Shown here one piece after another: positions 1 to 64,000 of a stretch of 64,000 nucleotides of DNA. Position numbers and translations under genes: made by a program. This DNA is from Bugulina stolonifera (Eukaryota > Bryozoa > Gymnolaemata > Cheilostomatida > Bugulidae), in NCBI GenBank assembly GCA_935421135.1, contig OW285194.1:4552876-4616875 (forward strand), given 5' to 3'. Numbering within the stretch: the first letter of the stretch is position 1; the number at the start of each line of letters is the position of its first letter. Under the pieces are notes generated by a model. That model worked only from the letters and a program-made list of their open reading frames with translations, was not told the DNA's origin and did no database searches.

Positions 1-235
1 CTGATAAGGTCTTCGACCTTGATGCCCCAACAGCCTACTAAAACTGAACATACTCTTTCTTAAGTATAGCAACAAGCATTGACTCGAGACCACATGGGTC
101 GTCTTGGTTAACTTTATAACTACAAGTGCCTGTCGATCTTTCATGTAATGCAGAAGGCCCAGCACCACTCATAGGCTCTTAACTTGTGCAAGTAGGTCAT
201 CCCTCGACCATGCGAACACCCACAAAAACATTACG
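1..235 (+). repeat. 3' part of an LTR (family A/C), cut by the window edge
   Basis: The sequence matches the 3' part of the LTR at 29,457-30,143, including the stretch around 'accacatgggtcgtc' and the terminal 'cattac'. The expected terminal CA reads CG. It is followed by ATAC, the 4-bp target duplication seen at other LTRs of this family in the window. The 5' part lies outside the window, so I cannot say whether this is a solo LTR or part of a longer element. Confidence 0.75.
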
Positions 236-403
236 ATACTATGCTACAGGACGTAGTTGAGCATTTTCTTTGCAAACTTCAAAACCTGTGTTAGATCTCC
301 GCTAGTAAAAATTCTTTTTTACAGTTAGTTGTTATTGTTGTTTATGCAAACCCTTTTTTCTCTACTTACTTTGTGAATTCTAATTTACAATGTACAACTT
401 TAC

Positions 404-547
404 CTTTTATATTCAGCAAAGTCAGCATCATAGGGGTGTCTAAGTAGGAGAGCAACTCTCTTGGCATACAAACTCAGGTTTCTACTACCCCTGGGCTCAT
501 GAGATTTCATAAACAAACATTCAGTGGTGTTGGCTTTATATAATTCT
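404..547 (-). CDS. exon b of secreted-protein gene copy 1
   Basis: On the minus strand this reads through a peptide containing YKANTTECLF, then KSHEP, then ALLLRHPYDADFAEYKR, and ends at a GT donor (gtaaag) at 403. An equivalent exon at 15,978-16,139 in copy 2 is about 75% identical in protein, with substitutions spread as expected for a conserved coding exon. The 3' splice site is the uncertain end: 547 uses the nearest AG and the pyrimidine tract is weak. I do not recognise the family. The remaining downstream exons of copy 1 would lie left of the window. Confidence 0.6.
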
Positions 548-769
548 CTACTTAGCTTTTTATAAATCCGAATTTCTCTTTATCATGTTCCAGCTGTATC
601 CTGAAAACATGCGCTTATACTATTTACAACTCGGTCACCAACATAAGAATCATATTATATTCATGGATTTCTACACGAAGCCATTAGTCAAAAAGCGGAG
701 AAATGTTTGTAGGTTTGTAAAGTGAAAAATCTTATAGCCACTAGCAGGTAAGAAGTGATGCTGTGAACA

Positions 770-905
770 GATCAGACATGACAAGAGTAGTAGCAGGTAC
801 CAATGACAAGTAGTAGCAGGTAACGATGACAATTGACAAGTAGTAGCAGGCAACAATGACAGGTAGTGGCAGGTACCAATGGCAGGACATACAATGTAGT
901 AGCAG
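770..905. repeat. short minisatellite built on 'agtagcaggta'
   Basis: Imperfect tandem copies of about 22 bp (caatgacaagtagtagcaggta and shorter variants) lie in the intron just downstream of exon a of gene copy 1. A related array sits at the equivalent place in copy 2 (16,280-16,500), so the seed was present before the genes duplicated or was shared later. Confidence 0.7.
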
Positions 906-944
906 ATAGAAATTGAGGATCTGCTTCCCATTCATGATACTCAC

Positions 945-1226
945 TAGTAGGTGATGCCAACCACAGCACCCAATCATTTCCACTTCCTGGAGCTCCAGAC
1001 ACATGATTGGCTGGATATATTCTTCTATCTTCTAGCTCATTTGTTTTGTATGTTTCACACTCCTCGGCTGTTGTGACTACTTGTTTACGCTGACATTGAC
1101 CTACATATGCTGAGGAGGTGTTGGTATGAAGCTGACCTATATACTGTGAGGCAGAGTTTGCTTGTCCTGTCTTGACACAGTCATCAGGTTTCACAGAATG
1201 CACAGGGTAGTTTGAGCCAGACTTGC
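945..1226 (-). CDS. exon a of secreted-protein gene copy 1
   Basis: This 94-codon symmetric exon (phase 1 to phase 1) has an acceptor after 'ttttgttacag' and a donor 'gtgagt' at 944-939. The peptide includes KSGSNYP, then GQCQRKQVVTTAEECETY, then RRIYPANHV and GSGNDWVLWLA. It holds at least three Cys, suiting an extracellular domain. Copy 2 carries the same exon at 16,527-16,772 with strong protein identity from GQCQRKQ onward and divergence before it. The splice phase joins correctly to the signal-peptide exon at 3,957-4,041. I cannot assign a family. Confidence 0.75.
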
Positions 1227-2660
1227 CTGTAACAAAATATATGCACTTGGATTAAACCAATTTCATACACAGGAAGCTTTTGCTACTGGCAAGTTGTTCA
1301 GTTATTTAGGAGCACCATCAGTTACCTGTTCTTTATCTTCAAGTAAATTTATTTATGCAATAAGTAACTAATAGTTGGTGTGTAAAGTTGTTTGATTTTA
1401 ATTCTTTAAAGCGTATCCCATTGCTGTCTGATAAAGTATTCAAAGCCTTTGACTAATATTGTGATAGCACAACCTGAGTTGGGGGCCAACGGGTGAGGGG
1501 GGAGCCAATGAGAGGTTTGATCACCCTGAGTAAAAGGGCCAATGAACAGCAAATTGCACTTCTCTTACATATTTTAGAAGATATGTGAAAGTAGCCTAAA
1601 ATCCTATATGTAAGTGCCGTAATTTCTCAGTTAAAGGTGGTTAGAAACAGTCTATCTGAACTTGCTCATTCACTTATTAGTGGTGACACAACCTAAGAGG
1701 GGCCAACCCTCCTGCCTAATCCATTGCAGCACACCGTGTGCTCCAGTGTCTAGTCTCCTATGTGAACGCAGAACCTGCACCCATTGAAGTTATTTGTGGC
1801 ATAGACACAATCATGTGCCTGGGGTCAAATCTTAGCCTCTCTCTCATGCCATTGTATTGGAGCACATTATACAACAGTATCATCCTATTCAGTGGGGTAA
1901 GAGGTCTTTGTGGTGCATCAGTTGTGTACCATCCACAGTCAGACACAGGGAACTGGAACTCAAATAGTGTAACCAGGTGACTCTTGTGCAACAGTAATAA
2001 GTGAACTACAGTACATGTACTTGTAGAGTTCTATGATATAGACTGGTTAATATACTACAGCCATGTCTAGCTAAAAAGCTCCATGTACAGTGTATTATGG
2101 AGAGTGCATAAAGTTAAATGTTGCCTTATTACCGCCCCAAGGCTCTCAGAAAATGCTAAACAAACATCTGCTTCTCATAATATATTGTTACAGATTTGGC
2201 TTGTGATAGTGGGTAGTGCCCTACCGTAACTGTCGACCTCGCAGGAGATAGATCATGCTGCCAGGTAGTCTACGCTTGTGGATGGCTATTGCAGGTTTGT
2301 ACCAGACAGGGGCGGCTACACAGTAAAGACCAGAGGGTCTATGGTGACAGTTGCCTGTGTGACACAAGGTCAGTGGCTCACAGAACTAGTAGCTACTATG
2401 CAGGCAAATGGTAGGTATATGGATATGTACATGTGTGTGATACTGTACTGTGAGAATGGAGGACACTGCATCTTAGGGGTGCAGCTCTTATATGCTCAAG
2501 GCTCTGGATTGACCCCAAATACAGCATCAGGCCAAGACGGTCAGAAGTAGCATTCATCCAATCAAACCCCGGGTTGATTCGGTCACAATATTGGTAGGAA
2601 ACTAGACTGCAACTAATATTAACTAAACACATATTGGAACCAATGGTATGCACGTAATAC
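1227..2660. other. intron 1 of gene copy 1, unique sequence
   Basis: No convincing gene is visible here. Two plus-strand open stretches, 1,738-1,980 and 2,278-2,410, have plausible splice borders. The second runs from 'ctattgcag' to 'gtaggt' and has a weak sushi-like pattern (VACVTQGQW). Neither has a paralogue in the window, so I leave them uncalled. Confidence 0.4.
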
Positions 2661-3334
2661 TGTAATGGTTTCTGGTTTTTCGTGCGGTCGTCCGTGGATG
2701 ACTGCCGATCCCAAAAATGAAGTGCCTATGAGTGGTGCTAGGCCTTCTCATTACATGAAAGATCGAGCGGTCTCAGTAGTCAAAGTACTAACAGAGACGA
2801 CCCATCTGGTCCCGAGTCTAGCCTGGAGACTGTACTATGAAAGAGAGTGATCCGACCTAGTAGGCGGTTCGCTAAGCGAATGACCTGACAAAAGGAAGTG
2901 AAAGTCTCTGTATCAAGTATAGATATGTCTTTATTGAAAGCCAAGCAAAGACTGAGACAACAAATGATAAAACATGGTCCTTTATATAGTATAAGGACTT
3001 CCGCCCGACGTAGTGTCGAGAAAAGACGACGTAGGGTCGTCTGGAAGTTGCGCAACAACATGGCGGCCGGAAGCCAGACGGCCGACCCAAAATAGGTCGG
3101 GTTATACAAAAGTTGCTTATAATCATCCAATTCATGTACAAAATGAATATCAAGTGATTCTGAGAAGTCGGGCCTCTTTACATGGGTATAAAAGGTACCA
3201 AAAGACTCTAATTGCCATACATGAATGTACAATGGTACATAGTTAAATAGTACAGAATGCAAGCAGATATATACATGTAAGCACACATAACAATGAGTGT
3301 CAGGTAATAGGAGGCGACTGTGCGTACCATTACA
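2661..3334 (-). mobile_element. solo LTR, family A, minus orientation
   Basis: This 674-bp LTR starts TGTAATGG and ends CCATTACA on the plus strand, matching the reverse complement of the family A LTR at 38,207-38,869. It contains the TATA region (tatatagtataagg), AATAAA-type signals on its own strand, and the conserved 'ggaagttgcgcaac' U3 motif. It is flanked on both sides by a perfect 4-bp duplication, ATAC (2,657-2,660 and 3,335-3,338). A single LTR with a clean duplication indicates LTR-LTR recombination after insertion. Confidence 0.92.
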
Positions 3335-3956
3335 ATACTTGAACAGCTTAGTGGATTGTACGTGTAGGGGAGAGAATAACAGTGATTGCACACGCATGAC
3401 TATGGAGCATAAGAATTTGGCTGAGTGCACATGCGATTGCTTTAGGCACAATCTACTACAGTATCATCGAAGCACTGACTATTGAACCAAGTTCCATTCT
3501 CTGGGAGTAGTAATATCAAGACGGGTGGGGGGTATAACCCACCCGTTAATATAATGGTCCTAGGGCTAAGGCGTACCCATTTTGAGTGCGCGTTGATGCA
3601 CTGATATTACTACTTTTGGGAATTCTAATATACAAAGCCCTTTGTGTACATTAATTAACAATGTAGTAAAATATATGGGTCAATCCAATACAAACACATG
3701 CCTTTCAAGTTATAGTGGACATTATACATAGTCTCACAGGTGCCCTGCTGCTAGCTTTAGAGCTCAGGGTCATTCGGTGGCAGGGCCACACAATGATGCC
3801 AGGTTTTACCGAGAGTAGACTCTAGCCCATCTACATCTTTAGATATAAAAAGAGCATACTCGCATATTTGCAAATCATATACACCTGGTACTAAAACATA
3901 AAGGGTGTGATGGTGAATAGTAGGGTAAAGGTTGGTGGATAGAGTAGATTACTCAC
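3335..3956. other. intron sequence without genes
   Basis: This part of intron 1 of gene copy 1 shows nothing apart from the mini-element at 3,506-3,614. Confidence 0.5.
3506..3614. mobile_element. 109-bp mini-element with AGTAGT termini
   Basis: The ends are inverted repeats, AGTAGTAATATCA on the left and TGATATTACTACT on the right. Read inward from the right, the end is AGTAGTAATATCAGTGCA, close to the AGTAGTATAGTCAGTGCA terminus of the 9.5-kb element at 39,250. Flanking hexamers are TCTGGG (3,500-3,505) and TTTGGG (3,615-3,620), which match at 5 of 6 positions, as expected for an old 6-bp duplication. It holds no coding sequence, so it is a non-autonomous deletion derivative. Confidence 0.7.
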
Positions 3957-4041
3957 ATTTACATGTACATTTGGCTATTAAGATGAATAGACAAGTTGAG
4001 GTAGATAGTAGAATCATCGTTTTCATCATTTTACCAGCCAT
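3957..4041 (-). CDS. signal-peptide exon of secreted-protein gene copy 1
   Basis: From the ATG at 4,041 the exon encodes MAGKMMKTMILLSTS followed by a hydrophobic stretch ending CLFILIAKCTCK, then a GT donor (gtgagt). This is a typical cleavable signal peptide of about 28 residues. The paralogous exon at 27,819-27,897 begins MAAKMLTTMTLLST, so the ATGGCT start is conserved. The exon ends in phase 1, exactly what exon a (945-1,226) needs. The product should enter the secretory pathway; its function is unknown. Confidence 0.75.
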
Positions 4042-5739
4042 TACAGGTATATTTACTCTGAAATTCAAACAACACAGCTATAACACCAGATAGTACAAGT
4101 ATGAACATTCTTTAAAATCGCTGTAGAAAAGCGCTGAAGGCAAGCTATATAAAATCTATGAAATCATAAAACTAATGAATTACAGTATACACCCATATTC
4201 CCTGTTGAGATCATTGATAATGTCAGAGACCGCTAATGACTTGGAGGTTTTAATCCTGTGGAAAGTTTACCCTATGTGCCACATTGGACTATAATAATAT
4301 CCAGCTCCAGGAGCCGTGGTGGCCCCTCGATTAGCTCTGCTATTGTGTAACTACATTAAAGAAATGTGTTTGGGACCACGGATATTATGATGTACAGTAC
4401 ATGGAACATAAACAACAAACATAGCTAAATGGCAATGCAACACTGTCACATGACCTATGCATGCAGAATAAAGTTGTAAAACCAAGTGGTCAAACCATAG
4501 ATACTACTTGTATAAAACTCACCCACAAGTAAGTCACCCTAAGCACTATGTGATTGAACAGACTGGAACCTAACACCTGAATTTTCTAAGCAGTAAGCAC
4601 GCAATGAACTCTTAGGATGATAATTTAAACACCTCATTGTATTTGCTGTTTTATATTGTGAAAGAGAAAACAAATACAATGAATATGGTCCCTTTGTCTC
4701 CAAGCTCATATCAAAACTCTGTATTCACAACTCTGTATTCACAACTCTGTATTCACTACTTTGTATTCACTGTGCTGTGCACATGTCTCCTTTTATGAGA
4801 CAGCAAATCAAAGAGAAAAACAAACCAACAGAATGCTATGAATCGTACAGACTACATGTACTTGTGGGGATGATGCTCTATCAAGATCTGCTATGTTCAA
4901 GTGGTATGAAAAATTATGAGGTGGATTATTTTCACCCTGTGACTTTGACAACTGACAATAATGTCAAATTTGTTCAATAATCAATCAACACAGAGATATG
5001 AGTTTTCACCTAAAGGGCAAACTATAAACCAAACATTCTATTTGGAAGTTATAGAAAGCATGCATGATGTGATTAGGCACAAAAGACCAGAAAAGTGGGC
5101 GACTAACAACTGACATCTTCACCACATCAACGAGCCTGTCCATCCTTAAAGAGGGAGTATTTCCAAAATTGACCAAAACCAATCAAAAGGCTGAATAGCT
5201 TGTTGAATAGTACTTGCCTAGAGCTATTCAAAAAGGTCTGCCAGTGCAACAGCAGATGATGTCATCTACCACAAATGGATCTCAAACAAAGGCAGTCTAT
5301 GTCATCTGAGTAACCCAGTTAACCTTGTTATAAAGCACATGGAAAGGTTCTTATTCAATAACTTTTCTACTAGCCAAGAGTTGATAAATTCCTTCTACGC
5401 TTTTAATAACATGATACTTGGCCACATATATTCACTTGTCTTTTTTATTTCAAACATCAAGGAAGTGCAATTAGCAAGAAAACTTCTCATATATTTGAGG
5501 GTATACTACAATGAGAAGACAACTTCTTCATATTTTCTAAAAACTCCCATGAGTGAATAGAGGTAGTGGGTAGCCTAATTTCCAGTATTTTTTCAAAATA
5601 CACCTAACTACTTGTGGTAAAACAATATTAGCGCCGAAAGAGAAATAAATAACTAAATTTAGCATAAATGGTTTCCAATTATATTTCTCTGCTCATACAA
5701 GAGAGGACAACTCAGGAAGACTACCCAGTCTTTGGTGCT
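4042..5739. other. upstream and intergenic sequence
   Basis: This is the 5' flank of gene copy 1 followed by intergenic DNA. A short tandem repeat of about 14 bp (ctctgtattcacaa) lies at 4,716-4,765. Broken coding-like sequence near 5,140-5,300 (a peptide resembling AIQKGLPVQQQM) is too decayed to name. A SINE fragment at 4,226-4,395 is listed separately. Confidence 0.4.
4226..4395 (+). mobile_element. SINE fragment lacking its tRNA head
   Basis: The region shares the body of the SINE at 12,443-12,686: 'ttggaggtttt', the 'ggagccgtggtggcccctcg' segment and 'attagctctgctattg'. The A- and B-box head is missing, as in the common 5'-truncated copies. Confidence 0.75.
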
Positions 5740-6115
5740 ACTCCCACTTGAATGGCAATTAGGTCATATCTGGCCAAGCACAGTGTCACTGTATTGATAC
5801 ACCCACCTTATTCTCTAGACCTAGCACCGTGTGACTTCTACATGTTGCGCTGGGTCAAAATGACCTTCAAAGGTCAAAATTTTGATGATGCAAATGAGAT
5901 AAAGAAAAATGCAACAACATCGCTAAAAGAGGTTCCAAAAACAGAGCTTTTGAGATGCTTGGAAACATGGCAAGAGTGCTGGAATCTGCATGTGTATAGA
6001 CTGTCAAGGAGAGCAATTTGAAGGTGACAAAAAAGTTTAAGTAGGTAAATACAGTTAAGTATCTCAACCAAAAAATCTCCCTACTTATTGACCGCCCTTG
6101 TACATAAAAAAACAT
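5740..6115 (+). pseudogene. C-terminal remnant of a mariner-type transposase
   Basis: The reading frame from 5,752 encodes HPPYSLDLAPCDFYML, the conserved catalytic-Asp region of mariner transposases, where HPPYSPDLAP precedes the final Asp region. The tail KTELLRCLETWQECW resembles the family C-terminus. Only about 90 of the usual 340 or so residues remain and no N-terminal part is readable upstream, so this is a dead fragment. The sequence 'gaccgcccttgta' near 6,100 may be the remains of a terminal repeat, but I did not find its partner. Confidence 0.75.
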
Positions 6116-6120
6116 CATAA

Positions 6121-6844
6121 TGTAATAGTTTGGGAGGTTGTGTGGATGTCGTCCTAAGACGACCCCTTGCCCAAAGTGAAGAACCTATGAATGGTGCTAG
6201 GTCGTCTCATTACATAAAAGATCAACAGGTACTAGTAGTCCAATGACTACTCAAGACGACCCATGTGGTCCCGAGTCAATGCTATCTTGCTATACTGAGA
6301 AGGAGTATGTTTCGACCTAGCAGGAAGTTCGGGAGACAAGGTCGGGGACCTTGACAACTGGAACGACCTATGCTACGAAGTGAAGACTCTGTATAAGTAG
6401 TATAGAAGTTTCTTTATTGAGATCCAAGCATGAACTGAGACAATGAACATAAAAACAGTATGCTTTATATACCTATTAGAACTTCCGTAGGAAGTTCCGG
6501 TAAAAAGGCCGACGTAGTGTCGTGAAAGGCCGATGTAGTTTCGTCCGGAAATTGTACAACAAGATGACGGCCGGAAGCCCGAGGCCGACCCAAAACATGT
6601 CGGGTACAACAAAAGATGCTCAAAATCATCAAATTTATGTACAAAATCAATATCAGCTAATTCTGAGAGGTCGGCCCTCTTTACATGGGTAAAAGGACAT
6701 AATCGCTCAGTAATGCACATTATAAGTAGATAAGTATATGGGTACTACATAGACAGGTTAAGGTACACAGTATAAGTACAGACTGTTCATAATAAATGTA
6801 ATGTAGTACGAGAAGCTGAGGATAGAGTGTCATTTACCATTACA
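6121..6844 (-). mobile_element. solo LTR, family C (A-related), minus orientation
   Basis: This 724-bp LTR reads TGTAATAG to CCATTACA on the plus strand. It shares the U3 and R blocks with family A (gaaattgtacaacaaga, ggccgacccaaaa, tttattgagatccaagc) but is clearly diverged, and is closest to the LTR at 29,457-30,143. It is flanked by a perfect 4-bp duplication, ATAA (6,117-6,120 and 6,845-6,848). Confidence 0.9.
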
Positions 6845-6920
6845 ATAATATACAGTAGTTATATTGCATTTGTACACTAATACGATTCAAATTGCTTTTG
6901 TAAGCTGCATGAATATAAAG

Positions 6921-7951
6921 AGTAACTGTAGAGTAACTGTAGATTAACTGTAGATTAACTGTAGATTAACTGTAGATTAACTGTAGAGTAACTGTAGAGT
7001 AACTGTAGAGTAACTGTAGAGTAGCTGTAGAGTAACTGTAGAGTAACTGTGGAGTAGCTGTAGAGTAACTGTGGAGTAGCTGTAGAGTAACTCTAGAGTA
7101 ACTGTCGAGTAGCTGTAGATTAACTGTAGAGTAACTGTAGAGTAACTGTAGAGTAACTGTAGAGTAACTGTAGGGTAGCTGTAGAGTAACTGTAGAGTAA
7201 CTGTGGAGTAACTGTCGAGTAACTGTAGAGTAACTGTAGAGTAACTGTAGAATAACTGTAGAGTAACTGTAGAGTAGCTGTAGAGTAACTGTAGAGTAGC
7301 TGTAGAGTAACTGTAGAGTAACTGTGGAGTAACTGTAGAGTAACTGTAGAGTAGCTGTAGAGTAACTGTAGAGTAACTGTCGAGTAGCTGTAGATTAACT
7401 GTAGAGTAACTGTAGAGTAACTGTAGAGTAACTGTAGGGTAGCTGTAGAGTAACTGTAGAGTAACTGTAGAGTAACTGTGGAGTAGCTGTAGAGTAACTG
7501 TAGAGTAACTGTAGAGTAACTGTAGAGTAACTGTAGAGTAGCTGTAGAGTAACTGTAGAGTAACTGTAGAGTAACTGTAGAGTAACTGTAGAGCAACTGT
7601 AGAGTAACTGTGGAGTAACTGTCGAGTAACTGTAGAGTAACTGTAGAGTAACTGTAGAGTAACTGTCGAGTAGCTGTAGAGTGGCTGTAGAGTAACTGTA
7701 GAGTAGCTGTAGAGTAGCTGTAGAGTAACTGTAGAGTAACTGTAGAGTAACTGTAGAGTAACCGTAGAGTAACTGTAGAGTAACTGTAGAGTAACTGTAG
7801 AGTAACTGTGGAGTAGCTGTAGAGTAACTGTAGAGTAACTGTATAGAGTAACTGTAGAGTAGCTGTAGAGGAACTGTAGAGTAACTGTAGAGTAACTGTA
7901 GGGTAACTGTAGTGTAACTGCAAAGTAACTGTAGTGTAACTGCAAAGTAAC
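6921..7951. repeat. 11-bp minisatellite, about 94 copies
   Basis: The unit is AGTAACTGTAG with common variants AGTAGCTGTAG, AGATTAACTGT and AGTAACTGTGG. Because 11 is not a multiple of 3 and stops are rare on the minus strand, all three minus frames stay open and give the same 11-residue periodic peptide. That is an arithmetic effect, not evidence of a gene. Confidence 0.95.
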
Positions 7952-9085
7952 AAGTCCTCTGCTTATTCACAATGCAAGAAAAGAGGACAACTCTAAAAAA
8001 GTGAGCACCTGTTGCTCAGTGCTCAGTTCCCATGCCTACCAAATTTACATATTACCTGTAAGCATTGGTACACCACATGTATACAAAGTTTGGTGTTCGG
8101 TTCCGCATTGCTACTTTTTCTGTTGCGTATATAGCTTATCTGCAACTGGACATAGTATGGGTATATCCATGTAACAGGTATAATATTTCACTCTACTGTC
8201 TACAATCATCTGCCCATACTGGTATATCTGCTACACATACTTGTACATGATGTACTCTAACATTACATGTAACTCTACTTGAGTAATTCAACTCACTTAC
8301 GATAGCATGTGCTCTCACAGACTTGAGATAATGGCTCCCTTTACTTCTTAGTTAAATTAGGATCTCTTGCAATGGTAATAGCATACTTATGACAATCATT
8401 ATACTTTATTTGAAAAAAACTACATGTATCTGGGATCGAAGTTTCATGATAAAATAATAATAAAGGACACAGTCATAACTTATGCGATTTTAGATTTGTA
8501 GATTTTCAAGGTTTGTATTTTTTAACACACCCAGTGCATGGACTGTGTATACTTCTTATACTGTATACTGAAATAGTCTTGAAATTTAGATTTATCTCCC
8601 CTGACAGTTATTCAATATCTAAAATGTTACATAATTGTAGTTAAGTACGGTAGTATTTAGAATTTCCTGATATAAAAATGTTTAGCACAGTTATTATCAC
8701 CATATCCTTACATATTTTGTAAACCCCGCCAATAGGAAAGTGGAAGAAACTTTAAACACTGATCTGACCATGATATTAAATTGACTACATTTCGACTTCG
8801 CAATGCCAAAAGTTGAGATGGCCAGGCCGCACGACCGTATAGGGCACTACGGCCCTGTACATAAATATATGTATAAATGTATATACGTGTACATACAATA
8901 TCAAACCTACATAAGTACAGTGTATATATACGAGTACATGCAATATCATATCTACATAAATATATATACGTGTACATACAATATCATACCTACATAAATA
9001 TATATATACTCACTTGAAACAAGTTCACTAGTAGTGGTACATGTACATGTAGGTCAAGATATCAAACATTGTACAGCTAAACACA
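7952..9085. other. AT-rich intergenic sequence
   Basis: I see no gene. The only structure is the approximately 43-bp tandem repeat at 8,885-9,010. Confidence 0.5.
8885..9010. repeat. tandem repeat of about 43 bp, three copies
   Basis: Three copies follow the pattern atacgtgtacatacaatatc followed by acctacataaatatat, with copy-to-copy substitutions. Confidence 0.7.
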
Positions 9086-9089
9086 TGTC

Positions 9090-9127
9090 AGTAGTATGTC
9101 AGTGCAGATCTACACCGACATACTACT
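9090..9127. mobile_element. 38-bp micro-element with a perfect 6-bp target duplication
   Basis: The segment begins AGTAGTATGTCAGTGCAGAT and ends CGACATACTACT, so both ends carry the terminal motif of the 9.5-kb element at 39,250 (AGTAGTATAGTCAGTGCA). It is bounded by CATGTC on both sides (9,084-9,089 and 9,128-9,133). The first 22 bases also match the terminus at 63,771 (AGTGCAGATCT). It looks like an element reduced to little more than its two ends. Confidence 0.75.
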
Positions 9128-9133
9128 CATGTC

Positions 9134-11579
9134 TCATTGACAAAAAGTGGTACTCAGATTTAGAAAATTGAACTTACAGTAATGACAGACGTTAGTTCAC
9201 AGGTTACACCTATTTGTAAATCTGTAACTTGCATATATTTACTCTAAACTGCAAATAAAATAGCAATATGTAATTATAGTCTATAGACTATATCTAGTGC
9301 AGAGAGATATAGTCTACTGCAACAACTAGCACCAGTTCTCAGACTAATGTTACAACTAATGTTGTTCATTTTATTCAGCTTACAGTAATAAGATGGACTA
9401 CAATGATCAAAGAGTCAAAGAGTCTAAGGTCAAAGGTCAAAGAGAAGCAGTATTAATAATGGCAACCTAAAACAAAATATGAGACAACAGCTCTAATTGC
9501 GGTCTCATGTAGCTACTCCTTCACATTGAAACTACACTGAAGAAACATTATGCCATGATAGTTACATGATGCTACAGGAATTTTTTTAAGAAGGAGAACG
9601 TTTGCTGGGGGAAGGGGTTTGTACAGTCATGTTAGCTTTAATACGTAATGCTAGCTATCCTAAGAAATAGATCAATAGAGATCCATTTAAAATAATATAT
9701 TACAGCAGTAGTGAAATAATATACATGTTGTTAGTACAAGTAGCAGTCGGTTGATTTGTTTCACCTTAATTCAAGGTTGCCAACACATTGGTGTATTGGG
9801 ATGACCCGAAGTCTTATGTCACTGGCACTTTATTTACCAAAAGAGCTCAGTGCTGTTATGGCACATGTAATAATATAAACTGTTAATAATGGGTGCTAAT
9901 AATACATAATTCATCAATCCATATGGTACACTAAAACCCAAGTTGACTGCTTACATGTACATATACATTATAGCTTTTTGTCATTGTTTTTCAGTATGTG
10001 TATTCGTGTATCCATATCATACATCTTATAGCTATTGACTCGGTGTCTGGCCATTAAAATGTTCATTTCTGGCGAATAAACAGAAACGTAGCCAGTGTGT
10101 TGAGACAGAACGAATATAATATGTACATGTACGTTGTGCATGTAGGGGATACTTGATATAGCACAAGTCGAATAACTTTACAATGTTATTGTTGTTGTTT
10201 TACATGGTTACGGACATTTCCGCCTCAGTCTCCCACTGAACTCTCAATGATTAGTCCCCTTGGTAAGTTATCCAACTAATCAGTGTAAATGCAACAGTAT
10301 TCCTTGTATACACAGTAAGTGCAAAGTCAGCCACTAATACAGAATTACTCAGACTAGTCAAGGAAGAATAAATGCATTGAAATAATGTACCTACAGCCCA
10401 CAAGTTGCAGAAGTCAGCAGACAGAGAAAAAAGTGAAAAGCAAGTGGCACAAAAGTCGCTGCTAGTTATATAAAATAATTCCAAGAAATCGAACCAATCT
10501 TGCTAGTGTACTGACAGCAGTTAATTAAAGCATGCCAGCATTCAATAATACTGTATTTACGACAGCGTGATGACAAAGAGACAAAAAATTGAAAGTGAGC
10601 ATGAACATTTTCCGTCATGCATATGGCACAATTTAGATGTGATGGGAAGATAATATTTCTGTGAAAAACATGTGCTATGGAACTATGTCATATAATAAAA
10701 GACGAAACAGTCTACGGTTAACGGTCTGCCATCTTCCAATCACAGTTGGGGTCAAAAATTGGAGCGATCTATATATGTTGCAATGCTGCCGGTCTGAATC
10801 TTGGTTCCGGGTGGCGCTAGGACCTTTTTGTCCCGATATCGCTGTCAAAGCATAGGCTTAGCCTTAGGCTCTGACCCCACCTAGGGTGGAGGTGGGTACC
10901 TGACACACCTCACCCGCAATATTGGTGTTAGAACTTGGGCTATGGACTTTGAGTTGTCTTCCTTATGCATGGAAACACAACTCCTCATAAAATCTCTGCA
11001 AAATGGCTGTGCCACCAGAGGTCATGCACATGCATGACCACAGTACATGAACACAAACCATCAGTGAAGCGAGCGACTATTGCAGTGAGACTTGCGTCAC
11101 AGACCAAGAACGAAGTGCTTGTTTACTACAAAGACTACAGGCACAATTACAACAGGTAAAGGCTGCTGGCTATACAATTTACGACAATATGGATGCTATT
11201 TGCTAACATCTACCATAATAGTAGCTACAGTACTTTCTCCTCAATTAGTGGTAACAGTGTAGGTTGGTATAACATTGAAGAAGAATGTGTCCAATATTGT
11301 AAATATAGAAGTGCATGATATTATAATTATTATTTTTCTATGATAGTAGATTATGTTCATGTTGTGATACCTTTCCTTCAGCTCCAATAGTATACATATT
11401 ATATTGTGCAGCATAGAATTGTAGAAGATGGACTGAATCTATAGCTAAATAGTAGTCATAATAGAAGACTTGAAACAGAAACAAACATTACACCAGTGTA
11501 ATGGAGAGCGTCTCAACCCTTACAATGTCTGGATGAAAGGGCTGAGTTCTTACTACCACTACAGTTCAGTTCACGTGTC
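9134..11579. other. intergenic sequence
   Basis: No supported gene. An open stretch ending in a possible donor (caacag/gtaaag) at about 11,154 on the plus strand could be an exon, but nothing supports it. A short GC-rich palindrome (ccacctagggtggaggtgg) lies near 10,887. Confidence 0.4.
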
Positions 11580-12290
11580 TCATCCTCTGGTTATTCTGTA
11601 CTTTTTGTCTGGAAATCTTTTGTCTAACATCTGGTGCACTTGATTAACTGCATCATCTGCAAATTTTCTTATTTCTTCATCTTGTTCGTATGCATAGTTC
11701 TAAAATGTAAGGACTCATCTTATTCGCTGACCAGCTACCAGTAAACTCATTGCTCCGGGTAAGTATAACACAGACTCATGTACTTAAAGAGGTACTGACA
11801 GTCAATAACTCTGTATTAAATGCTCCCCTTCAGTTTGCAAACATATTTAGTTGAGTCACCAAATGTTCATTACAATGAGTAGACAACTTCTCCAGTATGT
11901 AATAACCTTAATGTGAGTACAACTATGCATTATTGTGATGGAAGATTTTGGCGCAAATATGTCATAGAAACGTAATCAATCACAGAGCTAATAGTTGCTT
12001 GGGATTATAAACTCTCATTTTATAACATTATTTTGTTATTTATGAAGGGCAGGCATTGTAACTCACTTACCAACCTGCCAACTTCACTGAAATATCTACA
12101 ATCAATCTCATAGAAAGAGAGACATGCAATTCCCACCAAAATTTGAGTTGTACTACAATTCTTTTGTTTTGAGATATCCTACCGACTTGAAAAAGTTTGA
12201 TTCTGCGGGGAACTAGATTGATCATGTTGGATGTATCATAGTTAGAACTCTTTTCAAATGTAGACATGAGTTCAGAGTGCAGGTTTGCAA
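11580..12290 (-). CDS. 3' exons of secreted-protein gene copy 2
   Basis: Two exons are supported. Exon r (12,183-12,290) follows the acceptor 'ctgatttcag', encodes a peptide with ANLHSELMSTFEKSSNY and LVPRRIKLFQV, and ends at donor gtagga. The last exon (11,580-11,699) follows 'ttacattttag', encodes a charged helical tail (NYAYEQDEEIRKFADD, then VHQMLDKRFPDKKYR) and ends in TGA. Exon r leaves in phase 1 and the last exon starts in phase 0, so at least one small exon between them was missed. I assign both to copy 2 by strand, order and coding style; a cDNA would be needed to be sure. Confidence 0.55.
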
Positions 12291-12442
12291 CTGAAATCAG
12301 AACATCTTTATTTGAGGAGAATTTCATGCAAATGATATTTAGCTATCTATGGATTAGTATGTTTATTTAAACTGTTCTCATACAAATGTCTAGTTTGGAA
12401 GCGTTGCGTGAATTTTCAGATTTTTGAAAACTTCATGTAGGT

Positions 12443-12686
12443 GTTGGTGGCCGAGTGGTCTAGCGATAGTCACTCTGGTCTTGCAGCAATGACACAAGTT
12501 ATCTGCAAGGGCGTGAGTTCGAGTTCAGCGAATGATGTGGAGGTTTTCGTCCCGATGAAGGTTTTCCCTCCATGCCATATCGAACTATAACAATTTCCAC
12601 CTCTAGGAGCCATGGTGGCCCCTCGATTAGCTCTGCTATTGGGCAGCCACATTAAAGAATTGTGTACCGCAGATATTATTACTATT
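12443..12686 (+). mobile_element. tRNA-derived SINE
   Basis: The head has a Leu/Ser-type A box (TGGCCGAGTGG, 12,448-12,458) and a B box (GAGTTCGAGTTC, 12,515-12,526), so it can bear an internal RNA polymerase III promoter. The head does not fold as a good tRNA, because the acceptor arms do not pair. It is followed by a body shared with 4,226-4,395 and an AT-rich tail (attattactatt). It sits in an intron of gene copy 2, just after a possible broken exon (VPLRTFGVRCSLGVLTS on the minus strand at about 12,690-12,755). Confidence 0.85.
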
Positions 12687-13101
12687 CAAACTCAAGACTG
12701 GTGAGAACTCCAAGCGAACATCGCACGCCAAAAGTTCTAAGAGGAACCTGCCCCCACCTTTTCACTCTTTGCCTACATTATACCCTACCACATACCTACA
12801 TTGTACATAACTATACTTACCTATAGCTCTTGCACATCATATACTTACTTTCACGGAATATATAATTACTTACACAACACAATATACTGACATGTACAAT
12901 GTACTTACAGATAATATCATAAATACTTATGTAATCATCCATAATACATGTACATGTATAATATACGTCATGTTCTTACTGGCACATTACATAATATACT
13001 TACTTACACAAAACATATACTTATATCCACAGTACTTATATCTACAGTGCATTCTATCTACAGTACATCTATGTATGTGTACATTATATAAATGTACATA
13101 C

Positions 13102-13459
13102 CTTATACTTGTCTACAGGAGAAGATGCTCGTTTTAGTTGAACATTGTAGGAGTCCTTTACTACACAGCAGTGTCTCCTGTAAATCAAACCAAACTCGCT
13201 AGTGTAACCAATATCAATAATGCTTTGAATTTCAGCTGTAAGAATAGCATGTCTATGCATCACTAGCTGATGACCCACCTGAAGTTAGCTCCGTCAAACT
13301 TATACCCAAAGAAAGCTTGCAACTCCTCAACTTCCTGTTCTGTGTTCGTCTTAAGAGAATTATACAGTAGTACATGTACAGGTGCGAAGCTCTCTACTAG
13401 CCAATACTTAGCATGAGCCAACCAGAGTTTAGTAGAGGCAATTATATGTTCTCTTCTAC
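13102..13459 (-). CDS. two central exons (p and q) of secreted-protein gene copy 2
   Basis: Exon p (13,279-13,459) follows the acceptor 'gtacgttgtag' and encodes REHIIASTKLWLAHAKYW, a hydrophobic helix, then TNTEQEVEELQAFFGYKF, ending at donor gtgggt. A 101-bp intron separates it from exon q (13,102-13,177), which follows 'tttgatttacag' and encodes RHCCVVKDSYNVQLKRAS, ending at gtatgt. Phases agree across the intron (2 into 1 nt). I recognise no domain. Placement in copy 2 rests on strand and position between exon b' and the terminal exons. Confidence 0.65.
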
Positions 13460-14699
13460 CTACAACGTACAACAGCAGGGTGGTTCAATAGATGCTATAG
13501 TTGTACATGCCAGTGTAATGTGTGGATCACATGATCACAGGCATCCATCTTGGTATCGAAATGGTACGATATTGGTACGGTGAGTTTATCCGCACGCTCA
13601 CAAGCCTGATCTCAATATTTAGTGCAATATTTAGCCAGTCAAAGTGTCATTAAGACACTGACATGTTTCCTTTATCCCAGAAGGCTATGGTAGGACTAGC
13701 GGGACACAGATATGCAATACACCTGTGCACGTACATCTGAAGGACTGGTGAGACGAAATACCATTTGGGTCAAACGTGGCAATGCATATGTAAACCTAAG
13801 ATAGAATAGGTTAAGTACAACATCAAACTTGAGCAGGAAACATTGCATGACCAATTTTAGCAAACTGGTTCATCCCATTCACAAAATACATTTGCATGTA
13901 GATCTCTTCATGTGTGGCAAATCTGACATTTGGAAAGCATTGATTCACTTGTACATGTGCTTCTTCACAGAATATTAATTACAGTTTGGGTATTGATTTA
14001 CCAAATAACATTACTTTATTCTTTTTAAAACCTTCTAGTTTATTCCATGAATTTTTCAATGTATAAATTTGCTTCATGATTACAAATGAGAAGAAAATTC
14101 TAATATATACCATGGTAAACTAGATTGCAGTCTTTTATCGCAGTCCTGAGATTAACATGTATTTGTAATTCCTACCTGCTGCGCTCTTATTTGTCTTCAA
14201 ATCTATAAATTGATTAATTTGCAGAGCGGTGGAATCTGATTTTCTTTGCTCCTTTCCAGCTACACCGGCCTTTACCGTCAATTGCCTAGCAAATATAAAT
14301 TTGTTATGTTATGCACTATTTCAACTTCAGTTAGGAATTGAACCACCTCTTTGGATTAACTGATAACTATTGACTAATAGTCTATACAAATGATACATGT
14401 TCATGTATCATTTAAGTGGCATTAAAATCTTTGGTTGTCTTCTTACGCGGAATAACTAAGATCATGTTATAACCAATATGCTAATAATTATTAATCTTGA
14501 CTGAACAACACATTGTCTGAAGCTGTATGTAGTCCCTGTAAACTGATCTACATAGTATCATACAAACAGCCCAAAGTCAGGAAGCCCAAACTATCATCGA
14601 CAGCCAGACACCTAGCAAAGAGAGACTCTTGTCAAATGTAACATACTCATTTTTCTAATGAGCACAGCTGTAAAGCAAAACAGTCTTGTAATGGTGTAA
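13460..14699. other. intron sequence
   Basis: AT-rich sequence between exons p and b' of gene copy 2. No gene or clear repeat was seen. Confidence 0.45.
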
Positions 14700-15951
14700 C
14701 AGGGGCGTATTTTAAGGGGCGGCAGGGAGGCACTGTCGCCCCTGTTGCCAAAATAAAGTGGCCTAAAAACACTACTTTTGAAAATTTGACACTTTTTCCC
14801 TTAATATTTGCTTCATTTCCGGTTTGCGACCGAAGCGTTATCTATCTAGTTATAACTCTATGGCGTTATCACTCTACTTATAACTCTATGGTGTTGCTTC
14901 ATAACAATAACCAGTAATCTTGGAATAATTGCTACATTGCAAGTGGTAGACAGAGAGGCCCATAACACTTTGTGCTCTGCTAAAAGACGCCATGGCTATG
15001 CCAAGGTTAAAAACTTGCGGTCTTGTGAATGAATGAATAAATATTTTTTATGGATAGTTATTTATACCAAAGAAAAAATAATAAATGCAGAAGTAAAAGT
15101 GGTGAACAGTTGAATCAGGTGAATCAATTTGTAAGTCACCGCTATCCATGAGGTGGTTCCTTCCCTGTCACTGACTACGAGCAGATGCATGAAATTTAAT
15201 TCCAATAGAATATTATTTTTTTGGCTTCTTTCAAAAATATTTATGACAATGTGATAACGATTTATTCTTTTAATAGTTATAATTAAAAGTGTTTGCATTC
15301 ATTTTAGTTATTCATTCCAGCCACTCCACTGACAGCTACTACTCTACTGCTACATTCACTACTACCAACTAAATATGTATTGTAAAGAAAAAATACTAAT
15401 TTAAAAATAAAATAATATAACAATAATGAAATATTTTAATTTTGAATTTATATATAATATAATTATATTATAATTATTAATATTATCTTAGCTTTAATAG
15501 GCTGCCACACTTTTCTTGCAAAGATATTTATTTTAAATGCATTTTATTTTAAATAATTAATTTATAATCACAATAGTTGTTGATCAGCTACTAAAATTTG
15601 AAAATTTTAATTTATAAAATACACTTGCGCCTATGAACTCTCTGTAAAAAGATACAATCATGCAGTATTGTAGTTATTATAAAATTCTACTAGCTAGTAA
15701 TAGTACTGTAACACTTTCACTCTTGTTGCAAGTAGTAGTAACTGTATTAAGCAGAAGTAGTAATGAGTACTTGTTGTAGTGATGCTAGAACTAGCATGCT
15801 GCTATGTTTAATTTTTGCACTTCAGAGAGTGAGATTTGAAAATTTTCCGCTGCGCGTGCATTTGCGGGAGGGTGCCCGCACCCCACCCCCCGCACCCCCC
15901 TCCCACCTGACTTTCTGCCTCCCCACTCAATTTTTCTAACCTACGCCCCTG
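14700..15951 (+). mobile_element. non-autonomous hAT-like element, copy 1
   Basis: The ends are inverted repeats CAGGGGCGTA and TACGCCCCTG, typical of hAT elements, with subterminal GC-rich tracts. A second copy lies at 17,058-19,615. TGTAA flanks both ends (14,695-14,699 and 15,952-15,956), but hAT elements normally make 8-bp duplications, so exact borders remain uncertain. There is no transposase ORF. It ends 27 bp from the donor of exon b'. Confidence 0.75.
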
Positions 15952-15977
15952 TGTAATGATGTAGTACTTCCAAATAC

Positions 15978-16139
15978 CTTTTGTATTCAGCAAACTCAGC
16001 ATCGTAGGGGTGTCTAAGCAGAAGAGCAGCTCTCTTTGCATACAAACCCCAGCTTCTATGCCCCCAGGGCTCATGTGACTTTAGAAATAAGCATTCAGTG
16101 GTGTTGGCTTTATATGATTGGTCATTACGCTTACGTATG
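15978..16139 (-). CDS. exon b of secreted-protein gene copy 2
   Basis: The minus strand encodes YKANTTECLFLKSHEPWG, then LYAKRAALLLRHPYDAEF and AEYKR, ending at donor gtattt. It is paralogous to 404-547. The acceptor after 'ccatttatag' is a choice; the phase it gives does not join exon a' directly, so an exon between them may be missing. Confidence 0.6.
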
Positions 16140-16279
16140 CTATAAATGGAACAATCTCGATGTCTGTCTGTTAGGCTCCATGTGTACCCTGCACATCATA
16201 AAAACCTTTTGTGCTCGCAAATTCAATGCAGACAGAGAAAGACGTGAAATAAAGACATGTCATAGTAGCTAGCAGGTAA

Positions 16280-16500
16280 GAAGTGATGTTATGGACCGAG
16301 TAACAAGCACATGTAGTAGTAGATAGCAATGACAGATAGTAGCATAGGGCCATAACCACCTAAGAAATGTTGGTGGGGCCAAAATATCAGGCCAGCGGTC
16401 CAGGGGGCCGCCTAGGTCCCTGGCGGGATCTGGGGCAGCGTAACAATGGCAGGTAACAATGGCAGGTAACAATGGCAGGTAGCGGCAGGTAAAATTGAGG
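16280..16500. repeat. broken minisatellite of 'ggcaggtaacaat' units
   Basis: Tandem units at 16,283-16,345 and 16,436-16,495 resemble the array at 770-905, which lies at the same place in gene copy 1. A GC-rich stretch (gtccagggggccgcctaggt) of unknown origin separates the two blocks. Confidence 0.6.
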
Positions 16501-16526
16501 ATCTGCTTCCCATTCATGATACTCAC

Positions 16527-16772
16527 TAGTAGGTGATGCCAACCACAGCACCCAATCATTTCCACTTCCTGGAGCTCCAGCTACGTGGTTGGCTGGATAT
16601 ATTCTTCTATCTTCTAGCTCATGTGTTTCGTATGTTTCACACTCTTCAGCTGTTGTGACCACTTGCTTACGCTGACATTGACCTATGTATCCTGGGGATA
16701 TGTTTTTGAGCGTCACACCAATACGTGAATTTGTTCCCTCAGGCATCACAATGTAGTTTGAATCAGATTTGT
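16527..16772 (-). CDS. exon a of secreted-protein gene copy 2
   Basis: This 82-codon symmetric phase 1-1 exon has an acceptor after 'atacttgttgcag' and a donor gtgagt. Its C-terminal two thirds (GQCQRKQVVTTAEECETY, RRIYPANHVAGAP, NDWVLWLA) is nearly identical to copy 1, while the first third differs in sequence and is 12 codons shorter. The entry phase fits the signal-peptide exon at 27,819-27,897, about 11 kb upstream across the inserted LTR element. Confidence 0.75.
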
Positions 16773-17057
16773 CTGCAACAAGTATAAAGAAACTACTACA
16801 CATACCTCCTACGTCTAATCATCTACCTACTTCAAGACTGTTCACTTTCATAAAAGTGTCCCATCAAATTTGTTGAATGTAAACAACCATTGTTTCCCAC
16901 AGCAATAAAGATTTGCAATATTGCACTGTAATAATTATATGGACATTATTATTGAACTACGTGTGGCTAACTTTAATGCTATTGTAATGGACGACCCCCC
17001 GGTTCGTTCACGCCTAGACAACCCTTAAGGCCATCGCTTCAAATATGCTAATATTAA

Positions 17058-19615
17058 CAGGGGCGTATTTTAAGGGGCGGCAGGGAGGCACTGCCGCCCC
17101 TGTTGCCAAAATAAAGTGGCCTAAAAACACTACTTTTAAAAATTTGACACTATTTGCTTCATTTCCGGTTTGCGACCGAAGCGTTATCACCCTAGTTTCA
17201 ACTCTATGGCGTTATCACTCTACTTATAACTCTATGGTGCTGCTTCGTAACAATAGCCAGTAATCTTGAAATAATTACTACATTGCAAGTGGCTCATAAA
17301 GGGGCCCATAAAACTTTGTACTCTGCTAAAAGGCTCTACAACTATGCCAAGGTTAAAAACTTGCGGTCTTGTGAATGAATGAATAAATATTTTTTATGGA
17401 TAGTTATTTATACCAAGGAAAAAATAATGCAAAAGTGAAAGTAGTGAACAGTTGAATCAGGTGAATCAATTTGTAAGTCACTGCTGTCCATGAGGTGGTT
17501 CCTTCCCTGTCACTGACTACGAGCAGATGCATGAAATTTAATTCCAATATTATTTTGGCTTCTTTCAAAAATATTTATGATTTATTCCTTTAATATAATT
17601 ATAAGTGTTTGCATTCATTTTAGTTATTCATTCCAGCCATTGCCACTCCACTGACAGCTACTACTCTACTGCTACATTCACTACTAACAACTAAATATGT
17701 ATTGTAAAGAAAAAATACTAATTTAAAAATAAAATAATATAACAATAATTGTGTAATGAAAATTTGCCCCTTGTACTAGGGAGAAGAGAAACTGTTATTG
17801 TTTGCCGGCTTTTTATATGCAGTTATCTCCCACGATGGTAAGGTGCCCAAAATACTTCGAGACAAATAATCATACAATGGCTTCTATGGTGTAATGGAGC
17901 TTCGTTCAAAGACAATGAAACCAACAACACGAGTTCCCTTGTATATTATGGGTCACAGTTTTAAACATGCAGTTTGGAACTAGTTGGATGCCTATTGGTC
18001 CAAGATTACATTAGACAGCATACAACTCCAACAAACATTTTGTTTAAAAGAAGACTAAGAATTACTATATAAAAAGATGGGACTTTAAGACAATAAGGGC
18101 TTGGAAGTAAAACAAATCCAAATGGACAGACTATTAATTACACAATATAATTTGGATAATTTGAATAATATTAATTGACTGAGTTGTATGCTGTCCTTAG
18201 CCTTACTGCCAAGGTGTAATATATATGATATGATATAGGTGTAGTTTATACACGTACATGTGTATGATAGTAATATTTGACCAAGCTGTATTCTACATGT
18301 AACTTATATTGGTTACCAAGTGTTATGTAACATAGTATTAGTGAGTTGGGATTAATTAGACCGAATTTTTAAAGAACAACTTTTACTAAATATATTTTAC
18401 ATACTACAGGCATCATGGCTACAATAATGTGTTAAAAATAGAACTTAAGCATTTGCACATGTTACATAAGTATTAAAAGATCTTAAAATAATATACGCCT
18501 AATTAACAAGGAAGAAATACAAGTGTAAATGCATGACTGAAAGCAACAACTTACTATGTAGCTGTGGAGGTGTCTCCAAAAAGAATAGAATAGTAGTTAG
18601 AGAAGAAACTGATTGGACGTTGTAGTGTCCGAAATCGGCAAAAACACATAATTAAAACTTCAGACTTTTTCCGTCAGAAGACGCAGAATTAAATTGTAAA
18701 CCAGATTATGGTGCTGGGTGGAGATGGGTTCAAACCAACCAATTGACGTAAGCATGACCAGGCACAGGCGGTCAGACAAAAAAAACAAGCGTTACAAACA
18801 ATGTTTTAGTGGTTAATTAAACGTCAGCGTTATGATGCATATCCTGGTACAGGCTTGAATAAGTATTACAATAATGTATGCCTAATCCTGGTACAGGCTA
18901 TAATGTGGAAATGACCAGGCAAATTAATATGTGAAAGCTTCTTACAGAATAAAAACGACAACATCAGATCTTACAAAATATAAAAACCATACTAATGATT
19001 AAAAAGTTCATGTGCAAATGTGTTGAAAATAACAACGTGAGATGCCATAATGTATAGTATTCTAATGTAGTAGCAAGCGCTATACACTATGTAATGTCCA
19101 ATGCAATAAGTCAATGTTAGTAGACCCTTATAATTGCATATTCTAATTTTAAATTTATATATATAATATAATCATACTATTGATATTATCTTAGCTTTAA
19201 TAGGCTACCACACTTTTCTTGCAAAGATATTTATTTTGAATAATTAATGACAATTATAGTTGTTGATTAGCTATTAAAATTTGAAAATTTTAATTTATAA
19301 AATACATTTGCGCCTATGGACTCTTTGTAAAAAGATACAATCATGCAGTATTGTAGTTATTATAAAATTCTACTAACTAGTAATAGTACTGTAACACTTT
19401 CACTCCTGTTGCAAGTAGTAGTAACTGCATTAAGCAAAAGAAGTAGTAATGAGTACTTGCTGTAATGCTGCTATGTCTAATTTTTGCACTTCAGAGAGTG
19501 AGATTTGAAAATTTTCCGCTGGCGTGCATTTGCGGGGGTGCCCTCACCCCACCCCCGCACCCTCTTCCCACCCAACTTTCTGCCTCTCCACTCAATTTTC
19601 TAACCTACGTCCCTG
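17058..19615 (+). mobile_element. hAT-like element, copy 2, inside the family B 5' LTR
   Basis: It has the same ends and subterminal sequence as 14,700-15,951. It interrupts the LTR at 'gctaatat', and the LTR resumes at 'aatatataagac'. A segment of about 1.4 kb (17,750-19,140) has no counterpart in copy 1. The two copies are otherwise similar, so this is either a longer ancestral form or a further nested insertion. Confidence 0.8.
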
Positions 19616-19883
19616 AATATATAAGACTATGTTATACTGTTAGTACCTTTTATTATGTCTAAACCAATTACAGTAATGTCTTATATACAGAGAATTACAT
19701 GTATATAGCAGAGGACGGCTCTCAGTATGGGCCGTTCATTTCTCAACGGAGTTGTGGTTAGTCGCCCGGAACCCACCAGAACTAGCTAGTCGTCTTCTTT
19801 TACCTATAAGAGAAACCATGTTGTTGTTATACCGTGCAGTCAATCTTATACTTTCAAGCAGTAAGGATCTGTCAACACACTTA

Positions 19884-20568
19884 AGGACTAGTCACACGAG
19901 CATGAAAGTGCCAAAGAAACGTGAAACGACAACTGCAACGAAATCGTTGAAGCTGAAACATAGTTTGGTTGACGTTTGCTCAGCATCAAACTGTGTTGGA
20001 TCGGTGATGATTCGTTACACTGTGATTGGTCCGTGAAGCGATTACTAACCTGTAATTGGTTAATGTTGGTTGCTGTTGATTAGACAATGAAGCAATGGCG
20101 GAGCGACTTCCTTAACAATATTTGCTTAACTACAAGATGGCGGACTTCACATCAGACTCCATTAGATGATCGATGCTAGTTTGGAAGGCGGTGAAATGAA
20201 AGTGATCATAAACCACCCTGAGTAGCTGATTTGTTTGTGTGAAATAAAACACATTGCAAAAGGAGCAGGTACAAAGAGAGCTTTGTATTTAATGTACAGA
20301 TTAGCTCAGTAGATTATAATTAATAAAGCCGGAAAAGAGTCTTGATCTTCTGCAACTACATGTACAATCATGTACATAATAGCGGAAGTTGTCTTGTCAT
20401 TTTTTTGTAACAGGACCGCATAGAATATTACGTTCGATTCTATTAACCTCAGTCACCGAAGAAATTTCTCATCGTCAGCCATGTGACCAGCCTGTTGTTT
20501 CAGTAGGAATAAGTTGGAGTTCTCCTTTCACGTTTCGTTGGCACTTTCGTGCCCGTGTAACTAGTCCT
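19884..20568. mobile_element. 685-bp MITE with about 32-45 bp TIRs and TTA duplication
   Basis: The left end AGGACTAGTCACACGAGCAT and the right end, ending GTGTAACTAGTCCT, are inverted repeats of at least 31 bp with few mismatches. TTA flanks both sides (19,881-19,883 and 20,569-20,571). A 3-bp TWA duplication suits PIF/Harbinger, though the class is inferred from this alone. The 3' LTR of the same element lacks the segment, which proves it is an insertion. Confidence 0.85.
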
Positions 20569-20750
20569 TTATACTAACTTATACTTACATTTCTGTAGTT
20601 GTGCCGAACACTAGTTAAGGCGTTACAACACGCTTGAAGCCGTTGAGGCACATAGAGACTGCTGAGGCTAGGTAGCCGTATACTGCATTGTTCATTAGCT
20701 GTCGGTTTCTTGTGCACAAACCTTGGTTTTTTGGGGCACAAATACAACAT

Positions 20751-20770
20751 TGGTGGCAGTGGTGGGATTT
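20751..20770 (+). other. primer-binding site of family B
   Basis: TGGTGGCAGTGGTGGGATTT begins two bases after the LTR. It is one base different from the family A site at 32,682 and is complementary to the 3' end of a tRNA-Leu type. Confidence 0.75.
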
Positions 20771-20850
20771 AATTATCCCAGACGACAAACGGCATTGTAG
20801 CTAATGCAGAGGAAGAACCTAGCAGTGGAAAGCGTACGGACGTCCATGGA

Positions 20851-21291
20851 ATGGAATGCTGGAGATGTCAACAAGTCGGTGGCCGTTGTGGGACGACTAT
20901 TACTGAAACCCTGCTCAGTAATACAGGCCTTCAAGGCCCCATGCTTTGTGATGCATTCACTGATGTGGAGTTCTTCATGCGCCAATTCCAGGCCATTGCA
21001 ACAGCAAAAGGCTGGAATGAGGCAGCCACCTTCCTGCATCTCCAGGATTCCCTCAAAGAAGGAGCAAAGGACTGTGGACGTCCGGACACTACCACAGGGA
21101 TCTGGGCAACCCTCAGGGGTTGTTACGGCATATCTCCCAAGGAGGCACATCTGCGACTCAGTGGGATAAAAAGTGATCAGCACACCTCGTTGCAAGAGCA
21201 TACAACCGAGGTGGAATGGCTGGTCGATCTGGCACATGAGGAGCTCTCGGAAGCCTACAGGACAATCCTTGGAGTGGAGGCTTTAACGTAG
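20851..21291 (+). pseudogene. family B gag, N-terminal part
   Basis: The frame encodes a capsid-like region (DVEFFMRQFQAIATAKGW, LKEGAKDCGRP, LRGCYGISPKEAHLRL, HTSLQEHTTEVEWLVD). It aligns along its length with residues about 25-120 of the family A gag (33,015): FIEDFTAMAERCNW, AQECGRP, AQYGLSAREARWKL, HTSLRDYAALIRRL. A stop and frameshifts follow, so it is not functional. The start is not defined. Confidence 0.8.
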
Positions 21292-21540
21292 ACATTGGAG
21301 AATGCATGTACATGCCGACCCAGCCCGAACAGACAGGGGAAATATTCCTCTGCCGCCAGGATCGTCCACAGCCCAAGAGAGGACGACCTCCTGCCGGAGA
21401 TAAAGCTGGCTGCCATGGAGGTGCAGTAAGCCTGGAGAGACGACCTGCGGGAGTTAATCCAACAACTGCAGTTGGTTGTCCAAGAGGTAGCAAAACTCAA
21501 AGAGATGGCGAAGAGAAGTGAGATGCCGTCCCCAATAAGG

Positions 21541-22250
21541 AAAAGACCCATGGCTTGCTGGCATTATGGGGAGGCTAGACACACCCAGCATTTCTGCCCA
21601 GGAAAGACAGGCAAGGCCCGGTGCAGTAAAACCCACAGCTGGCCGAGCCATCACTAAATAAATTAGTGTGGATGGCCATCCTGCTGGGAGCCGTCTCTCC
21701 ACGACCCCCACTATACACACTCCTTTCTGTGACTCTTCACTTCAGGCTGGCTTAACGGCCAAGCCCAGAGGTTTAGTCTCTCCTAGGAGAACGTATGCAG
21801 GACATTTGGGGGTGAAGGATGGCCGGTCTTCTCCTTCAGCAAGAAGGAAGAGGAGGAGACAACGCTGGCATAGGGGATCAGGAGCTCCACTACGAAAGCT
21901 TGTACATGGACGATCTGGCCGGGGGAGTGAGGGCCTGTTTCCTGATAGATTCAGGATGCACTGCCAATATGCTCGCTCCCCGGATTCCCGGATTGCGAGA
22001 ACAATTCCAGACAGCAGACAACCCACCAGGCAGATAGAACAGACGACGGCCATGCTGACGGATATGTCTAGACTTCCTATAGAAGGGACGACACTGGCAG
22101 AGCTCCACAGTAGAGGAACTTGTGGCAAAGAATCATTTTGTGGTTGGACCAATAAGGGCAGACAGAATATTGGGTATGCCGTTACTGACAGCACATGAGT
22201 GCGCATTGCATTTCAGAGGACAGAGTTTATGCCTCTATGGCGAACGGATC
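21541..22250 (+). pseudogene. family B zinc knuckle and aspartic protease remnants
   Basis: At 21,553 a CCHC-type knuckle is visible as CWHYGEARHTQHFCPG, with the second Cys replaced by Tyr. From 21,819 the frame encodes VRACFLIDSGCTANML, the retropepsin active-site motif (Asp-Ser-Gly). After a frameshift, DRILGMPLLTAHECALHF gives the second conserved retropepsin strand (ILG-x-x-x-L). At least two frame breaks separate the pieces. Confidence 0.8.
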
Positions 22251-22668
22251 ACTTGCACTAGAAACCCCCAGTTTCGTTCCGGTCATGGGAGTCAGCGGCG
22301 CACAGCTGGCACTTCCCCTAATGGCTCTTACGCTGTAGAGAGCAGACTGGTTAATCTTGTTCAGGTTAGTGCAGTGACGAACCCCTGGCAGCAAGCACAA
22401 GAAAGACGTCCCTAGACAACCAAGCTGTCTCCAGGGCACCCCATAGATGGCCTAGCGAGTTGTTGGACCAAGCAGATGCGAAAACGACCCCAGCCGGCCT
22501 AGTCTGTCAATGTCTCAACAGACTCCGGTCCTCTGGACACCAGACAGGAAAATACTCCAGATGGATGACCAACCTAAATGAAGAAAGTTTCACGCAGAGC
22601 CCGGGACGCTCCAGTGGAAAGGACGGCCCTTTTGTAGAAACGGCCACTCATCGACACCTCAGAGGGGC

Positions 22669-24840
22669 GTGGTCTGGGGTGGAAGACTGACCGCAAACGT
22701 ATCTGAAAGAAGTCTGGAATTTGTTCTGCCTATATGTGAGGGGAATTTCTTCGAAGGGCGCACTCATAGAGTAATTACTATGCGGAGCACTAGTTTCCGC
22801 TCAATCGCACGTTGTTTTCAGACATTTTGGATTGAGACAAACTTTTGTTATCCCATGGGATTCACTGGTTACAAAGCCAAACTCTGTGATTGCGTACTAC
22901 CTACCTTGCAAGAAGAAATTGACCCTGATGGTGAGTTGTGGGACGAGCTGGCTTCTCTGCAGCTTTACAAGTCGTTGGACGACTCTAGGTTAGAGACAGT
23001 CTGATGTATTGTTGGATTCTTCCATTGAAACTCAGGCTGTTGACTTGAACACTCCTACTATGCCAGGCCAGGTTCTCAGGTGGTATGTAAGATTGTCAGC
23101 AGTCCGATTTTGGCTGATATTCCAACTCAGATTGTCTCTGGAGGCTTTACTGCTGACGACTTGGCAAAAGCATCAAAGGGGGGCAATCAACATTAGGCCT
23201 GGGTCAGTTTCTACCACTGTAGTAGACTGGGCTCCCGCTCAAAAGTCAGTAGGCATGATCAACGAAGAGGCTATGCCTCCTATTGGTCATCCACCGCTGA
23301 CGGATGAGTTGGGATTTGTCCAGTTGAAAAAGCAGCGAATGATAGCATCTGATCCTGTGCTTGTAGATTCAGCAAGTCCTATGGAGATTTCTATGGATGA
23401 TAAGGGTCAGTGTGGTGCTGGCCGTCCAGAGGAGGCAGAGAGGGAGATGACTCTGGATGTGGAGCGGAGAGCGGCTGAGTCAACGGCTCCTCCGGTGGTG
23501 GATTCTGCCACTACTGCGAGGACGTCGGGTCGCCCGGAGTCATCGGTACCAGCGGAGGGCCTGTCGAGTAGTGGGGGGTTAGTTCCTGCCACCCTGCCGC
23601 CCGTGCAGGTGGTGGTAGAACAGCTACATCTCACGCTTGATCAGGTCAAGGAGCTGCGGGCTAAACTCATACCAGATCAGTGGCTATCATCTGGCACTCG
23701 AAAGATGGTAGTTATCTGTATGGGGCCTCAGGGAAATCAAGGCATTGTACCATATGCCTCTTTCCTGGGACAGCAAAGTGAGTGCGGACCCACATCCTGC
23801 AGCACGTAGCACGTTGTTACTGTGGCTGCAGGTATGAACATGTGTCTCGTGACGCTGTCTGGAGCCACCAGAACCGCAGCAAGAAGCAGAAGAGATGTAG
23901 CCAGGCTGGGGTGATATACAGAGTGGACATAGCCTCTTTTCCCGCTTTCGAGAAAACAATGGGATGGCCTGTGGCCCTCTCCTGGAAGGTCCCAGTGTCC
24001 TTTCTGCTGGGATCTGATGGTCGTAAGACCAAACCAGAGACTGTCATCTCTTCTCTCCCTGCCACTGATGGAGAGGGGAGATAGCCCAGCCCCCGGTCGT
24101 GGTGCACGACTGTCTACCTGGCATCCGGAGTCGGTGCCCGCTGCTTTGATGGTATCAGGAAAGGTGGAGCCTATAGCTAGCCAGCCTACCTTGTCACCAG
24201 CAGCCCTAGTGACGAATCCAGTGGAAGAGCCGGCTGTGCAGATTACTACGCAAGACATGGTGTTAGATGAAACAATATAGCAGGCATTCCCTGTTAGAGC
24301 CAAAGCAACTACGCTGCTCGTATCCAGCCAGGAAGGATGTCAGAGGATGGAGGTCAAACTTACACCTGTCTCCCCTGTCAGACAATAGCTGGTGCCTTCA
24401 AAATCCGCCACTAGGCAATCCCCGAGGCTAGACGGTCCTCCTTGAACAGAGGTAGATGACAACAGAGGAGCCCCACATCTAGTAGTTCATGAAAAAGGCG
24501 TACTTCTTCTCCCAGACGCCAACCTAGACGTCCATCAGCCGACAGAAGGTCCCAAACAGGAGCCCTGTACTACCAGCCCATGTTGACAAGGAGCTTGATC
24601 GTCAACTCACACTGGAACCATATTCCTTTGGGTGTGATCAGAGAGTAAGAGATGCTCTGGCCTGCTACGCCGATACCTGAGATCCACTGACCGAGTAATT
24701 AATCCCCTCCAGAGTAAGAGATAAGGTACCAATGGCGTTCCCAGGAACCATGTTACTGAGGAGCTCCGCCGGGCTAAGAGGGAAAAGACGTTATACCAGA
24801 AACTCCCGCAAGAGCTTCCCTAACCTGACACTTGAGTATA
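22669..24840 (+). pseudogene. family B third coding block with decayed Cys/His module
   Basis: Several overlapping frames cover the region. The segment at 22,669-23,004 (ICEGNFFEGRTHRVITMR, GFTGYKAKLCDC) is unrecognised. The segment at 23,009-23,809 is Pro/Ser/Val-rich. From 23,785 the peptide THILQHVARCYCGC then HVSRDAVWSH matches the module in the family A gag (C-terminal region, 35,325-35,470) and in the 44-47 kb gene. Near 24,770 RRAKREKTLYQKL resembles the family A C-terminal end. So family B once encoded a product like the A protein, on separate or frameshifted frames. Confidence 0.65.
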
Positions 24841-25015
24841 TATGTCTATCATGGCTCTGCATTTAGTTATAAGCGTATATGGTTATTCTTGCATTCAGTT
24901 ACCCGGTAATATTATGTGTATAATTACTTATTTTTTATGTGCAATTAATTGGATTTGTCTCATCGTGGGACTCTATAGTCGTGTAGTTCCTCCCTAGTAG
25001 TTATTAACCTATTAA

Positions 25016-26703
25016 GGTTATGTAACTGGGGTCTGAATTTTCTTTCGAAATTTTTCCCACATATTTAACCATGTCTGAAATGGCCTGGACAGCTTTCAGT
25101 GTTAGCATTAAGTCACATGACGCAACGTTACAGGGGGTCAAAGGCCGAAAACAGCGCTATGAAGTTTGCCTGCTGTTACTGGAATAATTTATTTTTCAGT
25201 TAAATTATTGCATAATATTGTTAAATATGCATGAATGTTTACCTAAGCTGGTGTTATGAAGAGATAAAATAAAATAATGGCCTCCTAGAACTTTTTCTTA
25301 TACTGGCGTTTTGCCTGTAAAACCTTATCCAAGTTTTGTCTTATTTGTAGAAAAAATTCTTTTCCATAAGGTAAACTAGCATGTGCAGGTGTTTCTATAA
25401 GTGTTTAGGAACAGGTATGATAGTATTAGACTGCAGGGCAAGCATATCACGTGAAGTTATCCCCTCTTGATTTTGGCCAATTTACGTTGCGTTATTCACA
25501 TTACTTTGGCGTCAACTATCTCACTTCACTTTGCAGTAGTAGCCAATTTATTAATAGTTTTAGCTCAATTGAAGCATGAAGAAGCGGGCTTGTCTTTGAT
25601 TAGTTATTTGACTTTGTGGATGCTTCAAAAACTCTGGGAAATCCCTTTTTTGAACCACTATCATAATTAAAATTAGCAACTTTTGGCGTCAACTACAGCG
25701 AAATAGAGCAGCATTTGCTCAGATATCTAACCAAATTCATTTTCAGCAAGCTTTCATTATGGGGGCTACATATAAACAAATCCTTAATAAATCAAATAAA
25801 GCTCTTAATAAAGTAGATTTAAAATACTTGTTCAAATTTGAGAAAATAAAATATTAATTTGCTAATTTAATTTGACATGCAGCTATTTAAAAGAAGCTCT
25901 ACACTTTAAAAGGTTTTATAGTACTGGTGGAATGATATTCCATTGCAATGTTACTAAATATTGAACATCCACTCATCCTAATGCTGCTAACTGGCTTAAA
26001 AACGATCAACTTTTCTATTTCTTATAGCCATTTTGTTTTTATGAATGAAGGTAGGCGGAGCTTCCGGAACCTGTCAGTTGCTTAGCAGCAAGGTTTTCCC
26101 TTAATTAAAAGGTGGGATAACTCCTAGTAAACTGCGCATATACAAGCCATTTAGACCACCACAGAGCAGCACACTGTACATGTAATTATTCAAATATGAG
26201 ATCTAGGATCCAATCATTGTATTTTTTGCATATTTTGTTTTGTGTTGGCTTTTAGACTGCCACTAGCTGCTGCTAAACAACCCAACAAACATATCTAGTA
26301 GAATAACTGCACTTATTATTTCCTAGAATAGTGGATATATGTATTTTATAAGAATATACACCACACATATGTTTTGCATGGGATATTACATATACATAAA
26401 CAGAAAAAAGCTTGTTAAAACATGCATTATATGTTAGCCATACACCATGTAGTACTATGTCAATGCTATTGATCATTCTTCTGCATCTGTAACATTGTGT
26501 CATACCTTCACGACGGAGTTCCCTGTCTAGGCATTTCATTCATAAAATTGGAGCTGTAGTAAACGGACCCCAAAATTACTATGGGCCATAATTTAAAAAA
26601 TATTTCTTAGACCTTCCCAATTTTTTTCTTATGCCTTTCCAGGTCGTAATGCCTATATAGTGTTAAAAGGAATTTTATTTTTGAGAACCCCAGTTACATA
26701 ACC
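25016..26703. mobile_element. 1.7-kb element with TTAA target duplication
   Basis: The ends GGTTATGTAACTGGGGT and ACCCCAGTTACATAACC are perfect inverted repeats, flanked by TTAA (25,012-25,015 and 26,704-26,707). A TTAA duplication is made by piggyBac and Kolobok transposons; the ends alone do not decide which. No transposase ORF is present. Confidence 0.85.
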
Positions 26704-26775
26704 TTAAGCTTGATCCTACTTGTCTCAAATTTATGAGTTAATTAGAGTCCCTGTGTCTATAATTAGAGGGGACTG

Positions 26776-27289
26776 TGTAATGGATAATCCCCGGTTCGTT
26801 CGCGCCTCGGCGACCCTTAGGGTCGTCGCTTCAAATATGCTAATATATAAGACTATTTTATACTGTTAATGCGTTTGATTGCATCTAAAGCATTTACAGT
26901 AATGTCTTATATACAGGGAATTATATAGTAGAGGACGGCTCTTAGTGTGGGTCACCCATTTCTTAACGGGATTGTGGTTAGTCGTCCGGAGCCCACCGGA
27001 ACTAACTGGTTGCCTTCTTTTACCTATAAAATAGACCACTTTGTTGTTATACAGTGCAATCAATCTTATACTTTCAAGGAGTAAGGATCATTCAATACAC
27101 TTATACTTATACTTATACTTACACTTACATTCCTGGCGTTGTGCTGAACACTAGTTAAGGCATAACAACACGCTTGAGGCCGTTGAGGCACATGGAGACT
27201 GCTGAGGCTAGGTAGCCGTATACTGCATTGCTCATTAGTTGTCAGTGTTTTGTGCACAAACCTCGGTTGTTTGGGGCACAAACACAACG
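26776..27289 (+). repeat. 3' LTR of family B
   Basis: This 514-bp copy is uninterrupted, starts TGTAATGG and ends CAACG where the 5' LTR ends CAACA. It is preceded by a polypurine tract. A short run of 'acttat' repeats occurs at 27,100-27,128, where the MITE inserted in the other LTR. Confidence 0.85.
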
Positions 27290-27594
27290 CTATTCAGATT
27301 GTCTGATGTTCAATTTACAAATTGCTAAAATATTGGTTAAGTATCTGTTGGCCCCGATAACGATTACACAATGGCAAACCTGTTGGTCTATCACGGTGTT
27401 TTACTCAAGAGTATGACATTCGTTAGCAAGTTCTAAAAGCATCGACTACAATACAATGGCAAGTTTTTTCCAATGTGTAGACTCTTGACCCTTTGCACAT
27501 CTACATATCTGGTCATGCTATGTGTATAATTTCAGGTTATACGCTAGTCGTTCTTAGATATACATGCATGTATGTGTAGTGTATAGGTAGTGTA

Positions 27595-27732
27595 CAGGCT
27601 TACCAAGTCTCCCTGATTCTGCAGGAGACTCCCTGACTTTCAACTAAAATTTTGGTACCCCACCCAAAATGGACCGCCCCCACCCAAATGTTAAATCTCC
27701 CTGATGTTTATCAGTGGAACTTGGCAAGCCTA
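27595..27732. mobile_element. 138-bp hAT-type MITE
   Basis: The ends CAGGCTTACCAAGT and ACTTGGCAAGCCTA form imperfect inverted repeats. The 8-bp flanks GTAGTGTA (27,587-27,594) and GCAGTGTA (27,733-27,740) differ at one position. Length of duplication and YAGG termini suit hAT. Confidence 0.75.
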
Positions 27733-27818
27733 GCAGTGTAGCTGTCATACTTACACATCAGTGTACAAATTGTATGTATTCAAGATGGAAGGAAGACCGA
27801 TAGAGTGATGTTACTTAC

Positions 27819-27897
27819 GTTCATATGTGAATATCAAGAAAAGCAGCAAACCCAAGGTAGACAGTAAAGTCATAGTCGTCAACATTTTGGCAGCCAT
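27819..27897 (-). CDS. signal-peptide exon of secreted-protein gene copy 2
   Basis: From the ATG at 27,897 the exon encodes MAAKMLTTMTLLSTLGLLLF then LIFTYE, a clear signal peptide, ending in phase 1 at donor gtaagt. An in-frame ATG lies three codons upstream, but the copy 1 paralogue starts at the same ATGGCT, so I use that. The exon pairs in phase with exon a' at 16,772. The intervening 11-kb intron is mainly the family B retrotransposon. Confidence 0.75.
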
Positions 27898-29456
27898 TAC
27901 ATGCATATTGAGCATTTTTCTGAAATGATAGTGTACAATGAGCCATCTGAGCCCGGCTGTACAAGGTGACAATACAGATGGCATAGTACTGTTGAGAAGC
28001 ATGTGGTCGTTCAATGTAAAATATACACACGTTGACGTTGAACACTATCTGCTTCCTGTTCTACATCTACGCCTACATCCAATGTTTCTAATGAGAAAGA
28101 ATGAACATAGAAACCAGCTAGGGCTTCTATAAACTTGAATATCTAACAGAAAATATAAAATAGAGGAAAAGCAGATGTTTTCGTAACTCACCACTAAGTA
28201 CAGATATACATGTAACTAAGCAGTCCGTTACCCAAGATGTCTGTGCTGTATGAAAAATATGAATGTCTCGTGAAAATACACGTAAGCCTAGATGGCGGTA
28301 GTGATGATTCACAATGAGTTTGCTAAGTAACTATAACCCATGTATTATATTAGGCTACATTATTGTGCAATTCAGGGAAAACTATTGTCATTGTGTAGTG
28401 AATATCCATAAACTTATGCTACCTAAGTTACCTACATGTATATGCTTTTATATGCTGCTCCCATGGTTTATACAATTAAATAATTTTAACAATTCATGTT
28501 CACCTATTTGTGTGTAATAAGTCATATTGCCCTACCTGTAGACTACCATCCTCTATGTACATGTCCATGTACATAAATTACTTGCTTAAGATGGCATGCG
28601 TACTAGATGTGCAAGTTACACATGTATAGTATAATAAAATATGTTGTATGTACATGTATACACAACGGAATATAAATAAGTGGAATTACTAAATTATCTA
28701 CATTGTAATTATCTACTATATACATTGCTAATCATTTTCCTTTTATCCATACTAAGAGACAGCAGAAGACTACTAATGTGAAGAAATATGTTGTAATTCA
28801 TCAAAATACTAGTCACACAGATGTACATGTATAGTACAAACTCATACCACAATATTAATAATTTAATTTTGTTACATTTATACACTTATGTGTACATCTA
28901 AAATACTGTAACCAAAGTTTATAGAACTAATAAGTTTTTCCACGGCTTTATACACCAATAGGATCGCGCGAAATCTGACCTAATAAGCGGCCTAGTTCAA
29001 AGTAGTTGAGCGTCAGCGAAAAATTACCGATGAACCAATGGAGTCTTCTCAAGATTGGCGAAAAAATTCCCCTGAGATTGACTAAAAGTACTTGTAATGC
29101 TAGCCTATTATTTTCAGAATACATAATGTTTATACTGATAGCATCAATAGAAGATGCAAGCATTTAGAAAAGCAGAAATATAGGAAAAAGGCCCAAAAAG
29201 TTCGAGCCATCCTACTAATCACGTGGTCTGGACTATTTATGCCTCGCGTAAACCAAAGAGGGTAAAAGTATGCTCTTTGCGCAGACTGTCAACTACTACT
29301 GCCGACCTATATTCCCATAGCCTAAGTGTCTGGCCACAGAATGGGCGCTCGTTAAAGTGCAACGGTTTGATAATTTTGGCGAGAGAACCACGGCAAATGA
29401 CTATGCGCATTGTTTGCTGGATAAACTTGGTATATAGAAACTTTGCTGTAACGGTA
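27898..29456. other. 5' flank of gene copy 2 and intergenic sequence
   Basis: No gene or repeat I can support. The promoter of copy 2 should lie here on the minus strand, but no clear TATA or initiator stands out. Confidence 0.4.
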
Positions 29457-30143
29457 AAATGTAACTCTAGCCCAGCCTCCCAACTACATTACACTTATTG
29501 TATACTTACATTGCATTACATTTGCTTGCACTGATTGTCTATGTGGTAGATTGTCACTTATATACCTATAATGTGCATTACTGAGCAACTCTGTCCTTTT
29601 TATACCCATGTAAAGAGGGCCGACCTCTCAGAATTGATATTGATATTGATTTTGTACATGAATTAGATGATTTTAAGCATCTTTTGTTGTACCCGACCTA
29701 TTTTCGGTCGGCCATTGGGCTTCCGGTCGCCATCTTGTTGTGCAATTTCTGGACGACACTACGTCATCTTTTTACGACACTACGTCGGCCTTTTTACCGA
29801 AACTTCCTCCGGAAGTTCTTATACTATATAAAGCACACTGTTTTTATGTTCATTGTCCTCAGTTGATGCTTGGATCTCAATAAAGACACATCTATACTAC
29901 TTATACAGAGACTTTCTCTTCGTAGATAGGTCGTTCCAGTTGTCAAGGCCTTCAACCTTGCCTCCCGAACCGCTTTCTAGGTCAGATCACTCTCTTTCTC
30001 AGTATAGTAAACAAGCATTGACTCGGGACCACATGGGTCGTCTTGAGTAGTCATTGGACTACTAGTACCTGTATTGATCTTTTATGTAATGAGAAGGCCT
30101 AGCACCACTCATAGTCTTGTCATTGCCCCAAAAAACCATTACA
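29457..30143 (+). mobile_element. LTR of family C, plus orientation
   Basis: It runs TGTAACGG to CCATTACA with the family's U3/R blocks, including AATAAA at 29,879-29,884, and is closest to 6,121-6,844. ATAC follows on the right but the left flank is TTGC, so no duplication is visible. It may be one end of a rearranged element. Confidence 0.8.
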
Positions 30144-31625
30144 ATACATGTATATATTTTAGATATACATGTGGTTGGTGATATAAACATTGATCTCAAT
30201 CCAAATAACAAAAGCTTTTCTGAGCAGGCAACAAAAACATATTTGAATACTTTAAGTAATCATGAATTTTTAAACCTCATTTCAAGTCCTACGAGATATG
30301 GTGATCACAAAGACAGCATGATAGATCACCTTGCTGTCAATAGATTTAAGCATGGTATCAAAACTTGTACAGTAGACTATTTGGTGGCAGATCACCAGCC
30401 ATGCATTGGTTCTATTGGAATTTCAACTCATGATTCAAAACTCAAGGCATCAGCTTTTTACACAAAAATAGATTACAAAGCTTTGAATGAAAAGATCCAA
30501 GATCAGGACTGGAGTAAAATTATTGACTTAAACAATAGCCAAAACTCTATGGAAAACTTTTTATCCACATTTCAAGCTATCTTGAAAGCTAGTAGCAACC
30601 TAATTACAGTCAAAACTCATAAACTAGATTTTAAACAACCTTGGATGACTACCAAGTTACTTTCGCTTACACAAGAGCGCACAAAACTCCACCGCAGGAT
30701 GAAAAATAAACCCTTTAATATTTTACTCAAGAATAAGTATCGCAAATTTAGAAATTATGTTTCAAATACAATCAAGTATGCCAAAAGAGATTATTTTGCA
30801 CAAAAATTTGAATCTTGCAAGAACAACACAAATGAGAAATGGAAATTCATCAATAAAATAATTACAAAAAAGGAGACAGACGAGAGTATTTCAATGATAA
30901 AAAATAATGATCTAGAGATCACAGATCCAACTGAGATGGTAGAAAATTTTAACCAGTTTTTTGTAAATATTGGATCAACACTTGCTGACAAATTACCTGA
31001 AACTTCCTGTGAATATGAAAGCTTTTTTGAAAGCGCCCCAGATAATCGGAGTTTTAAATTTAATGAAGTTAGTCCGTTGGAGATTCTATCTGTGATAAGT
31101 AAGCTTGAATCCAAAAAGGCCTCTGGTTTTGACTTGATTAGCACACGTGCCATAAAAGAAAATGCCCTTACCCTTTTGCCTGTGCTTGTTGAACTTGTAA
31201 ATCAAATCATTAAATCATCAGTATTTCCTGATAAACTCAAGATTGCTCGAGTCAAACCATTATTCAAGAAAGGCTCTAGAACTGACATGACAAATTTCCG
31301 CCCGATATCTATTTTAAGTGTAATTTCAAAGATTATTGAAAAAGTTTTATCCCAACAAATTCGAGAGCACCTTGAATTACATGATCTCTTAATAACTAAC
31401 CAATGCGGTTTCCGTCCATCAAAGAATTCAAGCCTTGCCATAAATGAATCTTTAGAACTTATTTATAAAAGATTAGATGCAAGCAGTGAAGCTCAGGCTG
31501 TTTTCTTAGATTTTTCAAAGGCGTTCGATACCATCAATCATGATATTCTTTTAGGTAAATTGCGTTTTTATAAATTTAGTGACGGTGCCATAAACCTGTT
31601 GAAATCATATTTGTCTAGCCGTATT
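30144..31625 (+). pseudogene. LINE ORF2, 5' half: endonuclease end and start of reverse transcriptase
   Basis: The open frame encodes the C-terminal part of an AP-type endonuclease (VVGDINIDLN, SSPTRYGD, DHLAVN, DHQPCIG). A linker and the first reverse-transcriptase blocks follow (ARVKPLFKKGS, NFRPISILSVISKIIEK, NQCGFRPSKNS and FLDFSKAFDTINHDIL, with the first catalytic Asp). It stops at LKSYLSSR, just before the block that normally leads to GVPQGS. The element is 5'-truncated next to the LTR. The rest of the RT is at 50,262. It looks like a CR1/Jockey-type LINE, but the clade is a guess. Confidence 0.88.
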
Positions 31626-32017
31626 GTAAGGACAAGAAATTAAATAAAAGTGAAAGTTTAATTTAAATTATTGGGAACATGAATTCAACTGCAGAACGGG
31701 TTGATAGTGAATATTATTACATTGTACACATTGATATGTTGCACTAGTCTGACAGGTCGCCTAGTATACATATGAGACAGAATAGAAGCCAGGAGTTGAC
31801 ATCATTAATGTTTCGTTTGCTATCTTATGAAGATTGTTCTTTGTAACAAAACAGGAGCTAATTTAATAAATATCTCGTTTGGAATTCTATGTCTTTGATC
31901 AAAAGAATTTATAATACATGTTTATGTCATTTGAGTTGTTTGACAGAAATGAAGAGTGACATTTCAGAATTGAAGACAATAGTAAGCTAGAATTGATGCC
32001 ATTGAGGTAAGGTGTAT
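31626..32017. other. sequence between the LINE break and the family A element
   Basis: AT-rich DNA with no LINE similarity. With 38,870-39,243 and 48,734-50,261 it would form a roughly 2.3-kb unit that split the LINE before the larger elements landed in it. Confidence 0.4.
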
Positions 32018-32680
32018 TGTGATGGTACGCCCAGTCGTATCTTACATCTGACACTCATTATTGTGTGCATACATGTATATATCTGCTTGTACTTTACTCT
32101 TATATTGTTGTATATGATTATATGATTATATCTAAGTCTTTTAATGCCTTTTATACCCATGTACAGAGGCCCGACCTCTCAGAATCCATTGATATTCATT
32201 TTGTACATGAATTGGACCATTATAAGCAACTTTTGTAGAACCCGACCTATTTTGGGTCGGCCGTCGGGCTTCCAGCGGCCATCTTGTTGCGCAACTTCCG
32301 GACGACCACACGTCGTCTTTTCCTGACGTCACGTCGGCTGGAAGTCCTTATACTATACAAAGGGCACTGTTTTACTGTTCATTGTCTCAGTCTTCACTTG
32401 GCTTTCAATAAAGACACATCTATACTTGATACAGGGACTTTCTCTTCCTTTTACTAGGTCATTCGCTTTGCGAACCGCCTACTAGGTCGAACTACTCTCT
32501 TTCATTGTATAGTCTGAAGGTCGGACTTGAGATCAGATGGGTCGTCTTTGGTAGTATTTGGGCTACTGAGACCACTCGATCTTTCATGTAATGCGAAGTC
32601 CTATTACCACTCATAGGCACTTCATTTCTGGGTCGATAGTCGTCCAAGGACGACCGCACCAAATCACAGAAACCATTACA
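32018..32680 (+). promoter_or_regulatory. 5' LTR of family A with promoter and poly(A) signals
   Basis: The LTR runs TGTGATGG to CCATTACA. Upstream of the TATA position (32,350) lie TTGCGCAA (32,288-32,295, a C/EBP-type palindrome), CTTCCGG (ETS-type) and TGACGTCA (32,324-32,331, a CRE). The TATA box reads 'actatacaaag' here and 'actatataaag' in the 3' LTR. AATAAA is at 32,407-32,412. The sites are motif matches; their use is inferred. Confidence 0.85.
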
Positions 32681-32681
32681 T

Positions 32682-32700
32682 TGGTGGCAGCGGTGGGATT
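32682..32700 (+). other. primer-binding site of family A
   Basis: TGGTGGCAGCGGTGGGATT starts one base after the LTR. It is complementary to the 3' end plus CCA that I know for animal tRNA-Leu(AAG), with 19 consecutive bases pairing. Confidence 0.85.
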
Positions 32701-33014
32701 CTAAGGTCGTACTCTTACGACACGAAGCGAAGGAAGGTGACCTCGGCCTCGGGTGACCGACCGACCTCATTCTTCAATACTTCGACGGCGATTAAGGACT
32801 CGGACCCGGGAACCTTGGATACGAGAAGGTGACAAACGCTAAAGTGCACCCATAATTCTCGTGGTTCCGCTGGATGTAGCCCGACCTACGCCGGATCTTC
32901 AATCAAAGACCGACCTCGGATCCAGAACAGATTGACGGTACTCAGTACGACCATTAGGCCGACACGGCCTAACAAACCAAAGCAGTTTTACTCACTACCC
33001 GACACCCTACCGAC

Positions 33015-36000
33015 ATGGACCGAATAAGGAACCTGCTTCAGCAGGTGATGTACCAAGCCGAGCAGGACCTCAAAACACTCAGCTACAACGGACAAGAGGA
33101 CGTAGAACTCTTCATAGAAGACTTCACCGCTATGGCAGAGCGTTGCAACTGGAATGACAGAGCACGCCTCATACGGCTTAGAGCCGCCCTACACGGGCCC
33201 GCACAAGAATGCGGCCGACCCCGATCAGTCGAAGAGATATTTTCCCGACTGAGGGCACAGTATGGACTATCTGCCAGAGAAGCCCGATGGAAGCTGTCCA
33301 CCCTGGAACAGCCGGCCCACACGTCACTCAGAGACTATGCAGCTCTCATCCGTAGACTGATGGCGACAGCCTTTGAAGGAGCACCCTCTGCATCTTTGGA
33401 AGAATGGGCTGTTGAGAAGTTTTGCCTCACAGTCCATGACCACGGCCTACGATGGTACTATACATGGTTACAGCCCGATGATATGGAGGAAGCACTGGAA
33501 ACCAAAGCGGACTTCCTAAAAAACAAAGATGGCAGGACCAGTCCTCCAAAACAACAAGAGGAGCTTCCCGCTGACCTCCTACGGAAAGCCCTACACACCC
33601 TCCTACAGAAATGTCAAGAAGCGGATGACGGATCGACGGTCACACCGGAACCCGTCCCAGTAGATGACCCCATTCCTACTGTGGCCGACACAGACAACAA
33701 CTTAGGAGAAGGTGGACTAAACCACAATGGTCGTCCACAAAGGCCGACGGATACATCAGAACCCGTCCCAGTAGATGAACTCATTCCTACTGAGGCCAAA
33801 CCCAAGAAAAGTGGACCAAACCGCCATGGTCGTCCACAGAGGCCGACGGACACACCCGAACCCGTCCTTGTGGAAGAACCTATACCCACTAAGCCTAAAG
33901 ACAAGAGTAGCCGCTCCAAGCGGAAAATCCCACGTATAACTAGCCCATCACACTCCAGGCCGACGGTGTCAACCACACCCGTCACAGTGGATGAACCTAT
34001 ACCCACTAGGCCGAAACCAGGCAAGAAACGACTCCACTCAAAGCCGGACACAACCGAAGTGACCACAGATCACCCCCCAAGGCTGAAAGGACGACTCACA
34101 AGTCCCGCCCAGTCGGACCAGACCTCACAAGGCAAACCCGACTTGTCCTCAACTCAGAAGGACCAACAGGATCTGGCCACGTCCAGACCCGACACTAATC
34201 AGCAACTGATTCCCTCCAAAACTCAGTATACCCCGACGGATGACTTATCGTGTGTAGAACTGCCAGACACTACAGTCCAAGTCCGCGGCCTGAGGATCGA
34301 CACGGAGCAAACCGTGCTGGACCAGACAGAAGAGCTACCTCTGAACCTCTCACAGAATGTTCAAGTTTCAATAGCCCGACATGATCCAGAGGACGCGAAG
34401 TATCGCGTAGCCGACCTCCATGACATAATCCCTACGACGGAGATACAGTCTATACTGCCAGCAGTTCAAATACAAAGAGCGAAAAGTACTCTTACGGAAT
34501 TCAGTATTGCCGAACAAGTTCAGCCGAAGATACAGATTGCCGAACTCTCGAAATCCCATGAAGCGGATAAAAAGCAATCGAAGGCAACTATTGCCGTGTT
34601 CCCGCGCTTATTTGACGAGTCGAACAAAGAAAATGTGCCTGAGGCATTGCCTACAATTGAGCCAATTGCTCATCCCTCGGCTAGTATAAATACGACAGCT
34701 CACAGACGAGTAGTCCTTTCTCGTCCAGCACTTCACCGAAGCACATGTATCCCTACATGTGGCAACCTCTGCACTCTTCGTGTCACTGGTGAAGCTACTA
34801 ACAGCACTCGTATCCTTTCTCATTCTCGTGTGGACGAGACGGCTACTCCTTCCAGTATGGATCACTCCAATCAGCCTGTCTTCACAGCTGAAGGTAAGCA
34901 AATCTCAGTGTTACCAGTAGGGAACAAATCAGAATTAGAGGAACAACCCACACCTGTGGAACTGGCAGGCATGAATTCTCTCTCCCTCCCCACTCGGCAT
35001 AGACCAGTCGGGACAGAGGAGGATTCCCCTGTACATTTCCACAGGAGAGAGCATGAGTTAGAGGGCGGAGGATACACACCAAATGAATTGTGTATTGTAG
35101 ACGCATCTCCTGTACGGAAGACGCTCACTCCAGACGGCACGCCTCCACCTACTCCACCTCCTGTCACCTCTACCCTGAAGCAAGCTACAATTAAGCTGCA
35201 CAAACTAACTGACAAGCTACCCATAGAGTCATCCCAGCATTCCGGAGCCACTAAACCGTGGATTAGCACCTTCACCCAGCAGGCCCGAGACGACTTGGCC
35301 AGAAGGAGTCAGCCTAACCTCAAGTGTGCAAAGTGTGGCTTTTCCGGAACCCTCAAGAGGCTAAACATACACATCTGGCAACACTTCGCACGCTTCTACT
35401 GCCGTTGCGGACGCAGCTCTGTTAGCCGTGATGCACTAGGCCATCACTTCAGTCGGAGATCCAGTATCTGTGGGAAACGTCTCTTCCTCACAGATGGGCC
35501 CAGCTACGCGGCCCTCATGGAATGGTGGGGCGTAAAGGATCCCCCACCATTCCTGCCATGTCGTCCTACCATGGACGGACAGTCGGGAACAAACAAGCCA
35601 GTCTACCTGCCTAGCACCTCCTCTGCCCGGAAGCGGCCTCCTAAAAGACGGCACAGTCCCTCTCCCTCTCCAGAACGGACGCCCGACTCAGCACCCTCTG
35701 ATGCTACCTCCTCCTCTTCCTCGTCGCCTACCACTCCAGCTGGACCTTCTCCCTGGCGACCCAGTACCTCCGCTGTAAGCGTCACCTCCCCTGGCCGACG
35801 CGGACGTCTACCTTCTTGGAAGACCCGGCCTGCTCCAAGGAAGAGTATGCCTGCTGCTCAGCCAGGCACTCTCTATGAAGGCTCTCCACCCAAGGTCTCA
35901 TGTGCAGCTTCTTGTATAGCTTCTCCGGTTCTCCTAATTGAACCACTACAGTCTAGGCCGACGCTAGAAGTCTCGCCACACTGCTCCCCTCACACACCTG

Positions 36001-36080
36001 CCAGGGACCTACTCCGAGCCGCTCCAGACTCTCCTGCCGTCCAGTTCCCACCTCCTGCATCTCCTGTATCGTGGAGTTAG
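33015..36080 (+). CDS. large gag-like protein with C-terminal Cys/His module
   Basis: The 1,021-codon ORF starts MDRIRNLLQQVMYQAEQ. Residues about 20-170 are capsid-like (FIEDFTAMAERCNW, LRAQYGLSAREARWKL, LRDYAALIRRL). Residues 180-760 are low complexity, rich in Pro/Thr/Lys, with four imperfect repeats of a segment like PEPVPVDDPIPT. Residues 771-819 form C-x2-C-x11-H-x3-H-x5-C-x-C-x12-H-x7-C. A Ser/Pro-rich basic tail (KRPPKRRHSPSPSP) follows. There is no CCHC knuckle and no DSG/DTG protease motif. The ORF ends at a TAG that is the first base pair of the inserted element at 36,080; the frame beyond it, at 37,884, is the original C-terminus. A nucleic-acid-binding structural role is inferred. 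Confidence 0.85.
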   Translation: MDRIRNLLQQVMYQAEQDLKTLSYNGQEDVELFIEDFTAMAERCNWNDRARLIRLRAALHGPAQECGRPRSVEEIFSRLRAQYGLSAREARWKLSTLEQPAHTSLRDYAALIRRLMATAFEGAPSASLEEWAVEKFCLTVHDHGLRWYYTWLQPDDMEEALETKADFLKNKDGRTSPPKQQEELPADLLRKALHTLLQKCQEADDGSTVTPEPVPVDDPIPTVADTDNNLGEGGLNHNGRPQRPTDTSEPVPVDELIPTEAKPKKSGPNRHGRPQRPTDTPEPVLVEEPIPTKPKDKSSRSKRKIPRITSPSHSRPTVSTTPVTVDEPIPTRPKPGKKRLHSKPDTTEVTTDHPPRLKGRLTSPAQSDQTSQGKPDLSSTQKDQQDLATSRPDTNQQLIPSKTQYTPTDDLSCVELPDTTVQVRGLRIDTEQTVLDQTEELPLNLSQNVQVSIARHDPEDAKYRVADLHDIIPTTEIQSILPAVQIQRAKSTLTEFSIAEQVQPKIQIAELSKSHEADKKQSKATIAVFPRLFDESNKENVPEALPTIEPIAHPSASINTTAHRRVVLSRPALHRSTCIPTCGNLCTLRVTGEATNSTRILSHSRVDETATPSSMDHSNQPVFTAEGKQISVLPVGNKSELEEQPTPVELAGMNSLSLPTRHRPVGTEEDSPVHFHRREHELEGGGYTPNELCIVDASPVRKTLTPDGTPPPTPPPVTSTLKQATIKLHKLTDKLPIESSQHSGATKPWISTFTQQARDDLARRSQPNLKCAKCGFSGTLKRLNIHIWQHFARFYCRCGRSSVSRDALGHHFSRRSSICGKRLFLTDGPSYAALMEWWGVKDPPPFLPCRPTMDGQSGTNKPVYLPSTSSARKRPPKRRHSPSPSPERTPDSAPSDATSSSSSSPTTPAGPSPWRPSTSAVSVTSPGRRGRLPSWKTRPAPRKSMPAAQPGTLYEGSPPKVSCAASCIASPVLLIEPLQSRPTLEVSPHCSPHTPARDLLRAAPDSPAVQFPPPASPVSWS

Positions 36081-37883
36081 AGCCAAAAGGTGACAAGTCC
36101 ACTATTGTTGTATTCCCACAAATGAAGGATAAAGTGTTTTTTCAAAATTCCAAATATTTGGGTTTTTGCAGAGATATGCTTTTTAGCACATTGGCCTACC
36201 TTACTAAACACCTACCTTCTGTCTGTCAGATGAAGCCCTTAATTTACAGGAATTGCCAATAATAGAGTTATCCCCTTCTTACTCTGAGATATTTCAGAGC
36301 CAAAAGGTGACAACTAGCATACTTGTCACCTTTTGGCTCTCAATACAAGAAGCTTTTTATGGTTACTCGTTTTATTATTCAACCAAATAGCAGGTTACCA
36401 TAACAAAGTATCACCATGAACATGAAATTTGATTTGTTAGAAGAATTTTATTATAGTACAAAGATACTGTCACTTTTTAAGTCATCTGAGAGACGAGAGA
36501 CAGCAAATCTTAGTTTTTGGACTTTATGACTCCCGGTGGTTCACTTTGCACTATACAAACATTGCTCAGGTTGACACTTTCACCTCTCATTTGCAAGGGT
36601 AACTAAAGAGTAAGTGTGAAACAAATAATTGAAAAGCGTGCCGAGTAGCAAGGGTTGAGTCACCCTCATCTCAGTCCCAGAAAAGGCTCACGGTGTTTCA
36701 TGGTGTCCCATTTAAAATATTTAAAAAATCTCAACCGTTTGCACCCACATCTAGCCCAAATGATTTGGTAGCCGTCAACGCTATTATTGGTTTTCTGCCC
36801 ACTGTTCAATTCTATTGGCCTTTGGATTTTACTAAATTATTGTGGAACTCTAGTCCTTTAGAACCTATACCTGTCCGCTGGCTGAGAAGTTAACAACCAT
36901 CTGGGTTAACCAGGGGTGTTATAAATGGTTTTTACTGTACCATCTATAATTACTCTTGTTATAAAACAGACTGCAGTTAAAACTAGCTGGTCTTAAGCTT
37001 TCGCTCAATTCAACCCTGTAAAATAAGTTATATAATTTTAATGAAGAATCGACCAAAAATGTTTTGCAAATCTATGATATGGCATGAAAAAATAGTTTAT
37101 TATTTGAATGAATAAAAGCTTTGACATGAGCAGACTTATTATTATTGATGCCATTATTTATTGCACTCACCCAAGTTCTTCATTACGTTGCTGTCATTGC
37201 CTAGCATATTTTTTCTTAGAGCCGAATTTGAAAATTACAATGCTGCACTAATCGCTTTCAAAATATCATGAAAAAGTGCTCCTAGTTTCCAGTCAAATTC
37301 TACACTGCTCTACTTCTAAGCCGAGTCTGTGGCATGTCAGACATAATGTAATTATAACAGAAAGGTTGGCAGTATGCTACACTAATGTAAGTGCAAGTAA
37401 ATATAATAATTTTGGGGTGGAAGTAACGGAAAAGATTGAATCCCTATAATTATGGCCTAATTAAAAGGTTGGTTCCATCAGTGTGTACACAGGCTAAAAG
37501 AAGGGGATTACACCTTGGGTATAATTACACATTGCTCTCATTGAAGTGCACAGGATCCATGTTTGAAATAAGTGCAGTAGTGTAATTCCCAATCATGCAG
37601 TTGGCATAGGTGTGTTAGGGCACAAAGGTGACAAATGAATGAACTGAAGGTGGAGGCCAGTGTTATTGAGACCCCTTTGTTTAGAGCCAAATGGTGACAA
37701 ATAGCAGTTGTCACCATTTGGCTCCAAACATATTTCAAGATGTCACCTTTTGGTTCCGAAAATATGCTGTCCAGACTGTTTTAGGAAAAATATTCATGGT
37801 TCTACTAAAAGAACAGGTTGGCAGCTATCTACTACTGTCTGCAACTCAATTTTTGAGTTTTTGGACTTGTCACCTTTTGGCTC
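36080..37883. mobile_element. 1.8-kb palindrome-rich insertion in the family A ORF
   Basis: The left end GAGCCAAAAGGTGACAAG and the right end CTTGTCACCTTTTGGCTC are perfect inverted repeats. The same motif recurs inside as hairpins at 36,297-36,339 and 37,684-37,724 (variant AAATGG) and singly at 37,741-37,757. No target duplication is visible, and the reading frame on the two sides is compatible with the insert removed exactly. No transposase is encoded. The superfamily is unknown. Confidence 0.75.
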
Positions 37884-38193
37884 CGAACCCTCGGTATTAA
37901 CTCAGCCGAATGCCACACGTCCTGCATCTCCGGATCCGTCGCTCATGTCACAACTTGCTGAACTCAAGCCACGGATTCACTACCTTGCCAGCCGTCAACA
38001 GGTGGGGGACACTCTACGCCAACATCTGGAACCTCTCTACGCTCGAGAAATAGCTCTTCGCGGACTAGCCAACCAGCATCTAAACCACCCCCAACAGCTC
38101 CAGCTCATACAAGCAGACTTGGATATAGTATCCAGAGAATCTACACTGTACCGTACCCTTCTGAACTTGACACTAGAGACACCCATGACCTAG
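37884..38193 (+). CDS. displaced C-terminal end of the family A protein
   Basis: About 100 codons, from EPSVLTQPNATRP to a TAG at 38,191-38,193, continue in the phase left at 36,079. The region is predicted helical (AELKPRIHYLASRQQVGD, RQHLEPLYAREIALRGLA) and could be a coiled or oligomerising tail. TLYRTLLNLTLE resembles TLYQKLPQELP near the end of the family B block. Because of the insertion it is no longer joined to the main ORF. Confidence 0.7.
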
Positions 38194-38206
38194 TGTGAGG
38201 GGGCTA

Positions 38207-38869
38207 TGTGATGGTACGCCCAGTCGTATCTTACATCTGACACTCATTATTGTGTGCATACATGTATATATCTGCTTGTACTTTACTCTTATATTGTTGT
38301 ATATGATTATATGATTATATCTAAGTCTTTTAATGCCTTTTATACCCATGTACAGAGGCCCGACCTCTCAGAATCCATTGATATTCATTTTGTACATGAA
38401 TTGGACCATTATAAGCAACTTTTGTAGAACCCGACCTATTTTGGGTCGGCCGTCGGGCTTCCGGCGGCCATCTTGTTGCGCAACTTCCGGACGACCACAC
38501 GTCGTCTTTTCCCGACGTCACGTCGGCCAGAAGTCCTTATACTATATAAAGGGCACTGTTTTACTGTTCATTGTCTCAGTCTTCACTTGGCTTTCAATAA
38601 AGACACATCTATACTTGATACAGGGACTTTCTCTTCCTTTTACTAGGTCATTCGCTTTGCGAACCGCCTACTAGGTCGAACTACTCTCTTTCATTGTATA
38701 GTCTGAAGGTCGGACTTGAGATCAGATGGGTCGTCTTTGGTAGTATTTGGGCTACTGAGACCGCTCGATCTTTCATGTAATGCGAAGTCCTATTACCACT
38801 CATAGGCACTTCATTTCTGGGTCGATAGTCGTCCAAGGACGACCGCACCAAATCACAGAAACCATTACA
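38207..38869 (+). repeat. 3' LTR of family A
   Basis: 663 bp, identical in length to the 5' LTR. It keeps the better TATA box (actatataaag, 38,538-38,548) and has CGACGTCA where the 5' LTR has TGACGTCA. Confidence 0.93.
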
Positions 38870-39243
38870 GTATCACTCCAGTTTTTATATCATTATTTAA
38901 TAGATGCTGTCTACATTGTACATGGTCAGTTAGTATCAACTGCTTGATTTAATACAACTGGGAAAACGCATTGCACATGTAGACTGTATAGTATTATAAA
39001 TATGCTTAAATATTTAGCGCCTAATGCATTTTATGCTATTCAATGGTAAAACAAGTTTATTTCCTTCTCTATGACTGTATTGGAAATGTCTATTTGACTG
39101 GGCTGTGAATCTAATGTGAAATTCAATCATGTATACACACTTAATTATATTATTACATACACTGTATACATCTTTGCCCCCCCCCCCCCACATGTAATAA
39201 TTTGCAAGATCAAGTGGTTGATGTTGACATCGTCTTAACACAT
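38870..39243. other. spacer between family A element and the TIR element
   Basis: AT-rich sequence with a short poly-C run (39,178-39,189). No gene. Confidence 0.4.
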
Positions 39244-39249
39244 CACGTG

Positions 39250-39598
39250 AGTAGTATAGTCAGTGCACTTCTAGACAGACACGCACTCATTGACCCCTGT
39301 TTTCAACCAATCACAAGCCGGTATTTCCGATTTCAACCAATCACAGAAGAGCACAAAAATTTTGCACACGACCTTGCCAAGGTCACCCCAAAATCCCCCC
39401 TTCTGATTGGTCGAAAAAACATTTGCACACTTGACCCCAAACCCGGCCACGACCCCTTCCCTCCCTCCTTCCCACCCTCCTCCCCTCCCCCTCCCCCACC
39501 TCCCCCACCTCCTTCCTCCCCGCCACCGCCCTCGTCCCGTCCGCACCACCGCCACCGCCGCCGCCGCCACCACCGCCCTCACCACCGCCGCCGCCACC

Positions 39599-39631
<33 letters not shown>

Positions 39632-39721
39632 ACCGCCACCACCACCACCACCACCACCACCACCACCGCCACCACCACCGCCGCCATCACCGTCATCACC
39701 GCCACTCCTCCTCCACCGCCG

Positions 39722-39753
<32 letters not shown>

Positions 39754-40440
39754 CAACCCCCACTCACCCGAACGACCGATCGTTTGAGGCGGTCAAGCCG
39801 CGTCCGCCCACGTTGCGTGTGGCGCCGACCGTACACGTGGAGGCAACGCCAGTGCCCCGTATCCACCGGGCCAAGCGACTAGGCCGCGGCCCGCCGCTTC
39901 TCCTGCGCCCCCCACTCGAAAAGCTTGTGATTTAAACGAGCGAATTCGGCTGCACTTCGCCTATAGCTCTCATTAGCGATAAGAAAAAGTGCTACGGAAG
40001 GCTTGGTTTATGATGTGCATTGCATTGTTAATAAAGAAATGTGTAAAGTCTTGGCTATAAATACACTGATGGGAAGAAGGGTTGGTTCTATGATATACAT
40101 TGTATTGACAATAAAGAAACGTGTGCATGTGTTAAGTCAGCATATATCATACATTAAATAAACTTTTCACAATGGTGACAATAGAATGAATAAAAGATTG
40201 TGTACACATGTTAAAACACAATTGAAAGAATAAAAGACACATATTTAAAAGAGTATGTCATATCTATTATTAGCAAGAAAGTCTGTGTGCATGTGTTAAG
40301 ACAGTGTATATTATACATTAGATAAACTTTTCACAATAGTAGCAATAGAATAAATAAAAGGTTGTGTGCATGTGTTAAGTCAGCATTATGTAATATATTA
40401 AATAAACTTTTCACAATAGTAGCAATAGAATAAATAAAAG
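39250..40440. repeat. left terminal inverted repeat
   Basis: From the outside in: the terminal motif; two 'caaccaatcac' blocks; a pyrimidine-rich (CCACCGCC)n microsatellite at about 39,460-39,715; a run of 31 C at 39,722-39,752; a GC-rich unique block ending 'gcgaattcggctgcacttcg'; and tandem AT-rich units around 'aataaacttttcacaatagtagcaatagaataaataaaag'-type sequence (40,120-40,440). The whole is mirrored at 47,525-48,727. Confidence 0.9.
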
Positions 40441-40457
40441 AGGAGTTTAGGTACTTA

Positions 40458-41903
40458 TTACTCATCTTCATCAGAAGTTGTAGGAGCTATAATGTTTACG
40501 ACTTCGGTCTCAGCATACTCTAATTGATATGCTCCAGCTCCAAACTCTTGACACAGTCTTACCTACAAGATGATTTTAGTTTTTTACTCAGACGAATATC
40601 ACTCAAGGTGGTCAAAGCAAGAAATCTATACTTCTTTATGTTGTTGGTCCCTTACCATATCTGCTGATTTGTAGAGGTGAGCTAGTTGTTGAGGGGTTTC
40701 ACTTTTGTAGTTACGAACTTCAGAATCAGCTCCCAATCTTAGACATGTATGTAGACATTCGTAGTCTTCATTCTCTATGGCAATGTGAGATGGGGCGTAT
40801 CCATCTCCCATTCGCTATAATATCAAACAAGAGAATAGAATTAAACTCCCCATCTAACTTATCAATTCGATCTACTCTACTTTTATTCCACTGTAATGTA
40901 TTCACTTACCCTCATATCTAAGTCAGCCCGAGTATTTTTTTTTAGTACCTTTAGTGCCTCTCTATGCTTGGTGCTATGCGCTGTTTCAACAATGAGGTGG
41001 ACTACACTCCTTCCATCATGATTGTAGCTCTGTACATTGTCTTGGGGAAGTGATTTGTAAGGAACTCTGAAGTATGGATGCTTTACTTCTGCTCTGGTCA
41101 AACTTGTGGTTAGAGCATGAATAACCTTAGCTCTACCCAGACGTGCAGCAATGTGAAGGGGGGTGTCACCTTCCAAATAAACATTAGCAATATAGATAAG
41201 TATCGAATTGTTACAAGTTTTGCATCACTTTATTTTTTAACAAGCAATGCATGCAAACATTGGTGCTATAAAACACTAACCCCAAGCATCGGCTATTGCT
41301 CCATCCGCTCCCCTTGTGATGATGAGGCGAATTAGTGAATCCGAACAATAAGACTGTACAGTTAGGTGAAGTAACGTCTGCCGATTCACATTCTTTGTAT
41401 TCAGTTGTTTGTGACTCCTCGCAACAAATACCGCGAGTGCGACGGCTCTCTCATCTCTATCTCGGGCTGCTTCTAGAACCTCACTACATCATTTAGCATG
41501 ATATTTGTTTTTCACATAGTTGAGAGGTAGTTATATGGGAAATTTGTCTATCATATTTTATTTTGATCATAAAAGACAATACGAAACAAAAAAAAAAAAA
41601 ATAGTTGGAAGTATGTATAACTTACAACTCTTCATCCTTTCCATCTTGCTCCCAAAAGATAGAACGAATTTCTTCTAGTAACTGTGTGCTAAGCTTATTA
41701 CGAATATCGGTTAAAGGATCCCATTTCTGCCAGTCTAGAGGTAAGCTTTTTTGGAGAAAGAGCTCAGACACCCCCTCAAATAAGTCTTTATTCTCATACT
41801 TGCTTTGTTCTGTACATCTTTCCACTGTTACCTTCATCAGCTCTTGGTTTATAGGAGTCATTAGCTTGTTGCTATACTCGCTTGATCCATATCCACTTTC
41901 CAT
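40458..41903 (-). CDS. IkB-like ankyrin-repeat protein, five exons
   Basis: Minus-strand exons are 41,903-41,626, 41,483-41,281, 41,169-40,910, 40,814-40,656 and 40,562-40,458. All introns are GT-AG, all phases agree, and the sum is 1,005 nt (334 aa plus stop). Residues 2-7 read ESGYGS, close to the DSGxxS phosphodegron of IkB proteins. Ankyrin repeats include NRQTLLHLTVQ with LIRLIITRGAD, then GDTPLHIAARLGRAKVIHAL, NHDGRSVVHLIVETAH, and DGYAPSHIAIENEDYECL with CLRLGADSEVRN. The spacing between the second and third repeats, with an insertion before NHDG, recalls IkB. The tail APTTSDEDE is acidic. By family knowledge such a protein would bind a Rel/NF-kB dimer in the cytoplasm; this is inference. 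Intact reading frame in a mobile element suggests selection or recent capture. Confidence 0.85.
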
Positions 41904-41984
41904 GCTATTTGTGTGCTAATCTTCTTTAATTTCTATTAAGAACAGACTGGAGCTAGAAAGAGTTAACTAAACTACTGTTTCCAC

Positions 41985-42031
41985 CTCTCTTTATATAGTG
42001 AATAAAAAGATACAAATAAAGCTGATTGGCT
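41985..42031 (-). promoter_or_regulatory. core promoter of the ankyrin gene
   Basis: On the minus strand a CCAAT box (gccaatc, 42,030-42,024) is followed about 30 bp on by a TATA box (tatataaag, 41,996-41,988). The ATG is about 85 bp downstream of the TATA box. Confidence 0.65.
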
Positions 42032-42054
42032 AACAGCATATACATTGGAGCGCA

Positions 42055-43860
42055 TTGGAAACACATCAGAGTGCATCGAATCACATCGGGAAAGATCGAA
42101 AACACATAGGGAAACATCGAAACACATCGGGAAAGGTCAAAAACACATCGGGATAGGTCGAAAACACATCGGGACACATCGAATCACATCGGGGGAGGTC
42201 GAAAACACATCGGGACACATCGAATCACATCGGGGGAGGTCGAAAACACATCGGGTCACATCGAATCACATCGGGGGAGGTCGAAAACACATCGGGACAC
42301 ATCGGGAGAGGTCGAAAACACATCGAATCACATCGGGGGAGGTCGAAAACACATCAAATCACATCGGGAGAGGTCGAAAACACATCGGGGCACATCGAAT
42401 CACATCGGGGGAGGTCGAAAACACATCGAATCACATCGGGGGAGGTCGAAAACACATCGAATCACATCGGGGGAGGTCGAAAACACATCGGGGGAGGTCG
42501 AAAACACACCGGGACACATCGAATCACATCGGGGGAGGTCGCAAACACATCGAATCACATCGGGGAAGGTTGAAAACACATCGGGGGAGGTCGAAAACAC
42601 ATCGGGACACATCGAATCACATCGGGGGAGGTCGAAAACACATCGGGACACATCGAATCACATCTGGGGAGGTCGAAAACACATCGGGACACATCGAATC
42701 ACATCGGGGGAGGTCGAAAACACATCGGGACACATCGGGACACATCGGGAGAGGTCGAAAACACATCGAATCACATCGGGGGAGGTCGAAAACACATCAA
42801 ATCACATCGGGAGAGGTCGAAAACACATCGGGGCACATCGAATCACATCGGGGGAGGTCGAAAACACATCGAATCACATCGGGGGAGGTCGAAAACACAT
42901 CGAATCACATCGGGGGAGGTCGAAAACACATCGGGGGAGGTCGAAAACACATCGGGACACATCGAATCACATCGGGGGAGGTCGCAAACACATCGAATCA
43001 CATCGGGGAAGGTTGAAAACACATCGGGGGAGGTCGAAAACACATCGGGACACATCGAATCACATCGGGGGAGGTCGAAAACACATCGGGACACATCGAA
43101 TTACATCGGGGGAGGTCGAAAACACATCGGGACACATCGAATCACATCGGGGGAGGTCGAAAACACATCGGGACACATCGAATCACATCGGGGGAGGTCG
43201 AAAACACATCGGGACACATCGAATCACATCGGGGAAGGTTGAAAACACATCGGGGGAGGCCGAAAACACATCGGGACACATCGAATCACATCGGGGGAGG
43301 TCGAAAACACATCGGGGGAGGTCGAAAACACATCGGGACACATCGAATCGCATCGGGGGAGGTCGAAAACACATCGAATCACATCGGGGGAGGTCGAAAA
43401 CACATCGAATCACATCGGGGAAGGTCGAAAACACATCGGGTTACATCGGGTCACATCGGGGAAGGTCGAAAACACATCGAATCACATCGGGGGAGGTCGA
43501 AAACACATCGAATCACATCGGGGAAGGTCGAAAACACATCGGGTTACATCGGGTCACATCGGGGAAGGTCGAAAACACATCGAATCACATCGGGGGAGGT
43601 CGAAAACACATCGGGGGAGGTCGAAAACACATCGGGTTACATCGGGTTACATCGGGTTACATCGGGTCACATCGGGGAAGGTCGAAAACACATCGGGACA
43701 CATCGAATCACATCGGGGGAGGTCGAAAACACATCGGGACACATCAAATCACATCGGGGGAGGTCGAAAACACATCGGGGGAGGTCGAAAACACATCGGG
43801 TTACATCGGGTTACATCGGGTTACATCGGGTTACATCGGGTTACATCGAATCACATCGGG
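42055..43860. repeat. 1.8-kb composite minisatellite between the two cargo promoters
   Basis: It is a mosaic of CACATCGGGA, CACATCGAAT, CACATCGGGTT-type and CACATCGGGGGAGGTCGAAAA blocks. Rare variants (gtcgcaaac, ggaaggttg) recur at a spacing of 443 bp (42,400-42,651 versus 42,843-43,094), showing a second, higher-order level of duplication. Long ORFs in both strands are products of the periodicity. Confidence 0.93.
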
Positions 43861-43898
43861 ATGCAATAAATCAGACTAAAAAAAGGCACATCACTTCT

Positions 43899-43922
43899 GA
43901 TTGGACAGAGATTTCCATAAAA
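43899..43922 (+). promoter_or_regulatory. core promoter of the Cys/His-module gene
   Basis: An ATTGG (inverted CCAAT, 43,900-43,904) precedes a TATA-like cataaaag (43,915-43,922), mirroring the arrangement at 41,985-42,031. The first exon ends at 44,034. Confidence 0.55.
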
Positions 43923-44031
43923 GCAAGCGTGAGAGAGGATTTTTATCATTACCACTCAACCACCTAGTAAAGACTTGCAACTCTGTGGATATTTACTAAT
44001 TTCTCTGAATAAACATCACTCAACAATTAAT

Positions 44032-46942
44032 ATGGTGAGTGAACTTATTTTAATATGTATTTTAGTATGAATTTACTCATTTGAGTTAACATTGGGACTA
44101 ATTCTATTTTAGTAGTGATATAATACTCCCTTGGTATGACCAGGGCTTAGAAACTTTGTAAGCTTATGTATTAAACTGTTTTGATTCTCAACATGAGAGC
44201 AAGTATGTAGAGATCTGATCTGTCTATACTACAATTTGTGTGACCAGAGCTTAGAAGCTTTATAGGTGGTGAGATTTATTTTCAATATGAGTAGTTATAC
44301 CACTAGTAGTGTAATAAGTATCAAAACAGTTTATTACCACTTGTACTGGCTATACTAGTTCATCCTAGCTATTTTAATATGTATTTTAATATGAACTTAC
44401 TCATTTGAGTTAACATTGGGACTAATTATATTTTAGTAGTGGTATAATTCTCCTTTGGTATGTCCGGGGCTTAAAAACGTTGTAAGCTTATATATTAAAC
44501 TGTTTTGATTCTCAACATGAGAGCATGTGTGTAGAGATCTGCTCTGTCTATACTGCAATTAGTGTGACCAGAGCTTAGAAACTTTATTATAAGTGGTTAT
44601 ACCACTAGTAGTGTTTCTTTGTTTAGTAACTATGTTGCATTAGTAGTTCCATCCACTTGACTCATGCTTTGGTATATGTTTATTACTCTACATATACTTA
44701 CAGGCTTCTACATCTAAATATCAAAGAAAGAAATATATAAGAAAAATTAAAACATCAAAAAAAGGTACGAAGTATATGATTACGTACGATTCGGAAGACA
44801 GAAGAATCTCGAGGAAAAGAATCCCACCTCCAGAAATGGTTAGTCTATTATCTTATTTGTTCACACATGCATTACACCTTCAATCCACTATGGTGTTGGG
44901 TTTCTAAGATGTCAAAGGAGATTACTGACATTTCTTCAGAAGTATATGTTAGTTACACATAATGATGATGTACTTTTTTATACTATAAGCCTCTTACCAT
45001 GTCTAGAATGTCAAAAGAGACTACTTCCTTTTTAAAACCATATGTTAATTAGCCATAGTATGATTTTCTCTAATTCTATAAGTCTCTTACCATGTCTAAG
45101 ATGTTAAAGATTAGTGATATTTTTATTATAAGTATTGCACTTTCTTTCTTATGTATTATTTTTATCAATAAGACACTTTTTTTTCTTTTCTTATGTGAAA
45201 AAATATAACATAAATTACAACTGGTTTCTTATGTTAATGATGTATTTCTCTTTATGTGAGAAAATAGACAGGCTTTAGTAGACTTGCTTAGTACTTAGAG
45301 TGCTAGTTTTTTCATCAAATTCTTCAAAAACCATATATTACAAATAACTATGTTAATGTAGTTTGTTAATTAGTCTCTGCACATTTTATTTACATTATAG
45401 AATGAAAAAGAAACAGAACTAGGGGAAGATGAAATTGCTTTATTTGAGGACTGTGGGGGAGTAGATGGGATAGAGATAGGTAAGAATGATCTGCTATCTA
45501 TTTGTCTATTTAGAATCTTTTTGATTTACAAGTAAGTCATATGTCCTCTCTCACTTATTCTTGTTTTTTTTTCTTTTTTAGGACTCAGAGCAAAGCCGAT
45601 ATGTAAGGGGGGTCTAAGATTCTATGTCTTTGTTAGTGATGAGACAAAAAGAAGACTGGAGATGTCACTAACAAAGCCATTTGAATCGGACGACCCCTGC
45701 TTTTTATGTAATAAGAATGTTGGGCACCGACGAGGTGCCCATATTCAACAACATTTTTTGCTCAGAATCTGTTTTTGCTATCACATAACAGTAGATGGTG
45801 AGGGGATGAATAGACACTACAACTTTCCATCTAATCATTGTATTGATGGAAAGCCCTGTCACCGCCACATCTCATTCAACACTCGCTTTCTAACTGATAT
45901 CTACTCATTAAAAAAGACCATATCCTTTTTGCAAAGGGTCACTGGTCACTCTCCACCTTCCAAAATACTCATCCCCGCATACACTCCAACAACTGTTGGT
46001 GGGGTAGTATACCCTCCCTTCTTTAAGGGGATGTCTACTACTCCATTCTCTTTAAAGTCTGGGGTGTGCTCTTCACAATTTCCTCTCCCTTCTCACCATC
46101 ATTTTGATTCAGATGCTTCTTCCATCAGTAACTCTCTTACTAATGGAGACATTACCACCTCTACTTCTTCTCTTACAACTACTACTATTACTACTACTCC
46201 TTCTACTACTTCTTTTCCTCCACTCTTTTCTTCACATTCACCCTCTCATTCTCCTGAAAGATCTGTAAAGTCTGGGGTGTGCTCTTCACAATTTCCTTTC
46301 CCTTCTCACCATCATTTTGATTCAGATGCTTCTTCCATCAGTGACTCTCTTACTAATGGAGACATTACCACCTCTACTTCTTCTCTTACAACTACTACTA
46401 TTACTACTACCATTACTACCACTCCTTCTACTGCTTCTTTTCCCCCACTCTTTTCTTCACATTCACCCTCTCATTCTCCTGAAAGATCTGATGATACAGT
46501 TACCACTGTTTCGATACCTACTTCTACTCCCACCTCTTCACCTGCTCCACTCTTTTTCTTAGATTCACCCTCTTTTTCTCTTGGAAGATCTAATAATACA
46601 ATTACTAGTCTTTCAATACCTACTTTTATTACTACTTCTACTACTACCACTTCTTCCTTTTCTTTAGCTTCACCCTCTCTTTCTTTTGGAAAAGAGCTAC
46701 TTAGCTCGCAATCTCCTTCTTGTTCGTCTGAACTCAATCTTAATACCCCCACCACTATTACCCCCATAGAAGAGGAGACTGTCAGTGAACTAGTTGATCG
46801 AAGCAGACTCCCCCCATCTTTTTTCTCTGGAGCGGTTGAGTATTACCGCTCTGCCATTTTTCATCTCAAGAAGAATGGGTATCACAGAGAGGTAATAGCA
46901 CAAGCTGAAGCTTACCTTCGAGTCAGTGAAGAAAAGCTCTAA
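44032..46942 (+). CDS. Ser/Thr-rich protein with Cys/His module, four exons
   Basis: Coding exons are 44,032-44,034 (only the ATG, donor gtgagt), 44,704-44,838, 45,401-45,479 and 45,582-46,942. Phases agree and the protein is 525 aa. Residues 2-46 are basic (YQRKKYIRKIKTSKKG), a likely nuclear signal or nucleic-acid contact. Residues 112-157 form C-x2-C-x10-H-x3-H-x5-C-x-C-x12-H-x7-C, the module also found in the family A gag. A Ser/Thr/Pro-rich region follows, with a tandem duplication of about 70 residues (KSGVCSSQFP to HSPSHSPERS, twice). The C-terminal 55 residues look folded and helical (SFFSGAVEYYRSAIFHLKKN). I know no named family. DNA binding is a possibility, not shown. Only the ATG lies in exon 1, so that exon assignment is the weakest part. 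Confidence 0.8.
44050..44610. repeat. duplicated segment inside intron 1 of the module gene
   Basis: A block of about 220 bp beginning near 'atgtattttagtatgaattt' (44,057) recurs near 44,381 with about 90% identity, including 'ttgattctcaacatgagagc'. Confidence 0.75.
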
Positions 46943-47524
46943 TCATCTTTTCTTTAGTTTTTTTCTTTTTTCTCCCACTCTCTTTCTCCCACTCTCTCTC
47001 TGTAGTGTCTCATTCCCTCTGCATTTACTTTTATGTGATAGCAAATCAGTGAGGATTTTTTTTAAATTATTTTTTAAATTATTATATAATGGTATTCTAA
47101 CACTTATACACATCCTTTTATACATTCTATTGCTACTATTGTATAAAGTTTATTTAATGTATTATATGTGCTGACTTAACACATGCACACAGCTGTCTCT
47201 TGCTATAATAGCTATGACATACTCCTTTACATATGTGTCTTTTATTCTTTCAATTGTGTTTAAATCATATTATAATGATATTTCAACATGTGTACACAAT
47301 CTTTATTTATTCTATTGCTACTATTGTGAAAAGTTTATTTAATGTATTATATATGCTGCCCTTAACACATGTACACAGACTTTTCTTGCTAACAATAGCT
47401 ATGACATACTCCTTTACATATGTAGCTTTTTTATTCATTCTATTGCTAGTGTTGTAAAAAGTGTATTTAATGTATTACATAATGCTGACTTAACACATAC
47501 ACTCAATCTTTTATTTATTCTATT
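46943..47524. other. 3' flank of the module gene with tandem AT-rich units
   Basis: Units of about 200 bp (cttttatttattctattgct followed by ttgtgaaaagtttatttaat and acttaacacatgcacaca) begin near 47,100 and run into the right TIR. They may hold the poly(A) region, but no AATAAA is obvious close to the stop codon. Confidence 0.5.
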
Positions 47525-48282
47525 GCTACTATTGTGAAAAGTTTATTTAATATATTACATAATGCTAACTTAACACATGCACACAACCTTTTATTTATTC
47601 TATTGCTACTATTGTGAAAAGTTTATCTAATGTATAATATACACTGTCTTAACACATGCACACAGACTTTCTTGCTAATAATAGATATGACATACTCTTT
47701 TAAATATGTGTCTTTTATTCTTTCAATTGTGTTTTAACATGTGTACACAATCTTTTATTCATTCTATTGTCACCATTGTGAAAAGTTTATTTAATGTATA
47801 TCATAGAACCAACCCTTCTTCCCATCAGTATATTTATAGCCAAGCCTTTACACATTTCTTTATTAACAATGCAATGCACATCATAAACCAAGCCTTCTGT
47901 AGTATTTCTTCTTATCGCTGAAACCAAGCCTTCCGTAGTACTTTTTCTTATCGCTAATGAGAGCTATAGGCGAAGTGCAGCCGAATTCGCTCGTTTAAAT
48001 CACAAGCTTTTCGAGTGGGGGGCGCAGGAGAAGCGGCGGGCCGCGGCCTAGTCGCTTGGCCCGGTGGATACGGGGCACTGGCGTCGCCTCCACGTGTACG
48101 GTCGGCGCCGCACGCAACGTGGGCGGACGCGGCTTGACCGCCTCAAACGATCGGTCGTTCGGGTGAGTGGGGGTTGCGGGGGGGAGGGTGGGCGGCGGTG
48201 GAGGAGGAGTGGCGGTGATGACGGTGATGGCGGCGGTGGTGGTGGCGGTGGTGGTGGTGGTGGTGGTGGCGGTGGTGGCGGT

Positions 48283-48315
<33 letters not shown>

Positions 48316-48398
48316 GGTGGCGGCGGTGGCGGCGGTGGCGGCGGTGGCGGCGGTGGCGGCGGCGGTGGTGAGGGCGGTGGTGGCGGCGGCGGTGGCGG

Positions 48399-48429
<31 letters not shown>

Positions 48430-48727
48430 GGTGGCGGTGGTGCGGGCGGGACGAGGGCGGTGGCGGGGAGGAGGGAGGTGGGGGAGGGGGAGGGGAGGAG
48501 GGTGGGAAGGAGGGAGGGAAGGGGTCGTGGCCGGGTTTGGGGTCAAGTGTGCAAATGTTTTTTCGACCAATCAGAAGGGGGGATTTTGGGGTGACCTTGG
48601 CAAGGTCGTGTGCAAAATTTTTGTGCTCTTCTGTGATTGGTTGAAATCGGAAATACCGGCTTGTGATTGGTTGAAAACAGGGGTCAATGAGTGCGTGTCT
48701 GTCTAGAAGTGCACTGACTATACTACT
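47525..48727. repeat. right terminal inverted repeat
   Basis: It mirrors 39,250-40,440. The (GGTGGCGGC)n microsatellite is longer here and the poly-G run is only about 7, against 31 C on the left, so the microsatellites have changed since the arms were last homogenised, whereas the unique blocks are almost identical. Confidence 0.9.
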
Positions 48728-48733
48728 CACGTG

Positions 48734-50261
48734 AATGTACAATGCACAGCATGTCCATGTAAACAGTAATCGACAGTTTGGAAACTAATATAATTTATAA
48801 CTACCTGTACCAACAGATAATTGGGAGAAGACAATTTCAAACAGCCCTGTCGAATGGACTAATATAATACATCATCTAATATTAGTTTGTACAATTTAGA
48901 TTGGAGAATTACTGGCTATCTTAGAACCTGAGGCCAGCATCATGAAACACCTACATGCACATATACAGTATCCAGTGTACGTGGTCACAACACATTACAG
49001 TCAAAGCCTATAATGCTGAACAATTCTTCAACAACTCCTAATTCAGCTGCTGCTGACATCAATTAACAACTATGATTCATACAAAAAAGCCCACTACCAC
49101 GCTATTGGCTTTCAACCTACATTATTCTTGACGTCACGACCAATGAGGCTGCAGAATTATTTGCGATAAATACTGGACAATCTTTACAATTGAATGTAGT
49201 TTATTTTAATCATTTGCGAGAGTAGTATATTTTAATCACTCAAAGAGGTAGCATTCTCCTTTTTATTCGCCCAGGAGAGGCGCGAGGAGACGCGTTAATT
49301 ATTTTGTGTTAGGCGGACAGGGTTCCGCAGTGTTGAATTTTACTGAAATATTCTGTCTTATTATATTTTCAACTCGATATATAAAGCTGATTTCTTGTAT
49401 AAGATAACGGAGACCACATTGGTAAATTATTTGGACAATCATAATTATATACAACTCAGGAGTAAGTTCAGGACACCCATAGCCATATCACTGTCAAGCA
49501 CTTAAATACGTAAGTTTGTTAGATACAACAGTGCAAACCCACAGGATCGCTGGATATTTTGTATTTTCATGAAAACTGTTATTTTAACAATTAATGTAGT
49601 TTTCTAATCTGATTGTATAACTCTCTTTATGAATGAAATAGACTTGTGAACTATCCTTATACAACTCTAATCTTTGTTGAGTAGAGGTAGCCAGTTTTGT
49701 CTCCTTGAATATTTGATCATAATCTTTTGTCGGGTATATTGTCCAGAGTGCTAAACTATTGCCATTACCATTGTCAGTGTAAAAGACAAAAATAGAACCA
49801 CATATTTGAATACATGATTAATTGAACAACGTTGTTGAAATTGAATACTTGGTAAACTTCATTGAATTCAAATGTGCATGTCCAATTTATTTTAATACTG
49901 GAGGTTATCTTCTCTTGAGGTTTCGATTCATAACGTTAGTAATGCACATTGAGTACCTAAATTAGTTACGATTCGAATTATCTTCTCTTTGCTAAATCAC
50001 AAGTACTATATTGTCGAATTGTAATACTGCCAAAGTATAAATTCATATTATTGGCAGTTGTTGTTCCTAATCTATATATTATCTTCCGTCACAATAGACG
50101 GCGTGAAATTCATTTACCTGTACTATATACAAAACCTAAAACCCAAACAAAAACATACATTTTAACCAAAATTATATTACCCCTATTATATATATATATT
50201 ATATATATATATTATACAAACACAAATACTATTATTTTTTTAATTTCTCATTTTAAATCCC
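48734..50261. other. sequence between the TIR element and the LINE 3' half
   Basis: No gene. It contains a (TA)-rich stretch at 50,180-50,215 and a region near 49,100 with 'attggct' and 'tgacgtca'-like promoter motifs. It may be the right part of the roughly 2.3-kb unit that first split the LINE. Confidence 0.4.
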
Positions 50262-51390
50262 GACAGTATGCAATTTGTGAAAATTATTTCAATAGAATCT
50301 AGCTTGCAGCCTATTTCCCTGGGGGTACCCCAGGGATCAGTTTTAGGACCTTTACTATTTTTAATCTATATTAATGATCTTGCTAATGTTTCTTCAAATT
50401 TTAATTATGTTTTAGTTGCTGATGATACGAACCTTATTAGTGATAATCATTTTTGCACCAAAAATGAGCTCTTAAAAGTCAAAGAATGGTGCTTGGCAAA
50501 TAGACTTATAATCAATTTTAGTAAAACACAGCAAATCATTTTTAGAAACCCACAAAAGAAGGTAATAAATGAAGATTTTGAGTTGCCGAACTTAAGCATA
50601 GTAGATCATTGTAAATTTCTTGATGTCACCCTAGACCAGCACTGTACTTTTAGTTTCCATATAGAAAATATTTTAAGCAAAATGGCATTGTTGCTGATGA
50701 TGTTTCGTTTCTTAACCAAATTTTTAGACAAAAAAATAATGATAAATCTGTATTATGCTCTTATATACTCCCATCTTATTTATGGTATCGAGTTCTGGGG
50801 ACATGCGCCAGAATACCTCCTCTCAAAACTTTTAATTTGTCAAAAAAAACCCATACGTATAATCTTGAAACAACCTCCAAATTCTCATGTCTCCCATAAA
50901 TTTGTAGAACTTAAAATCATGCCAATTTCTATGCTATTTAAATTCAGACTCATCATATTTTATAAAAATTACATTCTCCGAAGAGAAGACAATTACAACA
51001 TTATTAAAAATGAGTACAAAATGCAAACTAGAAACAGGGCAAAAAATCCATTAATACCAAAAAATGTAAAAACAGAGAAGGGAAAGAGATCAATGTTTGA
51101 TATTGCCTGTAACCTCTTTGGTGAGTTTGCCTGAGACCTTCGGGATCTCCCTCGGGGGGTTTTCCGGCAGCAGTTGGCGGCTCGCCTGTGGGAGCTGGAT
51201 GGATCTTGATCGGGTGCTTTCTGTTCCCTCGGCAGTTCTGCTGTCGGGGTTGTGGAGTGCTGAATGGGGCTGTCATAACTCTAGTTTCGAACTATCTGAC
51301 AAGCTCCTTTGTATTTTTTTAGTTACCTTTTGTTTTTAAAAAAACACAACTTATTTCCTTGCTTTTAGAATACAATAAAACCACAATAAA
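50262..51390 (+). pseudogene. LINE ORF2, 3' half: reverse transcriptase end and 3' UTR
   Basis: The frame encodes [20 protein letters not shown], then [10 protein letters not shown] with the catalytic Asp pair, [11 protein letters not shown] and the thumb region to a stop at 51,132-51,134. One frameshift near 50,290 separates QYAICENYF from the rest. The first residues continue where the half at 30,144-31,625 stops (SYLSSR then QYAI). A GC-rich 3' UTR and an A-rich tail follow to about 51,390. Confidence 0.88.
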
Positions 51391-52250
51391 AAAAATATAC
51401 ATTTAGATGCATAAAAATGTAAAAAAACTAAATTATTAATATAGCAAATCTAGAGGGGTATACATAGAAGTTAGAAACCCTCATGCTTCCCAACGAGACT
51501 CAAGGCTAGTTTTCAATATGTAGACTGTTACTTTTTCATCAGGCGCTTTAGACAACTAAGATGTCACTGGGGTTTTTTATATTACATATTATATAAAGAG
51601 GAGAAACCGCCAGATCAGGTCAGCTGTTCGTTTTCATATTATAAGATATTGTTTGACATTATCATATTATACAAGTATAAATCACATGACTGTAACAACT
51701 TGATAACATAACCATGTTAATTGCACATGTCAAGTCAGCAATATTATTTACCAACAAACTTATTAAACAGCTGTACCCTACAGTGTATGCTAAAATAATA
51801 TTTTCAAGTGGCTAAAGATAAAATTATGTGAACAAACAAAATATGAATAGATGTATTACCAAGGGGGTAACTTTCCACAAAAAGCTGAGGCGGCCAAAAC
51901 TGGACTGGCCAACAGTAGCATATCATATCATCCACAGTAGAATACTGGCCGCTGGGTGCAGGTTTTCAATGTCACAGGACTTGGACTGCACTTCATTTAA
52001 TAGTAAATAGTAAATATTGACCTTGGTAGGGACAACCCCCGTCGTTTTAGGTTATTAGAACTTACATGTACCTGAAACTTTAGATGATAGTAAGAATAAG
52101 AAGTTGTCTCCTCACTGTATAATTATTGCTATTCAGTCTCTACTCTATTTTTGAATTTAGAAGTTGTCTGTTCTGAAAACTCACACTGTATTTGGAACAC
52201 AGACATATTGTTTGCTCATTGTAGAAGCATTTATAGGCCATTGATCACAG
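51391..52250. other. AT-rich intergenic sequence
   Basis: Nothing supported. Confidence 0.4.
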
Positions 52251-52253
52251 TAG

Positions 52254-52650
52254 ACAGGAGAGGAGCAGACCAGAAAGGAGCAGACCAGAAAGGAGCAGAC
52301 CAGAAAGGAGCAGACCAGAAAGGAGCAGACCAGAGAGGAGCAGACCAGAAAGGAGCAGACCAGAAAGGAGCAGACCAGAAAGGAGCAGACCAGAAAGGAG
52401 CAGACTAGAAAGGAGCAGACTAGAAACGCGCAGACTAGAAAGGAGCAGACTAGAAAAGAGCAGACTAGAAAGGAGCAGACTAGAAACGAGCAGACTAGAA
52501 AGGAGCAGGCTAGAAAGGAGCAGGCTAGAAAGGAGCAGGCTAGAAAGAAGCAGACTAGAAAAGAGCAGGCTAGAAAAGAGCAGACTAGAAAGGAGCGGAC
52601 TAGAAAGGAGCAGACTAGAAAAGAGCAGACTAGAAAGAAGCAGGCCGGAA
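52254..52650. repeat. 15-bp minisatellite, about 26 copies
   Basis: The unit is GGAGCAGACCAGAAA, changing to GGAGCAGACTAGAAA part way through. Since 15 is a multiple of 3, it gives periodic peptides (GADQK); the drift from ACC to ACT halfway creates stops in that frame, so it is not a constrained gene. Confidence 0.93.
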
Positions 52651-53418
52651 GAGCGACTCCGAGACTTGTGGGAAGACACTTGATGCTGAGAGAGACCGCG
52701 GGTGAGACGTACTGAGCTGACTCTATATATCAGGTAATCAATACTACTAGTTGTCACCCTCAACAGTGAATACACAACTGTTGTATTCTTATATCTAAGT
52801 GAAGGTAGAGGGGAAACATGGAAGACAATGATTATGCTATGATTAGCAAAGATGGTTCACTCAAGGATAATACCTTGTCCCACCGAATACACCCAATTAA
52901 GCGGTCCCGACGTTTCGTGATTCATTTTCCCGCCATCAGAACACCAATAGTAATAGTGTGTTTGTACACAAGATGGAGCAACCCCTTACTTTATTCAGAC
53001 CGCGTAGGAGGTGGGGGACCAACAATTTCTGGTCGGAGTAGACCATTTTTTCTTTTACCAACTTTGTAATCAGTAGTTTATGAATAACTGTATAATGTCT
53101 TGTGGTCTATGGGCAATCCTAATCTATTGATTTGTTTGGAAGTTGTCATCTCCTAATTTTTGTGCAAAACAAAAGTTGGAGGTATCTTCACGATCTAAAC
53201 TTCAGACCCAGGCCGGTTTACAAAAATATTTTCCGGCACACATCCGTCACAGGGTCGCGAACACACCGGCCTGGGCCAAAAACAAAATCCTCATTTTCGC
53301 GCAAAGAAATCAGGTGTGCCGATGAGCTAGGGATTGTTTCGTCCGGCCAAGCAATTTCCCAGTCCAATAGCCCTTCTGACCTGGGTCGGACGGCCATGGG
53401 TATGCATATATGTTACAG
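52651..53418. other. intergenic sequence with a short inverted repeat
   Basis: CCCAGGCCGGT (about 53,208) and ACCGGCCTGGG (about 53,265) form a small hairpin. No gene. Confidence 0.4.
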
Positions 53419-53635
53419 CTTGAAGAGTATTCAGATGGCAAACTGTACATGTCTAGGAGCTACGAGAATGGAAGGATCGTGGTGGTGGTCTAGTAGAGTA
53501 ACAGCTCACTAGCTGTGGCTAACTAGGATCTCAGCCAACCAGATCAACTCAACATTGGGGAGTGTCTCTGTGACTGGGAGGATCACCACTGGCTCAATAA
53601 TTCATCCATCCCTGTGGCTAACTTTGTTTGCTAAA
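53419..53635 (+). pseudogene. decayed C-type lectin-like exon
   Basis: It follows an intact acceptor (atatgttacag) and aligns along its length with the exon at 55,857-56,071 (WWWSSRVT against WWWYGRVT, and CLCDWEDHHWLNNSS against CLFDWEDHHWHDHTC). In-frame stops and lost frame make it non-functional. Confidence 0.75.
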
Positions 53636-54716
53636 CATAAAAAATTTAGAAGAAATCTCAATTCTTGTAAACCCTTTTATTGCGCCACCTACACGCTATT
53701 CTTCTTGGCTAATTAACAACCAGACTACTAAGAATCATGCTCTAATTTATCTTTCAATTGTTTCTGAACCTATTGTCCATGTTGACTACATTGTAGTCAG
53801 TATGTACAACATTTGTTAGCTGTCTAATGTGTGCATATGGTTATTTAATTGGATTCCGCTACTCCTTTGAAATAAAATATCACTAAATTTACCAGTTCTG
53901 CTTCCCAATATTAATCCCAAGTGAGAAAGCTAGGACCTGAAGACATCAGAAGTTTTTCTAATTTGGGGTGGAGAAGAGAGACAAAGTAGCACAGGAGCAT
54001 TATAAGGTTTGATGCCCTTCCTAACGCCACCAATGATCTTTTATAAGAAATTAACTTGGAACTCCGACATGAAATTCCATTATTACTACACAATTACATT
54101 TGATTTGATTTTTAGTATGTATCCGATACATGTACATATTACTAACACATGCATTTTATAAACATGTTGACAGAGACTATATTATTATCAATCACAAATG
54201 TTGTATATGCAACATTACTTAACACTCTCAACTCACCACTCACAATACTACACAACATTGCAGGTACATGTACATTTTCCCCCACATTGTGATGGTAGGA
54301 GAAGGCAATTACTAAATTTTATAATTAATGCTAATCAATACAATGCAGCCTCACAGTAACTTTAGTTGATAGAAACTTATCTGTACAAGATGAAATGACA
54401 TATCAAGTTATATTTTTGTTTTGCTGTACAGTCTGAAATAGAGTATAGACACTGATAAAACTGTGGCATGATTTGCACGGTATGCATTAGAAATGGGCAT
54501 TCTCGACTATACATTACATAATATAATACAATTATTATTATATACATTATAATAATGTATATAAGCAACCACTTACAAAGATGATGTTTGTCACCCACGA
54601 GCTTTCACTCGTGGAAAACACTCATGCCTTCATCACCTTCCTCAAAATTTTATTCAAATAAAGTGTTTTTTGAATTCCAAATGTTCATTTTGGATTCAAT
54701 CTGCTCCCTGATCATC
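53636..54716. other. AT-rich intergenic sequence
   Basis: Nothing supported. Confidence 0.4.
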
Positions 54717-54882
54717 GCATACCCTTGTATACCCTTGCATACCCTTGTATACCCTTGCACACTCTTGCATACCCTTGCATACCCTTGTATACCCTTGCAT
54801 ACCCTTGTATACCCTTGCACACTCTTGCATACCCTTGTATACCCTTGCACACTCTTGCATACCTTTTTGCATACCTTTACAT
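54717..54882. repeat. 10-bp minisatellite, about 16 copies
   Basis: The unit is TACCCTTGCA with variants TACCCTTGTA and CACTCTTGCA arranged in a repeating higher order. Confidence 0.9.
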
Positions 54883-55856
54883 GTTGGGTATGGTAGAGGT
54901 TCTTTTGCTAAAACTTAGGTACTTGGTTTGCACTTGAGAGGGGGGGTTACTTTTCCAATTGACACAAACTTGAATAACTCTGTTACGATATTTCATGTTT
55001 CTCAGCAAAGACAGAACTCCAAGACACGGTGACTAGTGCCATAAATACAAAAAATATTTCATCATTGCAGCCATCTTGTCACAACTTGGCTAAACTGTCA
55101 ACTTTCACTTTTCCTTTGTACACATGCTTTGGTTTGGCTATAAACTTCTTGCAAGTTCACAACACATATGTATGCAATGAACAGGTACACATACATGTAA
55201 ATGACATAATATTAAGAGATTGTGGGTCATGACAATTTTTGGTAACCCACTATACCAGGTGCCTTGTTCAAATTATTACATAAATTAACTCAACTTTTTC
55301 CACACACTCGTGCTACATGTAGATATACCGAGGTGAACATGCATTGACTGTGCCCTCTGATTTAGCATAATAATATTTATAATATTTACTAGGCATTGGG
55401 AATGTGAACAAACGTGCAAAGTTGATAAGAGAATCAATTGAAATGTAAAATGTTACCGATACATCAAGTTTTTGTGATGACATTTTAGTGATACTATGAA
55501 AATAATAACGTAGACAGGAAGAAAGAGTGAGCTCACAGATTCCATAGAATGTGTCATGTCTACTTACTCTTGCTCTAAGAGAACATAGTATATGGCTTAC
55601 ACTGCAAGTATAGAGTGAGGTAACAGAGGGAGAGCAATTTCTTATCATGATCTGTAGCCCATATTGAAAGTGGCCGTATTATTTTAAAACGTTTCAACGT
55701 TTCACGTTTCAAGAATTCCATTTCTATCTGCACAAACTGGGAAATATTATTGGATAAATATAGTCTATAGGTATGTTACCTTTCTATGGTCTGCCATCTA
55801 AAGTAGAACACAGATTAGGGTATCAGTTGTACATGGTATAGTTAATATTTTTTCAG
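54883..55856. other. upstream flank or intron of the lectin-like exon
   Basis: No exon found. If the lectin gene continues upstream its other exons are too short or diverged for me to see. Confidence 0.4.
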
Positions 55857-56071
55857 CTTGGAGAAAATTCAGGAAGCAACCTGTGCGACTTGGGGGACAG
55901 AAGAGTGGTGGTGGTATGGTAGAGTAACAACTCCAGTGGCAGTTGGTAATTGGGCTACAAGCCAGCCGGATGAATTCGGGACTGACGACTGTTTATTTGA
56001 CTGGGAAGACCATCATTGGCATGATCACACATGCAGTTCTTTACACTACTTTGCTTGTGAGACAACCAAAG
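55857..56071 (+). CDS. C-type lectin-like domain exon (C-terminal half)
   Basis: After the acceptor 'tattttttcag' the exon encodes ATCATWGTEEWWWYGRVT, then NWATSQPDEFGTDDCLFDWE and HWHDHTCSSLHYFACE. The WG-type start, QPD (a galactose-type QPD triplet in place of EPN), the DDC and the terminal Cys-x-x-x-x-aromatic-Ala-Cys pattern are characteristic of C-type lectin folds. A WND-like position reads WHD, which may weaken calcium and sugar binding. The exon ends at donor gtatct; otherwise a stop lies two codons on. The product is likely extracellular. Other exons of the gene were not found. Confidence 0.78.
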
Positions 56072-56079
56072 GTATCTAA

Positions 56080-56992
56080 AACCACCTCAGTTCAAAGTTA
56101 AACTGTTTTCTTACATGATTCCAAGTACTTGGCTGCTCGCATATAAATTTTCTTGCAATAAAAATAATTACAACATAAACATTTATTCTATTAACAGTTA
56201 AATTGCTACATATCCTAAGCACACATATATAAAATAAATACAGTTTAATTCTTTTATTCGGCACTGTCATTGGTGTTGCATAATAATTGTGAGGACATAG
56301 GCTAGTTCCAGAAACAACTGGTGCAGAGGTCAGTGGCCTCCATGTCATAGTTGAATTCCCATCTACATTGTATGTCATAATCTCTACCACTCAAATCTGT
56401 AATGCCAATTCAGGTGAACAACAAATACCATGAATGATTAAGAAGTTAAGGTAATATTTTGTGAGTCATTATGGGTACAAAATTTTGGTTTGCTAATTTT
56501 GGAATCAGCAATGAGCACAATCAGTTAAATACAGTTGGGGCAATGGGCGACGTGGCCAGCAAAACAACTCGTATAAAATATTTATTTCGTTTGTTATACA
56601 TGTGCAATGTACGTACAGTAGCATGGTAACTACATGTGCTATTGAAAGCCAGTCATTAGAAGAGTACATTCCAGTGTTCAAATTGTGGTTATACGGGAGT
56701 ATGCAGTGTGCACCCACCTCAATTTTTAGTGGTTATACAGCCAGCAGGCGTGTGCCCTCATTTTAATAGCCATGGACTTGAGTTTAAATCTCACCAGAGC
56801 ATAGTTTTTTTCATTTTAGTGATTCACTAATTCCTTAGCTACTATAAGATTAAGTGGATAGCTATACAATACTAATCTGTAAGATTACCTGCACCTTGTA
56901 CCCACCTCATTTGTTCCACTTCGAACACTGGTACTTTCTCATACCGTATGCTGTCCTGATTAGATTCAACTGAAAAATGAATGTATCAGTAT
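56080..56992. other. intergenic or intron sequence
   Basis: Nothing supported. Confidence 0.4.
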
Positions 56993-57789
56993 TGTAATGG
57001 TTTTTGGTATTTTGTCCAGTCGTCCTTGGACGACTACCGACCCAAAACTGAAGTGCCTATGGGTGGTGCTAGGCCTTCTCATTACATGAAGGATCGAGCG
57101 GTCTCAGTAGTCCAAGTACTACCAGAGACGACCCATCTGGTCCCAAGTCTAGCCTTCAGACTATACTATGAAAGAGAGTGATCCGACCTAGTAGGCGGTT
57201 CGCTAAGCGAATGACCTGACAAAAGGAAGTGAAAGTCTCTGTATCAAGTATAGATGTGTCTTTGTTGAAAGCCAAGCAAAGACTGAGACAACGAATGATA
57301 AAACATGGTCCTTTATATAGCATAAGAACTTCCGCCCGACGTAGTGTCGGGAAAAGACGACATAGGGTCGTCCGGAAGTTGCGCAACAACATGGCCACCG
57401 GAAGCCCGACGGCCGACCCAAAATAGGTCGGGTTATACAAAATTGCTTATAATCATCCAATTCATGTACAAAATGAATATCAAGGGATTCTGAGAGGTCG
57501 GGCCTCTTTACATGGGTATAAAAGGTACCAAAAGACTCAGTAATTGCCATACATGAATGTACATTGGTATATAGTTAGGTAGAATTGATATAAACACATA
57601 GATACACGTATATAGACAGTAAATGAATGGTTTAGACATGCAATACAGTTGAGTATGAGTATACGAACAGCTGGGTATGAGAGTACGAGTGTTAGCTGAG
57701 TAGTGCTGTGGCAACTACTAGGCACTTAAGGTGCTATGGGGTTTTATCCGGGTAGCTGGAGTCGTATACAGATGTCCTGTACCATCACA
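56993..57789 (-). mobile_element. solo LTR, family A, minus orientation
   Basis: This 797-bp LTR is flanked by a perfect GTAT duplication (56,989-56,992 and 57,790-57,793). It starts TGTAATGG and ends CCATCACA on the plus strand. The core (57,000-57,560) is close to 2,661-3,230. Its outer part (57,560-57,780) differs from the other copies and makes it longer. Confidence 0.92.
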
Positions 57790-60215
57790 GTATATCAGTG
57801 TGTCTTCAAATGAAAACAATGGTGAAATATGATTCCCTCACTATATTCTTGGCACTTTAAAACACTTGTAACTTAATCAAAATTTTAAAACAGAAGGTCA
57901 GTTAAACTTGGTGGGTCAACTCGTTAATTTCCTAATTACTGGAAAACCTTTGGGTAAGCTTTACGCAAAAATACATCAATGTTCTTGATTATAAACAATA
58001 GATTAATATAATATTATACTTACGTTGTAGTTTACCATAAAAAATTTTTAAAAGCATCATGATAAATATTTCTTACCTTTTCAATCCAGATTAGCAGGAC
58101 AACAGTAAGTCTCTTCAGTCTAGTGAATAGCTAGTTTAATTTGGTAGATTTACTCTGATCCTGACATTGCTGTGTTACAGTTGTCTGTCTATCTAAACTA
58201 ACCTATAATGAATTTGGCAGACAACTCCAAATATTGCTCACTAGCATGATTTATGAAGAAGACAACTCCAAATTCATATACTTCCACTGCTAATGTTGTG
58301 TTACAATTACTGTGTAGCTCGGGTTGTTCACCAACATGATATGGTTGACAAAATGTGAACATTTAATAATCAATCACCAAATTATCAAACATATCTCGTT
58401 GTGTCACAACATTGTGTATTAATAGAGAGTCAAGGTGGCTCTATACATTCCATGTTCTGTAGTAGAGAGCGGGCAACTCCTGTTATTGTTCGTTAGTCCA
58501 TCAGCCTGTAAAGTATAAATAATGTTGGAGATTGACTTTTGGGTAGTGAAGTTATTAAAAATCATAGCTAATGAGATTACAATACTGGTCTAACAGGTAC
58601 TCTCTCTAATCACCTGTCCCTCCTAATCAGTAGTAACATAAACTACATCTAGAGGAGAAATAGGTCTCTAGTATGGGTGTAAAGAGAACAGTACCCAGTG
58701 AATTGCTGATCAGCTGTTTAGTTGAGGTTAGAGTTGGGTCACTAGGAGTTCAGGTAAACAATTAGGTGCCATAATAGAATGTCAGCAGGTATTTAGGATG
58801 GGGATGAACAGCACCAGGTACATCTGCTTATAGACCGCACATGCTGAAACCAGTTACAAGTGGCCACTACATTGTACGCATTCTCTCATAGTCTTAGATC
58901 TTGTACGCATTCTCTCATAGCCTTAGATCTATGGTGGTCGTTAATGCAATTGTATTGGGGTGTCGCAATGCATAGTGGAAAGACCTAAAGTTGTAAGGAA
59001 GAACTCAGGCTATGTCATGACATTGTACCTACATGAAGGTCACAGCATGGCATAGACTTAGAGTAGATGGTTTATGTGGTATGGCTCACCATGACCAGAC
59101 TAAAAGAATGAATGCTGGTAGGCAGATATAGCTGGAGATCTTACTGTAAGGATTGAAGGGTGACTAAATACAACATTACCGTCCCCTCTTTGTAATGGCA
59201 CATAGACACTGAACCAAAGGCTATAATGCTGTTGCTGAGTAGGTTGAAAAGATTGGTGAAATCTGGAATGTAGACTGTGTACTGAAGTATATTACTTCTT
59301 GAGCAGTAAAAGTTAGATTCAGAATACAATAGTGATAGATAAACACACAAAATCCTACTACATTGTATATTCTGTTATTCTGTCTACAACTGCACCATAA
59401 AGTAGGTGTGCAGAAGTTTGTTAGGTGCACCTAACTCGCAGAAGTGGAGAAATTTGAGATAGCCTTTGCGCTTCGCCAAAACTGAGCAACATAGGCTGTC
59501 ACCACTATGGCACCTAACTGACTGTATAATAGGTATATGGCTAGCAGATCTTGCAATGATTTCCCTTGGTATAATTAGTCAAGCACTGAGATACAAGTTA
59601 GAACCTGTAGATTGTACGTGAGCACTGTTCAAGGTGGATACACTACCAATTGAAGGAGCACCCTGTTAGCTGCACTAGTGGAGAAATTAACATAGCATTA
59701 GTTCTTTGTTTGCGGTTGGGGTTTGAGGTAAGGGTGGTCAATCAAATATAGAGAAGACAACTTCTCCTGCTTCAGTTTTGGCAAAGAACAAAGGCTATCT
59801 CAAATTTCTTCACTTCTGCACCTAACTCGGAGCACCACGCCACACCATCTGGGTATAGGGGACTCTTGGAATGCCTGCTTTAGCATTTACATGACTGCAC
59901 TTACAATGTACATGTAGAACAAAAACTAAATTTCTGAAATAACAAGACCCTAGCCAGCCAATAGCCTATCTATTGAAACTTTTGCTTGTGAAACTAGCAA
60001 TAAAGTGAAGGTACACACTTGGTGACCGTATGGACAGGAAGAAAGAGGCAGGTACACACCATATACTGCTGTGTACCTGCACCCACACTCCTAACACTTT
60101 ACATGTACATGAATTTAGTGCATGCAATAGAGAGTAGAAGGAATAAAATATTATTTCTACTAATCTGTTGACTCATTGTGCTTTTACCTAATATGAAATC
60201 TTTCACCTATTGCAG
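57790..60215. other. intergenic sequence
   Basis: A 31-bp segment is duplicated in tandem near 58,875-58,930 (cgcattctctcatag then cttagatct). The inverted repeat at 59,424-59,836 is listed separately. No gene. Confidence 0.4.
59424..59836. mobile_element. candidate MITE: inverted repeat with about 62-bp arms
   Basis: The left arm (59,424-59,484, beginning ggtgcacctaactcgcagaa) is the reverse complement of the right arm (59,772-59,836) at about 85% identity. About 290 bp lie between the arms. No target duplication was identified. Confidence 0.6.
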
Positions 60216-60393
60216 AGAAGTAAACAGATGTATATTTGGTATGGGCATTGCTGTGGCACCAGATGTCATTCAAAACTACATCACAGTTCACAGTAAGATA
60301 CTGATTGAAACCCAGGCTAGCAGTGCTACACTGGAGCCCCGGCTAGAAACATACACTGCAATTGCCTCTAGACTGAAGGTGATAGAAGAATGA
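60216..60393 (+). CDS. possible exon, unknown protein
   Basis: The acceptor 'tcacctattgcag' precedes an open frame (NRCIFGMGIAVAPDVIQN, YITVHSKILIETQAS, LETYTAIASRLK). It ends at a possible donor (aag/gtgata, 60,378) or a TGA at 60,391. The peptide has a normal residue composition, unlike random AT-rich DNA, but there is no paralogue in the window. Confidence 0.35.
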
Positions 60394-63300
60394 TAGCTAT
60401 AACTTACCTACTCTGTAACTATCCATACATAGTTGACTCCTTGGCCAATATTCTCTTCTGTAAATGAAGGATCTCTTGCGTCAGCCAAAGTTGCCATGTA
60501 TGAGCAGGTGCTCTGTGGTGATGACGTGGTGACAAGTAGGAGCAAGTGACTATCTGCAGCTGTAGATGGCTGTGTAGTCAGTTGGTGTCAGTGAAGTGCC
60601 AGTAGTTATACTGGTAGTAGCTTACCTCTAATCTACACTAGGTGCTGTATAATGTATGATATACTAGATCTCTGTATGTACATGTAGTCAAATATATGCT
60701 GGCACTTCTAATAACTAATAAATATACAGCACATCTCTCTGTTTATATATGCAGCAGCTCTATTTGTAAATTATCTGTGATGATAATCTGTAGCCTGAGA
60801 CCTTAGCCTGAGTTATGCTAATATGGTGGAGGGTAGATGAGGAGTCCCTCAATGTGTGAGTCATCTATTAGGTAGTACTGCGGTACAGGAACAACTGGCT
60901 GACTTGAACAAAGGGCTGTATATACATAGTCATCATAATTAGGCACTATTAGGATACCAATGGGGGATGTAGAGGGTGATTGCTCATGGATGTGAGGTTC
61001 TTTCTCAGAATAATAATATTATGTGTGTAATAATATGACTACCTGGATATAGTACAATGCATATTTACCTGTGCATTTACCTGTACATGTACACGTATAT
61101 AAAATCGTATTATAATACTGCATGTTGGCCTATATGCAATAATATGACGTGTAGTATAGTAACATACAGTACAAAATGCCATTATATTGGCAGAACAGCG
61201 AGTGTATATACAGTAGATACTATTGAATTCTATGGTAATACATCCGTATTGCAGATGGGTGTGAATGTAAGTCCTAGGTAGGTAATATACAGAGTACAGG
61301 AATAGCACTGGTAGAAGTACGCGTAATAAAGATTGTGTTCTACTGTTCATATTATTATTATCAGAAGAAGTGCCTGTTAGATAGTACACACTAATTATTA
61401 CTTTACATCTCTGTAAAATACTAGGACCTGTATGCATGTTATACCTGCTATATCATTGTGTCATTGTGCGTGATGTTAATATTATGGACAGATAAATTAG
61501 AGGATAACTCCTTGTGTAGGCCTACATACTATAACTATATATTACATAGCATGTACTCTATTCTGTGTCTACTAAAATACTAACTAGAGTTGACTGATGG
61601 TTGATAATGTATCTGGTCAATCTCTAGTGTGAGAGTATACATTATTCATAGCCTACATGTTACCTAAGTTACAGTAAAGTATGTGCTCTACCAGACTGTG
61701 CATACATGCTGTGCTTTTGGATTTCCACAGGCTGTACAAAATAATATGTAATTCTACAATTAACATGTGCATGATTGTATTGTTACATGTATATGGGCAT
61801 TACCTAGGTCTGAATATACACTGTATGTACATACATTGTTACGTTCTTTGGCGGTTGACGTTGTATGATTTCAACGAAAATTGTCACATGACTCTGATGA
61901 CCTGGCAGCGTGTTCACCTCACCTCTCTTTAAAACACATATTTGAGTGACAGCAGAAGTTAGTTATGATAATTCTGACCAAGTGCGGGCTGACTCATACA
62001 TAGCAAGCTGACACTATATTATGAGTGTATACTCTATGGAATGATGTAAGATATATCAAGTGGTGATAACTACACAGGATGTAACGCTATACATAATATA
62101 GCACACTGGATATCTGATATTATAAACCTATTATAATAAATTAATTAGTATACAGAGAGTTGTTATATATGATGCACTTCCTGTAGGTCTACTTTGTGTG
62201 GACAGACAGACAGACACATCTATATGTACATTAAACTAGTACATGTGGTAAATATACATAATTATATATGTATCATATCTGCATAAGTATATGTATATGT
62301 AGCTGCTGTAACACATATTATGCCTTATATAAATTGTACAAGTCATGTATTGCAATCAGCTATCTTGCTGTTGTGTCTAGAAGGAGTCTTGGTTCCTCAG
62401 TACGACACCAGCCTATTTTATTCACCTTTTCACTCTTTATATATATACACTGTAGATGCAGTATCCACACTCATACAGGTATAATACTTGTATAAATATG
62501 TAGATAAAGTTTTACAACTTATAACACCTGTGTATTTGTTTCTATTACTCTTCATAGCTACCCAAATGTGAACTTGCATATGCATACCTCAAGTTTAGAA
62601 TTTTTTGCCAAACATCTGATTGCCTATCCTATCATTTGTAGTAAAAAATGTCCCATAAGTCCCGAAACAGTGACATAGTATCACATATTCTACACGTAGG
62701 TTTACACTTGTCATTGGCCCATTTTCAAGTTTGCAAATTTGAGTTCAATTCGATAAGAAGAAAGAATAATAATGTACATGCTAGTGTATTATTGTGTATG
62801 AATGTCGGCACAGCACACAAGCAAGCAAGGTGTAAATATGATATTATGATATTATGATGTACAGGTATTCGATTACATAACATTACATGTGATATAGTGA
62901 AAAGTTAGGAGCTAGGAGACCCTGAGAGAAAACTGATAACTAAAGATTGGGATCATAACTTCCTTGCAAGTCATCATTACATCCTGACCTGTGGCAGCAG
63001 GTGTCTGTCTTGTGCCTATCTCTAACACATGCATGTACTTGTAGCTGTGTGAATCATAGACATTATAGAATATAGACTTAGTAGCATAGTAGCGTTTTTT
63101 ATACATTTACACATGACGGATTGTATGTATTTCGATAATTGACAAAGGCTATGTACATGCAAGGAAGAGATATAAATTTGAATAATAAATACGGACAAAT
63201 GACCAATCTCTTGGCTTTACTATTTTGTCACATTTTCCTCATACATTTTCGCAAACAAAGCAATGGTGATTTTTTCTCAAACTATTTGTGAACTATGTGT

Positions 63301-63770
63301 CAGAGAAAACAAATACATGTGGAAGGCCAAAATGTATCTATATTCCACATTCCAAGTCTTGAATTTGCTAGCTGTGCTAATTGTATTTTTACATTTAACC
63401 TGAAATTTCTTAATGCCACAATAAGATTATACATGTACAAGGGAGAAGACTACTCTGTACTCTGGTCATGTTTGGGTCACGTAACAATGTACCACTTCTC
63501 TGTACACATCATATAAATATAGATACATAGAATATAGAAACTATGCTGTGACTGCACGCTGCTGTTTTTATATTTTCAAGAATAGATAACTCCTCTAGAT
63601 AATAATATTTCTAATGGGTATTCTAAACAGTTTCATTTTGTATGTTATAAAACCCTCAGAAAGGCTGGGCTAGTATATTAGTGAATGAATCGACTCAACC
63701 TACCCACTAAAGACTTTGGCCTGGCACTGTTAAGTTTATAATAGTACAATGCTGTATGAAAATGGGCACC
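60394..63770. other. AT-rich intergenic sequence
   Basis: Nothing supported on either strand. Confidence 0.4.
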
Positions 63771-64000
63771 AGTAGTATAGTCAGTGCAGATCTGCACAGA
63801 CACCCGGTCATTTCCGCGTCTTATTAGCCCTAGATCCAAAAACTCCCCGGGCGGACGACCACCCCACCCGTCCTCTCGCCCCCTCCCTTTCCCTAAACCT
63901 CACTCTATGTGCAAAGCCCTAGAACCTACCCCCCGATCGCGGGTGGGGTTTCAAAAACCTCATCGGCTGTTCCGTAGAACCCAGTCTAAAGAGCAAACCC
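63771..64000 (+). mobile_element. terminus of a second large AGTAGT-type element
   Basis: It begins AGTAGTATAGTCAGTGCA, identical for 18 bases to the end at 39,250, then continues GATCTGCACAGACACCC, close to the 38-bp micro-element. Composition jumps to GC-rich with C-rich tracts, as in the TIRs at 39.4 and 48.4 kb, although the sequence itself differs. The adjacent hexamer is GGCACC. The rest lies outside the window. Confidence 0.7.

Follow-up and report, generated by a model that had tools for sequence, protein, structure and literature searches.

The element at positions 39250–48727 of the window, the stretch of 64,000 nucleotides from the bryozoan Bugulina stolonifera analysed here, is best explained as component A of a split-genome Polinton, a reading to which we assign a probability of roughly 0.55. 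It belongs to a family with two coding types whose outer ~650 bp are common: in type A (~9.5 kb), to which the window element belongs, a spliced ankyrin gene is accompanied by a Cys/His gene, and type B (~10.7 kb) encodes a Polinton integrase, a packaging ATPase, a capsid protein of the double jelly-roll kind and, probably, a protease. In type C elements, which have the same ends, only repeats were found. As in a multipartite virus, elements of this family hold different genes between common terminal sequences.

The window element is bounded by inverted repeats of ~1.2 kb (left, 39250–40441, plus strand; right, 47507–48727, minus strand), the left one starting AGTAGTATAGTCAG (AGTAGT...) and the right one having the same start read inward, and by a 6-bp duplication, CACGTG, at 39244–39249 and 48728–48733. 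Complementary blocks of the two arms (463 nt at 88%, 287 nt at 97% and 293 nt at 100%) are separated by indels. The outer part common to types A and B occupies 648 bp at the left end of the window element (39250–39897, plus strand) and 695 bp at the right (48033–48727, minus strand); on the left it passes from unique sequence through GC-rich triplet repeats to unique sequence again, beyond which the sequence is type-specific. Since CACGTG is its own reverse complement, the window copy alone is consistent both with a target duplication and with an inverted repeat that extends further. The matter is settled in favour of a target-site duplication because identical 6-bp direct repeats, of 14 different sequences, flank 16 of the 16 other end pairs fetched, from both types. 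Three of these pairs have the GCCATG duplication in common and also the same left flank over the 34 bases compared, and so look like a single insertion that was later duplicated together with its surroundings. Arm comparison and copies together confirm the terminal repeats and duplication reported in the initial annotation. Its reading of such ends as a Maverick/Polinton mark agrees with the portion of PMC8097293 available, where vertebrate Mavericks have (AGT)2 or (AG)3 ends and 6-bp duplications; the window element, of type A, has both the long (AGT)2 inverted repeats and the 6-bp duplication.

Between the repeats lie two divergent genes, separated by a tandem CATCGGG array (42050–43870, plus strand) in which the motif occurs 84 times on a single strand, at spacings of mostly 10, 20, 21, 31 or 41 bp. 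No polymerase, integrase, ATPase, protease or capsid gene was present among the reading frames examined, a genome-wide polymerase-B search gave no match inside the element, and an Rfam search of the window returned nothing. Frames and search thus uphold the earlier view that two spliced, intact-looking genes stand in place of polymerase B, integrase, ATPase and protease. The ankyrin gene (40458–41903, minus strand) was read by eye as five exons with splice sites inferred from sequence (41903–41626, 41483–41281, 41169–40910, 40814–40656 and 40562–40458), and a TATATAA lies beside it at 41997–41991. Its protein starts MESGYGSSE, has an acidic C-terminus and, as judged by similarity, is probably Bcl-3/IkB-like. 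Exon 2 matches the start of Bcl-3 (34–76; 2.8e-6) as second best after MIB1. Exon 4 matches the end of Bcl-3 (197–235; 5.9e-8) and also IkB-beta 192–234, with generic and designed ankyrins scoring higher; such ankyrins score equal to or above Bcl-3/IkB against the ankyrin exons. A search with exon 3 gave no IkB in the best 60 of 241 matches, and part of this exon gave a single match, at E 0.15, to another family. The Cys/His gene (44032–46942, plus strand), likewise read by eye with splice sites inferred from sequence, has four exons (44032–44034, 44704–44838, 45401–45479 and 45582–46942). Its protein has a Cys/His module (45698–45817) and a Ser/Thr-rich middle, and no relatives were found in the protein database among the ~8000 candidates listed. 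The label of a host-type gene, given to it at the outset, is unsupported; the module bears a weak likeness to that of a gag-type repeat which is abundant in this genome.

A 32-nt piece of the family end occurs 737 times genome-wide at up to 3 mismatches, against 0 occurrences of a reversed control pattern, which excludes chance and gives an estimate of ~368 elements. The family is large and young. On C1, C2 and the initial 5.1 Mb of C3, exact ends define 52 elements, 48 of them as pairs and 4 by a single end; sorting by one A pattern and one B pattern, and not by full read-through of all, gave 24 A, 26 B and 2 C. In the whole genome, the type A patterns gave 149 (ankyrin) and 148 (Cys/His) matches and the type B pattern 200; among the matches listed on C1–C3, the ankyrin and Cys/His genes lie no more than 10 kb apart at 32 of 35 places. 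The repeats are not confined to the window, and the two genes do recur between them, as the initial annotation had proposed to check. The cargo is no one-off capture: the genes recur as a component of the family, and their pN/pS is near 0.3. Helically phased CATCGGG arrays are also common to types A, B and C, being present in 7 of 7 A elements, 6 of 7 B elements and both C pieces; the B element without an array in the part fetched is a chimera. Terminal sequences can be identical over 326 columns in A and B (5 A with 10 B ends, 3 A with 5 B, and 1 A with 1 B), and these mixed haplotypes carry little information because no more than 1 to 4 of the 326 columns distinguish them. On a tree of the ends, 7 changes are required to explain the A/B label, where shuffled labels require 6.4 on average; these counts retain L004 and L027, which are misaligned or interrupted and supply most of the variable columns. 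A and B are not separated on this tree, yet there is no positive signal.

In type B, the integrase has rve (2e-11) and Chromo (1.2e-6) domains, the packaging ATPase matches Pox_A32 (7.9e-6), and the capsid model matches double jelly-roll capsids with E values of 1e-17 to 1e-13. The candidate protease, with weak matches to PF00770 (adenain; 0.14) and ASFV S273R (0.065), is probably a maturation protease. No relatives of orf1 appeared among the ~8000 protein-database candidates listed, and neither a scan of IMG/VR with the capsid protein nor the phage records yielded any. Reading frames are mostly open in both types, with stops or frameshifts in some type B copies and no stop in 149 of the 150 ATPase copies scored. 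The pN/pS ratio, uncorrected, pooled across near-identical copies and given without a formal test, stays under 1 for 11 of the 12 gene pieces of types A and B: 0.35 and 0.33 for the ankyrin exons, 0.28 for the Cys/His exon and, in type B, 0.09 for the integrase, 0.15 for the capsid and 1.35 for orf5. A second, divergent B-like lineage was kept separate from the family because no AGTAGT occurs within the 2.4 kb fetched. Nothing in the data points to a need of B for A.

We envision that component B would make the integrase, the genome-packaging ATPase, the capsid protein and probably the maturation protease, and component A the ankyrin protein and the Cys/His protein, the latter a putative DNA-binding protein. 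Since the ankyrin protein is probably Bcl-3/IkB-like, it would likely damp NF-kB-type immune signalling. The cis signals common to A and B would be the ~650-bp termini ending AGTAGT and the helically phased CATCGGG array, a putative binding, replication or packaging site. The type B integrase would insert both A and B, making the 6-bp duplications; A would probably be packaged in B capsids, and each component would need the other.

The whole-genome search found 11 polymerase-B matches at 10 loci and none in any fetched interior of types A, B or C. On C1 and C2, which hold five of these loci, the nearest exact family end is 83 kb away or more; the other loci are on C4, C7 and C10. No complete parent, with the same ends and a full gene set, is present among the 52 pattern-classified elements; as no same-ended copy encoding polymerase B was found, neither was a complete autonomous parent with those ends. 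Of the two genes that the initial annotation proposed to look for in same-ended relatives, integrase is encoded in type B, along with an ATPase and a capsid gene, and polymerase B was not found. The Polinton shell is supported; the term “non-autonomous derivative” may understate the window element because type B is also without polymerase. The polymerase-B gene at C10:9729434, one of the ten loci, adjoins a CATCGGG-type array and is a candidate for a third component; it has a sister locus around C4:2175281. A family end predicted near C10:9735335 is absent from C10:9734500–9735700, which leaves this third component unproven. Only tentatively, then, do we extend the reading to a multipartite Polinton of three components with common cis signals, namely A, B and a polymerase-B component beside the array, with type C elements as derivatives. 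An origin of type C from the C10 locus itself was considered and dropped, because its array resembles that of type B no less closely.

In the main alternative, type A would be a non-autonomous satellite, a Polinton shell with two captured genes that rides on the B integrase and capsids and might damp immunity to its own or B's benefit, with B independent of A. The mobility and capsid genes not found in A, its possession of B's ends and duplications, and the same-ended, repeat-only type C elements, which show that passengers are tolerated, make this possible. We nevertheless hold it less likely, since A approaches B in frequency (149 against 200 matches), its two genes stay together at those 32 of 35 listed places with pN/pS near 0.3, and B, itself without polymerase, is no autonomous helper. 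Alternatively, A and B could both be satellites of the conventional polymerase-bearing Polintons of the same genome, which would supply the replicase. Such Polintons exist: an integrase lies 2.5–3.3 kb from polymerase B at 6 of 6 loci of one conventional family, and in a second family the distance, at 2 of 2 loci, is 4–8 kb. One 15-kb element, at C1:4278024–4293072, resembles the A/B family in its integrase, its ATPase and the same first 10 nt of its ends, AGTAGTATAG. It differs in holding polymerase B and integrase in one element, in its other termini, on which it was rejected as the family parent once pieces were fetched, and in being array-free in the two pieces fetched (0 and 1 CATCGGG). 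With 10 polymerase-B loci only against ~368 elements, a conventional integrase 26–33% identical to that of B, and an examined conventional end that occurs just twice genome-wide at up to 3 mismatches, dependence on these helpers is unlikely. It is very improbable that the window element represents another transposon superfamily with captured genes and a chance resemblance to Polintons. The window copy, without a transposition gene among the frames read, would allow it, but type B copies contradict it: between these same ends they carry the integrase, ATPase and capsid genes of a Polinton, and 6-bp duplications accompany 16 of 16 pairs. An unrelated transposase or other duplication lengths, either of which would have spoken against a Polinton, were not seen in the copies fetched.

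The split-genome reading departs from the usual organisation of Polintons, which are self-synthesising elements that unite their genes for replication, integration and the capsid in a single unit. We know of no segmentation in the lineage with double jelly-roll capsids; a three-component Polinton would be the first case. Type B is Polinton-like in its A32-type ATPase, its double jelly-roll capsid and its rve integrase, which has a chromodomain, and it has a candidate protease that is weakly adenain-like. In contrast to Maverick/Polinton elements, which are of adintovirus type, the genes here are split over two kinds of element whose ends agree, neither A nor B was found to hold polymerase B, and phased CATCGGG arrays are present, as are spliced ankyrin and Cys/His genes in type A; Maverick core genes are intronless according to the part of PMC8097293 available. 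Among the titles and abstract openings listed on segmented or bipartite Polintons, IkB or ankyrin cargo, helper dependence, sponges and adintoviruses, none describes a split Polinton.

Genome division has a precedent in bidnaviruses, which have small ssDNA genomes. In the portion of PMC11071296 available, these viruses have a polymerase of adintovirus type and a jelly-roll VP capsid protein, and some members reach twelve segments; here, in contrast, the elements are long, integrated and equipped with double jelly-roll capsid genes. If true, our reading would mean genome division in the Polinton virus lineage, with capsid and integration genes set apart from an immune-regulator-like gene between identical ends. 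It would matter, too, for the unsettled debate on whether Polintons are real viruses, because some 350 copies of two putative partners lie in one genome and predictions of joint expression and packaging are testable. A likeness may be drawn, too, to the vankyrins of polydnaviruses, IkB-like ankyrin proteins that are not known to have the N-terminal degron region, are borne on a segmented virus genome and are thought to damp NF-kB signalling. The window gene differs from these in its MESGYGSSE start and acidic tail, and in the type of virus concerned.

The element lies at 39250-48727 of the window, on contig C8 of the host genome (235 Mb, 27 contigs), and is bounded by inverted repeats of ~1.2 kb with CACGTG at either side. 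Because CACGTG is a palindrome, the target duplication is ambiguous from this copy alone. Identical 6-bp direct repeats nevertheless flank all 16 end pairs fetched from other copies (14 different sequences), which bears out the 6-bp duplication proposed in the initial annotation. The end is not confined to the window: a 32-nt piece of it, allowing up to 3 mismatches, gave 368 forward and 369 reverse genome matches versus 0 for the reversed pattern used as control. At ~10 kb per element, the family would make up 1.6% of the genome (~3.7 Mb). The first 100 end places, which cover C1, C2 and the initial 5.1 Mb of C3, combine into 48 pairs, each bounding one element, plus 4 unpaired ends; sorting with one A and one B pattern gave 24 elements like that of the window (type A), 26 integrase/ATPase/capsid elements (type B) and 2 of neither kind (type C). 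Genome-wide, the A pattern matched 149 times and the B pattern 200 times, which accounts for 349 of ~368 elements; the median length is 9.5 kb in A and 10.7 kb in B. Three B end pairs on C1 (L030-L035; C1:14200020, 14298529 and 14359536) have in common a GCCATG duplication and an identical left flank, and from these sequences look like a single insertion whose surrounding block was later duplicated.

The type A element of the window carries an ankyrin-repeat gene (40458-41903, minus strand) and a gene whose product combines a Cys/His module with a Ser/Thr-rich tail (44032-46942, plus strand). The initial annotation regarded them as joint cargo, and the pair indeed recurs: the two genes match the genome 149 and 148 times, and the Cys/His gene lies within 10 kb of 32 of the 35 ankyrin places listed on C1-C3. 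Searched exon by exon, ankyrin exon 2 matches MIB1 first (1e-6) and then Bcl-3 (2.8e-6); for exon 4, generic and designed ankyrins rank first, with Bcl-3 (5.9e-8) and IkB-beta (2e-5) lower down, and the exon 2 and exon 4 matches run in the same order along Bcl-3. Exon 3 matches ankyrins and designed ankyrins, with no IkB among the best 60 of 241, and part of it gave a single match (E 0.15) to an unrelated protein. The IkB degron motif is DSGxxS, which the N-terminal MESGYGSSE resembles with E in place of D; the C-terminus is acidic. Judged by sequence, the gene is probably Bcl-3/IkB-like. The Cys/His protein has no Pfam match and no protein-database relative among the candidates listed. Its module shows weak similarity (11/34 residues, E 1e-4, in one comparison) to two others in the window. 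One, at 35325-35447, sits in a gag-type reading frame at 32973-36080 (PF03732, 2.9e-5) and is found in the genome in at least 150 copies; the other, containing a stop, lies at 23746-23868.

Type B genes are co-directional, running from orf1 through a membrane-type protein, an ATPase of the A32 type (7.9e-6) and two small proteins to an integrase with rve (2e-11) and chromodomain (1.2e-6), a 256-aa protein, a small protein, a capsid protein and a protease that matches the adenain family weakly; two copies also have a 114-aa frame on the opposite strand near one end. A search with the capsid protein listed 40 proteins, the first one identical, and its best viral-library match was a protein of Cotesia sesamiae bracovirus at 25% identity. 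With TM-scores near 0.5-0.6, the capsid model (mean pLDDT 82.4) matches double jelly-roll capsids, namely those of SGIV, PBCV-1, Sputnik and mavirus. Among the candidates listed, orf1 has no protein-database relative, but a second B-like lineage in the same genome has an orf1 30-33% identical to it. This lineage has 13 loci with orf1 ~33% identical to B's, e.g. C6:3788239 and C9:1539148, at both of which an integrase lies ~3.6 kb away; none of the 13 has a polymerase B match closer than 1 Mb.

The types also have cis signals in common. The outer ~650-690 bp are common to A and B, which diverge beyond. Compared over 326 columns, GC-rich repeats excluded, 37 ends (15 A, 22 B) reduce to 13 sequences, including three identical sets of mixed type (5 A + 10 B, 3 A + 5 B, 1 A + 1 B) separated by 1 to 4 sites only, and the A/B label changes 7 times on the tree of ends versus 6.4 for shuffles. 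Inside the elements lies an array of CATCGGG motifs spaced mostly 10, 20, 21, 31 or 41 bp apart (phase R 0.94-0.98 at 10.35 bp), placed in type A between two divergent genes. It was present in 7/7 A elements fetched as interiors (29-84 copies, 84 in the window) and 6/7 B elements (37-55 copies). Two pieces of type C, elements with the same ends and only repeats found inside, hold 94 and 67 copies. Outside the window element the motif occurs 3 times in the left 39 kb (4.8 expected) and 0 times in the right 15 kb (1.9 expected). In the type C element L057 the 6.5-kb interior shows repeats, the filter keeping no other frames of 100 aa; L076 likewise shows repeats, as read from a 1.5-kb piece alone. 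Five long C1 elements, fetched in halves, contain additional sequence matching neither A nor B, with frames resembling transposon proteins, by eye, in two. A sixth, L050 (C9:3542001-3548600), is a chimera with family ends that carries in its right part, inverted, the left half of a B-like lineage that has diverged (identities of 79% for the ATPase and 30% for orf1); its fetched part has no CATCGGG array.

Uncorrected pN/pS, pooled over pairs of fetched copies, was 0.35 for ankyrin exon 1 (7 copies), 0.33 for exon 3 (6) and 0.28 for the Cys/His exon (6), with no stops seen in the type A exons measured. For type B it was 0.09 for the integrase (9), 0.14 for the ATPase (8, one from the divergent lineage), 0.15 for the capsid (7), 0.19 for the 256-aa protein (13), 0.48 for the protease (7), 0.50 for orf1 (7), 0.14 for orf4 (6), 1.35 for orf5 (8) and 0.05 for orf8 (12, 7 of them out of frame relative to the reference). 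Copies of six of the nine type B genes measured contain stops or frameshifts. Of 263 ATPase candidates the best 150 were scored, and 149 of these have no stop.

The initial annotation asked whether full-length relatives with the same ends encode polymerase B and integrase; the integrase is there in type B, and polymerase B was found neither among the ten type B proteins scanned nor, in a whole-genome search, inside any fetched element interior. PF03175 gave 11 matches at 10 loci (all 14 candidates scored). Six loci are a conventional Polinton family, with an integrase 2.5-3.3 kb away in 6/6, and two are another family, with an integrase 4-8 kb away. One conventional copy, read on both sides (C1:4278024-4293072, 15 kb), encodes polymerase B, integrase and ATPase within its own ends, AGTAGTATAGACTCGCC, which occur only twice in the genome and share their first 10 nt with those of the A/B family. 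The remaining two matches, on C4 and C10, are weak. That on C10 adjoins a frame with C2H2 fingers, taken as the N-terminus of the polymerase; beyond it come an array with 47 motifs over 2 kb, 84-94% identical to arrays in B and C, and, across an unread stretch, a plus-strand frame. The layout would be the same as in type A, and the family end predicted near C10:9735335 was not found between 9734500 and 9735700.

Since ends and arrays are common to A and B, their numbers are similar, pN/pS is low in both gene sets and no polymerase was found in either, we favour a genome divided among two or more elements. Type B would supply integration and particles, and type A immune-regulator-like and Cys/His proteins; this reading does not rest on the Bcl-3/IkB assignment. 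Type A may instead be a satellite riding on a B that does not need it, a plausible if less favoured reading. For a split genome, the nearest segmentation precedent found, in the portions of the literature consulted, was the bidnavirus group (PMC11071296), and no split Polinton came up there.

Other features accompany the element in the window. Reverse-transcriptase frames lie on opposite sides of it, at 30093-31643 (PF00078, 4e-15) and, RT-like by eye, at 50244-51134. Tandem repeats include ~94 copies of the 11-bp unit AGAGTAACTGT at 6919-7951 and a minisatellite of ~25 copies of the 15-bp unit AGGAGCAGACTAGAA at 52261-52643.
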